Source: Haloplanus rubicundus
Lineage (GTDB): Archaea > Halobacteriota > Halobacteria > Halobacteriales > Haloferacaceae
DNA length: 64,000 nt
Direction: 5' to 3'
Assembly: GCF_003342675.1 (NCBI RefSeq)
Contig: NZ_CP031148.1
Coordinates: 1,178,001-1,242,000, forward strand
Shown here piece by piece: positions 1 to 64,000 of the stretch. The first letter of the stretch is position 1; each line of letters begins with the position of its first letter. The position numbers and the translations under genes were made by a program. The notes under the pieces are model-generated. The model was given only the letters and a program-made list of their open reading frames with translations, was not told where the DNA came from and did not search any database.

Positions 1-349
1 TCGAAAACAGCCGTAAATGGAGTAATTCGTTCGTCTGTGGATCCGCGGCGGCGGCGTACAGCCAGAACTGCTGATCGTTGATTCGAATCACCGTTTCGTC
101 AACCGCAACCTGATTCGAAGCCCTTCCGCTGACCGGCTGTAGATCGGCCTTCTGGACCCAATCGTGAACCGCTTTCCGAGAACGTTCGACACCCAAACTG
201 TCAAGAGCAGAGATGGTATTCGAAAGTGATAGTCCAGCCAGATGCATCTGAATACCGAGCTTCATCGCCGGCTCGGGTGTCCGCTCTCGCTCCACAAAAT
301 CCAAATCAATCCAGTCGTTATGCCCGCTGAGGCGTGTGATTTCTGCCAT
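1..349 (-). CDS. IS6-family transposase, N-terminal part, cut by the window edge
   Basis: The reading frame starts at the ATG complementary to 347-349 (MAEITRLSGHNDW) and runs open to position 1, giving about 116 residues. It has the short N-terminal helical region and then VAVDETVIRINDQQFWLYAA, which is the first catalytic Asp block of the DDE domain of haloarchaeal IS6-family transposases. The remaining catalytic residues lie outside the window. The family moves by DNA cut-and-paste or cointegration. Intactness cannot be judged from this piece. Confidence 0.85.
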   Translation of the reverse strand, partial: MAEITRLSGHNDWIDLDFVERERTPEPAMKLGIQMHLAGLSLSNTISALDSLGVERSRKAVHDWVQKADLQPVSGRASNQVAVDETVIRINDQQFWLYAAAADPQTNELLHLRLFS

Positions 350-407
350 AGACCAGCAAGAAATTCACTCGCCTCACTCTTCATCGTTAACTAAACACAA
401 AGCTTGT

Positions 408-446
408 AGGAAGCCCCACCTTTTAGGCCGGGCGAGGCTGTCACTG
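408..446. repeat. Solitary IS200/IS605-like end
   Basis: The stretch AGGAAGCCCCACC followed by a short stem-loop (TTTTAGGCC core) resembles the subterminal palindromic ends seen at the tnpB elements elsewhere in this window (for example near 46311). No tnpA or tnpB is attached. It may be a leftover of an excised or decayed element. The match is short, so confidence is low. Confidence 0.3.
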
Positions 447-527
447 GTGAACCGGTTCCGGTTACACGCCGCTAGCCGGTCGAATCAGACACCAACTTCT
501 TTACCCTTACTCACACGTAACCACCCT

Positions 528-1217
528 ATGGAACGTCGAAACGTGTTGACAGCGTGCGGGACGGTTCTCACAGGGATGCTCGCTGGCTGTAGCGGTGGCG
601 GTGGCGGAGACGCGACGCCGACGGGAACGGAGGCGGCGGACCCGACGACGACGGAAACCGAGGCGCCGACCGCCACCGAGACGGAGACGCCGGAGCCGAC
701 GGCGACCGAAACAGAGGCACCGACCGCCACCGAGGCGGCGTCCAGTCTCGACGGGCCGACCCATGACGTCGGGGAGTCGTTCACCGTCGGCAGCGACAAC
801 GAGGCCATCGGCTACCGGATCGTCGACTTTTTCCGCGCCGACCGGGTCGGCAGCAGCGCGAACAACTCCACCGCTAACGGCACGTACTTGATCGTCGTTC
901 TCGACCTGACCAACCCGCGGGACTCCGCACTCTCGTTCCCGAACAACAACTTCCTCGTCTGGAACGAGGAGCAGATCCTCTATCTCGACGATGGGGCGAC
1001 GCCACAGATCGGCAACGACGACCGGATCGACATCGAACCGATTGGCACGGCGACCGTCCTCTCAGGCAACACCAAGACCGGCGCCGTCGTGTTCGACGTA
1101 GATCCCGACCGAAACTACTGGATTCGAGTCACCCCGACCGGCGACTCGGGCGAGACCCACTACGTACCCGTCGGCCTCGCCTCCGAGATCCAGGAACTTC
1201 AGAGTTCGCTGACGTAA
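528..1217 (+). CDS. Secreted lipoprotein with DUF4352-like domain
   Basis: I chose the ATG at 528, because the protein then opens with MERRNVLTACGTVLTGMLAGC, a signal with a lipobox (LAGC); an upstream in-frame extension has no signal character. The RR pair suggests Tat export. After the lipid-attached Cys come a Gly run, a Thr/Glu/Pro-rich linker of about 50 residues (TET, PTATE repeats, probably O-glycosylated), and a beta-rich domain of about 130 residues resembling DUF4352 (VGESFTVGSDNEAIGYRI, then YLIVVLDLTN). Total 229 residues. DUF4352 proteins are immunoglobulin-like extracellular domains without known catalysis. It stands alone, followed by a terminator-like hairpin. Ligand unknown. 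Confidence 0.8.
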   Translation: MERRNVLTACGTVLTGMLAGCSGGGGGDATPTGTEAADPTTTETEAPTATETETPEPTATETEAPTATEAASSLDGPTHDVGESFTVGSDNEAIGYRIVDFFRADRVGSSANNSTANGTYLIVVLDLTNPRDSALSFPNNNFLVWNEEQILYLDDGATPQIGNDDRIDIEPIGTATVLSGNTKTGAVVFDVDPDRNYWIRVTPTGDSGETHYVPVGLASEIQELQSSLT

Positions 1218-1221
1218 ACGA

Positions 1222-1249
1222 CCACGGGTCGGGAGACCCGTGGCTTTTC
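1222..1249 (+). terminator. Hairpin plus T-run after the lipoprotein gene
   Basis: CCACGGGTC pairs with GACCCGTGG across a short loop (1222-1243), followed by TTTT at 1245-1248. It begins four bases after the stop codon. Haloarchaeal termination mostly uses T-runs, so the hairpin may instead be an insertion-sequence relic. Confidence 0.5.
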
Positions 1250-1262
1250 TAATTTCCTCAGC

Positions 1263-1506
1263 CTACGCCGATAGCACTCCACGCGAAGCGATTTCGCGGG
1301 ATGAGGATGGGTGGTTTACGGAACACCCCGACCCAGATAGGCTCACCTTCCGAACACTTGGTTGGGTTTTGCGACTCCGGTAATTAACCGACTCAACGTC
1401 GATTCCTGCGTGTTTCGCCCACGCTCCCCACGCCACGTTCACACTCGCATTCCGGGCAGCGTGATCTTGCTGAACCGCACACGAGTTATTCGTACACCGG
1501 AACCGT
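1263..1506 (-). pseudogene. tnpB C-terminal remnant, minus strand
   Basis: On the minus strand one frame reads FRCTNNSCAVQQDHAARNAS, then VNVAWGAWAKHAGIDVESV, ending at a stop at 1263. This matches the last zinc-ribbon half plus RuvC-III region of TnpB (here DHAARNASVN in place of HADYNAAKN). Nothing upstream in the same frame continues the gene. It lies back to back with a plus-strand tnpB remnant, so two decayed elements meet here. Confidence 0.6.
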
Positions 1507-1535
1507 ATTCAACCGCCGTAGATGGCATGAGCGGG

Positions 1536-2038
1536 GTTTCAACGCGATCTTTGAGCTGTCCGACCCGTACACCTGCGACTTGACCGACGTGCTGGAAACG
1601 CACTGGTAGGTTAGGGTGAATGAGAAGATGTGCCACTTCCGGACGTTCCGCGCGTTCATCGACTGGTTGGCGTGTACCGCCGAGGAGTACGGCATCGATG
1701 TCGAAGTCCGCCCGAAGCGTGGACGAATCAGACGTGCCCCGAGTGTGGCTACCGCGAGAAGATGAGTCGTCGCGGAGATACGCTGACGTGTCCGTGTGGT
1801 TCGAGGGACACGCCGACCTCACGGCGTCGGAGACGTTCCTTCGGGAACACAGTGATTGCAAAATCAGGTCGATGGCACAGCCTGTGCGATTTGAGTGGGA
1901 CGAGTACCGATGATCAGTGTCTCCGCGCTCACCTCCAAAGAAGTGCGCACGAACCCGCCAGTTGCCTCCGTAGGTCGGTAGCTGAACCCCCTAACGGAGG
2001 CATCCTCGCGTTTTAGGGCGGGGAGAATGCCAATTCTG
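1536..2038 (+). pseudogene. tnpB remnant with frameshifts, plus strand
   Basis: Plus-strand pieces in different frames read [20 protein letters not shown] and then [25 protein letters not shown], that is the zinc-ribbon region of a TnpB. Frames change near 1720 and the catalytic parts are missing. It ends in a structured terminus at 1966-2038 (CCTCCGT...ACGGAGG stem followed by CCTCGCG...GCGGGG). The same terminus occurs at 34098-34165. No product expected. Confidence 0.65.
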
Positions 2039-2082
2039 CTTGTTGACTTTAAACTAGCACACGGTAAGTTGGCTAGAACTCT

Positions 2083-2453
2083 GTGACCTACCCCGACCTC
2101 CCGCGCTCGGGCCTACTCGGCCCTCGCTTGTTGAGGTCGGGGCTTCCTGTTTCTGTGTCGGAACTTGCATCCGGCGTGGACACAGCGGTTCCAGACTCCG
2201 CAGGCGATTTCCCTTCACGGGCGGTTCGGAGTGTCCCACTCCTACCAATTCGACACTCGGCCACAATCGACGACGCACGCTTCTTGTCGCGTTTGAACAC
2301 CGTCGGAGGCGTGATGAGTATCTTACAACCCCTTTCGACCGTGGGGGTGGTAAGCATGACGGAGAACGTGTTTGCGAACCGTGCGGGCGCTGTATCCCTC
2401 CCTATTTCGCTCCCTTCGGCCGCTCCGTGGAGGAAGGGGCTTAGTGCCCTCAC
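2083..2453 (-). pseudogene. Probable tnpB C-terminal tail and IS right end
   Basis: An open minus-strand frame ends ESGTAVSTPDASSDTETGSP, similar to the C-terminal tail I know from one clade of haloarchaeal TnpB. The tail overlaps a large palindrome (ACCCCGACCTC at 2088 pairing with GAGGTCGGGGC at 2134), the usual arrangement where tnpB runs into the IS right end. The catalytic core is absent, so this is a remnant. Identification rests on the tail and palindrome only. Confidence 0.4.
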
Positions 2454-2459
2454 CGCAGA

Positions 2460-2712
2460 AGCTAAACAGTAGCATCTGCTGTGGGTTTTCGGGCGAAATC
2501 AGACCAGAATTTCAGGCCTTTGGTATCAATACTTATTATTTTGGCCCTCAAGATATGATATGGCAGCAATCACTGCCAGACAGACCTTATAGTCTGTTAT
2601 GTTTTGTCAGCCTGCCTTTAGGGGGGCAGGCTTTCGAGTACCCGCGCATCTGTCGTCCAACATTGCGGTGATCTGCGGCGCCTGGGCGTGACTCCCGCCT
2701 AAGGTCAACTAC
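2460..2712. other. Intergenic stretch with one hairpin
   Basis: AT-richer sequence without a convincing gene. It holds an inverted repeat AGCCTGCC / GGCAGGCT at 2608-2632 with a TTTAGGG loop, similar in style to IS200/IS605 subterminal palindromes. No further structure recognised. Confidence 0.4.
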
Positions 2713-4240
2713 TTTTGACATCCTCTCGCGCCTGAAGACGCGGGAATCCCACGGCACCGCACCGCTGGATTGGGATATTAGGGTTTGCAGTCTACCACTT
2801 GTGCCTGCGGTTGGAATCCGCTGGACAAGTCGTGAAGGTAGACTGCTGGCTGTGCCAACCAGCCGGTACTCCTATCCTCGTCCAAACTGGTCGAAGACTC
2901 GGAGTTACTTTGATTCAAGTTGAGACGGACATTCTCCGCCCCATTCACGTCAGCGTTGAACGCCGAATCACACGACTCACAGACGTACAAGCCACGTTCA
3001 ACGCGCTGGCTATCGTCTTCCCTACCGCACACGCAACACGTTTTGCTCGTGTCGCGTTCAGACACGTCTACGACTTCAATCCCTTCGATTTTCGCTTTGT
3101 ACGTGAGTATCTTAGTGAAGCGGTCGAACGCCCACCCGTGCAGGTCGAGGTTGCCGTGGCGACCCCAGTTCTTCGAGTCGCCGTCCTCGTCTTCGCGGAC
3201 ACCAGCGAGTTTTCCGATGTTGATACGCCCAACACCGTTCTCGATACATCGCTCAACGATGTGTTTAGCGAGGCTGTGGAAGAAGTGGGTGCGCCGCTCC
3301 GACCACTTCGCGTGGAGACGAGTGGCTTCTTGGCCACCTGAATCGTCACACTTAGCCATTTCTTTCGGGAAGTAGTACCCATCTTGCTTCAGGCGGTTGC
3401 CGGGGTACAGGTCGGCTTCCTCGGTACTGTACGCGACAGCCGCGAAGTTGCAGATACCGAGGTCAACACCCGCCGTCTCATCACCGGGCGCGTCAGGAGT
3501 ATCCACTTTGTGTTTGCATACAAGATGAAGTTCCCAGCGTCCTTTTGCCTTGTCGTAGACGGCCCTGACCTGTTGCAGGTTCTCAACGGTGACGCCGGGG
3601 CGCGTTTCGTACTCGACAAGGATGTATTCCCATGCTCGGGGGTGTTCCTTGTGATTCGCGCCTTTCGACAGTCGGACGCGGTTGTTCTTGGTGTCGTGAC
3701 GGATACCTTTCTGCTTCCACGCCACCGTGCTACGGGGGTGTTCTTCGTGGGCGCGACGGCCTTCTTGGTCGTAGTAGTTTTTCTTGCGGTAGCCGGGCGG
3801 GTTCGAACGAGAGTCGTTCTTGCGTTTGCCGTACCACGAGTTGAAGGCTTCAGCGAGTTCTTCCAGAACGCGCTGACTGGACTGAGAATGTAGTCCTTTG
3901 TATTTTGGATGAGTCTTCAACTCGCGTTTCAAGTCCGAATCGTCGGGAATCTCGCCCGTTTCATGCCACTCTTGTCGAGAGTGGTAGTTTGCAACGTTCC
4001 AGAGCTTCGATGCACTCCATCCGTGCCGGTCGAGCATCTCAGCCACTTGGCTATGGTTGAAGATTTTCGCTCGGTAGGTGCGGTGGATGTGCAACGCGGA
4101 ACGCTTCCATAACTGGTTATGTGAATTTCTGTTGTAAAAGTTTGGATTCAGGCGCAGAATATCCTGCCGAGCGTTTGTACGGTGGACGGTGTAGGAGTAG
4201 TCGGATTCATCCCGCGCCTAAAGGCGCGGGTATTCTCCTT
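2713..4240 (-). mobile_element. IS1341-type (tnpB-only IS200/IS605) element
   Basis: Ends are subterminal palindromes, not inverted repeats: right end near 2713-2763 (CTCGCGCCTGAAGACGCGGG) and left end near 4200-4240 (TCCCGCGCCTAAAGGCGCGGG). It carries only tnpB, so movement would need a TnpA in trans. The left end is almost identical to that of the element at 6101-7556. The element abuts a tnpB C-terminal fragment at 4247, so it appears to have inserted into or beside an older copy. Boundaries are approximate. Confidence 0.8.
2778..4094 (-). CDS. tnpB: TnpB-like RNA-guided nuclease, RuvC-II Glu replaced
   Basis: 438 residues, starting [17 protein letters not shown]. The N-terminal helical/WED-like half ([35 protein letters not shown]) is followed by RuvC-I with [11 protein letters not shown] (Asp present), a RuvC-II segment [14 protein letters not shown] where the usual Glu of the VxFEDL motif is Gly, a four-Cys zinc ribbon (CCVCG...CESC) and Ruv[13 protein letters not shown] (Asp present). 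TnpB normally uses an omega RNA from the 3' end of its own element to cut DNA. With the canonical Glu missing it may be inactive, use a relocated acidic residue, or only bind. The two other Asp residues and the zinc ribbon argue against simple decay. Confidence 0.85.
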
Positions 4241-4246
4241 GCTCTT

Positions 4247-4436
4247 TATAATGTGGCGAAAACCATCAGCTTGCAGTACCTCCGTCGCAACCAAACTGGC
4301 GGCGACGGAGGTGCACCCTTGGGCGTGCGCTTGAACAGCGGGAGGTTGAACGCGAAGAGAAGCTATTCTCCTGCCTCAGATGAGACTAGAGCGGGAGTCC
4401 ACGCTGAATCCTACCGCTTTAGGGGTGGGTAGCTCA
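4247..4436 (+). pseudogene. tnpB C-terminal fragment
   Basis: The frame from 4247 reads [19 protein letters not shown] and continues to [10 protein letters not shown], stop at 4430. It matches the C-terminus of the gene ending at 32036 ([19 protein letters not shown]). The end palindrome (ACCGCTTTAGGGGTGGGT) is the right end of that IS type. Everything upstream of the RuvC-III Asp is missing, replaced by the left end of the neighbouring element. Confidence 0.75.
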
Positions 4437-4495
4437 ACCATTCACATCACTAACCGAAATCGATGTAATCCTGCATAGCGTCCCATCATACAACT

Positions 4496-6037
4496 GTGGT
4501 ATCTCGGTTTGTCTCGGAAAAAGAGTTAGCCAAGACGTATGATCCTGAACAAGGCTGGGAGACGGTCACGCAGTTTCGCGAGGCAAAGCAGCTCCGTACC
4601 GAAGAGCCGGATATAGCGCGTGCCGAAATCGCGCGGCGTGTAGGACGGAAGCCAAGTGCCGTTCGGGGGTGGTTAGTTGAAGGGAAGACCCCACAGGTCG
4701 TGAAAGGACTTCGAGTTGCTCGCGAGCGAGGATGGCTCAATATCGAATCAACCTCGGAACGCTTCCGAGCATTCAATCAGCTTGTCGCCTGGGTGTTTGC
4801 TGGCGGCGGCTTAGCGAACGAGGTGTTCGTTCCAGTATTTTCAGTTGATGATCATGTTAGCCTCGCCGCACTCCATCAACTCCTGCAGTGGGCAAACATT
4901 CCATATCAAGTTCGCAACCCGAAGGAATCACACCACGCGCTTGAGGTCAAGCCTTGTGAAGATGCGTCAGTGTGTGGTCGTGTTCTCGACGTACTTGGTG
5001 CTCCGCGAGGCGTCAAAGCACACCAAGAGTCTCTCTCCCTGCCATCCTATCTCAATGCAGTCAGCAAAGAGCATCAACGAGACTTTGCCCGGGTGTATGT
5101 GCTGAATCGAGCGAAGGATCTTGATTCATCAGGGACTGCAGGATCGTACGTTCATGGACTGTCCTCCGAACAGTTCGCTCACGAAATTCAAACACTTATT
5201 AATTCTACCACCTCCGGAAAAGGGACGGTTGGGGCGAAACAGCGAGTCTGGGTATCTTCTCAGTCAATGCGTGATCTCGCCGAAACCGAGCCATTCCAAC
5301 CCGCTCTTGCTACGAAGATCGCATTTGGGTCACTGACACCGCCCACGGAGCGAGCGCTCGCATCAACGTACCGCCGGACACAAACACCCGGAGGCTACCG
5401 CTCCGTGCAACTATATACTACCGTGGTCGAGAGTGACCAGTCTCGAGCGGCGCTCGCCGATCAATATCCAGACCTTTCCGAAGCGATGGTTCAAAGCTGG
5501 CGCCGAGGGCAGAAACCATATGCCCAGAGAGCGATCACCACCGCTCACGACTTAGGCTGGATAATGCCAGCACCGGAAAGCGAGATTGCGTCAGGGCTAA
5601 CCGCCCTACTCGCCTGGATCATGCGACGGGGTTCTGTTCGACCCGATACCCATTATCCGATTTTTCCAATTGAATCAGCGGCCGAACAGGTGGTGTTGGA
5701 AGATATCGGCGACGATCTCGGTATCCCGTTCCACGTCGTTCGCCGAGAGGACAACACCAAGCGCTCAACAGAAATGCGTCCCGCTGAACACGGCGCGCTC
5801 TTAGGCCGTATTCTTCGAACACTAGGTGCGCCGCTGGGGCGGCGAGAAGCGAATAGTTGTCTACCACCGGTTTATTTGTACCAGTACCCCTCACACGCGG
5901 ACCAATTTATCACCACGTGGCAGCAGCTTTGGACGAGCAATAATGAAGAGTCTCAAATAACGGTTCCCACTCGGCTCGGTGATCGGTTCTCGGAGGCGTT
6001 CGAACAGCTCATGGCCAAACACCTGGGGAGTCAGTAG
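4496..6037 (+). CDS. Duplicated HTH plus LAGLIDADG-like protein, probable DNA-binding
   Basis: 513 residues from a GTG at 4496 (no ATG nearby upstream; the start could be displaced). The protein is an internal duplication. Each half has a helix-turn-helix-like segment (residues about 38-62, AEIARRVGRKPSAVRGWL; second half about 325-350, YPDLSEAMVQSWRRGQ) followed by an alpha/beta unit of about 110 residues. The second units correspond: FNQLVAWVFAGGGLANEV with LLAWIMRRGSVRPDTHYP, and GRVLDVLGAPRGVKAHQ with GRILRTLGAPLGRREAN. The hydrophobic-Gly-Gly pattern recalls LAGLIDADG/WhiA folds, but the catalytic acidic residue of that motif is absent. I infer a DNA-binding regulator of homing-endonuclease descent. 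It is flanked on both sides by tnpB elements. Function not established. Confidence 0.5.
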   Translation: MVSRFVSEKELAKTYDPEQGWETVTQFREAKQLRTEEPDIARAEIARRVGRKPSAVRGWLVEGKTPQVVKGLRVARERGWLNIESTSERFRAFNQLVAWVFAGGGLANEVFVPVFSVDDHVSLAALHQLLQWANIPYQVRNPKESHHALEVKPCEDASVCGRVLDVLGAPRGVKAHQESLSLPSYLNAVSKEHQRDFARVYVLNRAKDLDSSGTAGSYVHGLSSEQFAHEIQTLINSTTSGKGTVGAKQRVWVSSQSMRDLAETEPFQPALATKIAFGSLTPPTERALASTYRRTQTPGGYRSVQLYTTVVESDQSRAALADQYPDLSEAMVQSWRRGQKPYAQRAITTAHDLGWIMPAPESEIASGLTALLAWIMRRGSVRPDTHYPIFPIESAAEQVVLEDIGDDLGIPFHVVRREDNTKRSTEMRPAEHGALLGRILRTLGAPLGRREANSCLPPVYLYQYPSHADQFITTWQQLWTSNNEESQITVPTRLGDRFSEAFEQLMAKHLGSQ

Positions 6038-6100
6038 AACCTTGACTGAGCTGTCGAGAAAATCTAACCACCTCAACTTTCGACTGGATTCGGCGCCTAG

Positions 6101-7556
6101 TTTGACATCCTCCTCCGGCTAAAGCCGGAGGAATCTCAAGCGTTGAGATATTAGGGTTTGCAGTCTCCCTGCTCTCTGGTATTGAACGACCCGCTCTCGC
6201 GGTCGAACAGGAAGACTCCGGGCTGTGCCAAACAGCCGTTACTCATATCCCCCGTCGGGGGACTCTGAGTTATCTTTCTGCGAATATTCACCGCGCCGTT
6301 CACGTCTGCGTTCATCGTCGTTTCGCACGACGAACAGACGTATAGACCGCGCTCCACTCGGTTGCTATCCCGAATCTGTCCGCAACACGAACACGTCTTG
6401 CTCGTGTTCTCCTCGTCCACACGGTCAATGAGAATACCGTGTTCTTCGGCTTTGTATTCGAGGAGACGGGTAAAACGGTCGAACTCCCATCCGTGGAGTT
6501 TTTTGTTCCCCGACCCACCCCAGTTCCGCGAGTCACCGTTATCGTCTTCGCGGATGTCGCTAAGGTCGCCAACCGCAATCCTCCCCACACCTTCTTCGAC
6601 ACACCTCTCAACGAGGTGGTTCGAGAGGGTGTGGAGGAAGTGGTCTTTGCGTCGAGAGAGCTTTTTCCGGGCCTTCCGCGCACGCTTCGACGGCCCGTTC
6701 TCGCCTTCAGTCTGGTACTCCTCGCGGGTAAAGTAGTGTTTGTCCTCTTTCAGCACGTTCCCCGGATACAGCTCGCTCGTGCCATCTTCGTAGTCGATGG
6801 TGAGGTAGTTGCTGATACCGAGATCGATCCCCGCCATTTTGTCACCCGGTGCGTTTTCGACTGGAATTTCTTTCTTGCAGACGAGGTGTAGATCCCACTC
6901 GTCGCCGTTCCAGACGGCACGCACCTGCTGGATGTTCTCGACTTCTACGTCGGGACGGGTTTCGTACTCTGCAAGGATGAAGTCAGACCGACTCTCTTTC
7001 AGGTTGAACCCTTTCGAGAGGCGAAGTTGGCCATGTTTGTCGTCGTGCTTGATGGCTCGTTTCTTCCACGTGACGGTGGAGCGAGGGTGTCGGTCGCCAC
7101 GTTTCCGGTAGCCCGGTGGGTTGTTGGCGTCGTCAGAGTTGTACCAGCCGGTGAACGCCTCAGCAAGTTCTTCGAGAACTCGCTGACTTGACTGAGAATG
7201 CAGGTCACTGTAGCGTTCGTGGTCTTTCAACTCCGATTTCAGTTCGGCTTCATCGGGTATCTCGCCATCTTCGTCCCACCGGCCTTGGATGTAGTAGCGT
7301 CCGACGTTCCACAGTTTAGATGCAGAGAACCCGCACTGGTCGAGGTCGTCACGAACCTGTTGGTGGTTCGTGATGCGTGCGACGTAGGTGCGGGTTGTCT
7401 CCAGCATCATACTGACTTCCTAACATGTTATGGGAGAATAATTATTAAAATCAACGGCCGAGTGTAGAATATCCGGCTGGAATGTCGTCGGTGGATTGCC
7501 GGTCAGAGTGTCGGATTCATCCCGCGCCTAAAAACGCGGGTATTCTCCTTGCCTTT
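6101..7556 (-). mobile_element. IS1341-type element, second copy of the same group
   Basis: Right-end palindrome at 6107-6134 (CTCCTCCGGC...GCCGGAGGA) and left end at 7508-7552 (CCCGCGCCTAAAAACGCGGG). The left end and the inner right-end motif GATATTAGGGTTTGCAGTCT match the element at 2713-4240. tnpB only. It separates the HTH/LAGLIDADG-like gene from the HalOD1 gene. Boundaries are approximate, since these elements make no target duplication. Confidence 0.8.
6151..7410 (-). CDS. tnpB: TnpB-like RNA-guided nuclease, RuvC-II Glu replaced
   Basis: 419 residues from the first of two adjacent ATGs (MMLETTRTYVARITNHQQV). Domain order is as in the protein at 2778-4094: N-terminal helical region ([12 protein letters not shown]), AGIDLGISNYLTI with the first Asp, GRIAVGDLSDIRED in which the RuvC-II Glu position is Gly, a zinc ribbon CSCCG...CSSC, and NADVNGAVN with the third Asp. 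Length is normal for the family and no frameshift is visible. The Gly at the Glu position is therefore probably a lineage trait. The 3' end of the gene and the right end would encode the guide RNA, with the guide read from the flank just outside 6101. Confidence 0.87.
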   Translation of the reverse strand: MMLETTRTYVARITNHQQVRDDLDQCGFSASKLWNVGRYYIQGRWDEDGEIPDEAELKSELKDHERYSDLHSQSSQRVLEELAEAFTGWYNSDDANNPPGYRKRGDRHPRSTVTWKKRAIKHDDKHGQLRLSKGFNLKESRSDFILAEYETRPDVEVENIQQVRAVWNGDEWDLHLVCKKEIPVENAPGDKMAGIDLGISNYLTIDYEDGTSELYPGNVLKEDKHYFTREEYQTEGENGPSKRARKARKKLSRRKDHFLHTLSNHLVERCVEEGVGRIAVGDLSDIREDDNGDSRNWGGSGNKKLHGWEFDRFTRLLEYKAEEHGILIDRVDEENTSKTCSCCGQIRDSNRVERGLYVCSSCETTMNADVNGAVNIRRKITQSPPTGDMSNGCLAQPGVFLFDRESGSFNTREQGDCKP

Positions 7557-7561
7557 TACTA

Positions 7562-7969
7562 ATGATTCAGAATTGCACCAGAACTACACTTCTCCCACCA
7601 AATTATAAAAAGTTACAAATAGAGGGTGATAACTTGCGGGCCGTAATGGCCGGTTCCAACCTGGCGCTGTCGGCTGAATGTACACCAGTCCGCGAGTTAC
7701 ATCCCGAACTGGAGAAGACACCTCCGTCGGTCGCCATCGTGGAAGCCATCGCGAAGCTCGAAGACGTTGATCCTACATCACTTCCTCCAATATACGAGTC
7801 CGTGGATTCCACTGCACTAGACCAACTCATCGGAAAGGACAGGGCTGAAGCTGGGTCCACCCTTGTCGTCTGTTTCGACTATCAGGGGTGGAACGTCTTC
7901 GTTCGCGGTGACGGGTCTATCGTTATCGGTGACCCTGCCGGGGTGGGAGAATCGGCGCCTTTGTTCTGA
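7562..7969 (+). CDS. HalOD1 domain protein
   Basis: Up to 135 residues; the start is uncertain because the left end of the IS lies directly upstream. An internal ATG at 7646 gives 107 residues and still contains the whole domain. Residues about 57-128 match the haloarchaeal output domain HalOD1: PSVAIVEAIAKLEDVDPTSL, then PPIYESVDSTALDQLI, then VCFDYQGWNVFVRGDGSIVI. HalOD1 proteins are small and often sit beside signalling or regulatory genes; their molecular role is not established. The 5' end may have been altered by the insertion. Confidence 0.75.
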   Translation: MIQNCTRTTLLPPNYKKLQIEGDNLRAVMAGSNLALSAECTPVRELHPELEKTPPSVAIVEAIAKLEDVDPTSLPPIYESVDSTALDQLIGKDRAEAGSTLVVCFDYQGWNVFVRGDGSIVIGDPAGVGESAPLF

Positions 7970-8153
7970 ACTTCATCTGGGACACCGGTTCGAATCTCGG
8001 GTCGGCTTTCGGAAACCTTGTGTCCCACCGGTAACGCTCTGCTAGCTACATCCTCTGTATCGGTCACGATGATTCTGACAGCGGAGAGGTAGTTCTTTCA
8101 GCAGTTGCTGAATATAGGGCGTGTAATGTGCCCAGAGATCGGCGTGTCGATGC
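7970..8153. other. Intergenic stretch with inverted repeat
   Basis: GGGACACCGG at 7979 pairs imperfectly with TTGTGTCCCACCGG at 8018. A segment GCTGAATATAGGGCG near 8108 also occurs, slightly changed, at 9372 next to the IS6 remnant end. No gene seen. Confidence 0.35.
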
Positions 8154-9278
8154 CTATACCGTTGCCAGTAACAACTGGACGGCTTTCGGGAGCACGATAC
8201 TGATCAGGAGTTGCGACCAGATGCTGAACGTCGCTGGGTACTCGCGTGTTGCACTTACAGTCTCGGTTCGTTGTTGTAACTCCTTGACAAAGGCTTGCTT
8301 TTTTTCGTCGACATTGTAGCGTTTGATGTCCCACGGGTTGTCGACAGTTTCTCGGAACATCTGATCAAGACGGTGTAACTCCTGGCGTTTCTCCTCACGC
8401 ATAAACTGATGAAGGATGAACACGGCGAACGCTACTGTCACTACGGTCCCGAGCCAGATTACTGTGAACACGAGACTAGTGGTAGCTGTCGGGCCCCAAC
8501 TCGCTGCTGAAACGATCGGCCCGTACACGACGAGTGCGAACGCGATCAGTCCAGCGACCATGTAGTAGTATGCGTGCTTGACGAGTTCACCAATCGGCCG
8601 GAGTCCACCAAGGCCCTCCGGATCGAGGAAATCGACCCCAATGTCCGACTTGTATAATCGCCACGGGGCGATGATTTCGATGGCAAGGTACACCGCCACG
8701 AACTGAACAGCAAGGACGGACCAAAGTGGGTTCAATATTCCCCAGCCCACGACCATCGTCAATCCGCCTTCTCGGTAAATAGCCGAAAACCCACCAAGGG
8801 CCCACACACGCGCCCCAATCTGGAGTAGTGCAGCGGCAAAGAGGATCCATGGTAACCAAGTTGGAACGATGTTGAGCAGTGGCTCGGGGTCATCCGCTCG
8901 TTCTTCGAGATTCATTTCCTGGGTGACTCTGTGATAGCGTCGACGGAGGGCCCGGGCGCCGAACACACCGCCGACGATGGCAAGCGGTTGGAGGACGAAC
9001 AGCGGGTTTTCGATGTAGACAACAGGATCACCCGCGAGGTAGGCATAGATATTAATCGTCGGGACGATCGTCCCGACTAAGATGACTGCAAACAGGTACG
9101 AAGGCGGAAGGTTTCCCGGGAGGCGCCGTGAAAGCCAGCCAAACCCAATGCGGCGGGCCAAGCGATCAAGCCACAGATCGTCAGCAAACGGTTCGATAAG
9201 AGGCTGATTAGATGTGACCTTGACTTCCGTGCCGTCAAACACGCCACTGTGGAGCGACTCACTCGATTGGTCACTCAT
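8154..9278 (-). CDS. Multi-pass membrane protein, hypothetical
   Basis: 374 residues using the ATG complementary to 9276-9278 (MSDQSSESLHSGVFDGTEV); upstream in-frame sequence belongs to the IS6 remnant. A cytosolic-looking N-terminus of about 60 residues precedes about seven hydrophobic segments, for example LFAVILVGTIVPTINIYAYL, WILFAAALLQIGARVWALGG, AVQFVAVYLAIEIIAPW, YYYMVAGLIAFALVVYGPIV and TVIWLGTVVTVAFAVFILHQ. A charged coil (MREEKRQELHRLDQMFRE) and a final hydrophobic segment close it. No recognisable catalytic motif. I do not recognise the family. Confidence 0.7.
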   Translation of the reverse strand: MSDQSSESLHSGVFDGTEVKVTSNQPLIEPFADDLWLDRLARRIGFGWLSRRLPGNLPPSYLFAVILVGTIVPTINIYAYLAGDPVVYIENPLFVLQPLAIVGGVFGARALRRRYHRVTQEMNLEERADDPEPLLNIVPTWLPWILFAAALLQIGARVWALGGFSAIYREGGLTMVVGWGILNPLWSVLAVQFVAVYLAIEIIAPWRLYKSDIGVDFLDPEGLGGLRPIGELVKHAYYYMVAGLIAFALVVYGPIVSAASWGPTATTSLVFTVIWLGTVVTVAFAVFILHQFMREEKRQELHRLDQMFRETVDNPWDIKRYNVDEKKQAFVKELQQRTETVSATREYPATFSIWSQLLISIVLPKAVQLLLATV

Positions 9279-9330
9279 GCTCTGTGGATGGTCAAGTGGC
9301 CTGAAAATAGTGCGGGGGAGAATTACTTGA

Positions 9331-9841
9331 GACGCTCTGTTGAAATCCTCAGGCGCTGATAGTTTGTCGCATTCGTGCTGAATACAGGGCGCATATGCAT
9401 CAAGCCACTGGATTCCCCTAGCGATATATGTCGCTGACAATTCTCGGTGAGTCCATGAAGGAACGCAGCCGCCGGATCGGTACCGTGACGTTTGAACAAC
9501 GCGACGTCCAAGATCAGCTTCGTATCGAGGTCTATTGCAGCGTACAACGATGACTGCTCTCCATTTATTTTGACAGCCGTCTCGTCGACCGCCACCCGCC
9601 TCGGCTTCGCCTTCGGCGGGTCTGGCAGGCTGTCAGAGAGTCGATGCACCCACTGTCAGATCGCTTGAAACGAGCGATCTACGCCGAGAAGTCGAAGAAT
9701 CGCTTCTGTTTCTCGGAGAGAAAGACCGGCCGCATGGAGCCGGACGGCGAACGCCCTGACGGGCGTCGCCGTCCGCTCCCGCTGCCAACATTCAAGCGTA
9801 GCGGTGTCCAAACTTTCCTTGAGCAGGTCTGAGAGTAGCAT
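9331..9841 (-). pseudogene. IS6-family transposase remnant, frameshifted and truncated
   Basis: Two minus-strand frames make one broken transposase: MLLSDLLKESLDTATLECWQ through RAFAVRLHAAGLSLRETEA (9841-9656), then, after a frame change near 9652, MHRLSDSLPDPP and VAVDETAVKINGEQSSLYAA with ALFKRHGTDPAAAFLHGL (to about 9455). The catalytic Asp region is present but the second half of the DDE domain is gone. A terminal-repeat-like GAGACGCTCTGTTGAAATCC lies at 9331-9350. Not functional. Confidence 0.75.
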
Positions 9842-10191
9842 GAATCACTAGCTCTTCGACCTGTTCATTCCTTAACTAGACGGTGCCGAATGGCTGATTT
9901 GTAGCCCCTCTATAAGGATTTCTGAAACTTCGGATGAGTGACTGCTGGCATCCGCAGGGGCCGGCCGGAGCGGAGAATGATCGACTATGTTGCAAGCATA
10001 ATTTAACGAAATCAGATAACTCGAATTGGCATCACTGGCGGTAGATAACTATGTAACACGACAAAAATATTAAGTTGTATCCGATAATTGTGCGAACTAT
10101 CCCTTGGTAAGAGATCTAATACCACGGGACATAATAAGAACCCCCTTGCAAAAGTTATTCCATTTGAAATATGGGTGCTCAATAACAAAGA
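9842..10191. promoter_or_regulatory. AT-rich upstream region of the propeller gene
   Basis: 350 bases without a gene. The last 150 bases are AT-rich (for example AAAATATTAAGTTGTAT near 10063), which fits a promoter region for the gene at 10192. No Shine-Dalgarno-like sequence stands out before the ATG. A segment near 9918 (AAGGATTTCTGAAAC) may be the decayed far end of the IS6 remnant. Confidence 0.4.
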
Positions 10192-13100
10192 ATGAATTTT
10201 GATAAGACAGGAAACGACAATTTCGTTTCACGGAGAACCGTACTTAATGCGCTAGCTGCCGGAAGTATCGGAGCCGGAACCCTCGGATTCTTGCCAGAAA
10301 GAAGCGCTGCAGTTCTGGGAGACACACTTGGCACGGTAGACCTACCGAACACAGGAAATAGCGGCGTCGGCATAACATTCACTGGAGATCACGTGATCGT
10401 GGTAGAGGGATTCCAATCAAACCAAATCGATATTTACGAACCGCCAGCTGAAGGAGATGGATCCGCAACCCCAATCGCTACGAAGAGTTTGCCCGAACAG
10501 ATCAGTGGGATCGAATGGGATCACACTCGCGAAAAGCTCTGGGCCACGCTCGGAGAGGACGGTAAGTTTTGGCTCGTTGATCTGGGTTCTCCCTCCATCT
10601 CGGGGGGTGTTGCTAGCATGGATTTGCAGTTCACGCTCTCACCTGACAAACGTGGCTGGCCAGCTGACGGATTCGCATACGACGGAAATGACGACTCTCT
10701 TTGGTGGAGCTACGATAACAGCGGTGCAGTCTGGAAATTTGGAACAGACGGGAGCCAGGAGCAGCAAATAATACCTAAAGTTAACGATGCTGGCGATGAG
10801 TTTGAATACATCAGTGGCGTTGCGGTCGGGGCAAAAAAGAACGGTCGGCCGACGCTCTACCTCGGAGATAATGCGAGGGAAGGAGGAGGTGATGTAAATA
10901 AGGTAGTTCGTGTTTTCGCAGACAATGGAGAGAACGTTACAACCTTCACAGACGTAGATTATCGGGTCGAGGGTATAACGTGCGACCCCGCTACTTATGC
11001 GCCCTCCGAAGCGCTTCTGATCAAGGATGCATATGAAAACAAGTATCGGGCTTTCGAAGTTGAGTCTGGGACTTGTCCGGTTGGTGGAGGCGGGACTGAC
11101 CCTGCCCCGCTAATGAGTGCGCTGGATTCGTTCGAACAAGCCTACAAAGACCTGCTGAGGGGAGAATTTGAGGGGCAAGGGCATCATGAAGCAAAGCTCT
11201 ACGAGGAGTTCGGCGACACCTATGCTGACCGATTGACTGCGTACTGGGGGTTCAAAGCTGGCGAGCTATCTGAAGAGGAGGTACGAGACAGCACCCGTGA
11301 GTTAGGAAAATCGGCCTTGAATATGGCTCGAGAACAAGGAAATATTGAGTACAGTCAGAGCGATGCGAACATTCTCTATGAATTCTACGATGACATGTTT
11401 GCCGAAATGGCCAGTGCCCAGACATCCGAGGAACGCAAACGAATTGGGGCACAATACTATATGGGAACTCATCCGAACCAAGAGAATTACATCAGTTTTG
11501 ATGAGGGGAAGCCACTGGGGGAGTTACTTGACGAGAACTGGAACCTTGCGACCCAAGTATACGACAAATTGACTGAGAATAGAACCCTCACGCAGGCAGA
11601 AATTCAACAGATTGCAACGGGAATCTCACAGAAAGCGTCACGGTTAGAAACTCGTGGAAATCAATTCATAGCCAGCAAAGAGAAAGCAGCCGAAGAGATC
11701 ACAAATAATTTCGATCCCAATACCAAGGAAGTACAAGTACAACAGATTGACCCGAATGCCGTTGAGGAACAGGATGGCGAGTTAGAGCCGCAGATCGCAA
11801 TCACTTCCACCATCCTCCTCGCGACAGCAGCTGCAGGCATAGTGTCGTACGCAGGCGGGTACCTGGCATCCAAGTGTAGCACCAGTGGCGCAATCGCTCA
11901 GGCCAAAGGAGTTGAGTTCGAATGGGTAGACTTATCGGTAAGTAGACATGATAATGCTGCTCTCTCTTCATTTATGACTGGCATCAATCTTGCCGGGTCA
12001 ATATCGCAGCTGGGGGAAGGAGTAGAGACTCAGGAAACTGTTGACCCCAAGGCAGCTATTACCAGTTTCCTGTCTGCGCAATTTATAGCAGGGGCGAAGG
12101 CGGGTGCAGTTGATACCGGTCTCAGTAGTGCCGAACTCTTCATTCAGTCACAGTTCGCGCGTCAAGCGGACGCCGAGATCTCGAACTTGAATCTCCCTGA
12201 TATCAACGAGACATCAGATATTGACCGGCTTGACACCTTCATAAACGGTATCAAGCAATTTATTGATAATCTCCCGGTCGTCGGAGATTGGCTCAACTTC
12301 AGTGCCCCGACGAACGGGGAAGCGAGCGGTTCAATCGAAATCACAAATGTTGGTGACGTTTCATTCAAACCAACATTTGAGATTGATTATCAACTCAGGA
12401 ACAGTCGCGATAAATTTGGGTCCGCGTATAAAGCGTCTATCGAGGGACCAAGAGAATCCCTCCTGCCGGGTGATTCTCAGACCTATGATGTCACCTATCA
12501 AGTTCCAACTGACAAGGGATTCCTTTCCGGAGAGATGGCTGTCTCGCTGGGAATCTCTCCGTCTGGTAACATTCCCGATCCCGGTGATGCGATTCCGGTC
12601 AGTGTCTGTGCGCTAGATTATAAAGCGATTGACGTGGACCGACAGCGAGACTCTTTCAATGTCTCTGAATCCGTCAGTATAGAAGCGGTATCCGAAACGT
12701 CCGTAGAATCTGGAACAACCAAGCAGTACACGTACGCACCAGCCCCAGGAACCAATCGGACGACGCTTGATCTCTCGTTCGACAATTACACATCTCACCT
12801 ACTCCTGTCCGACGAACAAGGAAACGAAGTTGGTTACAATTACCAAGCTGACACCGTTAAAAACGAAATCACCGGTGCCACATATTCAGGGCAAACCACC
12901 AGCGAGACTGGTAGTGAGTGGATTTCTTTCCCGACGAACAACACCGAGCAGTACACAGTGGAGGTACACGCACCCCAAATCGGAACAGGCATTGAGGAGT
13001 TCAGTGCGACATCCAACAGTTACAACGGGACAAGCGACTCGTCAGAGGAGAACCGTGAAGAGGAGACTGAGGAGGATCAGGCAGGAATTTCGGCAAAGGC

Positions 13101-13644
13101 TGCAACAGTCCAATCACAGTTCAAACTGGAGAAGATTGAGGTTCCAGAGCTCCCACCAGAGTTATCAGTCACACCATCGACGCTATCGACGGATGCGGGA
13201 ATATCGCGCGGCGATTCAGTCAGTTTCCGGCTCTATCTTGAAGAGGTGAATGGCGATAATGCTGCCGAGGATGTCTCGCTGTCGGCAACCGATTTAACGC
13301 ACACTGATGACGCTAGTGTTATTAGCTCGGATAATATTAGCTTCGATGACAATAATTTCCAACTTTCCGACTCGACACCCGTGGAGGTGACCATCTCAAC
13401 TGGAGAAGACGCGAGCGTCGGAACCCATAGTGGTGAGATTGAGATAACGTCCTCAAACGCCGAGACCATTGTCGTCGGTGTGGAAATCAAGATCTCGGGT
13501 GCTCTCCCGACCGAACCGGGAGAACCCGATTTCAGAGACGTACTGCAGGTTATTAACGCCTATAATACGGGCGAGACGTACAATGGTGTCCAAGTGGAAT
13601 TTGTTGATGTCTTGGAGGTAATCCGCGCGTACAACGCTAGCTGA
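10192..13644 (+). CDS. Large exported propeller protein with C-terminal docking-like repeat
   Basis: 1150 residues. A Tat signal (SRRTVLNALAAGSIGAGTLG, residues 13-32) is followed by a beta-propeller-like region to about residue 300 (WDHTREKLWATLGEDGKFWL, YDGNDDSLWWSYDNSGAVW). An alpha-helical region of about 330 residues contains a hydrophobic stretch (TSTILLATAAAGIVSYAGGY, about residue 545). Several beta-sandwich segments follow, including one rich in NxT/NxS sequons, and a NEW3-like segment near 1000-1095. Residues about 1104-1150 are LPTEPGEPDF-RDVLQVINAYNTG and FVDVLEVIRAYNAS, the paired module shared with five other proteins here. No catalytic site recognised. I infer a surface-bound structural or binding protein. 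Confidence 0.75.
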   Translation: MNFDKTGNDNFVSRRTVLNALAAGSIGAGTLGFLPERSAAVLGDTLGTVDLPNTGNSGVGITFTGDHVIVVEGFQSNQIDIYEPPAEGDGSATPIATKSLPEQISGIEWDHTREKLWATLGEDGKFWLVDLGSPSISGGVASMDLQFTLSPDKRGWPADGFAYDGNDDSLWWSYDNSGAVWKFGTDGSQEQQIIPKVNDAGDEFEYISGVAVGAKKNGRPTLYLGDNAREGGGDVNKVVRVFADNGENVTTFTDVDYRVEGITCDPATYAPSEALLIKDAYENKYRAFEVESGTCPVGGGGTDPAPLMSALDSFEQAYKDLLRGEFEGQGHHEAKLYEEFGDTYADRLTAYWGFKAGELSEEEVRDSTRELGKSALNMAREQGNIEYSQSDANILYEFYDDMFAEMASAQTSEERKRIGAQYYMGTHPNQENYISFDEGKPLGELLDENWNLATQVYDKLTENRTLTQAEIQQIATGISQKASRLETRGNQFIASKEKAAEEITNNFDPNTKEVQVQQIDPNAVEEQDGELEPQIAITSTILLATAAAGIVSYAGGYLASKCSTSGAIAQAKGVEFEWVDLSVSRHDNAALSSFMTGINLAGSISQLGEGVETQETVDPKAAITSFLSAQFIAGAKAGAVDTGLSSAELFIQSQFARQADAEISNLNLPDINETSDIDRLDTFINGIKQFIDNLPVVGDWLNFSAPTNGEASGSIEITNVGDVSFKPTFEIDYQLRNSRDKFGSAYKASIEGPRESLLPGDSQTYDVTYQVPTDKGFLSGEMAVSLGISPSGNIPDPGDAIPVSVCALDYKAIDVDRQRDSFNVSESVSIEAVSETSVESGTTKQYTYAPAPGTNRTTLDLSFDNYTSHLLLSDEQGNEVGYNYQADTVKNEITGATYSGQTTSETGSEWISFPTNNTEQYTVEVHAPQIGTGIEEFSATSNSYNGTSDSSEENREEETEEDQAGISAKAATVQSQFKLEKIEVPELPPELSVTPSTLSTDAGISRGDSVSFRLYLEEVNGDNAAEDVSLSATDLTHTDDASVISSDNISFDDNNFQLSDSTPVEVTISTGEDASVGTHSGEIEITSSNAETIVVGVEIKISGALPTEPGEPDFRDVLQVINAYNTGETYNGVQVEFVDVLEVIRAYNAS

Positions 13645-13663
13645 ATGACATTCAGATTGCTTT

Positions 13664-13672
13664 TATATCTCT
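13664..13672 (+). promoter_or_regulatory. TATA-like element before the protease gene
   Basis: CTTTTATAT lies about 75 bases upstream of the GTG start in a 102-base intergenic gap, at a spacing that would give a leader of roughly 50 bases. Assigned by pattern only. Confidence 0.35.
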
Positions 13673-13746
13673 AATTCTCTGAGCACGATCAATCAGTATG
13701 CAAACATACCAGATGAAATTTATACAGACGACGTGAAACGGAATTC

Positions 13747-15798
13747 GTGCGTCGGCATACTATCATTACCGTCCTCTGTTTGACTGCGGTAGTGCTTGCG
13801 CCCCCTGTTTCTGGGTATACCTCTGCTACGCTTGAGCCGAAATCTCAGCATACATCAAAAATACAGAAAGAAAAAACAGACTTCATAAAAAACGAACCAC
13901 ATGTGCGATATGATTCAGAAAATGCAAAAAATAGACGTGACAGAAATATTAGTGACGAAAGTATAGAAGAGGACAATAGGACTCTTCCACCTGCTCCGAT
14001 TCCTCCCCGGAACGGAACAAAAAATGCGACTGACAATGGAAGCGGTGTTCATTCATACAATCTAAGAACAAACCAAACCGACCGTGAATCGCAGAATAAT
14101 ACCACTCTATTCCGAACGGGATCAACTAACAATTCAACACGATATGCAGGGGCAGATTTCGGGGCAGCAACTGTCAACAATTCCGGCGAGAATGAGGCCA
14201 ATTTACAACCAAAAGACGCTAGTACAGCTCCTGACGGCGTCAGAAATTTGATTAGAAACACCCAAAAATATCCTTGGAGTGGGATAGTTTTACTCCGTAT
14301 TGATGCTGATGGCAATGGTATATATGATTATTTTTGTTCTGGATCACTAGTTGACGATAATCACGTACTGACAGCAGGCCACTGCGCGTATCTATACGGC
14401 GAACAAGGAAACTCCATTGGATGGGCAAAGGATATTGTTGTTATACCGGGTGCGAACTCCCCCGATCAATATAAACAACCGTTTGGGATTGCAAAAGTTG
14501 AATACGCGCAGACATATTCTGAATGGAGTAATAATCGTGATTACAGATACGATATGGCGCTATTAACGCTTGACCGGGATATCGGCGATCTAACGGGCGG
14601 ATTTGGTTATACAACAGCTGATGCAAACAGTAGTGTGTACCGCACTTCCGCTCACGCAACGGGGTTCCCGGCGGTTCCGCCATCTAACTCCATCCCAAGC
14701 CTAACTATGTGGGATCATGTTGATTCTGGAGCGGGGGTGACCTATTGTAGGGTCTCTCAGTCATGTTTAGGCCATGAATATTGGATGATCACTACTGCGG
14801 GTCAAAGCGGGGGCCCTGTATGGCAGTATAGAGAGCTGAACAATTCAACCGATGGTGCTTATATTCTATCGATCATCAGCCACGGTTTCATAAGTCCAAA
14901 CAGACCCAACGTTGGGACCCGCATTACTCACGACCGATTTGATGACCTCGGCTCTTGGATTAAACGGGGTAATGAAATAATCAAAGTAGACAATAGACCA
15001 GAGTTGGCTGTTTTGGACCCTATCGAATCCGACAATATAGATGTCAAAGGATATTCGCCGTCAACAATCACAGCTGGCAATGATATATTAAAACTACGAC
15101 AAGTGGTTAAAAATAAAGGCCCAAAAACAACAGGATGCTTTGCGGTCTCATTTCGCGTTTCATCTGATTCTGAAATCACAGCTGATGATCCTGAATTAGC
15201 CAATGCTACGGTCTGCTCGCTCGCTCCTAATCAACGTGTAACGGTATCTGCGAACGTGTCCGTTGATCGTCCATCAGGAGATTACTACGTCGGCGTGATT
15301 GTAGATCCAGATGACGAAATTAATGAGTATGATTTATATGAAAATGTCCAGATATACGATGAACAATTAACTATTGAACAAGGTAAAAGGGAATCCATTC
15401 ACGGTTTAGTTTATGATGAGAATGGAACTCCGATTGAAGAGGCTGAAATAAAGGCGGTAAATTTGGATACAGGAGAGACAGTAGCTCGAACGGAGACGGG
15501 ATCAGAGGGAGAATATACAATTGAGGTCGCAGCTAATAACGAATATCAAATAGAAGCAACCGCAGATGGATACGACCGTAGTTCCGCCATCGTCAATGTC
15601 TCTAAGAATAAAACAAGTTCTGCCAACCTTGTTCTCACAGAGATCTCAGAAGCTGGTCTTCCCACGAAGCCGGGCGAGCCTGATTTTGTTGACGTATTAC
15701 AAGTGATTGATGCTTATAATACTGGAAGGACATACAATGGTGTCCAGGTGGAGTTTATCGATGTCTTGGAAGTGATTGCAGCATATAATGCTGGGTAA
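13747..15798 (+). CDS. Exported trypsin-like serine protease with docking-like repeat
   Basis: 683 residues from a GTG at 13747; the frame then opens with a Sec signal (RRHTIITVLCLTAVVLAPP). A low-complexity, sequon-rich propeptide-like stretch to about residue 165 precedes an S1-type (V8/trypsin-like) domain: His in LTAGHC (about 212), Asp in YDMALLTL (about 269), Ser in GQSGGPV (about 354), and a C-S-G-S strand before the His. A CARDB-like domain (about 418-540) and a carboxypeptidase-regulatory-like domain (about 552-632, ESIHGLVYDENGTPIEEAEI) follow. Residues about 637-683 form the shared paired repeat (FVDVLQVIDAYNTG, FIDVLEVIAAYNAG). The gene is AT-rich for a haloarchaeon, like its neighbours. 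Role: extracellular proteolysis, probably held at the cell surface. Confidence 0.85.
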   Translation: MRRHTIITVLCLTAVVLAPPVSGYTSATLEPKSQHTSKIQKEKTDFIKNEPHVRYDSENAKNRRDRNISDESIEEDNRTLPPAPIPPRNGTKNATDNGSGVHSYNLRTNQTDRESQNNTTLFRTGSTNNSTRYAGADFGAATVNNSGENEANLQPKDASTAPDGVRNLIRNTQKYPWSGIVLLRIDADGNGIYDYFCSGSLVDDNHVLTAGHCAYLYGEQGNSIGWAKDIVVIPGANSPDQYKQPFGIAKVEYAQTYSEWSNNRDYRYDMALLTLDRDIGDLTGGFGYTTADANSSVYRTSAHATGFPAVPPSNSIPSLTMWDHVDSGAGVTYCRVSQSCLGHEYWMITTAGQSGGPVWQYRELNNSTDGAYILSIISHGFISPNRPNVGTRITHDRFDDLGSWIKRGNEIIKVDNRPELAVLDPIESDNIDVKGYSPSTITAGNDILKLRQVVKNKGPKTTGCFAVSFRVSSDSEITADDPELANATVCSLAPNQRVTVSANVSVDRPSGDYYVGVIVDPDDEINEYDLYENVQIYDEQLTIEQGKRESIHGLVYDENGTPIEEAEIKAVNLDTGETVARTETGSEGEYTIEVAANNEYQIEATADGYDRSSAIVNVSKNKTSSANLVLTEISEAGLPTKPGEPDFVDVLQVIDAYNTGRTYNGVQVEFIDVLEVIAAYNAG

Positions 15799-15911
15799 GC
15801 CGTACCGGCGTTAGTAGATTAACAGTAGGTATCAGGCGGGGTGTCTCCAGTTGCCTTGATAGCAACAGCTAAGATTGATTGCCGCATGTATATGCTTGAC
15901 TGGTAGCGCGG

Positions 15912-15966
15912 TACCCATTCACTCGGGAATGGGCGATTCGTATCCCCCCTCTTTAGGGGATTTCTA
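15912..15966 (+). terminator. Two consecutive hairpins downstream of the protease gene
   Basis: CCCATTC/GAATGGG (15916-15934) and CCCCTCTTTAGGGG (15947-15960) with ATTT behind. They sit 110-170 bases after the stop codon. They could end the transcript or be IS-end relics. Confidence 0.35.
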
Positions 15967-16130
15967 GCATCACAGAGTACATCTCGCACAGAGGGGTGTG
16001 TAGCGACAGCTATCGTATCACGGAAATGGAGGGCTGGGGTTGAGTGATCGAACAGGCCGCGGATGGGGTGGGAAGCGGCCTATAGGCCGGGATTCGGGGT
16101 GCCGTAGCGGGGCAACCTGGACTCAGACCG

Positions 16131-16215
16131 CCGCTACAATAAATGCGCGTCAGACATACGTCAGCGTGCAGTCGAAACGGAGCGGAATTCAGCTACACTT
16201 CGATAGTGGCGATAC
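16131..16215 (+). repeat. Dispersed 45-nt repeat, copy A
   Basis: ACAATAAAT is followed by GCGCGTCAGACATACGTCAG, then CGTGCAGTCGAAAC and, 20 bases on, CTACACTTCGATAG. The core pattern CGTCAGAyA-n2-CGTCAGC-n2-ACAG-AAAC recurs at 16344, 23956 and 24138. An AT tract precedes the core at the same distance in each copy. No protein is encoded. Confidence 0.6.
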
Positions 16216-16329
16216 TGTAGTAACACGCAAACGTGGAAGAAGGCTTGATTGAACAGACCGCGTGCGGGAACCAGTGGTGTCGGCTGCTCCGAATGCATGT
16301 GCCCGTAACCGGGCACGGGTGGTATACCA

Positions 16330-16400
16330 GTCAGTATTCTAAAACCCCGTCAGATAGGCGTCAGCCTACAGTCAGAACAGGGGTGGTCTACACTTCGGGG
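16330..16400 (+). repeat. Dispersed 45-nt repeat, copy B
   Basis: AGTATTCTAAAA precedes CCCCGTCAGATAGGCGTCAG, then CCTACAGTCAGAACAGG and TCTACACTTCGGGGG. It starts 201 bases after copy A. Between A and B lies a perfect hairpin GTGCCCG-TAAC-CGGGCAC (about 16298-16315). Confidence 0.6.
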
Positions 16401-16435
16401 GTGAGGAAGTAATGATGCGTGTCTGTGCGTTCATA

Positions 16436-16570
16436 TCTCTACATCAGACTTTTGCGCTTCGTCAGCTGTCTCGACTGCTCCTTCACCTCGCGGATCCCGC
16501 CGATGTTGAAAACCACGTCTGCCTCGTCGTCAGTATCGGTTCCGATAGTTTGACATGGATGTTCACGTCG
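16436..16570 (-). pseudogene. Remnant of a coiled-coil gene family
   Basis: The minus strand reads ADVVFNIGGIREVKEQSRQL then TKRKSLM and a stop, matching the C-terminus of the gene at 19632 (VDFNIDGIREVQEQSRRL). The frame changes within the fragment and the N-terminal part is missing. It lies beside repeats A and B; the larger relative at 24659 lies beside repeats C and D. Confidence 0.55.
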
Positions 16571-16761
16571 AATCGCTTGACGAGTGCATACAATCAGCCA
16601 CTAACTGCAACGGCCCTGAGGCATTTTCTTCAGCCTTCGTTTTGGCTGTCTCTCCTTCTCAGCCGGAGGAAATAACAGCTAGTTATTGTTTCCCCACGAA
16701 AGCGATACGGTTTTGACTGGAGATCGTGATTCCGCGGACGCCTTAGCCCCGAAGTTACGAT

Positions 16762-19314
16762 CTACTGATCACGTCCCTCATTATATGCCTGGATTACTTG
16801 CAATACGTCCTGAAAGCTCACCTCCACGCCATTATACTGACTACCAGCTTGGTACGCTTTGATCACACCTAAGACATCCCGGAAGGAAGGCTCTCCGGGT
16901 TCCGTCGGAAGCTGATTGTCAGTTGATGTCGAAGGCTCTGAGACAGAGTAACCATCAGATGGGATGTCCTGAATCTGTTCCTCGGCTGCTATCTGGGTAC
17001 TCTGCTCATCAGATCTGACGGCAACTGTGTACGTATCAGTCGGCTCTGCATCCGATTCCGGCTCTACTTCAACGTGATATGATCCCGGAATCTGATCCTG
17101 GATAAAAATCAACTCTTCCGTTGAGTCAGTCCCCTCAAGCTGTAGTTCACTATACGATGAATTCGGGATTTCGCTACGGTTCGGGCCAACAGTGCGTCCC
17201 TCTGGATCGGTAACAGTCGTGTTGACTGGTGAAGCCGTAAGTGAAAGCATCGGCGTTCGTATTGTAGTTACATTAGCAAGGGCCTCGATTGATTCAGTAT
17301 ATGTGTCAACAATATCTGTGATAAGGTTAGAAGTCGGTCTTTCAACTTTCAAGTCAGTCTCAAACTGTTCCTTATCAGTAGCTTTCCACTCATCCACGCG
17401 GGCGAGAATCTTATTCAAGGCTTTGTCAAATTTCTCTGCAGCTGCTTGATTATCTCCGTCTTTGAGTTTTGTGGCAGCCTTCTCGAATTGGCCGGCTGCG
17501 TCCTCATAAGCTGTCTTATACGTATTGCTAGCCGAGAATTCCTCAATCGCCCCCGATATCAGAAGCGATTCCCTGTAACCCCTCCAATACTCTCGCAAAT
17601 CGAATAATGCCGAGAGGGCATCTTGATAATCTTTCCCAGCTAATTCATATGTTATCTTAGCAATGGATTTATACATATTCATCGCATCAACAAAGGCCTC
17701 TTCATACTGCTCTCTCTCGCTAAACATCGCGGCTGTCCGTGTGGCGGCAGTGGACATTTTAGTTAAAGTGTCTGGACTGCCGATTATCGGCACTTCAACC
17801 GAGAGAGATGCTACTTCTTGACCATCTGCATGGAATGGAATTGAGAAAGTAGCATCAGAGCCCAGTCGTTCAAACGCTTTAGTCGCATCTAATTTGAGAG
17901 TTACTGGCACAGTCTCACCAGCTGGGATCGCAAATGGCGGTACATTCGACTCAAATTTCTCCACAATCCAAGAGTCCTGTATGAAGGAAGTTTCTTCGGT
18001 GACCTTAGGAGAGATTGTTACCTCACTCTCGCCAGTATTTGTAATTGTGAATTTCTTTTTCGGCTGTGAGCCAACAAGAGTGGCCCCAAACTGCAGTGAA
18101 TCACGATCAAGTGAGATCTCGGGTGTCGGAGTGCCGGACGAATCCGACTTAGCGGCTTTGAAATGGTGGCCGAGGGTGCCAAGATTAACTCGTGTCCCAC
18201 TACTTGCCCCTGAAACGCCTGCGTTGAGTGCATAGACGGACCCGTCATTACTTCCGACATAGACGGTACCATCAACAACTGTCGGGGACGATTCAATCAC
18301 GTCACCAGTTTCAAACTGCCACTGTGTGACTTGATCAAGTGATTTCGCGTCCGGGTCAAAGGCGTAGATCATTCCATCGCCGTCTCCGATATAGATGACA
18401 CCGTCAGCAACTGTCGGAGAGGACATGAGTGGATTACTCGTCTTATCAGGAGCAATCGGTGTCCTGTCGCCAGTCTCAGTGTCAAGTTCAAACAAGGTTC
18501 CGAACGAATAATCTGCGGCATATACAGAGCCGTCAGTTACAGTCGGGGACGTATACACCGAAGAATCCATGTCCGTCTTCCACTTTTGAGAACCATCAGT
18601 AATCGCATAGAAATTTCGATCGTAGCTTCCGACGTACACAGTTCCATTAGCGACTGTTGGTGATGAGATAACTGAGTGGCCTGTCGAAAATCTCCACTGT
18701 TCAGTACCTTCTGCAGCATCAATGGCATAGACATGATTATCACTACTCCCGATATAGACAGTCCCGTCAACGACGGTCGGAGACGAATCAACTACTCCAC
18801 CAGTTGAAAATGGAGTCTCCCACTGTTCACTCCCATCTGAAGCAGATAATGCATAGACATTTTTATCCCCACTTCCGATGTAAATGGTCCCCCCAGCGAC
18901 TGTTGGTGACGAATTTATATCATGTCCGGTTTCAAATTTCCATTTCTGTGTGCCATCTTCGGTATTTATTGCAAAAACAGTACCAGCCTCACTGGCAATA
19001 CAGACCGTATCCTCTACGACAGCTGGAGATGAGTAAATCGGTCCACCAGTATTAAATTGCCACCGCTCGGTCCCATCAGCGGCGTCTAGTGCGTATAATT
19101 TCTCATCGTCACTACCAACGTAGACAACACCATCAACAACCGTTGGTGAACTCTGAACGGCACCATCCGTAGAAAATGTCCACTCTCTGCTTCCGCCGTC
19201 GGCCGATCCACTTTGAGCACTTGACAATCCAGCAGTTCCGACCACCGCACTCGCCCCCGCGAATTTCAATAAAGTTCGGCGTCCAAGACTTGAGATCGAG
19301 GATGTATTAGTCAT
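16762..19314 (-). CDS. Exported PQQ-type beta-propeller protein with docking-like repeat
   Basis: 850 residues using the ATG complementary to 19312-19314, which places a Tat signal at the start (MTNTSSISSLGRRTLLKFAG). Residues about 40-380 form about eight PQQ-like blades with the recurring pattern SSPTVVDGTVYVGSxDxxVYALDAxDGTExW. About residues 400-530 are an ASPM/SPD-2/Hydin-like immunoglobulin domain (LQFGATLVGSQPKKKFTI). A helical region, an extracellular beta domain and the shared C-terminal pair (FRDVLGVIKAYQAG, FQDVLQVIQAYNEG, about 803-850) follow. Its relatives use propellers for binding or scaffolding; no quinoprotein dehydrogenase partner is nearby, so enzymatic activity is not supported. 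Confidence 0.85.
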   Translation of the reverse strand: MTNTSSISSLGRRTLLKFAGASAVVGTAGLSSAQSGSADGGSREWTFSTDGAVQSSPTVVDGVVYVGSDDEKLYALDAADGTERWQFNTGGPIYSSPAVVEDTVCIASEAGTVFAINTEDGTQKWKFETGHDINSSPTVAGGTIYIGSGDKNVYALSASDGSEQWETPFSTGGVVDSSPTVVDGTVYIGSSDNHVYAIDAAEGTEQWRFSTGHSVISSPTVANGTVYVGSYDRNFYAITDGSQKWKTDMDSSVYTSPTVTDGSVYAADYSFGTLFELDTETGDRTPIAPDKTSNPLMSSPTVADGVIYIGDGDGMIYAFDPDAKSLDQVTQWQFETGDVIESSPTVVDGTVYVGSNDGSVYALNAGVSGASSGTRVNLGTLGHHFKAAKSDSSGTPTPEISLDRDSLQFGATLVGSQPKKKFTITNTGESEVTISPKVTEETSFIQDSWIVEKFESNVPPFAIPAGETVPVTLKLDATKAFERLGSDATFSIPFHADGQEVASLSVEVPIIGSPDTLTKMSTAATRTAAMFSEREQYEEAFVDAMNMYKSIAKITYELAGKDYQDALSALFDLREYWRGYRESLLISGAIEEFSASNTYKTAYEDAAGQFEKAATKLKDGDNQAAAEKFDKALNKILARVDEWKATDKEQFETDLKVERPTSNLITDIVDTYTESIEALANVTTIRTPMLSLTASPVNTTVTDPEGRTVGPNRSEIPNSSYSELQLEGTDSTEELIFIQDQIPGSYHVEVEPESDAEPTDTYTVAVRSDEQSTQIAAEEQIQDIPSDGYSVSEPSTSTDNQLPTEPGEPSFRDVLGVIKAYQAGSQYNGVEVSFQDVLQVIQAYNEGRDQ

Positions 19315-19631
19315 AATATCACATTTTTTACCTTTTTGACCTTTCGAATTATCATCTAACATCGTGTCGACATGCTGTACTTCGTTACCGAAATAAATAT
19401 GGTGATTAGTTAGTATTCTCTGACATGTATGTCGAGTAATTGCTTAAATCTCGTGGAGTTATAAGGAATGAATCTACGAGTTTGTATAGAATATGTTTGC
19501 TTAACCACCCAGCGTCGCATTTTTCCCCTGGCGGATACTTCTCCGAGAAGCGGATCAGCCAGCCAGAGATACGGGATTCTCAAAAATCGGCAGCGAGAGT
19601 GAGTCCCCACCAAAGGTACGGGCCTGTGCGC
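19315..19631. other. Intergenic stretch
   Basis: 317 bases, AT-rich near 19320-19480, presumably containing the divergently placed promoter of the propeller gene on the minus strand. No other structure recognised. Confidence 0.4.
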
Positions 19632-20167
19632 TCACAGTTGCTCCATCAGCTCTTCGCGTTTCTTCAGTCGACGCGACTGTTCCTGGACTTCGCGGATACC
19701 ATCGATGTTGAAATCAACGCCCGAGTCGTCACCACTCTCGTCGAGCGTAATCACGCGGCGCTTCGCGAGTTGATTCGCCGCCCGAAAGATGTGACTCCGA
19801 GAACTGACGTCGGGGAACTCCTCGATATCGCCGAATGTCACCACCTCGTCGGCCGATAGAATCTTCGCGATGATCGCCTTTACGTAGCGTTCGGAGGTCA
19901 TCTCGGCATCCTTCGCAGCCGCGATCTGCTTGCGGACAGCCTCGTCGTCGACGAAGGCCTCGTAGTCCGTTGGCACGATTACGCTGTCGGCCTCCTCAAT
20001 CTTCTCGCGCAGGCATTCGTTTTCGGGTCAGTCCGCTCGTGGGGCATCCTGCAGCCAACCCCCGGAGATCTGCTTCTTCGTCTCCGATTTCGCCGTTGGC
20101 ACCCACGTCGATATCGAACGTCTCTGCGAGTGTGTTGAAATGGTCGAAATCGTAATTTGGATAGCAT
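19632..20167 (-). pseudogene. Frameshifted coiled-coil gene
   Basis: The intact part (19976-19632, 114 residues from a GTG) reads VPTDYEAFVDDEAVRKQIAA, then YVKAIIAKILSADEVVTFGD and VDFNIDGIREVQEQSRRLKK. Upstream, the same frame continues as ECLREKIEEADSVI and then meets a TGA. A second frame carries NTLAETFDIDVGANGEIGDEE, which resembles LVETFDVDVDLAAPAEAE of the gene at 24659. So the gene has lost its reading frame at least once. Family function unknown; a decayed copy is at 16436. Confidence 0.55.
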
Positions 20168-22402
20168 ATGAGTAACGTGACAGAATTGACTGTAGATTAG
20201 CGCTGTAGTGAGTCACTCAGCGTTATACGCGCTGATCACCTCCAAAACGTCTCTGAAGCTGACTTTGACGCCATTATATCTCCCGTCAACATTATAGGCT
20301 CGAATCACACCCAACACGTCTCGGAAGGTCGGTTCACCAGGATCAGTCGGTAATTCACTACCACGCCCCTCTGAGATAGTTCCTTCCTCATCAGGATTTT
20401 CAGGAATAGTCGCAGTCAGCATCTGTGTTTCATCTTCGGTGATCTCTCTGATGACTTGCTTATCGATTTGTCCTCCGTCTTTGATTGAGCTCTTGATGTT
20501 GAGCATGTAATCCCCGGTTCCTATCCCCTCCACTTCTATCTCGTAGTCACCTGCAGGTGCCTCCGACAGATAGACGATTTCTGAAGGTGGTATTTCATCA
20601 ACGGGCTCATCCGGGTGTGCGAGTTGAGTTCCATCGGGCGCTGTTGCATTGATACGAACCGGTGAGTTCGCCCAGATAATCATATATCCGCCGAGAATAT
20701 TTTCTAGAACGTTTTCCAGATAATCACCCCATAATTTAGATGTGAAGATAACCGCCCCTCGAAAGTCTGTCCGTCTTGGTCCGACAAGCGCGAACCGTTG
20801 ATAACGAAAAATATAGCCTTTGCCGTCGTTGTTTACAAGTGGCATATCTGTCGGTTGTGATATGTCTATCTCAAGACGCTGTGAATTTGTCGTATAGTAG
20901 TCTGCCTCATAGTTCGGATCATAGACATCAATATATGCTGTATCGGCGGATTCCAGCGATTCTCCTTCAACCTCGACATTGTAGCCAACAAGTTGGTGTA
21001 AGTAGCTGTCATCCGGAGATGTTGAAGGACTTGATCCGATTCCAATAAGTGCGGTACCATTTTGTTTGATGGCCGAGCGAATCGCCTCAATTTCTTTTTC
21101 AGCGTCATATGCTGTTTCGTTTTGTGACGAGTTGGGAGACAGGAATTGTTTCATCTCCACTGCTGTGTTGGAGTTGAGCGCATGTGACCGATGGAGTTCG
21201 TCAATCTCACCTCCGATGTCAGCGTACTCCCCTGTGGGCCGCGGGATATCGGCAGCGGCAGAGATTTCTGCTGGCAGCGTATCGGGAACTCCATTCTCGA
21301 AGTACTGTTGAGCGGCGAGGCACATTCCAAAGCAATGGCCATCTGAATAGACATTTTCTGGTCCCTGTCGAAGCGTTTCATAGAGTGCATCAGCAATTTG
21401 TGTGGCAATAGAAGCGGGGAGCGGGAGCGAGGTGTTCTGTTTCAGTTCAGGAAGCCATTCCTGCTCAAATTGAGTGTTGAAGGTATCTTCAGCGATTGTC
21501 TCATGGTTATGTGGTGGATTAAACTCCCCCTCACCAGACCAGTTTTGAAATCCGAACCCGTGGATAGCTGGATCGAAGTCTGAGAGAGGGTTGGGCGGCT
21601 CTTCTGGCGCCAGGTTTGGCCGATAAGCAACTAATTCGTTTGAGAATCCAATAATGATCTCTATCGTCCCATCGTTGTCGATATCGCCAGTCACGATATC
21701 CGACGGCTGCCGCTGGAGTGATTTCGAATCTAACGCGGTGCCATCCAAATCAATGACTGTGACAGCTTCCTCGGTTTCCACCACCAGTCGCTCTTGCTCA
21801 TAGTCGGTCACACTCCGGATCGAGCTATCGATGCTGAATTCGGTCACATCTTGGCTGGCTCCATCGACAATAGCCACATCCGATCCGGTCCAAAGAACGA
21901 TATCGGTAGTGTCGTCGCCAACGACATCAATCATGGTCGCCTCGGCGTCAGAGAGATCAGTGTCAGTTGTCCAGAGTTCCGATCCAGTAGCGTCTACAGC
22001 CCGTACCTCTCCAAGCGTCGTGTACGCGACTAATGCACCCGGAGACCCGTCATCCACGTCAGCAAACGTTGCTTTGAGCGGTTCGTCGGGCCCATAACGC
22101 CACTCCAACGTCGCCTCCCCACCGCTCGTATCCACGACTTGGAGGCCGCGCTTGTCATTATCGGGTGGCTGGAAGCTCAACAATTCACCCGCGCCATCGC
22201 CGTCGATATCCTTGAACCCCGTTGTGAAATCGACAGTATACTCGATCAGGTCCGCATCCTGCGCTTCCAGTTGTGATGACCCATCGTCATCCCAGACTGT
22301 TAGATAGCCCGCATTCTCGGTCGTCGACATGACCTCATCACGCCCGTCGTCGTCAAAGTCGTCGGTGTCGGACTCAGTGACCCAGCCGCCATTCTGACCA
22401 CT

Positions 22403-23339
22403 CTGCTCTGTTGAATCCGCAGAAGGCGGCGGGATAGCGTCGCTCTGAAGGTGGAAGCGAAGCGGAAGAGCCGAATGTGACCAAACTACTCTTCCGCTTC
22501 GTTAAGCAAGCCGTGTCGCTGGCTCAAAAGCGCTGTGCCGCCAGTCCAACGGCGGTGAGTGATCCGACTGGCAACGGATTTCCCGGCTGGAAGCATGTCA
22601 CGCTCCACTTTTTGCGAGTTCATATGGATGCGACGTACCGCGAGATTGTTGACTGGGCGAGTGAAATGGATCGGGTTCGTGGGCTGTTACAGCTCGCTCG
22701 AACGGCATTTCCCGCACCCTCAACGCTGTACCGGTCGTTTGAGAGGGTGCCCATGTCCGTGTGGCGCGGCTTCCTTCGTGAGTCCGCGACCATCTGCGAT
22801 CCGGGCTCGCACGGTGCCATCGATGCCACATTCTTCGACCGCGAAACGGCATCGAGACACTACCAACACCGCTCGGATCGCCACATACGGACGCTCAAAA
22901 CGACGGCGCTCGTCGATACAGATTCGTGTGCCATCCTCGATCTTCACTGCTCGGCACACTGGCCTCACGACACCCAAACTGGCCGTCGAGTTGCCCTTCG
23001 TAACACCGAGAAAATCGAGAGTCTCGCCGGTGACAAAGGGTATGACGACCAATCTCTCCGGGACGCCCTCCGTTCAGAGGGCGTCCGGCCCTTGCTGCGT
23101 CACCGGCTGTTCGCTGCGTACGATCACGCACACAACGCACGGTTGGACAGCGAGCTATACGGCCAGCGCTGGATGGCCGAGACTGCCTTTTCGGCCATCA
23201 AGCGTCGATTCGGCCCCGCTGTCCACCCTCGCGCTTGGTACCGCGAGTTCCGCGAACTCGTGGTGACCGCCACCGTCTCCAATCTCGAACAGGCTCTCAA
23301 ACAGTGACCCCGACGCCATCATCGGATTCAACAAAGCAG
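22403..23339 (+). mobile_element. IS5-family element with 6-bp target duplication
   Basis: Terminal inverted repeats of 17 bp with one mismatch: CTGCTCTGTTGAATCCG at 22403-22419 and the complement of CTGCTTTGTTGAATCCG at 23323-23339. The 6-bp sequence ACCACT directly flanks both ends (22397-22402 and 23340-23345). Total 937 bp with one transposase gene. It sits inside the FG-GAP gene in the opposite orientation. Confidence 0.9.
22477..23307 (+). CDS. IS5-family transposase
   Basis: 276 residues, DDE type. Motifs in order: an N-terminal helical region, HGAIDATFFDRETASRHY (first Asp, about residue 115), ALVDTDSCAILDLHCS, LAGDKGYDDQSLRDAL (second Asp, about 190) and ERYGQRW-like ELYGQRWMAETAFSAIKRRF (Glu in MAETAF, about 235). 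All three catalytic positions are present and there is no frameshift, so the element may be active. It cuts at the inverted repeats described for the element. Confidence 0.85.
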   Translation: MTKLLFRFVKQAVSLAQKRCAASPTAVSDPTGNGFPGWKHVTLHFLRVHMDATYREIVDWASEMDRVRGLLQLARTAFPAPSTLYRSFERVPMSVWRGFLRESATICDPGSHGAIDATFFDRETASRHYQHRSDRHIRTLKTTALVDTDSCAILDLHCSAHWPHDTQTGRRVALRNTEKIESLAGDKGYDDQSLRDALRSEGVRPLLRHRLFAAYDHAHNARLDSELYGQRWMAETAFSAIKRRFGPAVHPRAWYREFRELVVTATVSNLEQALKQ

Positions 23340-23789
23340 ACCACTCCAAAGGAAATCACCGTCGTACGTGTATGGCCGCACCCACTGTCGAGCGACCTTC
23401 GCAGCGAAAATCACCTCTGACGTGCCGTCGCCGTCGATGTCGCCTGTGGCTTTGGGCCGGACCTCCGCAGGCGATGACTCCTTCCAAACAAATGTTCCAT
23501 TATCAACGATACCGAACTCACCGGGGCCGAAATCGCCATTATCACCGACTGCAACTTCCGGTGTCCCGTCATCATTAGCATCCACCGCCATTAATTCGGT
23601 TTTGTCGTGGGAGAGTGGGATCGACCACAGTTCTTCGAACCCGTCTGTGTCTGCTGTCACCGGTAGGCTGTCAAACGCAACCGAACCGAGAGCCCCAACT
23701 AAGAACCCTCGCCGTGCAAGATTGATTCGATTCTGCTGGCTAACTGACTCTTGTTCAGAATCGCCCCCGTCATCACCCTCCCCAGGCAT

Positions 23790-24155
23790 GTGGGTTATTA
23801 CCGTACCACCCCACTTAGGTGTAATTGAAGTTACGTTTCTGTTGAGAATTATATTAACATAACGTTCGTTTGAGTGCTCCCAGTACGCGAGTTACGGCAG
23901 CGGAAATCTGTCGGCACCCGTGGCACGCATCAGTATCTCCGAACAGATCGTAAATTCCCGTCAGATAGCCATCAGCGTACGGTTAAAACAAGGATTCGAA
24001 TACACGTCGATAGCAGGGTGAGTAGTGGCGACGCTCACGAACGCTGGGGGGAGGGCGGGGTGACGGTTATGAGGAGACCAACTCGCGGGCGGGCGCCCAA
24101 CTATGGGCATCCGGTCACAGCACTGGTGACTGTATAAATCCCCGTCAGACAGGCG
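23790..24155. other. Spacer holding repeats C and D
   Basis: 366 bases with no gene. The first 90 bases are AT-rich and contain the promoter region of the split FG-GAP gene (minus strand). The rest holds repeats C and most of D with a GC-rich segment between (24035-24100). Confidence 0.45.
23944..24020 (+). repeat. Dispersed 45-nt repeat, copy C
   Basis: GATCGTAAATT precedes CCCGTCAGATAGCCATCAGC, then GTACGGTTAAAACAAGG and ATACACGTCGATAG. Same order of blocks as copies A, B and D, with more substitutions. Confidence 0.55.
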
Positions 24156-24190
24156 TCAGCCTACAGCTGAAACAAAGGGGTAGATTTCAG
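24125..24190 (+). repeat. Dispersed 45-nt repeat, copy D
   Basis: GACTGTATAAATC precedes CCCGTCAGACAGGCGTCAGC, then CTACAGCTGAAACAAAGGGG. TATAAAT is a good archaeal TATA box. It starts 182 bases after copy C, and overlaps the 3' end of the minus-strand membrane gene ending at 24156. Confidence 0.6.
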
Positions 24191-24587
24191 ACGGAGTCGA
24201 TATTTCACGATATCGATCACGAATCAGGTAGAGTAATACTGCCAAGCATATCACACCGGCCAGTAAGAAACCAAGACTCATGACCATCACCCACGAGCCC
24301 CACAGGAACTTCGCGACTCTTACGCCGGCTGCGACTGCCGAGGCAGCGAGTAGGGCGACGATGACAACGCCGAATCGAAGTTCCATCGTTGCCAGATCAA
24401 GTTCACGCATGAGACCGCCACCGAAATCCCTCGTTGGTGGGTTTCTATTGTTCGCACGCCCCTGTTTCGTCCGTTCCCGTACATTTGGATCGTAAAAGGG
24501 CTGCAGTCCGAGAAACACGATTGGAAGTAGGAGCCAAAGTGATTGTAGTATCGAAAGCGCGACTTGAACGTCAGTTGGGAGCGCCAT
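24156..24587 (-). CDS. Small membrane protein, hypothetical
   Basis: 143 residues starting MALPTDVQVALSILQSLWLL. Hydrophobic segments at about residues 10-28 (LSILQSLWLLLPIVFLGL), 72-90 (GVVIVALLAASAVAAGV) and 97-122 (WVMVMSLGFLLAGVICLAVLLYL) with a polar loop (DPNVRERTKQGRANNRNPPT) between the first two. No catalytic motif. Family not recognised. Its last residues overlap repeat D. Confidence 0.6.
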   Translation of the reverse strand: MALPTDVQVALSILQSLWLLLPIVFLGLQPFYDPNVRERTKQGRANNRNPPTRDFGGGLMRELDLATMELRFGVVIVALLAASAVAAGVRVAKFLWGSWVMVMSLGFLLAGVICLAVLLYLIRDRYREISTPSEIYPFVSAVG

Positions 24588-24658
24588 ACAGCAAGCCTGT
24601 GCCGCTTCTGTTATTTTCCTGCCGAGATCCTCTCATCAGCAGGTGAAGACATGCTCTA

Positions 24659-25300
24659 TCAGTCCGCCGCCAGTTCCGCCAGCACCTGTTCGTAGGTCTC
24701 CTTGACCGTCGCGTCGTTGACGTCGTAGTTCCCGAGCTCGTCCTCGACCTTCCCGCGGACGTTCGGGGCGATGGAGCCGTCGTTGTTCTTCCGGACGAAT
24801 CCCTTGTCGATCACCCCGCTCATGTCCTCGTAGTGCGTGCCGTTCGGTTCGCCCTGGAGACCGAACGTCCGCTGCGCCCACGCCTTCTGACTGCTGAGCG
24901 TCTGGTCGTGCGCCTCGATATACTTCAGGAGGCGACACTGGCGCTCGTTCAAGTCCTCGACCATCGCCATGATCTGGCCGACAGCCTCCTGCTGGAACTC
25001 CGCCATGATCGACCCATCGACCGTCGACGATGTCAGCGACTCGGTCCCGGAGTCATCGGTTGTGGTCTCCGCCTCCGCCGGTGCAGCGAGATCGACGTCG
25101 ACGTCGAACGTCTCGACGAGTGCCGCGATGTCCGACCGGCGCCCTCGAAGGCGGGCTGGAGCTCCTGGATGTTGGCCTTGAGGTCGACGATGTGCTCCTG
25201 CAGGGCATCGTTCTCCTCGGCGAGCTCGTCGCGCTCAGCTTGGACGCCGTCGAGTTCCTCCTGGATGCGGTCGCGCTCCTGCTTCAGCTCGTCGACTCAG
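24659..25300 (-). pseudogene. Coiled-coil protein gene with a frameshift
   Basis: One minus-strand frame (from about 25300) gives a strong coiled coil: VDELKQERDRIQEELDGVQA then ERDELAEENDALQEHIVDLK. Near 25140 the continuation shifts frame to RSDIAALVETFDVDVDLAAP, which runs on through MAEFQQEAVGQIMAMVEDLN to the stop at 24659. The open C-terminal part alone (25006-24659) is 115 residues. A single indel in or near the Gly-Ala-rich run at 25135-25145 would join them. Relative of the decayed gene at 19632 (shared ETFDxDV). Function unknown; a role in plasmid or element maintenance is only a guess from context. Confidence 0.5.
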
Positions 25301-25457
25301 TCCGCGTCCGACTCACCGCATTACTGCACCGTCTGTCCGCGAGCCTACGAGACTGTGTCAGTGTAGCGTATATTGTCGGGCAGATGATTCTCACAAATTT
25401 CCAACTGTGATATTTTGTCCCTCACCGTTAATACTTGAAACAAGGGATTAGTGTTTG

Positions 25458-26678
25458 ATGGACTCGCCAGACTATCCGCATTCAGTGTCGGAGTACTTGG
25501 ATAGTCAAGGTTGGAATACAACGACGAGAGAAATTCGAGAAGGTACTTACGTCATTGCAGGATCACAAGACGGGGCAGATGATTCTTCTCGAATGTTAAC
25601 GCTAGTTGTTGATGAACCCGAATCCGAACTGACCACATCTCATCTGAAATACTTATTCAAGACTGCAAAGAAAAATAGCGTATCTGATATGAGGATTGCC
25701 TCGGCAGTTGAGATTACAGACACTGCCAAAGGAGCCGCAAGCGAACACGATATCAAGATCCTTAATCAAACTTTCATCGAAACTCAATCGCCCCAAGGCA
25801 GTTCAGAATCCTTGATTCAATCCTCTGAAGAAGAGGGCCATGGTGCGGATACAAAGCATTGGACCCGGAGTGCAAACTGGGTTTACGGCGGAAGAGCAGT
25901 TGGGGGTGAACTAGAACTCTATGAGACTAGGCTCGTCTTTAACCCACGTATTGTCGAAACGTCTGATTCGTTTTTTAATATGATCGGATTTATAAACAAT
26001 ATAGTAAAGATATTTCCAGAAGAAGTCCACAACAATGGGAGTGCTGACCAACTGACGATTCGGAAAGGAAACGTCAGTCAGGTACTGAAAGAGCCCCCTC
26101 GCCAACGCGGAATACGAGATACCCTTTATGCAGGCGGGTTACGGACACGACTCAGAGTTGAGTTACAAACGGGTGAAGAACATCTATTCATAGTGACTGA
26201 TGTAGATAATGTGACAGGGGACCTCAAGAATGCATTTTCTCTCTCGACATCTCCGGAAAAAATAGAACCAAAGAACGACACCGAGAGGGACACTTCCTCA
26301 GAAGCGCCGACACATGATGAGACGAGGTATCCGATCGCGTCCGTATTTGCAGGGATGCTGCTGATCTGGGCGGGGTTTTTTTCGATCTCAGGATCTGGGA
26401 GCCCTATTGGAGATTTTCTCCTCTTCACTACCTTTGGAGCAACTGTACTGCCAAGAATAAGAAAATCAATAACCAACAGGGCTCCAGATCCAATCAAGTG
26501 GCTGTTGTCTCTCCGCACAGTCGGGATCGGACTTATCGGGATATATTCTCTCTTTGTTTTAGCAGCAATTTTCCTAATAATTGGAGAGGCAGTAAATGAT
26601 CCACAGATGTCGGCCGCAACGGCAATCAGTACGTTATTGATAATGCTTGCAATTTCGGTGGGTATCGTCAAGCTTTGA
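25458..26678 (+). CDS. Nuclease-like plus GRAM-like membrane protein
   Basis: 406 residues from ATG 25458 (a TTG three bases upstream is possible). Residues 1-110 have the alternating strand/helix order of Mrr-like PD-(D/E)xK domains (SEYLDSQGWNTTTREIREGT, LTLVVDEPESELTTSHLKYL, MRIASAVEITDTAKGAASEH), but I cannot identify an intact D-ExK pair. Residues about 140-255 look like a GRAM/PH-type lipid-binding fold (ANWVYGGRAVGGELELYETRLVF; LRVELQTGEEHLFIV). Four hydrophobic segments follow, including YPIASVFAGMLLIWAGFFSI and TVGIGLIGIYSLFVLAAIFL. AT-rich relative to neighbours. It stands alone between decayed genes. A membrane-tethered DNA-binding or defence role would be speculation. Confidence 0.55.
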   Translation: MDSPDYPHSVSEYLDSQGWNTTTREIREGTYVIAGSQDGADDSSRMLTLVVDEPESELTTSHLKYLFKTAKKNSVSDMRIASAVEITDTAKGAASEHDIKILNQTFIETQSPQGSSESLIQSSEEEGHGADTKHWTRSANWVYGGRAVGGELELYETRLVFNPRIVETSDSFFNMIGFINNIVKIFPEEVHNNGSADQLTIRKGNVSQVLKEPPRQRGIRDTLYAGGLRTRLRVELQTGEEHLFIVTDVDNVTGDLKNAFSLSTSPEKIEPKNDTERDTSSEAPTHDETRYPIASVFAGMLLIWAGFFSISGSGSPIGDFLLFTTFGATVLPRIRKSITNRAPDPIKWLLSLRTVGIGLIGIYSLFVLAAIFLIIGEAVNDPQMSAATAISTLLIMLAISVGIVKL

Positions 26679-27048
26679 CATCAAATATGGCTGTTTGACT
26701 ACTATTCCGGTCTTGGTCACGATCTTGACGCAGACACACCAAGCAAGCAACACACCGGCATCGGGTACAACGAGGCCGGCGTGTGGTATCGGACGCCGAT
26801 GTGTGTCGATCACGGCATCGAGGACACCTTCGGCGAGGCTATCCCTGATGTCAGCACGACGATGTCGGCCAACTGCTCCTCTTCTCTCGGCTTTGAGGCC
26901 GTCGATCCATTCGTGGGCGTCCTGGAGGCGGCCGCGGAGTTCGCTATCGTCACCTGTGTCGGCAGGCACCTCGACGCCGATCACCTCCCGCGCGTCTTCG
27001 ATGACGAACACCTCAGGCGTGAGTTGATGCACCTTCAGTTCGGATCAG
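26679..27048. other. Gene-poor stretch upstream of the orc gene
   Basis: Both strands are open over much of 26634-27032 (minus strand: MHQLTPEVFVIEDAREVIGV...), with coding-like GC content, but neither translation matches a family I know. It may be a decayed gene. I do not assign a product. Confidence 0.3.
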
Positions 27049-27090
27049 GTTACCCCACAAATTGGGAGATAATCTATACCGTGGGGTAAC
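27049..27090. promoter_or_regulatory. Perfect inverted repeat before the orc gene
   Basis: GTTACCCCAC at 27049-27058 and GTGGGGTAAC at 27081-27090 are exact reverse complements, separated by 22 AT-rich bases (AATTGGGAGATAATCTATAC). It lies 60 bases upstream of the Orc1/Cdc6 start. Either an autoregulatory operator or an initiator-binding site of a small replication origin would fit. It does not resemble the long ORB consensus I know for haloarchaeal chromosomal origins. Confidence 0.55.
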
Positions 27091-27149
27091 TCTCAGCTTT
27101 CTGGAACCCCCTCGGGCGGTTTATGTGTCAGCGGGAATCAACCAGGACC

Positions 27150-28183
27150 GTGATACTCGACCGGCAAGTCCTCGATTCCACGGCCGTGCCGGATCAGGAG
27201 CTGATCGTTCATCGTGGACGGGAGCTCGAGGACTGTCGCACCGCGCTCGATCTCCTCGCTGACGCGCCGACGAACTCCTGTCTCGTCATTCACGGCCCGC
27301 CGGGGACGGGCAAGACGATGATCGCTTGCGAAGTCCTCCGCCGGCTCCGACAACAGGATGCGCTCCAGACGGCCTATGTCGACTGCTGGGAACACTACAG
27401 CGAACATCACGCCCTGTGCGAGGTCGCGAGCGCCCTGGACGTTGGTGGGATCATCCATCGGAACTCGACTCCGACTCGCGAACTGATCGACGCACTGCAG
27501 GCTACTACGGACCAACGGCGGGTGGTCGTCCTCGACGAGGCCGAGATGGTCACTGACGCCAACCTGTTCCGGACGCTTCGGGAGCGCCCCGTTTGGATGT
27601 CGTCTGTATCGTGAACGATACTGGCGAGCTCGTCGAGGATCATCCCGCCGACGTTCGGGCAACGCTCGATCTAGCGACCACGCTCGACTTTGCCACCTAC
27701 TCCGTGCAGCAGTTGATCGCCATCCTCGAGGCCCGTGCGGAACACGGGATTCGGGACGGTGTTGTTCGGAAGCGCGCCATCGAGCAACTTGCCGAGGCCG
27801 TGGACGGTGACGCCCGCCTGGGGATCGCGGCACTCCAGGCGGCTGTCGAGACCGACGTCGAAGCGTCTCGGGACGTGATCTATCCCCAGGACGTCGAGCC
27901 GGCGGTGAAGAACGCCACGCGCCGACTGCACAGACAAACCTTAGACCGCCTTTCCGACCACCAGCAGCTCCTGTACGACACGATTGTCGACGCGGAGGAA
28001 ATCGAGCCCGGCGCTCTCTACGACCGCTATGCAACGTCGGTTCGAGAGGCCAAATCGGAGCGGACCGTTCGCAAGTACGTGACGAAGATGGCTCACTACG
28101 GTCTCGTTGACGTCGAAGGAACCAGCAGGGATCGTCGGTATACCCTGGACCGCGGCGGCTACGTCGACCCTAGCGTGGCGTGA
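27150..28183 (+). pseudogene. Orc1/Cdc6-family replication initiator, frameshifted
   Basis: From GTG 27150 (or ATG 27123) the first frame gives the AAA+ domain: VPDQELIVHRGRELEDC, Walker A GPPGTGKTM (about 27297), Walker B VVVLDEAEM (about 27530) and FRTLRERP. Near 27585 the continuation is one frame over: LDVVCIVNDTGELVEDHPAD, lid region LATTLDFATYSVQQLIAI, and a winged helix (QQLLYDTIVDAEEIEPGALY, RTVRKYVTKMAHYGLVDVEG) to 28183. A one-base deletion in the CGCCCC run near 27580 explains the break. Full length would be about 344 residues, a short plasmid-type Orc. Probably inactive unless the frameshift is a sequencing artefact. Confidence 0.8.
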
Positions 28184-28189
28184 TTACGA

Positions 28190-28735
28190 AGTTCGAGGAG
28201 AAAGCCTCGCCGTTCATGGCGGGGATGAATCCGACAACAGGGCCCCAACCGCCGGAATTAAGGCCCGTGACAGCGAATCGAGCGGTAAGCACAGTGGGCA
28301 AAAAATGGCGGTTGGATTGGGATCCGCCCCGATGACGAAGGCTACCACACCGTCCCCGAGAGGGCGTCTCCGAGGCCGTGGCGACACGGCAGGCAAAAAG
28401 CGACCCTCGCCCGCTTGTGCCTGCCCACCGTGGCACGAAGGACAGGCAGGCCGATGGCACGGCCCGTGCCCGGACGCAGGGAAACCTGCGACTGGGGGGC
28501 ATCCCCGCCGTCTCTCCGAGACGAACGGGATGCACGGTGCAAGCGGATACCGCGTCCGAACGGACGCCGAATACGCCACACCCCTCGCGGGGCCGACGTA
28601 TCGCGCACGAACCCGGTATCGCCTCGTCGAACCCCGTTCGGCAGGCGAGAAGTTGCCAACGGGGACGTGGGAGCGGCCCGCCGTCCCACGGTGGAATCCT
28701 CGCGCTTCAGCGCGGGGAGGATGTCAAGACGGCAG
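28190..28735 (+). mobile_element. Non-coding IS200/IS605 derivative (PATE/MITE-like)
   Basis: The left end TTCGAGGAGAAAGCC plus hairpin GCCTCGCC-GGCGGGG and GATGAATCCGAC (28190-28232) is the same type as the left ends at 62096 and 60951. The right end is CCTCGCGC-TTCAGC-GCGGGGAGG (28697-28725), as at 34140. Between them lie about 460 GC-rich bases with open frames on both strands but no TnpA, TnpB or other family I recognise. It looks like an internally deleted element that could be moved in trans. Confidence 0.5.
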
Positions 28736-28786
28736 AGGGGAGTCCACTGACAAGCCCACGACTTCAGTCGTTGGTTACTGACGTCT
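28736..28786 (-). repeat. Solitary IS right end
   Basis: GAGTCCACTGACAAGCCCACG then ACTTCAGTCGTTGGT repeats the C-terminal codons and right-end palindrome of the tnpB element at 48205-49650 (there AGCCCACGACTTCAGTCGTGGG). No tnpB is attached here. Confidence 0.55.
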
Positions 28787-29003
28787 CGGTTTGATCCTGA
28801 TGGGCTTCACGAACAGCCCGAATCTCTCGCTGCAACACTTGATCCGCTTTCCGGCCAGAACGACGCTCACGAAGGATTGGCAAATCGAACTCTGCCTCAC
28901 ACTCGGGACAACGCCACGGAGGAGTTTTTTGTGTCCGTTGATACACGTCTGCTGACTGGCACTCTGGGCAAGCGGTCGTCTCACCATAGTCCTTCGTTTG
29001 CAT
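28764..29003 (-). CDS. Small zinc-ribbon protein
   Basis: 79 residues, MQTKDYGETTACPECQSADV. Two CPEC knuckles 20 residues apart (CPECQS and CPECEAEF) form a zinc ribbon, followed by a basic helical tail (LRERRSGRKADQVLQREIRA). Small zinc-finger proteins of this type are common in haloarchaea and mostly uncharacterised. The 3' end runs into the IS right-end copy at 28736-28786, so its last residues may come from that element. No partner gene. Confidence 0.55.
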   Translation of the reverse strand: MQTKDYGETTACPECQSADVYQRTQKTPPWRCPECEAEFDLPILRERRSGRKADQVLQREIRAVREAHQDQTETSVTND

Positions 29004-29335
29004 TTCTTCACCAGTTCAGTCATCCAGCGTCTAAAGTAGTTTGTTGACTCCTTTCCGTATGATTAGAGTTTTTAATACGGAATGAACAGATGGAGATGGG
29101 TCGTCCATTCAGGCCCGATCAGACGGATTCATTCCCCCCTCCCCAACCCCACTCAATCCGTCTGTTTCTGATACTTTCCCCCTCTACGAAGATATTACAC
29201 GTAGTTAGAGACGGTACAGGAGAAACCCCCCGGCTTTAGCCGTGGGATGAATCCGTACGCTCCGTGTTACAAACCACCGGACGTAACGACCCTGACTCTC
29301 AAACGTTAATAAATAATCTAGATCACATCTAATGT
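29004..29335. other. AT-rich spacer with an IS left end
   Basis: No gene. 29215-29258 is an IS200/IS605 left end (AACCCCCCGGCTTTAGCCGTGGGATGAATCCG) belonging to the interrupted tnpB that follows. 29040-29215 is AT-rich and featureless. Confidence 0.5.
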
Positions 29336-29741
29336 ATGGAAGTGCGCCGGACTGTCCCCGTTACGCTTGACGTGGACAGTGACGACGATGCACTTCTCCG
29401 CAACACCGTCGACGAGTTTCTGTTCGCGGCACAATACGTGGTTGACTACGCGTTCCAAGGTGAATACGTCACCACAAGCAAAGGGCAACTCCAAGACGAA
29501 ACCTACGACGATGTGTGCGACCAGACACCTCAACACGGGTCTTGTCCAGAATGCCCGGAACAAAGCTGCTGAAGCCTGTAAGAGCGTAATTGAACGGTGG
29601 AAGCAGGGCAACAAAGCGTCGAAACCGCGGATGACTTCGCCGCATGTCGTCTACGACCACCGAACCGCTACGTTCTACGACGACTACGTATCCCTCGCCA
29701 CCACAGACGGTCGAATTGAAGCCGACTACGTGCTGCCAGGT

Positions 29742-31186
29742 GACATCCTCCTCGCCGTAAACGGCGAGGCTTCCCGTGCCGCAGGTGGGATATTTGCTGG
29801 TCTACGACACGGCCTGTTCTCTCGTGTGAAACGTCCCGCTCTCGCGGTCGAACAAGTATGTCGATGGCTGTGCCACACAGCCGTTACTCCTATCCTCGCC
29901 GTGAGGACTCGGAGTTATCTTCTGCCGCATATTCTCCGCCCCGTTACAGTCTGCGTTGGCTACCAACTCGCACGACGAGCAGACGTACAGGCCACGTTCG
30001 ACACGGTTTGATTTCGTATCGTCACCACACGCTGAACACGTTTTCGAGGTGTTCCACTCGTTCTCTTTCAATACCTCAACACCCCGTATTTCTCCTTTGT
30101 ATTCGAGGTGCTGGTAGATTCGGTCGAACGCCCACGAGTGTAGTTTCTTATTGCCGGTTTTGCCCCAGTCTGACTCTCGGACGCCTTCAGGCCAACTCAC
30201 CGCGAGCGTGCCGACACCGCGTTCGACACACTCCGTGATGATAGCGTCCGTCAGCGTGTGGTAGTAGTGTGTCTCACGTTCAGAGAGTTTCCGACCCGCC
30301 CACATCGACTTCTCTGACGGCCCGTCTTCTCCCTCAGTGTCGTACTCAGCTCTGGTGAAGTAGTGTTTGTCTTCTTTGAGCGAGTTGCCGGGGTACAGGA
30401 CGTATTCATCCGGGAATGCGACCGTGGCGATATTCTTAATTCCGAGGTCGATCCCCGCAACACCGTCGCCTGCTGTGTCAGCAGATTCGAACTCGACGTT
30501 ACAGACGAAGTGGAGTTCCCATTCGTCGCCGTTCCAGACGGCCCGAACGTTCTGTACGCTGTTGACCTCCGAGAGGTCAACATCAGGTCGAGTCTGGTAC
30601 TCGCAAAGCAGGAAGTCTGAGAAGTGTTCTTTCAGATTCGAGCCTTTCGAGAGTCGGACCCGATTGTTGTCAGGGTCGTGTTTGAACCCATCTTCTTTGA
30701 ACGTCACCGTGGAACGTGGTCGGCTGTCGCCGTGTTTGCGGTAGCCGGGCGGATTCGCCTCACTGGAGGAGTGTCGCAGATCGAACCATGACTGGAAAGC
30801 GTCGGAAAGTTCTTCGATGACTTTCTGACTGGATTGTGCGTTCAAATCTTTCCAGCACGACTGGTTCTTCATGTACGATTTCAGCACACTACCGTTTGGG
30901 ATTTCGCCGGTTGCGTCCCAGATACGGTCGGCTGTCCATCGTGCGACGTTCCAGATTTTGGAGGCGGAGTCTCCGAGCGAATCAAGACCATCACAGACCT
31001 GTTGGTGGTTCTGGATGGAACCAACGTAGGTACGTGTGGCCTTAATCGCCATACATAGACTGTCTCGATAAACTAACTTAATGGTGTGGATGTGCGTGGA
31101 ATATCCAACCTGCCGTCCGTGAGGGATTGGGTCAGCGTTGTTGGATTCACTCCCGGCGTAAACGCCGGGATTCTCTCCTCGTAGAA
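29742..31186 (-). mobile_element. IS1341-type element nested inside an older tnpB
   Basis: Right end near 29748-29790 (CCTCGCCGTAAACGGCGAGG) and left end near 31146-31180 (CCCGGCGTAAACGCCGGG). One tnpB. It lies in the LP|RNTDTPH position of the host tnpB, in opposite orientation. Very similar to the element at 44913-46350: same end design and a protein of identical length. Confidence 0.85.
29802..31052 (-). CDS. tnpB: TnpB-like protein, RuvC-II Glu replaced by Ser
   Basis: 416 residues from the ATG at 31052 ([19 protein letters not shown]), chosen because the homologue at 45039 starts at the same residue; upstream in-frame sequence is the IS left end. RuvC-I is [13 protein letters not shown] (Asp present). 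The RuvC-II segment reads [20 protein letters not shown], so the Glu position is Ser and the usual DL is WP. The zinc ribbon CSACG...CSSC and Ruv[13 protein letters not shown] are intact. Roughly nine of ten residues match the protein at 45039, which shares the same substitution. The element therefore seems to spread with this altered active site. Confidence 0.87.
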
Positions 31187-32062
31187 AGATAGGAACACTG
31201 ACACGCCCCATGCGGAGTACCTGTTTTCCGACGAGTACGAGACAACAGGGGCGGAGTTACACCGAAAGCACAGCGAGTGGCAACTTCACATCCACTGCAA
31301 GAAGGACGTGGAGTCCGACGTAGCAGATCAAGCAACCACCGAGAACGGAACGGTTCTTGGGGTTGATCTCGGCGTGAACAATCTGGCCGCTGCCTCAACT
31401 GGCACATTCTGGACGGGTAACGAGTTCGACCACTGGCGACAAGAATACGAGAAGCGGCGTGGTGATCTCCAAGTGTGCGGGACACGATGGGCGCACGAAA
31501 ACATCCAGTCAGTCGGTCGGAAAGAAGAAGGCCGATTCAAGCAGACACTCCACCAGATCAGCAACGAGATCGTTGCGGAAGCGCGTGACTACGGGTGTTC
31601 GGTTATCGTATTCGAAGACCTCACAGACATTCGGGAGCGTACTGGCGCGTCGTGGGGTCACAAGTGGGCGTTCAACCGCCTGTACGAATACGTCGAATAC
31701 AAGGCTGTAGAGTGCGGGATCGACGTAGAGCAGGTAGACCCGGAGAACACCTCTCGGCGGTGTTCCCATTGTGGGTTCACGCACCCGGACAATCGGGGTA
31801 GCGAACGCTTCAAGTGTCAGAAATGCGGGTGCGAGAACCACGCCGACTACAACGCCGCAAAGAACATTGGACTACGGTATCTTCGTCGCAACCAAACCGG
31901 GGGCGACGAAGGCGCACCCTTGGGCGTGCGCTTGAACAGCGGGACGCTGAACGTGAACGGTGAGTATGAATCACCTGCCGACGTGTCGGCCAGAACGGGA
32001 GTCCACGCTGAATCCCACCGCTTTAGCGGTGGGTAGCTCAATAATTTGATGTCGTACTGGGG

Positions 32063-33637
32063 TTACCCGGCGTTATACGCACTAATCACCTCCAAGACAT
32101 CAATAAATTGGACGTTAACGCCGTTATACGGCCCTCCTGTGTTATAAGCGTCAATCACTTGTAAAACATCTATGAATTCCGGTTCGCCCGGTTCAGTGGG
32201 GAGACCAGTGTCTGTGATTTCTATATCCGCAGTCGTTGACGCGGAACGAGATTCATCATTAGCAGTAAGTGTCCCCGTCACATCAAAGCTAACAGTTCCT
32301 GTAGAGGCGTCCTTGGGGGCTTCGAACGTATACGTGGTAGTGACAGACTCGCCGGGTGAGATTGGAGTAAGGTAGAATCGATCCGGTTGATTCTCGCCAT
32401 CACCAGCAACCTCAATCAACGAGAGCTCTCCAGGTATTGCTACCTCTAATCCGGCAGCGTCGGCCGTCATATTTCCAGTATTGGTAAGTGTAATAGTGGC
32501 TGCCACTTCATCACCCGGCCTGACGGTTTTAGGCGTGTCGGCGGAAACTGCTACATCTGCAGTACCCCCATCCGAAACCTCTATGTTTGCGGTCGTTGAT
32601 GCAGAGCGAGATCCATCAGCGAACTGAAGGCTCCCCGTCACGTTGACGCCAACGATTCCCGGAGAAGCGTTTTGAGGGGTCTTGAAGGTATACGTGGTAG
32701 TGACAGAATCATCGGGCGAGAGAGAATCAAGGTAGAACCGGTCTGGTTGGTTCGTCCCGTCACCCGTAACCCCAACTACTGAGAATTCTTCAGGCACTGT
32801 TACTTCTAATGCGCCAGCGTCGGCAGTCGCACTTCCAGTATTGGTGAGTGTGACCGTGACTGTTACTTCATTACCCGGTGTGACGGGCCCTGATATATCC
32901 GTGGAGATCTCTACTTGTTCAGTAGCGTCATCTGCTTCCGTGAGAACAACATCTGCAGTTGTTGTGGTATTCTCGGCAACGTTAACAGTGGTTGAGCCGT
33001 TCTCGTACCCCTCTGCTTCAGCGTCAACCTGATATTCCTGATCAGCCTCTACTTCAATCAGATACGATCCATCTGACCCGGCGGTAGTTGTCGCAGCGGT
33101 TTCACCTGTTTGTATCGAGACGACCGTTACTTCAGCGCTGGGTATGGGATTGTCATCAGTATCTACAATATCCCCAGAAATATAACCCGACTGGAGTTCT
33201 TTCTGTTGAAGAATAATATTTGCAGTTGTTGTGGTATTCTCGGCAACGTTAACAGTGGTTGAGCCGTTCTCGTACCCCTCTGCTTCAGCGTCAACCTGAT
33301 ATTCTTGATCAGCCTCTACTTCAACCAGATACGACCCATCTGATCCGGCAGTAGTTGTTGCCGCGGTTTCACCTGTTTGTGTATTAATGATCTCAATGCC
33401 GGCCGCGGCGATGTCATTATTCTCAGCATCGGAAATACGACCAGAAATGAACCCTGTTGCCGTGTCTTCAGTCGCATAGAATCCGGTCTCGTCAGGAGTA
33501 GTGAGACCGGTTGTCCGCTCGTGTATGCTGGGGACTGTTTGATCGTCGGCCTCACTGATTGCGAAAGCACTTCCAGTAGGGGCGGCGACCACGATGGTAA
33601 CTGTGAGCAAGAGCAGGATGACACTTCTACGACTCAT
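32063..33637 (-). CDS. Exported multi-domain surface protein with docking-like repeat
   Basis: 524 residues. A Sec signal (MSRRSVILLLLTVTIVVAAP) is followed by two carboxypeptidase-regulatory-like domains (about residues 65-145 and 150-232; NxxPSAEVTVVSIQTGETAATT), nearly identical even at DNA level. Two DUF11/NEW3-like beta-sandwiches follow (about 240-350 and 352-460; VTVTLTNTGSATADAGALEV). The C-terminus (about 478-524) is the shared pair FIDVLQVIDAYNTG and FIDVLEVISAYNAG after LPTEPGEPE. No catalytic motif. Many NTT/NGS sequons predict N-glycosylation. It lies 27 bases from the end of the interrupted tnpB. Likely an adhesive or structural surface protein. Confidence 0.82.
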   Translation of the reverse strand: MSRRSVILLLLTVTIVVAAPTGSAFAISEADDQTVPSIHERTTGLTTPDETGFYATEDTATGFISGRISDAENNDIAAAGIEIINTQTGETAATTTAGSDGSYLVEVEADQEYQVDAEAEGYENGSTTVNVAENTTTTANIILQQKELQSGYISGDIVDTDDNPIPSAEVTVVSIQTGETAATTTAGSDGSYLIEVEADQEYQVDAEAEGYENGSTTVNVAENTTTTADVVLTEADDATEQVEISTDISGPVTPGNEVTVTVTLTNTGSATADAGALEVTVPEEFSVVGVTGDGTNQPDRFYLDSLSPDDSVTTTYTFKTPQNASPGIVGVNVTGSLQFADGSRSASTTANIEVSDGGTADVAVSADTPKTVRPGDEVAATITLTNTGNMTADAAGLEVAIPGELSLIEVAGDGENQPDRFYLTPISPGESVTTTYTFEAPKDASTGTVSFDVTGTLTANDESRSASTTADIEITDTGLPTEPGEPEFIDVLQVIDAYNTGGPYNGVNVQFIDVLEVISAYNAG

Positions 33638-33734
33638 GGTGACATTTATTTTTATTCGTGTTTAAAAAACTTATCAGGAAAATAAATGCTATCCAATTAA
33701 CGATTCCAGGTGGCATTCGTCATAGAGATTCAAG

Positions 33735-34688
33735 GTGAACTCCAGTTTGAGCCGTGGGACAAGTGACACGCTTTCGGGACATACTGGGAGTCCGACAACG
33801 TCTATTGCGACGTTACACAAGCCCGATGGAACGTTCTACCTGCACGTCCGATTCCAGAAAGAGCCTAGAGCAGACATTTCGCCAGTCGAGAACAGAACAG
33901 TTCTGGGTGTCGATTGTAAGGTCAATGGCTATCTGGCGACCATCAGTACGTGGGGGTTCCTCGGGAATGTAGACTTTTTGAACCCAACCGGGACGGTACG
34001 AGCGCAAGAGCGACACCCTACACTAAGACTAGTATGCGCTCGACCCATTTCATGATCCAAGTATGGTGGCTCGTTCGGAAACTGAAGCGAAGATCACCTC
34101 CGTGGGTCGGTAGCCGAACCCCTAACGGAGGAATCCTCGCGCTTTAGCGCGGGGAGAATGTCAATTGCATCGGGCCGCCCCACAATCGTGGTCGAAGTAC
34201 GCCGACACGACTGCGATGTCATCGTGGTTGAGAACTTGGAATGGATTCGAGCACGTATCTTGAACGCGAAGCGGTTCCAGCAGTGGGCGTTCAACGGACT
34301 CCAAGAACACGTCGTGTGCAAAGGAAAGGAGTCTGAGATTCTTGTTGGTGATGTACCTCCGCAGCACATCTCGCAACGGTGTAGTCATTCGGAGTGTGAA
34401 TTCACCCGCGAGGACCATGGTGATGGTAACGAGTTCGAGTGGATGAAGTGCAAAAAAGAACTCCACGTGGACTACAATGCCGTTCGGAATATCGGATGGT
34501 TTCTTGTCGAGTACCGGCCCACGTCTGGTGTTGGACGCACAAACTGTCAGGTTGTGCTGAAGTCAGGGACAGTGAACGGGGGTGCTCAGATAAGCCAGTC
34601 AAACTGGGATCATCTCGACAGTCCGATTTTACTATTGTCTGCGCGGGTGCGCGCGAAGCAAGATTTCAATTGCCAACTGGCTGAGTGA
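33735..34688 (+). pseudogene. Decayed tnpB with an IS end inside
   Basis: Pieces in order: GTFYLHVRFQKEPRADIS, then RTVLGVDCKVNGYLATIST (RuvC-I; the first Asp present but Leu-Gly replaced), a break with an unrelated IS-type terminus at 34098-34165, then CDVIVVENLEWIRARILNAK (RuvC-II with Glu), SQRCSHSECEFTREDHG zinc ribbon (spacing abnormal, CKKE for CxxC) and VDYNAVRNIG. The N-terminal third is missing. Not functional. Confidence 0.75.
34098..34165 (+). repeat. IS terminus copy, same as 1966-2038
   Basis: CCTCCGTGGGTCGGTAGCCG, then ACCCCTAACGGAGG, then CCTCGCGCTTTAGCGCGGGG and AGAATGTCAATT. The first stem (CCTCCGT/ACGGAGG) and second stem (CGCGC/GCGCG) are both preserved relative to 1966-2038. 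It sits within a decayed tnpB, so one element has inserted in another and then been mostly lost. Confidence 0.6.
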
Positions 34689-34745
34689 GATCATCATTTT
34701 GTATGCTGTCCGTCTAACAAAGGTCTGACACAGATTTGATTGGTA

Positions 34746-35750
34746 CGCTCTTGTGGCGTAGATTGTTGGTGAGTCACAGCACAGTTTCGAGGATGGTTTT
34801 GAGTGCTTCCTCACCCGGTTTGCGGAACACTTCTCGGCGGAGCTGAAACGCTCGGAAATACGGTGTGAGTCTGTCTTTGGAGACGCCTCGATGCGGCGAG
34901 AGCCACCGTCGCGCCAGCGACGCGTGGCTCTCGCAGGTGTTCACGTGCACGTCTCCGTCAACGTACTCGCCGTCGCCGTGGACGACGTATTCACGAGTGA
35001 ATGCATCGTCCTCCTCTAGCGTGTTCGTACGCCCGAAAGCCGTCAGTATAGATGGTCAACGACTCCTGCTGGCGGTCCGCCAGCAGGAGTCGAATTTTCG
35101 ATTCGGTCGCGGCTTTCGCCGGGATCACGTACCGTTCACCACTGCCTCGATCTGCGAGAACAAAGACGGGGAGCTTGTCCTCAGCGTATGTTCCACGTCC
35201 GCGCGTGGATAGGCCACGCGAGCGCGACCAGCCGTCGCGCTCGCGGCCTTTGAGTCCAGCTTTCAGGTAGAACTCGTCGATCTCAATCGGGCCTTCAAGT
35301 TGTAGCCGAGGTGCGTCCAGCGCTCGCAGAAAGCGCTGGACGCGCCGGTAGATCGTCTTGTAAGAAACGTCGATCTCTACGTCTAACTGCCTGAGACTCG
35401 TGTTGAACCGGATGTACGTGTAGACCGCGAGGAACCATTTTCTGAGTGCCACCGCAGAGTGTTCGAACACCGTGCCTGTTTGATCGTTGAACGTGCGGTC
35501 GCAATCCTTACACAGATACCGCTGAAACACCCGATAGCTGCCGTACCGAATCACAGATTCGGCACGGCAGCGTGGGCAATAGACGCCGTCACGCCAGCGA
35601 ATCTGTGTCAGCAGATTCGCGGCCCGACGCTCCGAGACGAACGTCTTGATTGGGAACATCGTTCGTCGGGTGACGCGGTCGCGTCACCCTTGCCCGCTGT
35701 GACTTCCAGCTACTGCTGAGAACTGACCAACAATCCTCTACCCAAGAGCG
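34746..35750 (-). mobile_element. IS1595-family element with 9-bp target duplication
   Basis: TGATTGGTA flanks both ends (34737-34745 and 35751-35759). The ends are imperfect inverted repeats: CGCTCTTGTGGCGTAGATTG at the left and the complement of CGCTCTTGGGTAGAGGATTG at the right, both leading into TTGGT. Total 1005 bp. It lies about 100 bases upstream of the S-layer promoter. Confidence 0.88.
34774..35659 (-). pseudogene. IS1595-family transposase with one frameshift
   Basis: From 35659 the frame encodes a zinc-binding N-terminus (CPRCRAESVIRYG...CKDCDRTF), an HTH-like segment and the DDE domain: GPIEIDEFYLKAGLKGRERD, PVFVLADRGSGERYVIPA, LTIYTDGFRAYEHA. Near 34990 the true continuation is one frame over: LEEDDAFTREYVVHGDGEYV, then HVNTCESHASLARRWL and the stop at 34774. 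A single-base change in GAACACGCTAGAG accounts for it. The last catalytic residue (E in NTCES or nearby) lies after the shift, so this copy is probably dead, or uses frameshifting. Confidence 0.8.
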
Positions 35751-35848
35751 TGATTGGTATATGAAAATTTCCTAACGTTCAGTAGATGTACTCTATGGCG
35801 TAGTTTCAGCCTTGCTAACGCTTAACACATACCCGAGTACCACAAAGA

Positions 35849-35996
35849 ATTTATAAGCGGCGCATCACAGTTTGACCGTACCCCTACCCATGGTGTTGGG
35901 AGTGAGTACCCCCTTGCAAGGACCACTCTGCGGTAAGTGGACAATCGCACTGGGCGGAAGCTCGCTGACGCCGCTAGAAACAAACCACGATAAGAC
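35849..35996 (+). promoter_or_regulatory. S-layer operon promoter and long leader
   Basis: ATTTATAAG at 35849-35857 is a strong TATA box; transcription would start near 35880, giving a leader of roughly 115 bases before the ATG at 35997. Long structured leaders are known for haloarchaeal S-layer mRNAs. CACTCTGCGGTAAGTG at 35923 could form a stem. No clear Shine-Dalgarno sequence precedes the ATG. Confidence 0.6.
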
Positions 35997-38597
35997 ATGA
36001 CAAACTCAACAAATAAATTGCGCAGCCTGTTCTTGGCCATGCTAATGGTCCTCTCAGTGGTGGGAGGATCCGTAGCATTCGCTGGGACAGCCGCTGCAAA
36101 TGCGCCCGATTCAGGGGCGTATGCCGCAGGAAACGCTCCTGGTGGGGATGCTACTCCCACTACGGACACAACGACGGGGTTGACAACAAAAATCGCTGAT
36201 GTTGGATTCCAGACCCCTGGTAATGTTACTCACGTTGAAGTTAATGCCAGCTATGGCAGCGATGCCAATGGCATTGACACGAGTGACATTGAGTCCGTGA
36301 GTGTCATCCTGCTGGATAACAACAACGGTACAGTCGCAGAGAGCGGTCAGGTAATCTACGACGAGGCACCAGTAAACGTCTCATTCGAAGGGACTGACGC
36401 AACAACCGGTGACGAGGTTGGTCGACTGCAGGTCCTTGCCAAGGTGAGTAGTAGTGCATCTGACGGAGATGCTATCGACGCAGGTGTGACCGTCACCGAC
36501 ACCGCGTCCGGCACGCAGTTCGAAGGAAACACTCCGTATGACACGGCTGGCAGTCAGACCGTTGTCATTTCGGACACCTTCGTTAGTGCCCAGGTCAAGC
36601 GAACTGGAGCCAACGGATCGACCGTTGAGGACGCTACTGTCCAGTTCGTGAATAACGATACTGGTACGATTATAGCTGAGCGCATTACCCAGTCCAGTGG
36701 CGCAACGTCGTCCGTCCGTGTCGCACCTGGTGTGAACATCCGCGCAGATGCCAACAAGGGCGGCTTCACGAAGTCCAGTTCACAGATTGCCTCCGTTCCA
36801 CGGGGAGAGTCACGTGAACTGGACGTGACGATCACTCCGGAAGGAGTTGCAAAGAATATCGAAATCATCGCAGCTGACCCGGCTAGCGAGTCTGCTATCG
36901 CCAACGGAACTGACCAGGTCACCTACTACGCGCAGGTGACTGGTCAGTTCGGTGAGCAGGAGGATCAGCCACTGGATGGCTTCGATGTCAGTTCAGCCGT
37001 CGAAAACGATCCCAACACAGGTAGTGTCACTCTCTCACCTGGTACGGATACTACGCAGGAAGTGACGCTTCCGGACGGCAGCACGGCTAACGGTACTGCC
37101 GTGTTTACTGTCTCCGACAGTGAAGCTGAGCAGGTGAATGTCAGCTTTACTGTTGATGACAACACGACGGTTCAGACCTTCGCTCAGCCGTCCTTCCGTA
37201 ATGAGCGTGGCGACGCGTACCTGCAGGGTGAAGTTATTGAGAACACCACTGGCTCTATAGTTGGGGGCGCAACGGTTTGGGCCGCCTACCCTGGCGAAAA
37301 CCAGACCCTTGCCTACGCGGAGCAGACCCAGCCATGGCTCGTTAGTGGTGTTAACTCTGAAGGGAAGTACGTCATCGAAGATATCGTAGCGGGTGATATC
37401 AACATCTACGCCGTTGCAGACGGCTATAACCGTCTGAATCGGACTGGTGACGATGTTGGCACCTACGTGGCTGCAGACGAAACGGAAACCGTCACCGCCG
37501 GCCAGACCGAGAACCACGACCTCACGCTTGAGGAAGGTGGCCCGACACAGGAATACCGGCTTGACGTGACGGTTGACGACGGCAATAAGACAGTCGAAGC
37601 TCCTGCAGGGACTGAGGTGACGGCAACGGTCACCGTTGAACAGCGCCCTGAGGGTAGCTCCGTGTCGTACAGTGATGCTGCAAACCAAGACATCACCGTT
37701 GAAACGACCGATAATCTCCCCTTGGAACCGGATAGCCAGAATGTCACCACGGACGCTAATGGTGAAGCACAGGTGACGTTCCAAGCGGAGAATTCTGGTG
37801 AGACGAACATCACTGCTTCGACTGAGAACAGTGATGGGGACGTCTACAACACGACCGGTAGCGAAGAGGCGACTGTCTCCGTCTTCTCGACGGCTGAAAT
37901 CACCGGTGACGTCGTGAACGAGGATGACGAAGAACTCGCCCGTGGCCAGGCTACGGTCGAACTGTTCATCCTCAATGAGACTAGCGAGTACGAATCGACT
38001 GGCCAAGTCTCTGAGATCGGATCCTCGGGCTCGTACGTGTTCACCAACGTTCGGTCTAATGAGCAGTACCGCATGATTGCCACGACCGACGCTGGCCTAG
38101 AAGGCCAGGCTACGACCGTCCCTAACATCCCGAGCGGGACGACAACCAACGACATCGTCGTCGTTGGTGCCGAACCGAGCCCGGCTGACTTCCAGGTCTC
38201 GAACCTCAACCCGCAGAACGTGACCGTTACGCAGGGTGACGAGATCACGGTCTCGGCAACGGTGACTAATAATGGCTCTGTCGACGACACGAAAGCGGTC
38301 GAATTCCGTGTCGGTAACAACGTCGTTGCGAGTCAGCAGGTCTCGCTGAACGTGAACGACAGCACGACCGTGACCTTCGAAAACGTCAGCACGTCGGCCC
38401 TCTCGGCTGGCACCTACACGCACGGTGTGTACACCGAGGACGACAGCCAGACGGCAACGCTGACCATCGAAAGCAGCGGTAACAACGGTGAAACGACCAT
38501 CACTGACGTCTTGAACGTCATCCAGGAGTACAACAACAACAACGCTGAGCTCGGTGAAGTCCTGGAAATCATCCAAGCCTACAACGAAAACAACTAA
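35997..38597 (+). CDS. S-layer-type surface protein ending in a short docking-like repeat
   Basis: 866 residues. The Sec signal MTNSTNKLRSLFLAMLMVLS...AFAGTAAA resembles those of haloarchaeal S-layer glycoproteins. Beta-rich domains follow: an N-terminal region (about 55-190), a Thr/Asn-rich region with many sequons, a carboxypeptidase-regulatory-like domain (about 400-510), an invasin-like big domain (about 520-625), another regulatory-like domain (about 630-720) and a CARDB-like domain (about 725-825). The last 35 residues are TITDVLNVIQEYNNNNAELG and EVLEIIQAYNENN, a shortened form of the module in the five secreted proteins. There is no PGF-CTERM anchor. It is the first gene of an operon, nine bases before the S-layer glycoprotein gene. 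Confidence 0.82.
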   Translation: MTNSTNKLRSLFLAMLMVLSVVGGSVAFAGTAAANAPDSGAYAAGNAPGGDATPTTDTTTGLTTKIADVGFQTPGNVTHVEVNASYGSDANGIDTSDIESVSVILLDNNNGTVAESGQVIYDEAPVNVSFEGTDATTGDEVGRLQVLAKVSSSASDGDAIDAGVTVTDTASGTQFEGNTPYDTAGSQTVVISDTFVSAQVKRTGANGSTVEDATVQFVNNDTGTIIAERITQSSGATSSVRVAPGVNIRADANKGGFTKSSSQIASVPRGESRELDVTITPEGVAKNIEIIAADPASESAIANGTDQVTYYAQVTGQFGEQEDQPLDGFDVSSAVENDPNTGSVTLSPGTDTTQEVTLPDGSTANGTAVFTVSDSEAEQVNVSFTVDDNTTVQTFAQPSFRNERGDAYLQGEVIENTTGSIVGGATVWAAYPGENQTLAYAEQTQPWLVSGVNSEGKYVIEDIVAGDINIYAVADGYNRLNRTGDDVGTYVAADETETVTAGQTENHDLTLEEGGPTQEYRLDVTVDDGNKTVEAPAGTEVTATVTVEQRPEGSSVSYSDAANQDITVETTDNLPLEPDSQNVTTDANGEAQVTFQAENSGETNITASTENSDGDVYNTTGSEEATVSVFSTAEITGDVVNEDDEELARGQATVELFILNETSEYESTGQVSEIGSSGSYVFTNVRSNEQYRMIATTDAGLEGQATTVPNIPSGTTTNDIVVVGAEPSPADFQVSNLNPQNVTVTQGDEITVSATVTNNGSVDDTKAVEFRVGNNVVASQQVSLNVNDSTTVTFENVSTSALSAGTYTHGVYTEDDSQTATLTIESSGNNGETTITDVLNVIQEYNNNNAELGEVLEIIQAYNENN

Positions 38598-38606
38598 GCA
38601 ACAATA

Positions 38607-41504
38607 ATGACAAATAAGAAACAATCAATCAGGGCGATCAGCCTGGCGGCGCTTATGGTGCTGTCAGTCTTCGCCATTCCGATGTCTGTAACGGCGGCGC
38701 CACAGCCCGCCCTGCAGACGACGTCTACCCCTGATACAGCACAGCAGGGCGAGACGTTCCAGATCACGTACGAATTCACGAATGACGGCGACGAAAACGG
38801 GACGGCTGGACTTGAATTCCAGCTCCCTGATGGCGTACAGGTCACGAACTACGATCCCGAAAGTCAGTTCGACGTCGAGGGCGCCTACGTCTTCGGCGAG
38901 GTCGCGCCTGGCGAGAGCCAGTCGGTGACCGTTACGTTCGAGGTCGCGGACGACGCGTCCACGGGCGATGCAACGGTGACCGCTGATGGTACGATCTCGG
39001 GGACGGACGACACCTCAACCGTTGACACGACCGTTACCATCGAAGAAGCCGATGGTGGCAACGGTGACAACGGAAACGGCGGCGTTGACCCCGACGATGA
39101 CAACCGCGCCGCGAACGAGGACGGGACGGGTGCCTTCAACACCGCCGACGGTGAAGGGTACTTCCTCCCCGATGCGACGCTCTTCCAGGGCGAATCCGAT
39201 GTCTTCCCCAGTGAGGATTTCGAGGGCGACCTGACGAAGTCGGCTGGTGACGCAGAAGGCGTCCCGCTCAACACGCCGAACATCCCGCAGAACCAGGAAA
39301 CTGGACGCTACGATGACGGTAGCGGAAACACCGTCACTGTCCAACAGCCGCGCGTCACGACGCTTGAGGTGCTCAACACCAACGGCAATGACATCGCTGG
39401 CGGCTCCGTCGCCGAAGGCGAGTCTGACTCGAGTGGTGCAGGTCAGCTCACGGTCGTTGGCGCCTGGAACTTCGAGAACGCCGAAAACCTCGAACTGACG
39501 GTCGAGGACGATTCCGGTCTCGACGTGACCGGTGACTCCGTTGATGACGCAGTCAAGACCAGTGCCGATACTGGGACGGACGTCAACGGTCAGTCGATCT
39601 CGCAGAACGAGGTCGGCTACGATGTCGACCTCTCGAACACCGGTACGGGAACGTACACGATTAGCCTCGCTGGCACGGACGACCTCGACTTCGGTGAGGC
39701 GTCCCAGTCCACGACCATCACCGTCACTGGTGACGACGACCCGAGCCTTAGCCTCGATTCGGACAGCGTCGTCCGCGGTGAGGACGTCCGCTTCGAGATT
39801 CAGGGTTCGGACGCTGGTGACGAGCACGTGGTCATCATCGAGGCTGACGACTTCCGCGATGGTGTCTCTAACGACAACGCCCAGCATATCTTCCGTAATG
39901 TTGGTGACACCAACGAAGTCGGTGTCGTGACCGACGGTGGCACCACCGTCGCGCCGCGTGGCACCCCGGTCAATGATGACATTGATTACGCGTACGCGAC
40001 CATCGAGGTCGACGACGACACGGGTGTCGGCGTCGGTCAGATCGAGACGCAGTACCTCGACGAGACGGACATCGATGTCTTCCTGTACGAGCAGAACTTC
40101 CCCGTTCCGTTCGATCAGGGCTCCACGGCAGCTGACGAGGCTGAAGTGGACGACGAGTCCCTCGAGGTTCAGGAAGGCGACCTCTCGATCGAATCGCCCG
40201 GTAACGCGTACGTTGTCGGCAGCGAAGTCGACGTCAACGGCACGGCGTCCGAGGGCATCGACGATGTTGCCTTCTTCGCCCGCCGTAACAACGACTACGA
40301 GATCGTCGAAATCGACGGCTCCAACACGCTGACCGTCGACGCCGACGGTACGTTCGAAGAGGAAGACGTCGTCCTCAGCGAAGGGGACGGCTCCGGGAAC
40401 GACATCATCTCGCTCCCCGGTACCTACCGCTTCGGTGTGGTTGACGTCGGCGGCCTCTCGGGCTCGCCCGAGACCAACGACGACTACAGCCTGTCGCCCT
40501 CGGAGTTCAACACGAACACGAGCACCCAGCAGTCGCTGCGGGTGACCGACACGGAACTGTCGGCGACGGTCAAGACCGTCGGCGGTCAGGTCTCGACCAC
40601 TGACGCGACGGTGAACATCTCGGGCAGCGCGTTCGGTGCTTCGAACGTCGATGTCCTGTTCATCGGCGACCGTGGTGGTACCTGGACCCAGGACATCTCG
40701 GTCGACGATGACAACACGTTCGAAGAGGACGACGTGTCCATCAGCGGTCTCGAGGATGGTCAGCGCGTCAGCGTCCACATCCTGATCCCCGGTCGTGACG
40801 GCGAATACGGCACGACTGGCGAGTCCGATATCGACGGCTACCTCGCCACCAAGAACTTCGAGACCTCCACGGGACAGCAGATCCGTGAGAACGTTGTCGC
40901 AGACACGATCGAGGAGACTGGAAGTGACGACCGCATGGTCACGGCGAACTTCCGGTACTCCGACGCGCAGACGCAGATCCAGACGGTCTACCCCGAAGGC
41001 ATGGAGGCCTCCGGTGTGAACCCGGTTGGCGTCGACGACACGATGGTCGTCGGAGGCTCGACCAACCTGCGTCCGGACGACAACTCGATCACTGTCGAAC
41101 TGATGACCGACGAGGGTGACTCGGTCGCCCTCGCGACCACCGACGAGTGGTCCTACGACGGCACGTGGTCGACGAGCCTCGAGCTGGAAGACGTCCAGAC
41201 GGGCACGTACGACCTCGAAGCCGACGACGGTGAGAACACGGACCTCGTTCAGGTAGAGATCGTCCAGAGCGTCCAGACGGCAACGCCGGAACCGACGGAG
41301 ACGCCGGAGCCGACGCCGACTGACACGCCGGAACCGACGCCGGAACCGACGCCGGAACCGACGCCGGAACCGACGCCGGAACCGACGGACACGGCAACGG
41401 CCACGCCGACGCCCACTGAGGGTGGCGGTCCTGGCTTCGGTGCCATCGTCGCCGTCATCGCGCTCATCGCGGCTGCGCTGCTGGCCGTCCGGCGCGACAA
41501 CTAA
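38607..41504 (+). CDS. csg: Major S-layer glycoprotein with PGF-CTERM tail
   Basis: 965 residues. Sec signal MTNKKQSIRAISLAALMVLS...SVTA. An N-terminal beta-sandwich (about 35-145, QQGETFQITYEFTNDGDENG) is followed by an S-layer body with FFARR, DQGSTAADEAE and GTYRFGVVDVGG type blocks of haloarchaeal surface glycoproteins. A TPEPTPEPTP linker near residues 893-930 is encoded by a 12-bp repeat. The end is GGGPGFGAIVAVIALIAAAL then RRDN, a PGF-CTERM signal that the archaeosortase ArtA cleaves to attach a lipid. It is cotranscribed with the preceding gene and precedes the AglB-like gene. Highly acidic, with several NxS/T sequons. Very likely the main cell-envelope protein. Confidence 0.92.
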   Translation: MTNKKQSIRAISLAALMVLSVFAIPMSVTAAPQPALQTTSTPDTAQQGETFQITYEFTNDGDENGTAGLEFQLPDGVQVTNYDPESQFDVEGAYVFGEVAPGESQSVTVTFEVADDASTGDATVTADGTISGTDDTSTVDTTVTIEEADGGNGDNGNGGVDPDDDNRAANEDGTGAFNTADGEGYFLPDATLFQGESDVFPSEDFEGDLTKSAGDAEGVPLNTPNIPQNQETGRYDDGSGNTVTVQQPRVTTLEVLNTNGNDIAGGSVAEGESDSSGAGQLTVVGAWNFENAENLELTVEDDSGLDVTGDSVDDAVKTSADTGTDVNGQSISQNEVGYDVDLSNTGTGTYTISLAGTDDLDFGEASQSTTITVTGDDDPSLSLDSDSVVRGEDVRFEIQGSDAGDEHVVIIEADDFRDGVSNDNAQHIFRNVGDTNEVGVVTDGGTTVAPRGTPVNDDIDYAYATIEVDDDTGVGVGQIETQYLDETDIDVFLYEQNFPVPFDQGSTAADEAEVDDESLEVQEGDLSIESPGNAYVVGSEVDVNGTASEGIDDVAFFARRNNDYEIVEIDGSNTLTVDADGTFEEEDVVLSEGDGSGNDIISLPGTYRFGVVDVGGLSGSPETNDDYSLSPSEFNTNTSTQQSLRVTDTELSATVKTVGGQVSTTDATVNISGSAFGASNVDVLFIGDRGGTWTQDISVDDDNTFEEDDVSISGLEDGQRVSVHILIPGRDGEYGTTGESDIDGYLATKNFETSTGQQIRENVVADTIEETGSDDRMVTANFRYSDAQTQIQTVYPEGMEASGVNPVGVDDTMVVGGSTNLRPDDNSITVELMTDEGDSVALATTDEWSYDGTWSTSLELEDVQTGTYDLEADDGENTDLVQVEIVQSVQTATPEPTETPEPTPTDTPEPTPEPTPEPTPEPTPEPTDTATATPTPTEGGGPGFGAIVAVIALIAAALLAVRRDN
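41318..41390 (+). repeat. 12-bp tandem repeat encoding TPEP linker
   Basis: The unit CCGGAACCGACG occurs about five times in a row with earlier imperfect copies from 41286. Each unit adds TPEP to the linker next to the membrane anchor. Since the unit is a multiple of three, copy-number changes alter linker length without breaking the frame. Confidence 0.8.
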
Positions 41505-41707
41505 ACGACTGAATCACGACTGACCGCCGAAAGCGGTCACCCGATGCGGATTCTTTTATCGGCGCTACTCATCAGCGCTAGAGACATCGACTACCACCTA
41601 GTTTCGACGATCACCGGCACAGTCGTTGTTTTAGCCAGAATATCCACGTGATATCCAACGGGACAGATGCCGCGGGTTTTATGCGTTCGTTCATCTGTCG
41701 TGAAGAC

Positions 41708-44095
41708 ATGGCTGGCGTACGAGAGGCGACAGACTCATTTTTAACTGATTATCCCGAGTCTGAGGAAGCACTCCAGTCTATCCTTGAGCTTGATCGAGAA
41801 GGTGCGTGGACATTCGACGAGATTCCACTTGACTCGGGGCGGTTCGGAGAACTTGTTTCTCGCGGCATCGCTGAGCAAGTCCCTGAGGGATATCGTCTTG
41901 CTGATCAGCAGGCGGTCAAAGCGGCACTTACTGGCGAGCCACAGGTGGTTGCTGATTCAAGCGACTCGCGCCGCCCGCAGATCGCACTGCCTACGAGCGC
42001 TACGGTTGACTCTCGAGTTGTGGGGGCTATCTTGGGTAGTCTGTTCGTGGTCGTCGTGTTGCGGCTCCTTGCCTATCCGCAGGTCTTCCGCAACGGCGAT
42101 GTTGTGCTTCTGGGAAACGATCCGTACTACTACCGCTATTGGGTCGAACACCTCTTGACCCAATCGAGTGGGATCAATGAGCTACAGGTGCTCTCATCGC
42201 TGCCGGATTTGGTCAGCAGGGGTGAACCGCTGCTGGTGGCGACACTCTGGATCCTCGCGACGCTTCTCGGTGGCGACGCTGGGGCTGCGGGGCTTGTTCT
42301 GGCGTGGTATCCCGTTCTCTCAGCACTAGTTGTGGGACTGGTTATCTATCTTCTTGGCAGCCACTTGTTTGCGGATCGACGCGTTGGGCTGGCTGCCGTC
42401 ATCATGCTTGCCTTGATTCCGGCGCATGCGTTTCGAACTAGCCTCGGGTATGCCGATCATCATGCATTCGACTATGTTTGGCTGGCACTGACAATGGCTG
42501 CGCTGGTGGTTCTTTCCGACTTGGAGACGCTCCGTGACTGGCGGCCGTGGGTGGCTGCTAGTGGACTCGGAATTGCCATTGCCGGGCAGACACTTGCGTG
42601 GGAAGCGGGGCCACTCCTCTTACTTCCCGTTGGCATCTACCTCGTGGGCCAGTCGTTATCTGCACTCCGGACTGAGAGCTCCCCACTTCGTTCTGGTGGC
42701 CCGCTATTGATCGGGCTTGGTGTTGGTGCGCTTCTCACGCATGTGGCACATCAGGTATTCACCTGGCACACCCCTGTGGTAGCGTACGCTCCGTTTCTCT
42801 TGCTTCTAGGGTGTCTTGCTGTCCTCGTGGCGACCGAACTCGCCTCCCGAACTGGTTTGGCGCCGAAATATCTTGCTGGTATTGAATTTATCGGGCTCGT
42901 CGCGGGGGCCGTCATTCTCCCCCGTGTGTTGCCTGCTGTTGCGACTGGGCTTGATCGTGGTGTTGACTTCCTGCTTCAGACTGAAGGTATCGCCGAGACA
43001 ACGTCGATCTTGAGTGGCCAACTCGGCTCGATTTTTGGCCCCGCGTTGCTCTTCGGCTGGACATTATTCCTCGCGCTTCCGTATCTGTGTTGGTTGAGTC
43101 TCCGCGCGTATCGCCAGCATACGCCAACAGTACTCATCCCCGTTATCTATGGCTGGTTTTTCCTACTGTTAGCGATCGTACAGCTTCGCTTTGCCGGTGA
43201 ATTAGCCATCCCAATCGCCCTGTTTGCTGGGTTGGGATTCGTCCATCTTACATCGTGGTTGGATATCTCAGACGAGGTGGCGTATCTTTCTTCTGACGCA
43301 GACTCATCGTCACCACCAGCAACGAATCCCCAAGCTCAGTCTTCGACACACTCGTTTGTGCCCACAATGCCGGACCGGCAAACAGCGTTTGCGCTGTTTG
43401 GTGCCTTCCTTCTCGTTGGGAGTATGAGCTTCATCATGGTCCCAATCAAAACGAATCAGCTTACCATCCCGGACGATCAGTACCAGGCAGCGACGTGGAT
43501 GGACGAGTATGCAGACCAGCAAGGCTGGGAGTATCCCGACAATTACGTCTTCAGCCCGTGGGGGCGGAACCGCGTCTATAACTACTTCGTCAATGGTGAG
43601 TCCCGGTCCTATAGCTACGCCCAATCGAATTATGGGGCGTTTATCACCGCCACGGATGGTGACGCCTGGTATACGCGGCTCCGCGATCGGGTTGGGTTTA
43701 TCGTCACACAGGATCCGCTTCAGGAGGATACGACCTTTGCTGCGCAGTCACTCCAGACCCGTCTTCATACCCAGTATGGGAGTGGTAGCGCTGCAGCCCC
43801 AGGCCTCGCCCACTATCGCGCGGTCTATGTGAGTCCGGATGGCTCGGTGAAGGTCTTCACGCTGGTGCCTGGCGCCCGACTGGTCGGCACTGCACCACCG
43901 AATTCCGACGTGTCGATTTCTACAACGCAGTCGGTTAACGGCCATCAGTTCACCTACTCCAGAACCGTGGAGGCGACGGCCGGCGGGCGCTATGCAGTCA
44001 CCGTCCCGTATGCCGGCACCTATACCGTCAATGGCAATCGAGTCGACGTCTCGACGACCGCTATCAGGCAGAACGAGACGGTTTCTGTCTCTTGA
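41708..44095 (+). CDS. aglB: AglB/STT3-like oligosaccharyltransferase, WWDYG absent
   Basis: About 795 residues from ATG 41708 (MAGVREATDSFLTDYPE); a GTG at 41648 and an ATG at 41681 are alternatives. A soluble N-terminal segment of about 100 residues, unusual for AglB, precedes about 11-13 hydrophobic segments starting at VVGAILGSLFVVVVLRLLAY. The first external loop has GNDPYYYRYWVEH, the place of the STT3 catalytic DxD-like motif, and YADHHAFDYVW matches the second STT3 motif. In the C-terminal soluble domain the WWDYG sequon-binding motif is replaced by YVFSPWGRNRVYNYFVNGES. A beta domain closes the protein (TTQSVNGHQFTYSRTVEATA). STT3 enzymes move a lipid-linked glycan to Asn of NxS/T. 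Its position after the S-layer genes fits that role, but the altered motif leaves activity open. Confidence 0.75.
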   Translation: MAGVREATDSFLTDYPESEEALQSILELDREGAWTFDEIPLDSGRFGELVSRGIAEQVPEGYRLADQQAVKAALTGEPQVVADSSDSRRPQIALPTSATVDSRVVGAILGSLFVVVVLRLLAYPQVFRNGDVVLLGNDPYYYRYWVEHLLTQSSGINELQVLSSLPDLVSRGEPLLVATLWILATLLGGDAGAAGLVLAWYPVLSALVVGLVIYLLGSHLFADRRVGLAAVIMLALIPAHAFRTSLGYADHHAFDYVWLALTMAALVVLSDLETLRDWRPWVAASGLGIAIAGQTLAWEAGPLLLLPVGIYLVGQSLSALRTESSPLRSGGPLLIGLGVGALLTHVAHQVFTWHTPVVAYAPFLLLLGCLAVLVATELASRTGLAPKYLAGIEFIGLVAGAVILPRVLPAVATGLDRGVDFLLQTEGIAETTSILSGQLGSIFGPALLFGWTLFLALPYLCWLSLRAYRQHTPTVLIPVIYGWFFLLLAIVQLRFAGELAIPIALFAGLGFVHLTSWLDISDEVAYLSSDADSSSPPATNPQAQSSTHSFVPTMPDRQTAFALFGAFLLVGSMSFIMVPIKTNQLTIPDDQYQAATWMDEYADQQGWEYPDNYVFSPWGRNRVYNYFVNGESRSYSYAQSNYGAFITATDGDAWYTRLRDRVGFIVTQDPLQEDTTFAAQSLQTRLHTQYGSGSAAAPGLAHYRAVYVSPDGSVKVFTLVPGARLVGTAPPNSDVSISTTQSVNGHQFTYSRTVEATAGGRYAVTVPYAGTYTVNGNRVDVSTTAIRQNETVSVS

Positions 44096-44214
44096 TCGCC
44101 TAGTTAGGTTCCTGGCACCCGGTAGGCGCAGACTAGGGCGACACGACAGTGTGTTCAACATTCAGCATGCGTATATGTCTCAAAATTAATATTCTCATAT
44201 CTGCGAGACTATCT

Positions 44215-44772
44215 ATGACCGACGACCGCCCCGATGAGGTGACCGAGCGCGTCACTGAGGAGTGGAAAACGGAGACAAATCCTGGCGAGCGCGTTCGCAC
44301 CGTCATGAAGCGGACGTATGAGCCACAGACAGTCGCCACCATTGCCGAGCGGGCACTCACGTCGGAGCCAACTGCCCGCAAGCATCTGGATATTCTCGCC
44401 GATGACGGCTTTGTCGACGCCGTCTCTCCGCCGGACGAGCGCGGGACGTGGTACAGACGCGCCCCTCAATCGGTCGTCCTCGAACGCGCCCAGCAGATCC
44501 TCGACTCGATCGACAGTGAGACGCTGTCGACCCGTGTCACGGAGCTTCGCGAGGTTGTTCGCGAGTTCGAGGCACAGACCGGAGCCGAATCCCCACGCGC
44601 CGCGGCTATCGCTGACACAGAGCTAGATGCGGCGGCGATGACAGAGTGGCAGACGGCGCGTCGAAACTTGAAGCTCGCGCGAGCCGCTCTTGCGCTCGCA
44701 GACGCAACCGAGGCCGTTGGGGACGATACTGGATCGGACGAACGCAGCGAACCAGCCGGCTTCATCGGCTGA
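44215..44772 (+). CDS. Winged-helix regulator, DUF7342-like
   Basis: 185 residues using ATG 44215 (MTDDRPDEVTERVTEEWKTE). Residues about 25-85 form a winged helix: TVMKRTYEPQTVATIAERAL, TSEPTARKHLDILADDGFVD with wing DERGTWYRRAP. The remainder is helical and probably coiled (ARAALALADATEAVGDD). The N-terminus with EEW before the HTH is typical of the haloarchaeal DUF7342 group, close to ArsR/IclR-like regulators. Target unknown; it follows the aglB-like gene by 119 bases and may be independent. Confidence 0.75.
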   Translation: MTDDRPDEVTERVTEEWKTETNPGERVRTVMKRTYEPQTVATIAERALTSEPTARKHLDILADDGFVDAVSPPDERGTWYRRAPQSVVLERAQQILDSIDSETLSTRVTELREVVREFEAQTGAESPRAAAIADTELDAAAMTEWQTARRNLKLARAALALADATEAVGDDTGSDERSEPAGFIG

Positions 44773-44912
44773 TACGGTGCCGGATACCGAGTCGCACTCA
44801 CAGAGATGCAAGGGGAAAGCTAACGATTCAGTCGTGGATAACTGACTAACGCGGCTGGTCGTCGCTTCGCACGTCCGATGACCGGAGTTCACTTACAACT
44901 ATCTTTTTGCGA

Positions 44913-46350
44913 GGAGAGAATCCCGCCCTTTAGGGCGGGAGTGAATCCGACACTTCCTACACAAACCACCGTCGATTGCAGGCTGGATATTCAACGCTAA
45001 TCCGTAGCATTAAGTAAGTTCATCGACATAGGCTATGTATGGCGATTCAGGTCACGCGCACCTACGTTGGTTCCATCCAGAACCAGCAACAGGTCTGCGA
45101 CGGCCTTGACTCGCTCGGAGACTCCGCCTCGAAAATTTGGAACGTCGCACGATGGACAGCAGACCGGATTTGGGACGAAACCGGTGAGATCCCCAACGAA
45201 GGCCCGCTCAAATCGTACATGAAGAACCAGTCGTGCTGGAAAGACTTGAACGCACAATCCAGTCAGAAAGTCATCGAAGAACTTTCCGACGCTTTCCAGT
45301 CATGGTTCGACCTGCGACACAAAGACAACAAGGCGAATCCGCCCGGCTACCGCAAACACGGCGACAAACGACCACGTAGTACGGTCACGTTCAAAGCAGA
45401 CGGGTTCAAACACGACCCCGAGAACAACCGCGTCCGACTCTCAAAAGGCTCGAACCTCAAAGAACACTTCTCGGACTTCCTGCTCTGCGAGTACCAGACA
45501 CGCCCCGACGTAGACCTCTCGAAAATCAACAAGGTACAGAACGTTCGCACTGTCTGGAATGGTGAGGAGTGGGAACTGCACTTTGTCTGCAAAGTCAACC
45601 TCGAAACGAACGACTCCGCAGGCGACGATGTTGCTGGTATCGACCTTGGCATCAAGAACATCGCCACGGTCGCCTTTCCCGACGAATACGTTCTCTACCC
45701 CGGCAACTCGATCAAGCAAGACAAGCACTACTTCAAACGTGCTGAGTACGATACAGAGGGGGAGAACGGGCCATCTGAGAAATCTGGATGGGCGCGTCGG
45801 AAACTTGCAGACCGCGAGACGCACTTCTACCACACGCTGACGGACACCATCATCACCGAGTGTGTCGAACGCGGTGTGGGCACGCTTGCAGTGAGTTGGC
45901 CCGAAGACGTGCGTGAGTCGGATTGGGGCAAGACCGGCAACAAGAAACTCCATACGTGGGCGTTCGACCGCATCTACCAGTACCTCGAATACAAAGGCGA
46001 GATACGAGGCGTCGAGGTACTGAAGGAGAACGAGCGGAATACATCGAAGACCTGCTCAAAGTGTGGTGACGACACGAAATCGAACCGTGTTGAGCGTGGC
46101 TTGTACGTTTGCCAGTCGTGTGGTTTGGTCGGAAACGCGGATTGCAACGGGGCGGAGAATATGAGGCAAAAGATAACTCCGAGTCCTCACGGCGAGGATA
46201 GGAGTAACGGCTGTGTGGCACAGCCATCGGCATACTTGTTCGACCGCGAGAGCGGGACGTTTCACACGAGAGAACAGGTCGTGTCGTAAACCAGCAAATA
46301 TCCCACCTGCGGTACGGGAAGCCCCGTCGTTTACGACGGGGAGGATGTCA
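44913..46350 (+). mobile_element. IS1341-type element
   Basis: Left end near 44915-44950 (GAATCCCGCCCTTTAGGGCG GGAGTGAATCC in two blocks) and right end near 46318-46347 (CCCCGTCGTTTACGACGGGG). tnpB only. Sister of the element nested at 29742-31186. It inserted between the regulator and uppP. Confidence 0.85.
45039..46289 (+). CDS. tnpB: TnpB-like protein, RuvC-II Glu replaced by Ser
   Basis: 416 residues, [19 protein letters not shown]. Motifs in order: [60 protein letters not shown] (first Asp), [20 protein letters not shown] (Ser at the Glu position), [20 protein letters not shown] (zinc ribbon) and [16 protein letters not shown] (third Asp). No frameshift or stop. The presence of two near-identical full-length copies in the window shows that the altered RuvC-II form is maintained during spread. 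The canonical TnpB chemistry would need another carboxylate. Confidence 0.88.
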   Translation: MAIQVTRTYVGSIQNQQQVCDGLDSLGDSASKIWNVARWTADRIWDETGEIPNEGPLKSYMKNQSCWKDLNAQSSQKVIEELSDAFQSWFDLRHKDNKANPPGYRKHGDKRPRSTVTFKADGFKHDPENNRVRLSKGSNLKEHFSDFLLCEYQTRPDVDLSKINKVQNVRTVWNGEEWELHFVCKVNLETNDSAGDDVAGIDLGIKNIATVAFPDEYVLYPGNSIKQDKHYFKRAEYDTEGENGPSEKSGWARRKLADRETHFYHTLTDTIITECVERGVGTLAVSWPEDVRESDWGKTGNKKLHTWAFDRIYQYLEYKGEIRGVEVLKENERNTSKTCSKCGDDTKSNRVERGLYVCQSCGLVGNADCNGAENMRQKITPSPHGEDRSNGCVAQPSAYLFDRESGTFHTREQVVS

Positions 46351-46368
46351 CAGTCGCTTTCTCCCTGT

Positions 46369-47181
46369 ATGGATCGGTCGCTGTTGATCGCGATTGTCGT
46401 TGGTGCTCTCCAGGGGCTTTTTGAGTGGTTGCCGATTTCAAGTGAGGGCAACGTTACAATTGCGCTTGCGTGGCTGGGAACGAATCCCGAGCAGGCCGTC
46501 GCCTTTGCACTGTTTTTGCACCTGGGGACCGCGCTCTCGGCGACGGCGTATTACCGCGATGATATCCAAGAAGAATTGGCTGTCCTTCGAACCTGGCGGC
46601 CACGGTGTGCGAGGGAGGCTGGCTACGCCACGACAACCTTCCTCGGCATCGCAACCCTTGTCTCCGGTGTTGTCGGCATTGCCGCGTACCTGCTGCTTGA
46701 ACAGGTCGTGTCGGCGCTGACGGGTGGGGCCGTCATCCTCGTTATCGGCATCCTCCTCATTCTTACTGGGGGTTTCCAGCGTCTCTCAACAACCGTCGAT
46801 CGCACACCCCGAACGACACCGACGCTGTGGGATGCTGTTCTGGTCGGCGTTGCGCAGGGCCTTGCGATTTTGCCCGGGATTTCACGCTCCGGTTCGACCA
46901 CCGGTGTCCTTTTACTCCGTGGCTATGAGGGTCCAGCCTCGTTTCGACTTTCCTTTCTGCTCTCGATCCCCGCTGCGATCGGGGGCGGACTCTTAGCCGC
47001 ACTTGATACCGGGCTCGCGGGCATTACTCTTGTCAGTGGTGCAGTGGCGCTCCTGACGGCTGCTGTGGTGGGGTATCTGACGATCGATGTGTTGATGCGT
47101 GTCGTCCATCGGGTTCCGTTCTGGGGCGTCTGCGTCGGGCTGGGTGGGCTTGCCGTCGGTGGTGGTCTGCTCTTGCTCTAA
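46369..47181 (+). CDS. uppP: Undecaprenyl/polyprenyl-diphosphatase UppP
   Basis: 270 residues from ATG 46369 (MDRSLLIAIVVGALQGLFEW), 19 bases after the right end of the IS. The UppP/BacA signature motifs are EWLPISSEGN (residues about 19-28, bacterial EFLPISSTGH) and LPGISRSGST (about 160-170). About eight membrane segments. UppP removes the terminal phosphate of the C55-type carrier pyrophosphate; in archaea it would recycle the polyprenyl or dolichyl carrier used for glycan assembly. This fits the neighbouring AglB-like gene and sugar transferase. The TnpB element upstream may have displaced its native promoter. Confidence 0.9.
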   Translation: MDRSLLIAIVVGALQGLFEWLPISSEGNVTIALAWLGTNPEQAVAFALFLHLGTALSATAYYRDDIQEELAVLRTWRPRCAREAGYATTTFLGIATLVSGVVGIAAYLLLEQVVSALTGGAVILVIGILLILTGGFQRLSTTVDRTPRTTPTLWDAVLVGVAQGLAILPGISRSGSTTGVLLLRGYEGPASFRLSFLLSIPAAIGGGLLAALDTGLAGITLVSGAVALLTAAVVGYLTIDVLMRVVHRVPFWGVCVGLGGLAVGGGLLLL

Positions 47182-47290
47182 TTCGGCAGGCCACCGCTGC
47201 CGCCATGGGTTCATGTCGTGGCTTTCCCCCAGACTACGGGAATGCGTACGAATCACTCGAAAAACAACTGCACTCGTCGTCGATCCCAGT

Positions 47291-47728
47291 TTAGGTGCCG
47301 TCTTCGCGGAACCTGAGTAAGTCAATATCCACGACTAAGTCATCAAAATCATCGTCTGCGCCCACAACCAATGTCAGTTCACGTTCGTAGGCGAGTGCAA
47401 CGGCGTACGCATCAGCAAGACAAATGTTTCCATCGGCTTTTATCTCGGCTGCGAGACGCCAGTCAGCGGCTTCTATTTCCAGGCCTTGCTGTTCGAGCGC
47501 ACGAATATCACGGTCTGCTTCCCGAAGCGAGATTTCTGTCGGTGAATCATTCAATCCTTCGAATCGAGCAACGAGATAGAATACCTCGCTTGCATTCGTC
47601 TCGGTCAGAACTCCGTCAGCACCACCAGTGAATACTTGATCGAGAAGGGTAGCCACGCTCTCGTGGCCGGGTTCAGTGTAGAGGAAGGCGATGATCGCCT
47701 CAGTGTCGAAGACGTATCCGCCACTCAT
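47291..47728 (-). CDS. vapC: VapC-type PIN-domain toxin
   Basis: 145 residues, MSGGYVFDTEAIIAFLYTEP. PIN-domain acidic residues: Asp in FDTEAIIAF (residue 8), Glu in TNASEVFYL (about 47), Asp in CLADAYAVALA (about 103) and the ADDDF cluster (about 120-124). VapC toxins are Mg-dependent RNases, usually acting on tRNA or rRNA. The start codon overlaps the end of the upstream antitoxin gene by 4 bases. All four catalytic acidic positions are present, so it may be active. Confidence 0.88.
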   Translation of the reverse strand: MSGGYVFDTEAIIAFLYTEPGHESVATLLDQVFTGGADGVLTETNASEVFYLVARFEGLNDSPTEISLREADRDIRALEQQGLEIEAADWRLAAEIKADGNICLADAYAVALAYERELTLVVGADDDFDDLVVDIDLLRFREDGT

Positions 47729-48021
47729 CCGTTCTCGGAGGGGCGAAGCCGTTCAACTCGCGCCTCTTCCCGGCGCTTTTCTTCATCCCTCGTTTTTTGT
47801 ACTCGTTCCAGCACCTCTCCGCACTCATGCTCACCAGCGTGGATTCCGTGCAGTTCATCTGGAGACGGAACCGGCTCGATGATGATGCGACCCTGCTCTT
47901 CGTAGACGAATACCTCGCCCGGCGCCTTGATCCCAAACTTCTCCCGTAGTTCCTTTGGGATCGTGGCTTGTCCCTTCTGAGACACACGTACTACTCTTTG
48001 ATCTTTTGTACTACCTGACAT
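47725..48021 (-). CDS. vapB: VapB-type AbrB/MazE antitoxin
   Basis: 98 residues, MSGSTKDQRVVRVSQKGQAT. Residues about 10-52 form a swapped-hairpin AbrB domain (VSQKGQATIPKELREKFGIK, GEVFVYEEQGRIIIEPV). The C-terminal tail is charged and helical (VLERVQKTRDEEKRREEARV) and would block the toxin. The AbrB domain normally represses its own operon. TATA-like sequence TATCTATAAAATT lies directly upstream at 48028-48040 on the plus strand. Confidence 0.87.
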   Translation of the reverse strand: MSGSTKDQRVVRVSQKGQATIPKELREKFGIKAPGEVFVYEEQGRIIIEPVPSPDELHGIHAGEHECGEVLERVQKTRDEEKRREEARVERLRPSENG

Positions 48022-48204
48022 TGTTAGTAGTATCTATAAAATTCTGTATTACTAAATCTACCGCTGTCTTAAGACTGTACACTCCTTTTGTATTGTTGCA
48101 AAATCGCTGCTACTGCGTCTGCTTACAGCTCGATATATCGCACGCGGGATTCGATACCGAACCAGAGACTCGCAAGCAGCGTCCCCACGACATTGGCGAG
48201 GGCA

Positions 48205-49650
48205 TCCCCGAGTCAGTGACCCACGACTGAAGTCGTGGGCTTGTCAGTGGACTCCCCTTCTGCCGTCGAATCGACGGAGGCGGTGTAATCGCCATTCAGG
48301 TTCAGCGTCCCTGACGTTAGCGCACACTGACAGGGTGCGCCTCCACCCGAAGACTTCTGCCCCGAGTGGAGTTTCTTGAGAAGTTTGCGAGCGATGTTCT
48401 TGCTCGCGTTGTAATCCGCGTTCAGTTCGTACTCACACTTCTGACACACGAACTGGTGTTTCGACCGCCGATTGTCCTCGTGCGTAAATCCACACGACGA
48501 ACACCGTTGAGACGTGTACGCAGGACTCACTTGCTCAACCTCGATGCCGTACATCTCGGCTTTGTACTCGACGTACTGGAACAAGCGTCTGAACGCCCAC
48601 GCGTGGAACCGCTTCGCCCCAACCATCCGGTCACGAATATCGGTCAGGTTCTCGAACGTGATATGCGTACAGTCGTGGTCGCGGGCTTCATCGAGAATCC
48701 GGTTCGCGGTACGGTGGAGTTCGTATTGCATCCAGCGGTGTTCGCGGTCGTTCATCGATTGAATCGACAGGTGCGCCGACCGCGTTCCTGCCTGTTGCAT
48801 CGACCCGCGAGTCTTCTCGAACTCTCGGCGTCGGTAGTTCATCTCATCGGCGTTCCCAATAAACGCGCCTGTGGAAGTCACAGCGAGCGAGCCATCCACG
48901 TTCAGGTCAACACCAAGGACTGTTCTGTGCTTGGCGTCGGACGAGGAAGTCGTGGATTGCTCTTGTTGATCCGTGGTTCGGCGCATCCGAGCGTGGAGGT
49001 AGAACGATTCTGTTTGGCGGTCGTACTGTAACGTGGACATTCTGAACTCGTAGTCCTCGTTCAGCAGGTACTCACCAATCGGTGTCCTCTCTGCGTCGTC
49101 GGGAAGCACGTAGTCGCACTCAACCCGACCGTTCACTGTGGAAAGGGAAACGTGGTCGCGGTGGAACGTCGCACTCCGTTTGTCGTAGACGACGCTCCAC
49201 GCATCGAACTGCGGTTGACTCGTGTTCTCTCTTTTTTTGAGTCGGGCGACACCGCTTTTTGTGGCCTCGATAGCGCGTCGAATCCCTTTCTGGACGAGGT
49301 TTGCAGTCAACTCCGTCTCGTTGCGAAGGCTATCGTAGAGGGCTTGTTCGGCTTTTTGTTTCGAGGTTACACAGTAGTCGTTCGGGTGTCTCCACGCCCA
49401 CTCTGCGGTGGTGTTCGCACAGTGGAGGAACTGTTGTTTCGTCTGATGGAGGTCGTCGCACCGCTCTTCGGGTACGTCAAGTTTGACTTTGACGGTGCGA
49501 ATCACGTCCTCCATCCGTATTTCACATATCGGATTGACTCTTTATATAATCTACGACTGGGGTAGGGGAGTCGGGGTACTATCGCTCGTAGTTGTTTCGA
49601 GCCTTGTCGGATTCCTCCCACGGCTTCAGCCGTGGGCTTCCTCCTCGATT
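48205..49650 (-). mobile_element. IS1341-type element with intact TnpB
   Basis: Right-end palindrome at 48218-48240 (CCCACGACTGAAGTCGTGGG) overlaps the end of tnpB. Left-end palindrome at 49616-49636 (CCCACGGCTTCAGCCGTGGG). It sits against a truncated copy of glmU (49661-49880), so the insertion marks the end of that copy. A solitary copy of its right end is at 28736. Confidence 0.85.
48213..49514 (-). CDS. tnpB: TnpB RNA-guided nuclease, canonical active site
   Basis: 433 residues, MEDVIRTVKVKLDVPEERCD. N-terminal region with TTAEWAWRHPNDYCVTSKQK and NLVQKGIRRAIEATKSG; RuvC-I TVLGVDLNVDGSLAVTS (Asp); RuvC-II CTHITFENLTDIRDRMVGAK (Glu); zinc ribbon CSSCGFTHEDNRRSKHQFVC; RuvC-III NADYNASKNIARK (Asp). 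All three carboxylates are present and the frame is open, so it is a plausible active nuclease. The C-terminal codons overlap the right-end palindrome, where the omega RNA would end and the guide begin. Confidence 0.9.
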   Translation of the reverse strand: MEDVIRTVKVKLDVPEERCDDLHQTKQQFLHCANTTAEWAWRHPNDYCVTSKQKAEQALYDSLRNETELTANLVQKGIRRAIEATKSGVARLKKRENTSQPQFDAWSVVYDKRSATFHRDHVSLSTVNGRVECDYVLPDDAERTPIGEYLLNEDYEFRMSTLQYDRQTESFYLHARMRRTTDQQEQSTTSSSDAKHRTVLGVDLNVDGSLAVTSTGAFIGNADEMNYRRREFEKTRGSMQQAGTRSAHLSIQSMNDREHRWMQYELHRTANRILDEARDHDCTHITFENLTDIRDRMVGAKRFHAWAFRRLFQYVEYKAEMYGIEVEQVSPAYTSQRCSSCGFTHEDNRRSKHQFVCQKCEYELNADYNASKNIARKLLKKLHSGQKSSGGGAPCQCALTSGTLNLNGDYTASVDSTAEGESTDKPTTSVVGH

Positions 49651-49654
49651 CTGT

Positions 49655-49974
49655 GTGAGTGATTTGCTATCGTAGAGATTGTCGCCATTCAAGACGGCAA
49701 ATGGAGCCTCCTCAAGTGCTGTGGCGCCTGCCCGGACGGCATCTGCCGTCCCGCGTTGATGGTCCTGGACCGCGTAGTCGACAGGAACGCCCTTGAATTC
49801 CTGTCCGAAGAACGAGCGGACGGCGTCGGCCTCGTAGCCAACGACAAGGACCAATCGTGAGGCGCCAGCGCCGAGATAGCGCAGCCATCGAGGAACGAGC
49901 GGAATCGGGAGTGTGCGTACCGTATCTCGTGTCGATAGCATGATCAACACCCTCCTGAGCTTTTTGCTTCCCAA
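49655..49974 (-). pseudogene. Truncated duplicate of a GlmU-like nucleotidyltransferase
   Basis: The frame reads GAGASRLVLVVGYEADAVRS then FFGQEFKGVPVDYAVQDHQR and FAVLNGDNLYDSKSL, nearly identical to the intact gene at 50026-51222 (AGASRLVLVVGYEADAVRAF...). It lacks the start (LAAGxGTRM) and everything after SKSL, where the IS left end begins. About 72 residues of homology. Partial duplication followed by IS insertion. Confidence 0.8.
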
Positions 49975-50025
49975 TCAGGCGGCCCCCGGAGAGACAGGCA
50001 GACCCTCCCGATCAATCTCACCGCT

Positions 50026-51222
50026 TCAACGGCGATTCGCTGCGGATTTGAGGATCGTTTCGTTGGGTGCGGTCGTAGCCCCGCCTGGAAGAACCACCCC
50101 AGCGTTTAGACTCGTATTAATCCCGGTTTTCACGCCATCACCACAGACCACACCGAACTTGCGCCGGCCCGTCGACACCAGCTCGCCTTTGACCGGGCAG
50201 GTGATTGGTGCTTCATCGTGTCGGAGATTGGCGACGGTCGTTCCGGCCCCGAAATTCACGTTACGGCCAAGGATGCTATCGCCAACATACGAGAGATGCC
50301 CCACTGTCGCCCCCTCCATGAGCACGCTATTTTTCACCTCGACTGAATGGCCGACTGTCGTCTTGGGGCCAAGCAGCGTTGCCCCACGAACGTAGGCGTT
50401 CGGGCCGACCGTCGCCCCCGCTTGCAGTAGGGCTGGCCCCTCGATTACGACGCCCGCCTCAACCGTCGCCCCCGATTCGACGATCACAGGACCCCGTAGC
50501 TCGGCGTCGGCGTGCACTTCGCCATTGATCTGCCGGGAACACTCCTCGAGTTTCCACTCGTTTGCTTCAAGTAGCTCCCACGGCCGGCCCACATCGAGCC
50601 AGCGACTCAGTGGTACCGCCGTCACCGCGGTTTCCTGGCAGGCCTGATTGAGCACCTCGGTCACTTCGAGTTCGCCACGCTCGCTACTGTCGACGTCGAG
50701 CCAGTCTTGGGCTGCCGTCGGGAAGACATACCCACCGGTATTGATCACGTTTGAGGGCGGCGTGTCGGGTTTCTCGATGACGCTGGTGACCTGCTCGCCC
50801 TCGATATCGAGGACGCCGTAGGCACTTGGTGACGCCACCTGATAGGAGCCCACACTCGGCCCGCGGTCAAACAGCTTGGCGAGTGACTCACCATCGTAGA
50901 GGTTGTCGCCATTCAGGACGGCAAATGGGGCCTCTTCGAGTTTGGTGGCGCCCGCCCGGACGGCATCTGCCGTCCCGCGCTGTTGGTCCTGGACAGCGTA
51001 GTCAACTGGGACGCCCTTGAATTCACTCCCAAAGAAGGCCCGCACGGCGTCGGCCTCGTAGCCAACGACAAGCACCAACCGCGACGCTCCAGCGTCGATG
51101 GCTGCCGTGGCCGTGTGCGCAACTAATGGCTGCCCGGCGACTGGCAACATTGGTTTCGGCCGCTGCTCGGTCAGCGGGCGCATGCGAGTGCCCTGCCCGG
51201 CTGCAAGAATGAGGGTCTGCAT
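50026..51222 (-). CDS. glmU: Bifunctional sugar-1-phosphate nucleotidyltransferase / acetyltransferase (GlmU-like)
   Basis: 398 residues from the ATG complementary to 51220-51222. The N-terminal Rossmann-type domain has LILAAGQGTRMRPLTEQRPK (nucleotide-binding loop), FAVLNGDNLYD (metal-binding Asp) and VIEKPDTPPSNVINTGGYVF. The C-terminal half is a left-handed beta helix with hexapeptide repeats (GATVEAGVVIEGPALLQAGA, TTVGHSVEVKNSVLMEGATV) and GDGVKTGINTSLNAGV. In archaea such enzymes make UDP-GlcNAc or dTDP-sugars from the 1-phosphate. It diverges from the glmM pseudogene, whose start is 128 bases away, so the two probably share a control region. Confidence 0.88.
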   Translation of the reverse strand: MQTLILAAGQGTRMRPLTEQRPKPMLPVAGQPLVAHTATAAIDAGASRLVLVVGYEADAVRAFFGSEFKGVPVDYAVQDQQRGTADAVRAGATKLEEAPFAVLNGDNLYDGESLAKLFDRGPSVGSYQVASPSAYGVLDIEGEQVTSVIEKPDTPPSNVINTGGYVFPTAAQDWLDVDSSERGELEVTEVLNQACQETAVTAVPLSRWLDVGRPWELLEANEWKLEECSRQINGEVHADAELRGPVIVESGATVEAGVVIEGPALLQAGATVGPNAYVRGATLLGPKTTVGHSVEVKNSVLMEGATVGHLSYVGDSILGRNVNFGAGTTVANLRHDEAPITCPVKGELVSTGRRKFGVVCGDGVKTGINTSLNAGVVLPGGATTAPNETILKSAANRR

Positions 51223-51796
51223 GGTCCGGATCACGGTCGTGGGTCCCAAGTCAATACCGGAACTGCGTCTCGATACAACCGAGTCCGCGTGCCAGACGGC
51301 TCCCGGCAGCAACCCAAGAACAATGTAGCAACCCATCGGAACGCAGGGTATGTTTGGGACCAGTGGGATTCGCGGGCCGATCGGCGAGACAGTCACTGCG
51401 GGGACGGCCCTGTCGGTCGGGCGCGCGCTCGCCTCAGAGGGCTATTCGACAGTCGTCGTTGGCCGCGATCCACGCGAGAGCGGGCGGATGCTTGCGAACG
51501 CGCTGTGCAGCGGGCTGACCGAATGCGGCGCCGACGTGATCCAGCTTGGCTAAGCCGCGACGCCGACCGTTGCCCGGAGTGTCAGCTGGCACGACGCGGC
51601 GACTGGCGTCTCGATTACGGCCTCGCACAACCCACCCACCGATAATGGATTCAAATTGTGGACGCCGTCTGGGCAGGCGTTCGGCCCGGACCAACGAGAG
51701 CGGGTCGCTGCCCGTATCGAGGCGGGTGATTACGACTTTGCGGCGTGGGATGAGTTGGGAGCAACGGTCCAGTACGATCGGGCCAGTGACGATCAT

Positions 51797-53225
51797 AATG
51801 ATTGCAAGGCGGAAACCCGCGTCTTCAGGCGCGGGAGGAAGCCGAAAAACCTGTTACACACCCCACGTTCGATAGCAGTCCTGACTCCCTACGCCAATCC
51901 GAATGAATATAAATACACATGACTACTTATGAAGTACAGATGGTGGAAGACTCACGCACTCGAACCGTTCCCATCAAACTCGATGTGGACAAGAGTGCCG
52001 CTGACCTCCTCCACCAGACAACCGACCACTTCCTCGACGCTGCCAACTACGTCGTAGACGTAGCGTGGGAACCAGACTGGAAAATCACCAGCAAACAAAA
52101 ACTCCACGACCTCACGTACTACGACGTTCGAGACGACTCACCACTACCGGCCAACCTCGTGCAAGCCGCACGAAACCGAGCCGCAGAATCCGTCAAAGGC
52201 GTCATCGAACGATGGAAGCAAGGCCAGAAAGCGTCGAAACCACACTTCACCTCGCGTTTTGCCAGTTACGACGCACGAACCGTCACGGTCAACGATGACC
52301 ACGCCACACTCGCCACCATCGACGGGCGAGTGACCGCAGATTTCGTCCTCCCGAACGAACAGCGTGACACGCCACACTCTGCGTATCTGTTCAACGACGA
52401 CTACGACGTGAAAGGAGCCACGCTCCACTACGATACAGTTGAGGACTGTTTCTACCTTCACGTGCGGACAAAGCCCGTCGTGGAGAACGAAGAGGCCGAA
52501 CAAGGCGATGCCAAGCACGTCTCCGTCCTTGGTGTTGACCTTGGCATCACAAACATCGCAGTCACCTCAACTGGAACGTTCTGGAGCGGCGGCGAACTCA
52601 ACCACTGGCATCGAGAGTACGAGAGCCGCCGGGGCAACCTCCAACAGACTGGAACACGGTGGGCACACGAGAACGTTCAGCGAGTCGGTCGTAAACAGAC
52701 CGGACGCTTCGAACAGATGCTTCACACAATCTCGAACGAACTCGTAGAGGAAGCCCTCGAAAGAGGCTGTACGCACATCGTGTTCGAGCAACTCAAAGGC
52801 ATCCGCGAACGCCTACCGCACGCGAAAGCAGTTCACAAGTGGGCGTTCCACCGCCTGTACGAGTATGTCACGTACAAAGCCGAATCCGTGGGGCTTGTGG
52901 TGAAGCAGATTAATCCGGCGTACACGAGTCAGCGTTGCTCGAAGTGTGGATTCACACACGAGGATAATCGCCCACACAACAACGGACAGGACGGGTTCAG
53001 TTGTCTGAAGTGCGGGTACGAGGTTCACGCGGATTACAATGCGGCGAAGAATATCGGCTTGAAGTATCTCCGCGACCAGCAAAAGTCTGGACGTGGAGGC
53101 GCACCCGTAAGCGTGCGCTTGAACAGCGGGACATTGAACGTGAACGGCGAATATTCGCCTACCCCTTTATCGGGTTAGAACGGGAGTCCACGCTGAATGC
53201 CACGCCCTTCAGGGCGTGGTAGCTT
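51797..53225 (+). mobile_element. IS1341-type element inside glmM
   Basis: Left end near 51801-51840 (AACCCGCGTCTTCAGGCGCGGG) and right end near 53198-53222 (GCCACGCCCTTCAGGGCGTGG). tnpB only. Inserted within the mutase gene between the codons for DDH and AYM, with no visible loss of host sequence. The right-end context GTCCACGCTGAAT is shared with the elements ending at 32042 and 4436. Confidence 0.87.
51919..53178 (+). CDS. tnpB: TnpB RNA-guided nuclease, canonical active site
   Basis: 419 residues from ATG 51919; an ATG at 51940 (MVEDSRTRTVPIKLDVD) aligns better with relatives. Motifs: ANLVQAARNRAAESVKGVIE, VLGVDLGITNIAVTS (Asp), CTHIVFEQLKGIRERL (Glu), CSKCGFTHEDN...CLKCG (zinc ribbon) and [15 protein letters not shown] (Asp). 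All catalytic positions are intact. The guide would be read from ACATGCAGGCACTG..., the glmM sequence next to the right end, so the nuclease is expected to recognise the uninterrupted glmM allele if the target-adjacent motif matches. Closest relative in the window is the split gene at 29336-32036. Confidence 0.9.
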   Translation: MTTYEVQMVEDSRTRTVPIKLDVDKSAADLLHQTTDHFLDAANYVVDVAWEPDWKITSKQKLHDLTYYDVRDDSPLPANLVQAARNRAAESVKGVIERWKQGQKASKPHFTSRFASYDARTVTVNDDHATLATIDGRVTADFVLPNEQRDTPHSAYLFNDDYDVKGATLHYDTVEDCFYLHVRTKPVVENEEAEQGDAKHVSVLGVDLGITNIAVTSTGTFWSGGELNHWHREYESRRGNLQQTGTRWAHENVQRVGRKQTGRFEQMLHTISNELVEEALERGCTHIVFEQLKGIRERLPHAKAVHKWAFHRLYEYVTYKAESVGLVVKQINPAYTSQRCSKCGFTHEDNRPHNNGQDGFSCLKCGYEVHADYNAAKNIGLKYLRDQQKSGRGGAPVSVRLNSGTLNVNGEYSPTPLSG

Positions 53226-54177
53226 ACATGCAGGCACTGTGTGCCGCGATCGATACCCCGCTTGAGCTGTCTGTGATCGTTGATTTGGGGACCGGTGCCG
53301 GGCGCGTGACGGTGGAGACGCTACTCGAACTCGGCTGTGGCGTCGAGACACTCAACGCCCAACCCGATGGTCGGTTCCCGGGCCGGCCGAGCGAACCAAC
53401 GGCCGACAACTGCACGACGCTTTGCCAGACCGTCGCCCATACCGATGCCGATCTCGGCATTGCCCATGATGGCGATGCTGATCGGATGCTCGCCGTGGAT
53501 GAAACTGAGGCCTTTGTGTCCGGAGATGTGCTCTTAGCGCTGTTTGCTCGGCAGGCAGCTGTGCCCGGTGACCGTGTCGCTGCGCCCGTCGATACGAGCC
53601 TGCTCGTCGACGACACGCTGGCCACACAGGACAGCACCGTCACGCGGACGAAAGTCGGCGATGTCTATGTTGCTGAGCGGGCGGCCGACGACGACGTTGT
53701 CTTTGGTGGTGAGCCCAGCGGGGCGTGGATCTGGCCGGCCGAGACGCTCTGTCCGGATGGCTCTCTGGCGGCGTGTAAACTCGCTGCGCTCGTGGCCACC
53801 GAAGGGCCGCTTTCGACTCTCATGGAGGATATTGAGACGTATCCGATCCGCCGGCAGAATATCGAGGTGACTGCGAAGGCCGACTGCATGGCCGTCATCG
53901 AAGAACTCGTCGCGGAGCGATACGATGCCAGCGCGATTGAGACGCTTGATGGCGTCCGAATTGAGACAAAGGCGGGCTGGCTGCTGATTCGAGCTAGCGG
54001 CACGCAACCACTCATTCGACTGACTGCGGAAGCACGCACGGAGGCTCGGGCTGAGACACTCCTTGCCGAGGCCGAGGAGTTGGTCGCGGCTGCGCAGGGA
54101 TCCTAATTGTGTCTCATGATGGCATGGGCGCCCTTGGTTCATAGCCTTTAACGTAATTCCCACACAGTATTTCTGTG

Positions 54178-55599
54178 ATGGAACGGGGATGGCGCTATCG
54201 GGGGACTAGCGTTCTTGGTGTTGTTTGCCTCACCGCGTTTGCGGTTGGTATTGTCAATAATACGACCATTCAGACGCTAGCGATGCAGATCCCGATACTC
54301 AACCGACTGCCGGCGGATCCACCCGTTGGGCTTGAGTACACCATGGAAATTCTCGTCACTACGGCAGTGATGACGGGTGTCTTCATCCCCCTCTACAAGC
54401 CCCGGCCTCGACGCGCGCTCGATATCGTATTTTTGGTGCACAAACGCGTCCTCGTCGGGAGCTTCGCCCTAGCGGCGATTGGCTATTTCGACTATTCGTA
54501 TCGCCTCCCGCGACTGACCGTAGTCTTAGTCACGCCGCTGTTGCTGATTGTCTTGCCACTGTGGTTTGTGGGGATTCGCCAGCAGCCAGCCTCCGATCAG
54601 GCACGGGCGCTCCTCGTTGGTGATGACCCCGAGCTCTTCACTCAGATTCTTCCCGAACTTGACTTGCCGATCGTCGGCTATCTAGCCCCGACACAGGCAC
54701 TACTGGCGCGATCGGACTCCAGGTTACCAGCGACTGATGGAGGGCTGAACGTTGATCTTGAGCGGCTGGGCGGGCTCTCACGGATCGAAGACGTCCTTGT
54801 CGAACAGGATATTGACACCGTTGTCCTTGCCTTTAATCAGGCTGATCGCGCCGAATTCTTTGGGGTCTTGGATGCCTGTTATGAGCATGGCGTCAGCGTG
54901 AAAGTCCATCGCGAGCATGCTGACTCGGTTCTCGTCCCTGGTGATGCGGTTGGGCCATTCGTTGATGTCGAGATTGAGCCCTGGGACCTCCAAGACCACC
55001 TGATCAAACGTGGCTTCGACCTTGTGTTTGCGACCGTTGGCTTACTCTGCTTGCTCCCTGTGTGTCTGGGGATCGCCATTGCGATCAAACTCGATGATGG
55101 TGGCTCGATTCTCTACCAACAGGAGCGAACGGCGCTGTTTGGCGACCGATTCGACGTGTACAAATTCCGGTCGATGATTGAGGATGCCGAAGCCCAAACC
55201 GGGGCCACAATCAGTGATGAAGACGCTGGCGAGGTCGATCCTCGCGTTACCCGCGTTGGGCGGGTGTTACGCCAGACACATCTGGACGAAATCCCGCAAT
55301 TGTGGTCGGTGCTAAAGGGTGATATGAGTGCTGTCGGTCCCCGTCCGGAACGACCTGAACTGGAATCAGCTATCCAAGCTGGCGTGGGTGACTGGCAAAA
55401 GCGGTGGTTCGTGAAACCAGGGCTGACAGGGCCGGCACAGGTACACGGCGTTACTGGGGCTGACCCCGAGACGAAAATCCGATATGATCTGGAGTATGTG
55501 CGTGATCAGTCGTTCCCGTATGACCTGCAACTCGTTATCATGCAGATCTTGAAGGTCTTCCGAGATGCCATTGCTGGCTTTCGATCGAATCGTACTTGA
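54178..55599 (+). CDS. Polyprenyl-phosphate sugar transferase (WbaP/WcaJ type)
   Basis: 473 residues from ATG 54178 (an adjacent upstream GTG is less likely). Four to five N-terminal membrane segments ([52 protein letters not shown]), a Rossmann-like middle ([20 protein letters not shown]), then the bacterial sugar transferase domain from about residue 275: [77 protein letters not shown] and [10 protein letters not shown]. These enzymes move sugar-1-phosphate from a nucleotide sugar onto a C55-60 lipid phosphate and so start glycan assembly at the inner membrane face. It follows glmM by 71 bases in the same orientation. Confidence 0.9.
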
Positions 55600-55837
55600 C
55601 GGTGCATCTGGAGCCAGTACATATGCCTCTTCTTGAGGATTAGTGTATCTCAGTTGGATTCCGCCATGAGCCTCTGTGAGTACCAATCGGCCTTTAGTCA
55701 GGATTGCGACCCATGAACTCGACCGCTGATACTGCGCCGCAATTGAAGCCGCTGGAATTACACGAAGACAGTCAGTAGTGAATAAGATAGAATGCTACCG
55801 GCCGGCCACAATTTTGCGACCACATCTCGATATCGAT

Positions 55838-56290
55838 TCACTCCAGTCGGTCACAGTCATCTTTTGAATTGCCGGTGCGATTAGGCTCTTCTGGCTGATC
55901 TGGGGTTGTTGGCGGTTCAAGAAGGGTCACAATCAGTTGGCCGACACGAGTCTCAGCCAGCGCGCTGATCCAGGCAGCGAGCACGTCGAGACCGGTTTTC
56001 AGTTGCGAGTCTTCGAAGTAAGGAGCCAATGTCTCGACAATCCTGTCGAGGATCGCGATGAATGGCCCAACGGTGCGTGTTCTCCGCAAATCAATAACAA
56101 TCACTTCGGGCTCGGGTTCCATGGTGAACCAGCGATAGAGCAAGGAACTGCGGATAACACGGCCTGCCCACGAACCCAAAGTGGACAGCCGAGGGCGGAA
56201 TGTCTCCTGAATCGATCGTAGGATCGCTACTATCGTGGAGCCGGCCAGCAGATCGGAGTTCGTTGTCGTGTCTGAATCGTGGGCGGACAT
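55838..56290 (-). CDS. Hypothetical protein paired with the DUF4330 gene
   Basis: 150 residues, MSAHDSDTTTNSDLLAGSTI. Two amphipathic or weakly hydrophobic stretches (WAGRVIRSSLLYRWFTM, AAWISALAETRVGQLIVTLL) and a polar, acidic tail. No known domain. It starts two bases after the stop codon of the DUF4330 gene and is surely cotranscribed with it, suggesting a shared function at the envelope. The family is not recognised. Confidence 0.65.
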   Translation of the reverse strand: MSAHDSDTTTNSDLLAGSTIVAILRSIQETFRPRLSTLGSWAGRVIRSSLLYRWFTMEPEPEVIVIDLRRTRTVGPFIAILDRIVETLAPYFEDSQLKTGLDVLAAWISALAETRVGQLIVTLLEPPTTPDQPEEPNRTGNSKDDCDRLE

Positions 56291-56292
56291 GC

Positions 56293-57684
56293 CTATGCAG
56301 AGACGACCGTTGCCTCAATGGTTATTGTACCTAGGTCGATGACGACTTGTGACTGTTGCTGAATACTCTGGCCCTTGAAGCGGAGGCCACTAGTCGTCTC
56401 GCGGACGCGGAGTTGGGCGGTAATTGTCACATCACGGTTAATGGGATGATCAACAACGTTTACCGATCCGTTGTCTCCGGTCGTGATGATGAGCGACGGT
56501 TCCACGGCCACATGGTTGATGGTCGCGATCGTCTGTCCATTGGCCCGCTCGGTCATCCCTGGTTGGATCGACTCTGCAAACTGTTCACGAATCTCACTCA
56601 TCCGGAGCACAACGGTCCGAGTTGTCGATGTTCCGCGGGGTTCAACCGCTCCCACGCGTTCGATCGAACTCGATAATTGATAGTTCTCAGCTTCGAGACT
56701 GATCGTGTTGCCCCGTTGGATCGGCGTCGACCCAAACTGTTCGCGCTCGCCGTAGCCAAGTGTTTGCAGTGAGGCTCCGACGAATACCCGTTTTCGATCC
56801 GGATTCTGCGTGGCATAGGTTGTGACACTCTCAATCTCTGCTGTTCTGTGCCCGGCGACGGTGGCGATGTCGCCTTCGGCCATTCGGCTGGCCGTTTCAA
56901 TATCAACAACTGTCTCAAGCAACACCTCTGCACTCCCGCGTTCGAACCCACCACCAACGCGCTCAACGCGGCCGTTATACGTGTAGTCTCCAGTCGAGAG
57001 CGGCACGACTTGCCCGCGCCGCAATGGATTGCCGCCGAAGTGGGGCTGTCCCTGCTCGCGGTGTGTTTGCAGGGTCGCTTCCACGAACACCCCCCGCTCG
57101 ACACCATTATCGGTCGCATAGGCGGCAACATCGTTAATCGTCGCCACGGTACGGCCGGCGACGCGGATCGTATCACCAACAGTGACCTCTCGGGCGTCAG
57201 AAGCCTGCATCGTATCTCGGAGGACGACCGTCGCTGTGTCACCAGCAAGCGTATCACTGTCACCAATCTCTCGAATCTGCCCGTTCACGACGTATCGGTT
57301 CGTCTCGATATCCAGGGTTCGTCCTAACCGGGGTGGTGCATCAGCGTAGATAATACTCTCACCGTTCATCGGGCCCTGCAGTTCCGCGCGGACGATGACG
57401 CGTGTCCCCTCCTCCGACGGCGTCAGATGGACATCCGTAATTGTGAGTTGGTTATTGCCATTCGGACTGTATGTATCTCCTTCGTTAATCTCCGTCACTA
57501 CATAGTCTGGCTGTGTACCCATATCGAGTGTCACATGGGTCGAGCTGAGATCTGGCCCCGAATCAGCCGGCTGCAGTAAGAACGCAGCACCTGCAGCAAC
57601 AACAGCAAGGACGAGTAAAATAACAAGCGCATCAATAACATTAATCACACCGAACAGATTCCCCTCGTCGTCAATCAGTGGCAT
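56293..57684 (-). CDS. DUF4330-family membrane-anchored protein
   Basis: 463 residues. An N-terminal cytosolic segment (MPLIDDEGNLFGVINVIDAL) precedes one membrane helix (VILLVLAVVAAGAAFLLQPA), the hallmark of DUF4330 proteins. The outside part consists of four similar beta repeats of about 95 residues, each with a PPRLGR/NPLRRG/TPIQRG-type turn (GNPLRRGQVVPLSTGDYTYN, STPIQRGNTISLEAENYQLS) and the recurring VVLRDT/VLLETV strand. DUF4330 genes often accompany polysaccharide and exopolysaccharide clusters. This context, between the sugar transferase and glmS, agrees, but the biochemical role is unknown. Confidence 0.8.
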   Translation of the reverse strand: MPLIDDEGNLFGVINVIDALVILLVLAVVAAGAAFLLQPADSGPDLSSTHVTLDMGTQPDYVVTEINEGDTYSPNGNNQLTITDVHLTPSEEGTRVIVRAELQGPMNGESIIYADAPPRLGRTLDIETNRYVVNGQIREIGDSDTLAGDTATVVLRDTMQASDAREVTVGDTIRVAGRTVATINDVAAYATDNGVERGVFVEATLQTHREQGQPHFGGNPLRRGQVVPLSTGDYTYNGRVERVGGGFERGSAEVLLETVVDIETASRMAEGDIATVAGHRTAEIESVTTYATQNPDRKRVFVGASLQTLGYGEREQFGSTPIQRGNTISLEAENYQLSSSIERVGAVEPRGTSTTRTVVLRMSEIREQFAESIQPGMTERANGQTIATINHVAVEPSLIITTGDNGSVNVVDHPINRDVTITAQLRVRETTSGLRFKGQSIQQQSQVVIDLGTITIEATVVSA

Positions 57685-57922
57685 TGACTCCGCCCCCCGT
57701 ACGCATGTTGTCCGTTGATAACTAACGAGTGACTAAATCATTTCCGAAGCGGGATCCAATCGCCGCATAGCCACAGTATCCTCGACATCGTTGGGAACGC
57801 CTGCGGAGGAGCGCTGTTCGATGTGGGTTGCCCCTATCGATCACTACACCTCTGAAACGGTGCGGACCGTAGATCTCTGGGAAAATCAGCACATTTCAAC
57901 TCAACAGCTGGCGACAACTCCC
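57685..57922. other. Intergenic gap between glmS and the DUF4330 pair
   Basis: 238 bases, containing the promoter region of the DUF4330/hypothetical operon on the minus strand. An open plus-strand frame here shows no family resemblance and is not called. Confidence 0.45.
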
Positions 57923-59725
57923 TCACTCCACGGTCACGCTTTTTGCGAGATTGCGTGGTTTATCGATCGGACGCCCTTTCTCGTTTGCGACATGGTACGC
58001 AAACAACTGGAGAGCGACATTCGCGACGACTGGCTCTAGCGGCCCACACGCCGGAATCTCGAATACGGTATCGACATTCGAGGTGATCGACGGATTACTC
58101 GTCACTCCGATCACAGGCGCCCCCCGGGATTCTACTTCTTTGACGTTGTTGACGGTCTTTTTGGCCGACGTTTGATCAGTGAGGATCGCGATGACGGGCG
58201 TCTCAGGAGTCACCAGCGCGAGTGGCCCGTGTTTCAACTCGCCAGCAGCGAATCCTTCGGCGTGATCGTAGGAGATCTCTTTGAGTTTGAGGGCGCTTTC
58301 AAGTGCGACTGGGTAGCCAGTCTTTCTGCCAATATAGAAGAACGCCTTACTATCGGCGTAGGTCTCAGCAGCGCGTTTGATCGTCGCTTCCTGATCCAGC
58401 ACCTGCTGGACTGCCCCAGGGAGGTCTCGAAGCCCTTCGAGAAATTCCGTTGTGGCCTGTGACGTGAGTGTTTCTCGAATCTGTCCTAGATGTACTGTGA
58501 GGAGTGTGGCGGTTGCCACTTGGGAGACGAACGTTTTGGTCGCTGCGACGCCAATCTCCGGCCCGGCACGAATAAAGACCGTATCGTCGGCTTCCCGAGT
58601 CACGGTACTCCCAAGCGTGTTGGTGAGCGCGAGTGTTCGTGCGCCTGCTCGAGTAGCCTCGCGGAGTGCAGCGAGTGTATCCGCTGTTTCTCCACTCTGG
58701 GTGATGGCAAGCACCAGTGTCCGCCATGGATCGCGGTCCCCTCTGAACTCGTATTCGCTGGCGATGTGTACCGTCACGCGGACGCCAGCGTGCGTTTCGA
58801 GGAGTTCTTTCGCATAGAGGCCGGCGTGATATGAGGTGCCACAGGCGATGATCTGAATCTCTTCGATGGATTGGAGATATTCCGTGGGGAGAGCAATCTC
58901 GAGGTCGACACTCGTAGCGAGATCGTCGATCCGGCCAGAGATTGCCTGCCGGAGTGCGCGCGGTTGTTCGTGGATCTCTTTGAGCATGTAATGGTCATAC
59001 CCACTTTTGCCCGCGGCTTCGGCATCCCAATCTAGTGTGTCGATTGGCCGCTCAACTCGTTCACCGCCGTTGTAGATTGTAATCTCATCAGCCGTCAGGT
59101 GCGCAATATCGCCCGATTCGAGATACGTAACCCGATTTGTATGCTCGATAAACGCGGTAGCGTCACTCCCAATGAATGTCGCGTCATCACTGTGACCGAG
59201 GAGCAGTGGACTATCCTCGCGTGCAACGACGATCCCCTCGTGACCAGCTGCTGTTGCAGCGATCGCGTAGCTTCCCTCTAGTCGTTGGGTTGTCCGCTGA
59301 ACCGCGCTCAGCAGAGAAATGCCGTCAGCGAGATGGATCTCGATGAGATGCGGGATCACTTCGGTGTCGGTCTCGCTCTGGAAGACATGCTGCTCGCTGA
59401 GCTCTTGTTTGAGGGCATCGTAGTTTTCGATGATGCCGTTGTGTACAACAGCGACCTCGCCCGTACAATCCGTATGTGGGTGGGCATTCGTTTCGGTAGG
59501 TTCACCATGCGTGCTCCACCGCGTGTGCCCAATCCCCACTGTGGCGTCAGCCGACTGTGGCGCGGTGAGTTTGTCGACTTCCCCTGCGGTTTTGGCGAGC
59601 GTAAGCGTCTCACCGGTGAGTGCGATCCCCGCTGAGTCGTACCCCCGGTATTCGAGATTTTTGAGTCCCTGATGGACGATCCGTCCCGTATCGTCTGGGC
59701 CGATGTAGCCAATAATTCCACACAT
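57923..59725 (-). CDS. glmS: Glutamine-fructose-6-phosphate aminotransferase GlmS
   Basis: 600 residues, the normal length, from the ATG complementary to 59723-59725. Cys2 in MCGIIGYIG is the glutaminase nucleophile; ARTG-like GHTRWSTHGEP and HNGIIENYD complete the class II amidotransferase site. Two SIS domains follow (CGTSYHAGLYAKELLE; TQSGETADTLAALREA; ETTGVAATKTFVSQ-like GPEIGVAATKTFVSQ; SALKLKEISYDHAEGFAAGE), ending in the family tail PRNLAKSVTVE. It makes glucosamine-6-phosphate from fructose-6-phosphate and glutamine, the first step to UDP-GlcNAc. It lies four bases after the second glmU-like gene, forming an operon. Confidence 0.95.
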   Translation of the reverse strand: MCGIIGYIGPDDTGRIVHQGLKNLEYRGYDSAGIALTGETLTLAKTAGEVDKLTAPQSADATVGIGHTRWSTHGEPTETNAHPHTDCTGEVAVVHNGIIENYDALKQELSEQHVFQSETDTEVIPHLIEIHLADGISLLSAVQRTTQRLEGSYAIAATAAGHEGIVVAREDSPLLLGHSDDATFIGSDATAFIEHTNRVTYLESGDIAHLTADEITIYNGGERVERPIDTLDWDAEAAGKSGYDHYMLKEIHEQPRALRQAISGRIDDLATSVDLEIALPTEYLQSIEEIQIIACGTSYHAGLYAKELLETHAGVRVTVHIASEYEFRGDRDPWRTLVLAITQSGETADTLAALREATRAGARTLALTNTLGSTVTREADDTVFIRAGPEIGVAATKTFVSQVATATLLTVHLGQIRETLTSQATTEFLEGLRDLPGAVQQVLDQEATIKRAAETYADSKAFFYIGRKTGYPVALESALKLKEISYDHAEGFAAGELKHGPLALVTPETPVIAILTDQTSAKKTVNNVKEVESRGAPVIGVTSNPSITSNVDTVFEIPACGPLEPVVANVALQLFAYHVANEKGRPIDKPRNLAKSVTVE

Positions 59726-59729
59726 GCGA

Positions 59730-60896
59730 TTATCCTCGCTGCACGTGACTGCGGTCGTCAATCCGACCCGACACGTAGGTCCCACTGTCGAGTGTGGCGT
59801 TGTTTCCGACGATTGTCCCCGGAGTAATGGTTACGTTGCCTCCTCCGGCTACATTATCGCCAATCAACCCTCCAAGTGTGACATCGTGATGGACGGTATC
59901 CGAAAGGACAACGTCAGCACGGCCGCCTTCAACCGTGGTGTTCGGGCCGAGTGTTGTATTTGCGCCGACGATACAATCTTCCATTACAACTCCACTATCG
60001 ATTGTCACATCAGATAAAATGATCGCGTTTTTTACGATTGCCCCAGCACCGATACTAACGTTGTCACCAAGGCTAACCCCATCCAATACGGTTGCCTGTG
60101 GGTGGACAACGGTATTCTCTCCGATCGTTGTGGACTCTCTGACCACTGCCGAGGGGTCAATCGTAGCGCTCTCGGAGATTGCGCCTGGCGATCGCTCCGT
60201 CCCGAGAAGCGCAGTATTGACCGTGAGTAGATCCCACGGCTCCGAGATGTCTAACCACGTCCCTTGGTATCGAACCGCTTCTAGTCGCTGGTCGTCAATA
60301 AACGTGTCCAACGCGTCTGTCAGCGCCTGTTCGCCGTGTGTCTCGATACGCCGGATCGCAGCGAAGATTTCGGGTCCAAAGGCATAGACACCGGCGTTGA
60401 TGTAGTCTGATTTTGTGCGGTCGGGATGTGGCTGTTCTTCCAATCCGACGACAGTTTGCCCGTCAAATTCAACGACTCCGTATCGACTCGGCCGTTCGAT
60501 GCGGGTGATCGCCATCACTGGCTCATTTGTCTCTTTCCGGCGATTGATGACTGCGTCAATAACTGCTGTGTCGATGACTCGATCGCCATTTAATGCGATA
60601 AATGAGTCGCCGAGATGCGATTCTGCTTGGAGCAGTGCGTGGCCCGTGCCAAGTTGTTGCTCCTGTACGATATAGGAAATTTCCAGATCGCCGTAGCTGT
60701 CTTCGAAGTAACTCTGGATGCGATCTCGATTCGATCCGACGACAACGAGTACCTCGGTAATCGCAGTTTGGGTGAGTGCATCGATAATATGCTCAAGAAT
60801 GGGACGGTTTGCGACCGGGAGCATGGGCTTTGGACGGTTCTCTGTGAGTGGCCAGAGCCGTCGTCCCTTCCCCGCTGCGAGTACGACTGCTTTCAT
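59730..60896 (-). CDS. Second GlmU-like sugar nucleotidyltransferase
   Basis: 388 residues from the ATG complementary to 60894-60896. MKAVVLAAGKGRRLWPLTEN is the nucleotide-binding loop, FIALNGDRVID the metal-binding site and INAGVYAFGPEIFAAI the sugar-binding region. The C-terminal half is a hexapeptide beta helix (ESTTIGENTVVHPQATVLDG, SIGAGAIVKNAIILSDVTID). Only the N-terminal domain and fold are shared with the gene at 50026, so this is a paralogue rather than a copy. Cotranscribed with glmS. Either enzyme could be the UDP-GlcNAc pyrophosphorylase; the other may use a different sugar. Confidence 0.88.
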   Translation of the reverse strand: MKAVVLAAGKGRRLWPLTENRPKPMLPVANRPILEHIIDALTQTAITEVLVVVGSNRDRIQSYFEDSYGDLEISYIVQEQQLGTGHALLQAESHLGDSFIALNGDRVIDTAVIDAVINRRKETNEPVMAITRIERPSRYGVVEFDGQTVVGLEEQPHPDRTKSDYINAGVYAFGPEIFAAIRRIETHGEQALTDALDTFIDDQRLEAVRYQGTWLDISEPWDLLTVNTALLGTERSPGAISESATIDPSAVVRESTTIGENTVVHPQATVLDGVSLGDNVSIGAGAIVKNAIILSDVTIDSGVVMEDCIVGANTTLGPNTTVEGGRADVVLSDTVHHDVTLGGLIGDNVAGGGNVTITPGTIVGNNATLDSGTYVSGRIDDRSHVQRG

Positions 60897-60950
60897 ACTC
60901 GCAGGTTTCCGCCACGTGACATAGGCCTTTGGCACGTTGGGATTTTACGG

Positions 60951-61050
<100 letters not shown>

Positions 61051-61097
61051 GTATTCTGATCAAAATGGGTATATTTGCTCCTCCTCTGAGTAGACAC

Positions 61098-61373
61098 ATG
61101 GTGAAGGTGGATCGAAAAGGTCGGATCATCTTCCCCCAAGAGATACGAGATCGCCTTGGACTCACCCCCGGTACAGAAGTCGAGATCTATGAAGAAGACG
61201 GGAAGGCAGTCATTGAAGTGGCAAATAACCCCGAAGAGATCATCGAGCGCTTAGAAGAACTCGTTCGGGAAACGGCTTCGGAGCTTGGCGAGAGATCGCC
61301 GCTTGAGGACGGGACCGATCCAACTGCTCAGAAGCATAGGGACGCTGTTCGGCGCGGGGACAAAAATCGGTAG
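61098..61373 (+). CDS. AbrB/SpoVT-type DNA-binding protein, orphan antitoxin-like
   Basis: 91 residues from ATG 61098 (MVKVDRKGRIIFPQEIRDRL); an ATG at 61063 would add 12 residues without domain content. Residues 1-47 are a swapped-hairpin AbrB domain (DRKGRIIFPQEIRDRLGLTP, VEIYEEDGKAVIEV) of the kind used by VapB and PrlF antitoxins. The tail is charged and helical (EEIIERLEELVRETASELGE). No PIN-domain gene follows, so it is an orphan or a transcription factor. Confidence 0.8.
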   Translation: MVKVDRKGRIIFPQEIRDRLGLTPGTEVEIYEEDGKAVIEVANNPEEIIERLEELVRETASELGERSPLEDGTDPTAQKHRDAVRRGDKNR

Positions 61374-61474
61374 GTGGCGCTGGTGGCCCGGATCTGTTCG
61401 CCATCGTCGGGATTGCCCGCGTGGGTGCTGCGAGTGTAGTTTCAAGCATCTTATGATGTCTCCCCGAGCGTCTA

Positions 61475-61879
61475 CTACGAATCGTACGCCGCGGCGAGAT
61501 GCCTGAGGATGACCTCGCCGTGACACTGCTGTGGAAGACACCAACACCCCAATCGTTCGCCGTAGAGTTCCTGAACAGCCTCAGCAAACTCGCCGTTCTC
61601 AACGAGGTTCCCACGAAACCAGCCCTCATACAGCGCTACCGACTGCTCCCGGGATTCCACCTCGCCACCGTCCTTGACGAGTTTGAACGGATTCCCGAAT
61701 CGCGAGCGTCGGTCGACCCATCGGGTTGGCTCGAACCGGCGCCCGGAAATGAGCTCCGTGCCGCTGGGTTCGTGGACGATACGTCGGCCATGATCGGTCT
61801 CGGGAACGTGGAGATCACCGCGGACGCGGGTGCGGACCGCCGCGAGTGGGTCCTCGGTTGGATCCGGAGTCTCACTCAT
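61475..61879 (-). CDS. DUF4326 protein
   Basis: 134 residues, MSETPDPTEDPLAAVRTRVR. The DUF4326 signature is clear: WVDRRSRFGNPFKLVKDGGE, then ALYEGWFRGNL and the Cys-His cluster LGCWCLPQQCHGEVILRHLA. Proteins with this domain are widespread in phages and haloarchaea, and the C-x-C-(x)4-C-H group suggests metal binding. Activity unknown. It is a single gene next to IS sequences, consistent with mobile DNA. Confidence 0.85.
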   Translation of the reverse strand: MSETPDPTEDPLAAVRTRVRGDLHVPETDHGRRIVHEPSGTELISGRRFEPTRWVDRRSRFGNPFKLVKDGGEVESREQSVALYEGWFRGNLVENGEFAEAVQELYGERLGCWCLPQQCHGEVILRHLAAAYDS

Positions 61880-61899
61880 CGGTGATTCAGTAGTCTCTA

Positions 61900-62095
61900 G
61901 TGGCGAACTTAGAATTCTCGGCGGCTCCCAAGTCGAGGAAAGGGGTAGGGCTTGGAACTGCTAGTCTACCAGTCCGATGCTGGGGGACTCCCTGTGCCCG
62001 AAAGGACTGGTGGTCTGCTAGGTGGACTGCGAACCTGAAACGTGCGGGTCGACAGAATCGGAATTCACCGACACATCCTATTGTTTACACGAAAT
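61900..62095. other. Spacer before the terminal IS
   Basis: About 195 bases. An inverted repeat ACCAGTCCGA / AGGACTGGTGGT (61969-61980 and 62002-62012) is visible. No gene recognised. Confidence 0.35.
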
Positions 62096-62223
62096 CGAGG
62101 CGAAAAGCCCACGACTTCAGTCGTGGGATGAATCCGACCACACACGACACAATCACTCCTCGATAGCCGACCGAGGGTTGATAGTGGAGTAGCATATAAT
62201 ACAGATGGTTTCTATCTAATCGT

Positions 62224-62613
62224 ATGCCACGCGGGTACAGTCGAGAGCGAACGTCGGTTCACAACCTCCACTACCACTTCGTGTGGTGCCCGAAGTACCG
62301 CAAGCCGGTACTCACAGACGAGGTTGCCGACTGCCTCGAACAACTCATCGAGGAGAAGACCGACGAACTCGACCTCGACATTCTCCGACTGGCAATCCAG
62401 CCCGACCACGTACACCTGTTCATCACTGGCGACCCGAAACTTGCCCCGAACAAAATCATCCAGCAGGTCAAGGGCTACACCTCGCGGAACCTCCGCGAGG
62501 AGTTCGACTTCGGCCTCCCCTCGCTGTGGACGCGCTCGTACTTCGTCTCCTCGGCAGGAGAGGTGTCGAGTCAGACCATCGAGGAGTACATCGAAGCACA
62601 GACCGGACAATAG
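62224..62613 (+). CDS. tnpA: TnpA, Y1 HUH transposase of IS200/IS605
   Basis: 129 residues, MPRGYSRERTSVHNLHYHFV. HUH motif PDHVHLF (residues about 60-66), WCPKYRKPVL, KGYTSRNLREEF and the C-terminal helix with the catalytic Tyr in IEEYIEAQ (about residue 122). Y1 transposases cut and join single-stranded DNA at the subterminal hairpins, preferring the lagging-strand template. Length and motifs are complete. The stop codon lies one base before the tnpB start, so the two are cotranscribed. Confidence 0.93.
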   Translation: MPRGYSRERTSVHNLHYHFVWCPKYRKPVLTDEVADCLEQLIEEKTDELDLDILRLAIQPDHVHLFITGDPKLAPNKIIQQVKGYTSRNLREEFDFGLPSLWTRSYFVSSAGEVSSQTIEEYIEAQTGQ

Positions 62614-62614
62614 G

Positions 62615-63787
62615 ATGCATCGAGAAGTCACCACCACGGTACGGGTCAAACTCCACTCGCTCACCGGGCGGAAAGCCCGACTTGTCGAACGCGAATACAC
62701 CGCGTTCCAAGACGCCGTGCACGGTGACGATGACGCGAACCTCTACTCCGCCACCAAACAACAGGCGGGCAAAGTCCGCTCGAACAAGAACCCGCGAGAA
62801 GACACCGAGCAACCGGTCGTCCTCCGCAACGACTGCATCACTATCGAACACGACGAGGACACGGTTCTCTCGTCGTGGTGGTTCAAACTCCCCGTCTACA
62901 ACCCCAAGAAGGAACGCGGGGATAGCATCTGGGTTCCCGTCCGCGTCCCCGAGAAGGACACGAACCTCCTCGAAGACGGGTACATCCGCGACTCGGAACT
63001 CGTCCACCAGGACGACGAGTGGTATGTCCATCTCGTCTGCAAGCGGTCTGTGGCCGTTGCAGACGAATACGATGACGTTCTCGCCGTTGATATGGGTGCG
63101 AAGTGGATCGCCGTCAGCACGTTCCTCTCTGACCGCGACACGCAGTTCCACGGAGCGGAAGTCCGTCGCGTCCGTGAACACTACAAGCAACTCCGCAAGA
63201 GCATCGGGAAGGCGAAGGTACGTTCGGGAGCGCAGGTCATCGAACGCCTCGGGGACAAGGAATCCAGAACGGTTGAACACGAACTGCACCAAGTGGCGAA
63301 CGAACTCGTCGCTCGCGCTCGGGAGCGCAACGCTGTCATCGTGTTCGGTGATATGACGGGGTTGCGCTTCGATAACGACAAGGGTCGGTACGTGAACGAC
63401 AAGACCCACAAGATGCCATACGCGAAGATGGCGAACATCCTCACGTACAAAGCCCATCTTGACGGGCGGGAGTGCCTCTCCGTGAACGAGTACGACACGT
63501 CTATTACGTGTTGGCGGTGTGGGTCGCAGAACACGAGTCGGGAGGTGCAGGGGCGTGTCGAGTGCCACGACTGTGGATTGGACGACAACGGCGACAAGAA
63601 TGGCGCGACGAACATCGGCAAACGAGCCGTCGGTAAGAACATTCAGAGTCCGCTATCGACGGTGGGGGCTGTTGTGGCTCAGCCCAAAACGCAGGTCGTA
63701 CTCAAGGGAACCAACGGTGAGATGGAACCTGCGAACTCCCCAGCCGACGTGGGCCTAACCCTCAGTGAGGGAAGCCCACGACTTTAG
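62615..63787 (+). CDS. tnpB: TnpB-like protein, RuvC-II Glu replaced by Gly
   Basis: 390 residues from ATG 62615 (MHREVTTTVRVKLHSLTGRK). RuvC-I VLAVDMGAKWIAVSTF (Asp), RuvC-II RNAVIVFGDMTGLRFDNDKG, where the motif V-x-F-E-D-L has Gly in place of Glu, zinc ribbon CWRCGSQNTSREVQGRVECH then DCG, and RuvC-III NGDKNGATNIGKR (Asp). The C-terminal 60 residues overlap the right-end RNA region. Otherwise the protein is full length and linked to an intact tnpA, so the substitution is compatible with an element that still looks mobile. Confidence 0.87.
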   Translation: MHREVTTTVRVKLHSLTGRKARLVEREYTAFQDAVHGDDDANLYSATKQQAGKVRSNKNPREDTEQPVVLRNDCITIEHDEDTVLSSWWFKLPVYNPKKERGDSIWVPVRVPEKDTNLLEDGYIRDSELVHQDDEWYVHLVCKRSVAVADEYDDVLAVDMGAKWIAVSTFLSDRDTQFHGAEVRRVREHYKQLRKSIGKAKVRSGAQVIERLGDKESRTVEHELHQVANELVARARERNAVIVFGDMTGLRFDNDKGRYVNDKTHKMPYAKMANILTYKAHLDGRECLSVNEYDTSITCWRCGSQNTSREVQGRVECHDCGLDDNGDKNGATNIGKRAVGKNIQSPLSTVGAVVAQPKTQVVLKGTNGEMEPANSPADVGLTLSEGSPRL

Positions 63788-63801
63788 TCGTGGGAGAAGT
63801 C

Positions 63802-64000
63802 ACACTGGACGAGATGCTCATACCGCTTTAGAGAGTAATCTCCGAGGTGTAAGGCACGGTGTGAGGCACGGTGTGTGGCATCGCTCAGACTGGGAGGCAC
63901 TCCATCACCAAATCGCTAGACGGCAGCAGGTGTGTGGCACTCCACCCCGACTGATATAATACTAATAGTACAGCTATCAGTTGCTCTGCCGATAGAGTGT
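63802..64000. other. Right edge, no gene recognised
   Basis: 199 bases after the IS. Short direct repeats (AAGGCACGGTGTGAGGCACG then GTGTGTGGCA) near 63850. No coding signal supported. Confidence 0.4.

Follow-up and report, generated by a model that had tools for sequence, protein, structure and literature searches.

What does an oligosaccharyltransferase-like protein do when it lacks WWDYG? In AfAglB this motif and the DK/MI motif together form the pocket for the acceptor's +2 Ser/Thr (PMC8342417; PMC3703281), and the question is raised by a gene at 41,708–44,095 (+) of the window, the 64,000-nucleotide stretch of the Haloplanus rubicundus genome analyzed here, which encodes a WWDYG-less protein of the STT3 fold (the variant). 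The open reading frame (41,648–44,095, +) gives 815 amino acids from a GTG or 795 from the ATG at 41,708; the Met at 41,708 is kept in at least 58 of 60 aligned homologs, so the first-pass annotation was right to start the gene there. It had also read GNDPYYYRYW and ADHHAFDY in the membrane part, and these lie at amino acids 156–165 and 269–276 in the numbering of the 815-amino-acid frame; the extra N-terminal domain that it described is real, comprises about 76 conserved residues and is present in nearly all homologs. The gene indeed lies behind S-layer genes, as had been remarked, starting 204 bp downstream of an S-layer glycoprotein gene of the HVO_2072/Csg family with PGF-CTERM (38,607–41,504, +; TIGR04216, 741.9 bits; 40% identical to Halobacterium Csg), which is preceded by the gene of a surface glycoprotein with a halo_sig_pep signal (35,997–38,597, +; TIGR04207). 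Directly behind the variant is a DUF7342 winged-helix regulator (44,149–44,772), and a similar-looking one lies near the Halobacterium phosphoglycosyl transferase gene discussed below (L135:4,970–5,509). An IS1595 transposase gene (34,991–35,659) lies just upstream of the S-layer genes, and TnpB-like genes of a single cluster are found at 2,778–4,094, 6,151–7,410, 29,802–31,211, 45,039–46,289, 48,213–49,514, and 51,919–53,178; we read these as marks of a rearranging glycosylation island. A PIN-domain-like toxin and its small upstream partner at 47,291–48,021 (−) are, by eye, a probable toxin-antitoxin pair.

Profile searches place the protein near AglB at some distance: the Pfam STT3 match is weak (28.9 bits), TIGR04154 (archaeo_STT3, the archaeosortase-associated AglB) scores 189.8 bits, below its curated cut-off of 450, and a PHROGs search gave no match, while the AglB_L1 peripheral domain is recognized at 43,871–44,026 (+) (PF18079, 33.5 bits, cut-off 23.6). 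An AlphaFold2 model built from an alignment of 39 members (mean pLDDT 89.8, pTM 0.83) has A. fulgidus AglB as its best Foldseek match in the PDB (7E9S; E 4.6e-23, probability 1.00, TM 0.65), followed by eukaryotic STT3, PglB, and DPY19, and the model of the Halobacterium ortholog (pLDDT 91.2) likewise finds AglB first (TM 0.70) and STT3 second. Against 29 canonical haloarchaeal AglBs the family aligns by hhalign with E 1.2e-35, and the alignment brings GND, DHH, the TIXE Glu, and QxRF into correspondence. The variant thus shares with the GT66 enzymes AglB, STT3, and PglB (Archaeoglobus AglB-L, PDB 7E9S and 5GMY) the fold, both DXD motifs, the TIXE Glu, the QxRF Arg, and the AglB_L1 domain, and differs from them in lacking WWDYG, in its extra N-terminal domain, in forming a separate clade, and in its coupling to a phosphoglycosyl transferase.

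The residues expected of a catalyst are retained throughout the family. In the first DXD motif (G-N-D; 42,113–42,121, +) Asn157-Asp158 are invariant among 60 members, Asp158 being the equivalent of AfAglB Asp47; the second (D-H-H; 42,455–42,463, +) corresponds to the AfAglB Asp161/His163 region and has D or E at 270 followed by an invariant His271. In a subgroup of 16, most of them Natrialbaceae, this motif reads E-H-R rather than D-H-H. Glu450 of the EL5 TIXE motif (G-I-A-E; 42,986–42,997, +), the equivalent of AfAglB Glu360 (PMC8342417), is present in 59 of 60 and aligns with the Glu of canonical TISE, the first residues of this TIXE/SVSE motif being variable, and Arg514 of QLRF (43,181–43,192, +), in the AfAglB Arg426 region, is also found in 59 of 60. 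In AfAglB the corresponding residues are responsible for metal binding and for activating the acceptor's amide (PMC8342417; PMC3703281). WWDYG, on the other hand, is absent from all 60 aligned members, and neither the variant nor any homolog listed contains WWD[YW]G, so that the absence first noted in one protein extends to the family. In canonical AglB, WWDYG lies after the last membrane helix and before the C-terminal P1 domain. The variant has SPWGRNRVYNYFVNGES (amino acids 636–652) there, with SPWGRNRVYN (43,553–43,582, +) replacing WWDYG; the common family form is [ST]-x-W-G-x-N-R-x-Y-N-Y, with Trp638 and Asn645 invariant, Arg642 in 59 of 60, and P637 and R640 variable. Where WWDYG has its first Trp and its Tyr the family varies freely, and where it has Asp most members have Gly. 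It appears, then, that the family keeps the chemistry and has lost the known reader of +2.

How securely is that reader gone? By fold and local topology we looked for a counterpart of WWDYG elsewhere in the protein, and the elements of the core follow in the expected order (a W-M-[DE] helix, [DE]YP, a V-x-S strand, the motif, and a helix). At the residue level the hhalign alignment of variant and canonical AglB around WWDYG is not significant, no DK/MI motif is recognizable on a kinked helix in a region that profile comparison could not align, and the statement that the +2 pocket is gone therefore rests on topology. An alternative register in the full-length hhalign alignment, which equates YVFSPW with the later YVMVDW strand, was rejected as a gap artefact. 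On sequence and model the variant looks like an oligosaccharyltransferase in every tested respect but acceptor reading, and since it lacks WWDYG it ought not to be classed as AglB.

Scanning one genome per species gave 57 full-length homologs at 34–47% identity, all titled haloarchaeal; the 59 loci include two fragments, one from a metagenomic bin labelled Bacteroidetes. No member outside class Halobacteria was seen, the matches listed from 375 genomes of the phylum all falling within the window's order. In the phylogeny that the first-pass annotation had proposed the variant splits from canonical AglB with SH-aLRT 100, and the two Halobacterium proteins fall one in each group. The family is thus a new clade of the STT3 superfamily, one so far unrecognised in the openly accessible literature covered. 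The genome search that the first-pass annotation had also proposed found one canonical, WWDYG-bearing AglB in H. rubicundus (C2:2,781,135–2,784,044) beside three variant members, namely the window's gene, C2:1,279,566 (702 amino acids, without the N-terminal domain), and C2:1,451,569 (784 amino acids). Among 391 haloarchaeal genomes, canonical AglB is present in 384 and the variant in 220, or 216 after removal of four weak matches (E above 1e-40) ahead of the stratified test described below. The variant nearly always resides with canonical AglB and is therefore an additional enzyme; it is an extra paralog and not "the AglB" of H. rubicundus.

Its commonest neighbor is a PF02397 phosphoglycosyl transferase (PGT), found by neighbor clustering at 38 of 60 loci (at 24 of them no more than 1 kb away, and at 32 in the same orientation). 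The window's PGT lies at 54,175–55,599 (+) (PF02397, 195.8 bits; TIGR03025, 272.8 bits), and this genome has only two PGTs, each close to a different one of the variant genes (about 11 kb and 1.5 kb away). The variant is gained and lost along with the PGT. Across the 391 genomes a PGT occurs in 241, comprising 203 of the 216 with the variant and 38 of the 175 without it; with stratification by genus the association persists (CMH chi-square 130, p ~4e-30), and in mixed genera it is almost one-to-one, counts for both, variant only, PGT only, and neither being 5/0/0/4 in the window's genus and 23/0/2/21 in genus g2. The 38 genomes with a PGT and no variant indicate that PGTs serve further pathways too. 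A BacA/UppP-type polyprenyl-diphosphate phosphatase is also encoded in the window (46,369–47,181, +; PF02673, 171.7 bits; start placed by inference inside the frame 46,213–47,181), and in two genera BacA is encoded by 7 of 8 genomes that carry both variant and PGT as against 0 of 14 others (Fisher 5e-5). BacA as a universal partner was rejected because Halobacterium G018 has none, and recycling there should need another enzyme. PGTs make polyprenol-diphosphate sugars, and canonical haloarchaeal AglB uses dolichol monophosphate; release of a diphosphate carrier should call for a BacA-type phosphatase, and DolP-dependent AglB releases no such carrier. The coupling to a PGT, and in two genera to a phosphatase, thus points to a dolichol-diphosphate (DolPP) donor for the variant, unlike the monophosphate used by canonical AglB.

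Genes for sugar supply lie nearby: a GlmU-like sugar-1-phosphate nucleotidylyltransferase/acetyltransferase (50,026–51,396, −; TIGR03992, 509.6 bits), a GlmS-like glutamine amidotransferase/SIS protein (57,923–59,785, −; PF01380/PF13522), and a second GlmU-like nucleotidylyltransferase (59,730–60,935, −; PF00483). A GlmU-like fragment (49,579–49,974) beside the TnpB-like gene at 48,213–49,514 looks like an insertion-broken duplicate of 50,026–51,396, and a phosphomannomutase/phosphoglucomutase frame (53,216–54,106) directly behind the TnpB-like gene at 51,919–53,178 has domains II–IV only and is probably truncated. A DUF4330 protein gene (56,293–57,684, −) has counterparts near the variant in about 10 loci, and its small partner (55,838–56,290, −) in about five.

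The acceptor is best approached through Halobacterium, for which the evidence comes from genome G018, the laboratory strains R1 and NRC-1 being outside the searched set. Its bacteriorhodopsin is 100% identical over 249 residues to that of Hbt. salinarum, and G018 is probably Hbt. salinarum. Here the variant (C1:932,302–934,614) lies 3 kb from the S-layer gene and 5 kb from the sole PGT (C1:939,809–940,342), in the order csg, a CARDB-domain secreted protein, an FtsX-type permease, variant, GlmS, two GlmU-like genes, and PGT, with csg, variant, GlmS, both GlmU genes and the PGT within about 14 kb; the window holds the same set (S-layer, variant, BacA, GlmU, PGT, GlmS, GlmU). In Hbt. salinarum, Asn-2 of Csg carries a repeating pentasaccharide linked through GalNAc, which is DolPP-derived and bacitracin-sensitive and whose attachment survives replacement of Ser-4 by Val, Leu or Asn, and a single oligosaccharyltransferase had been found there (PMC2952790; PMC8674786); a 2013 review (PMC3871713) and a 2019 paper (PMC6591318) allow that a further, not yet identified transferase may exist. 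This system is known biochemically only, no gene being tied to it in the accessible literature, and it resembles what the variant predicts: a DolPP donor as expected from the PGT, a GalNAc-type linking sugar that fits GlmS/GlmU, no requirement for a +2 Ser, and genes near csg. The G018 Csg itself begins (A)NADQ and so is naturally N-A-D, with no Ser at +2. In the Halobacterium genome G067, C1:214,034–214,499 holds fragments like the N-terminal part of a second variant between two S-layer genes. The low-salt Asn-498 pathway of Haloferax volcanii (Agl5–Agl15) is likewise AglB-independent with its transferase not identified, but it uses DolP; the variant was rejected for this role, and does not explain Asn-498, because the 15 genomes of genus g7, inferred to be Haloferax, have neither variant nor PGT.

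Do other S-layer proteins offer such an acceptor? In TIGR04216 proteins an Asn among the two residues that follow the signal Ala run occurs in 15 of 27 variant genomes and 2 of 18 without the variant (p 0.004), and within genera g2 and g27 together it occurs in 9 of 9 with the variant and 0 of 6 without; as the rule was drawn up once the first batch had been seen, and the genomes are related, not independent, the association is suggestive only, with the second, hypothesis-driven batch alone giving p 0.004. Of the 20 such Asn residues in variant genomes, 15 have no Ser/Thr at +2 (the +2 residues being Arg 7, Gly 4, Ser 4, Asp 3, Val 1, Thr 1). Roughly half of the S-layer proteins from variant genomes lack the position-2 Asn, among them the window's 38,607–41,504 protein directly upstream of the variant; the predicted mature start of 35,997–38,597, with the cleavage site inferred by comparison with Csg, is (A)NAPDSG, in which the position-2 Asn is not part of a sequon. 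A neighboring S-layer gene is common in part of the family only and recurs in some genera; an S-layer neighborhood conserved family-wide found no support, a Csg-type gene lying within 8 kb only in the window and at 1 of 57 database loci (L056). The variant probably acts on the N-terminal Asn of surface glycoproteins, and judged from gene content and context it is a strong candidate, the best available, for the Halobacterium Asn-2 transferase.

The first-pass annotation had left it that either the acceptor or the reaction may differ. We favor altered acceptor recognition together with a diphosphate donor, as suggested by the family-wide loss of WWDYG with catalytic residues kept, the PGT and (in two genera) BacA, and the gene's place near the S-layer gene of an organism with a +2-independent, DolPP-dependent N-glycan. 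With moderate confidence, then, the variant may be a second, dedicated DolPP-dependent oligosaccharyltransferase with altered +2 recognition and a probable N-terminal Asn acceptor. The reaction, donor, acceptor, and docking that we infer would run as follows. The PGT at 54,175–55,599 would load the first sugar phosphate, probably an N-acetylhexosamine from the linked GlmS/GlmU genes, onto dolichol phosphate; the dolichol-diphosphate glycan would then be extended and flipped, and the variant, with its AglB-like metal site and amide-activating Asp158/Glu450, would pass it to asparagine. With the WWD pocket gone no Ser/Thr should be needed at +2, the acceptor would probably be an asparagine at the extreme N-terminus of surface glycoproteins, like Asn-2 of Hbt. 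salinarum Csg, and a BacA-type phosphatase, where present, would recycle dolichol diphosphate.

The N-terminal domain (41,714–41,941, +; about 76 amino acids, cytosolic) is shared, by HMM, with the N-terminus of haloarchaeal EMC3/TMCO1 (YidC-like) insertases. Its HMM matches the N-termini of Halobacterium EMC3-family proteins (PF01956) with E 1e-9 to 2e-13 in a four-protein test set, and the same insertases with E 1e-12 to 4e-8 in whole-genome searches. One such insertase with a homologous N-terminal domain is encoded at L136:1,409–2,278; haloarchaeal EMC3/YidC-like insertases are encoded between adk and cmk, and Halobacterium has two. By this likeness the domain may dock the variant at the export site, perhaps on the translocation machinery, where it would meet the newly exported N-terminus early.

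Two other readings are each improbable but deserve weight. The variant could be a second DolPP-glycan oligosaccharyltransferase that still reads N-X-S/T, its pocket rebuilt from W638, R642, and N645; these are near-invariant, W638 matches the second Trp of WWDYG by local context, and the window's 35,997–38,597 protein holds 23 N-X-S/T sites. However, every member has lost the two WWD residues that contact the +2 hydroxyl in PglB/AglB, the first Trp and the Asp, and tolerance of Ser-4 loss at Csg Asn-2 and the natural N-A-D of G018 argue against this pocket. Equally unlikely is a non-Asn acceptor for the DolPP-linked glycan, whether another residue, a lipid, or a growing exopolysaccharide. DPY19, which transfers to Trp, is the precedent here, an STT3-like fold without WWDYG among the structural neighbors, and the PGT resembles the exopolysaccharide initiators TIGR03025/WcaJ, with sugar epimerases, GT4 enzymes, and flippases nearby. 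Yet AglB is the closest fold by many orders of magnitude (DPY19 matches with E 9e-8 and is not the closest fold), the amide-activating Asp158/Glu450 pair is retained, and the S-layer linkage is seen again in distant families. DPY19 also differs from the variant in its donor, Dol-P-Man, and in the EL5 Glu, which the variant keeps. That the variant has no catalytic activity and serves to regulate or chaperone glycosylation, as the loss of the best-known oligosaccharyltransferase motif might suggest, is very unlikely given metal and catalytic residues kept in 60 members as diverse as 34–47% identity and coupling to a donor-making enzyme of its own. Least credible is a divergent AglB in the canonical role in H. 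rubicundus, a reading its STT3/AglB_L1 domains would allow and which the coexistence of canonical AglB here and class-wide, with the separate clade, has already largely refuted.

Halobacterium Csg was the first archaeal, and the first non-eukaryotic, N-glycoprotein, and the Asn-2 transferase is still missing in papers from 2010 to 2021; the family offers a concrete, genetically testable candidate with a donor-making partner. More tentatively, and with less confidence than in a second DolPP-dependent enzyme as such, its members may be widespread sequon-independent N-oligosaccharyltransferases that modify the N-terminal Asn of exported surface proteins with DolPP glycans from a dedicated PGT, are docked on the export machinery by an insertase-type domain, and include the missing Csg Asn-2 enzyme. 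If so, the WWDYG-based sequon rule would not be universal among STT3-type enzymes, surveys for N-X-S/T would overlook these sites, and haloarchaea would run two parallel N-glycosylation systems with different lipid carriers.
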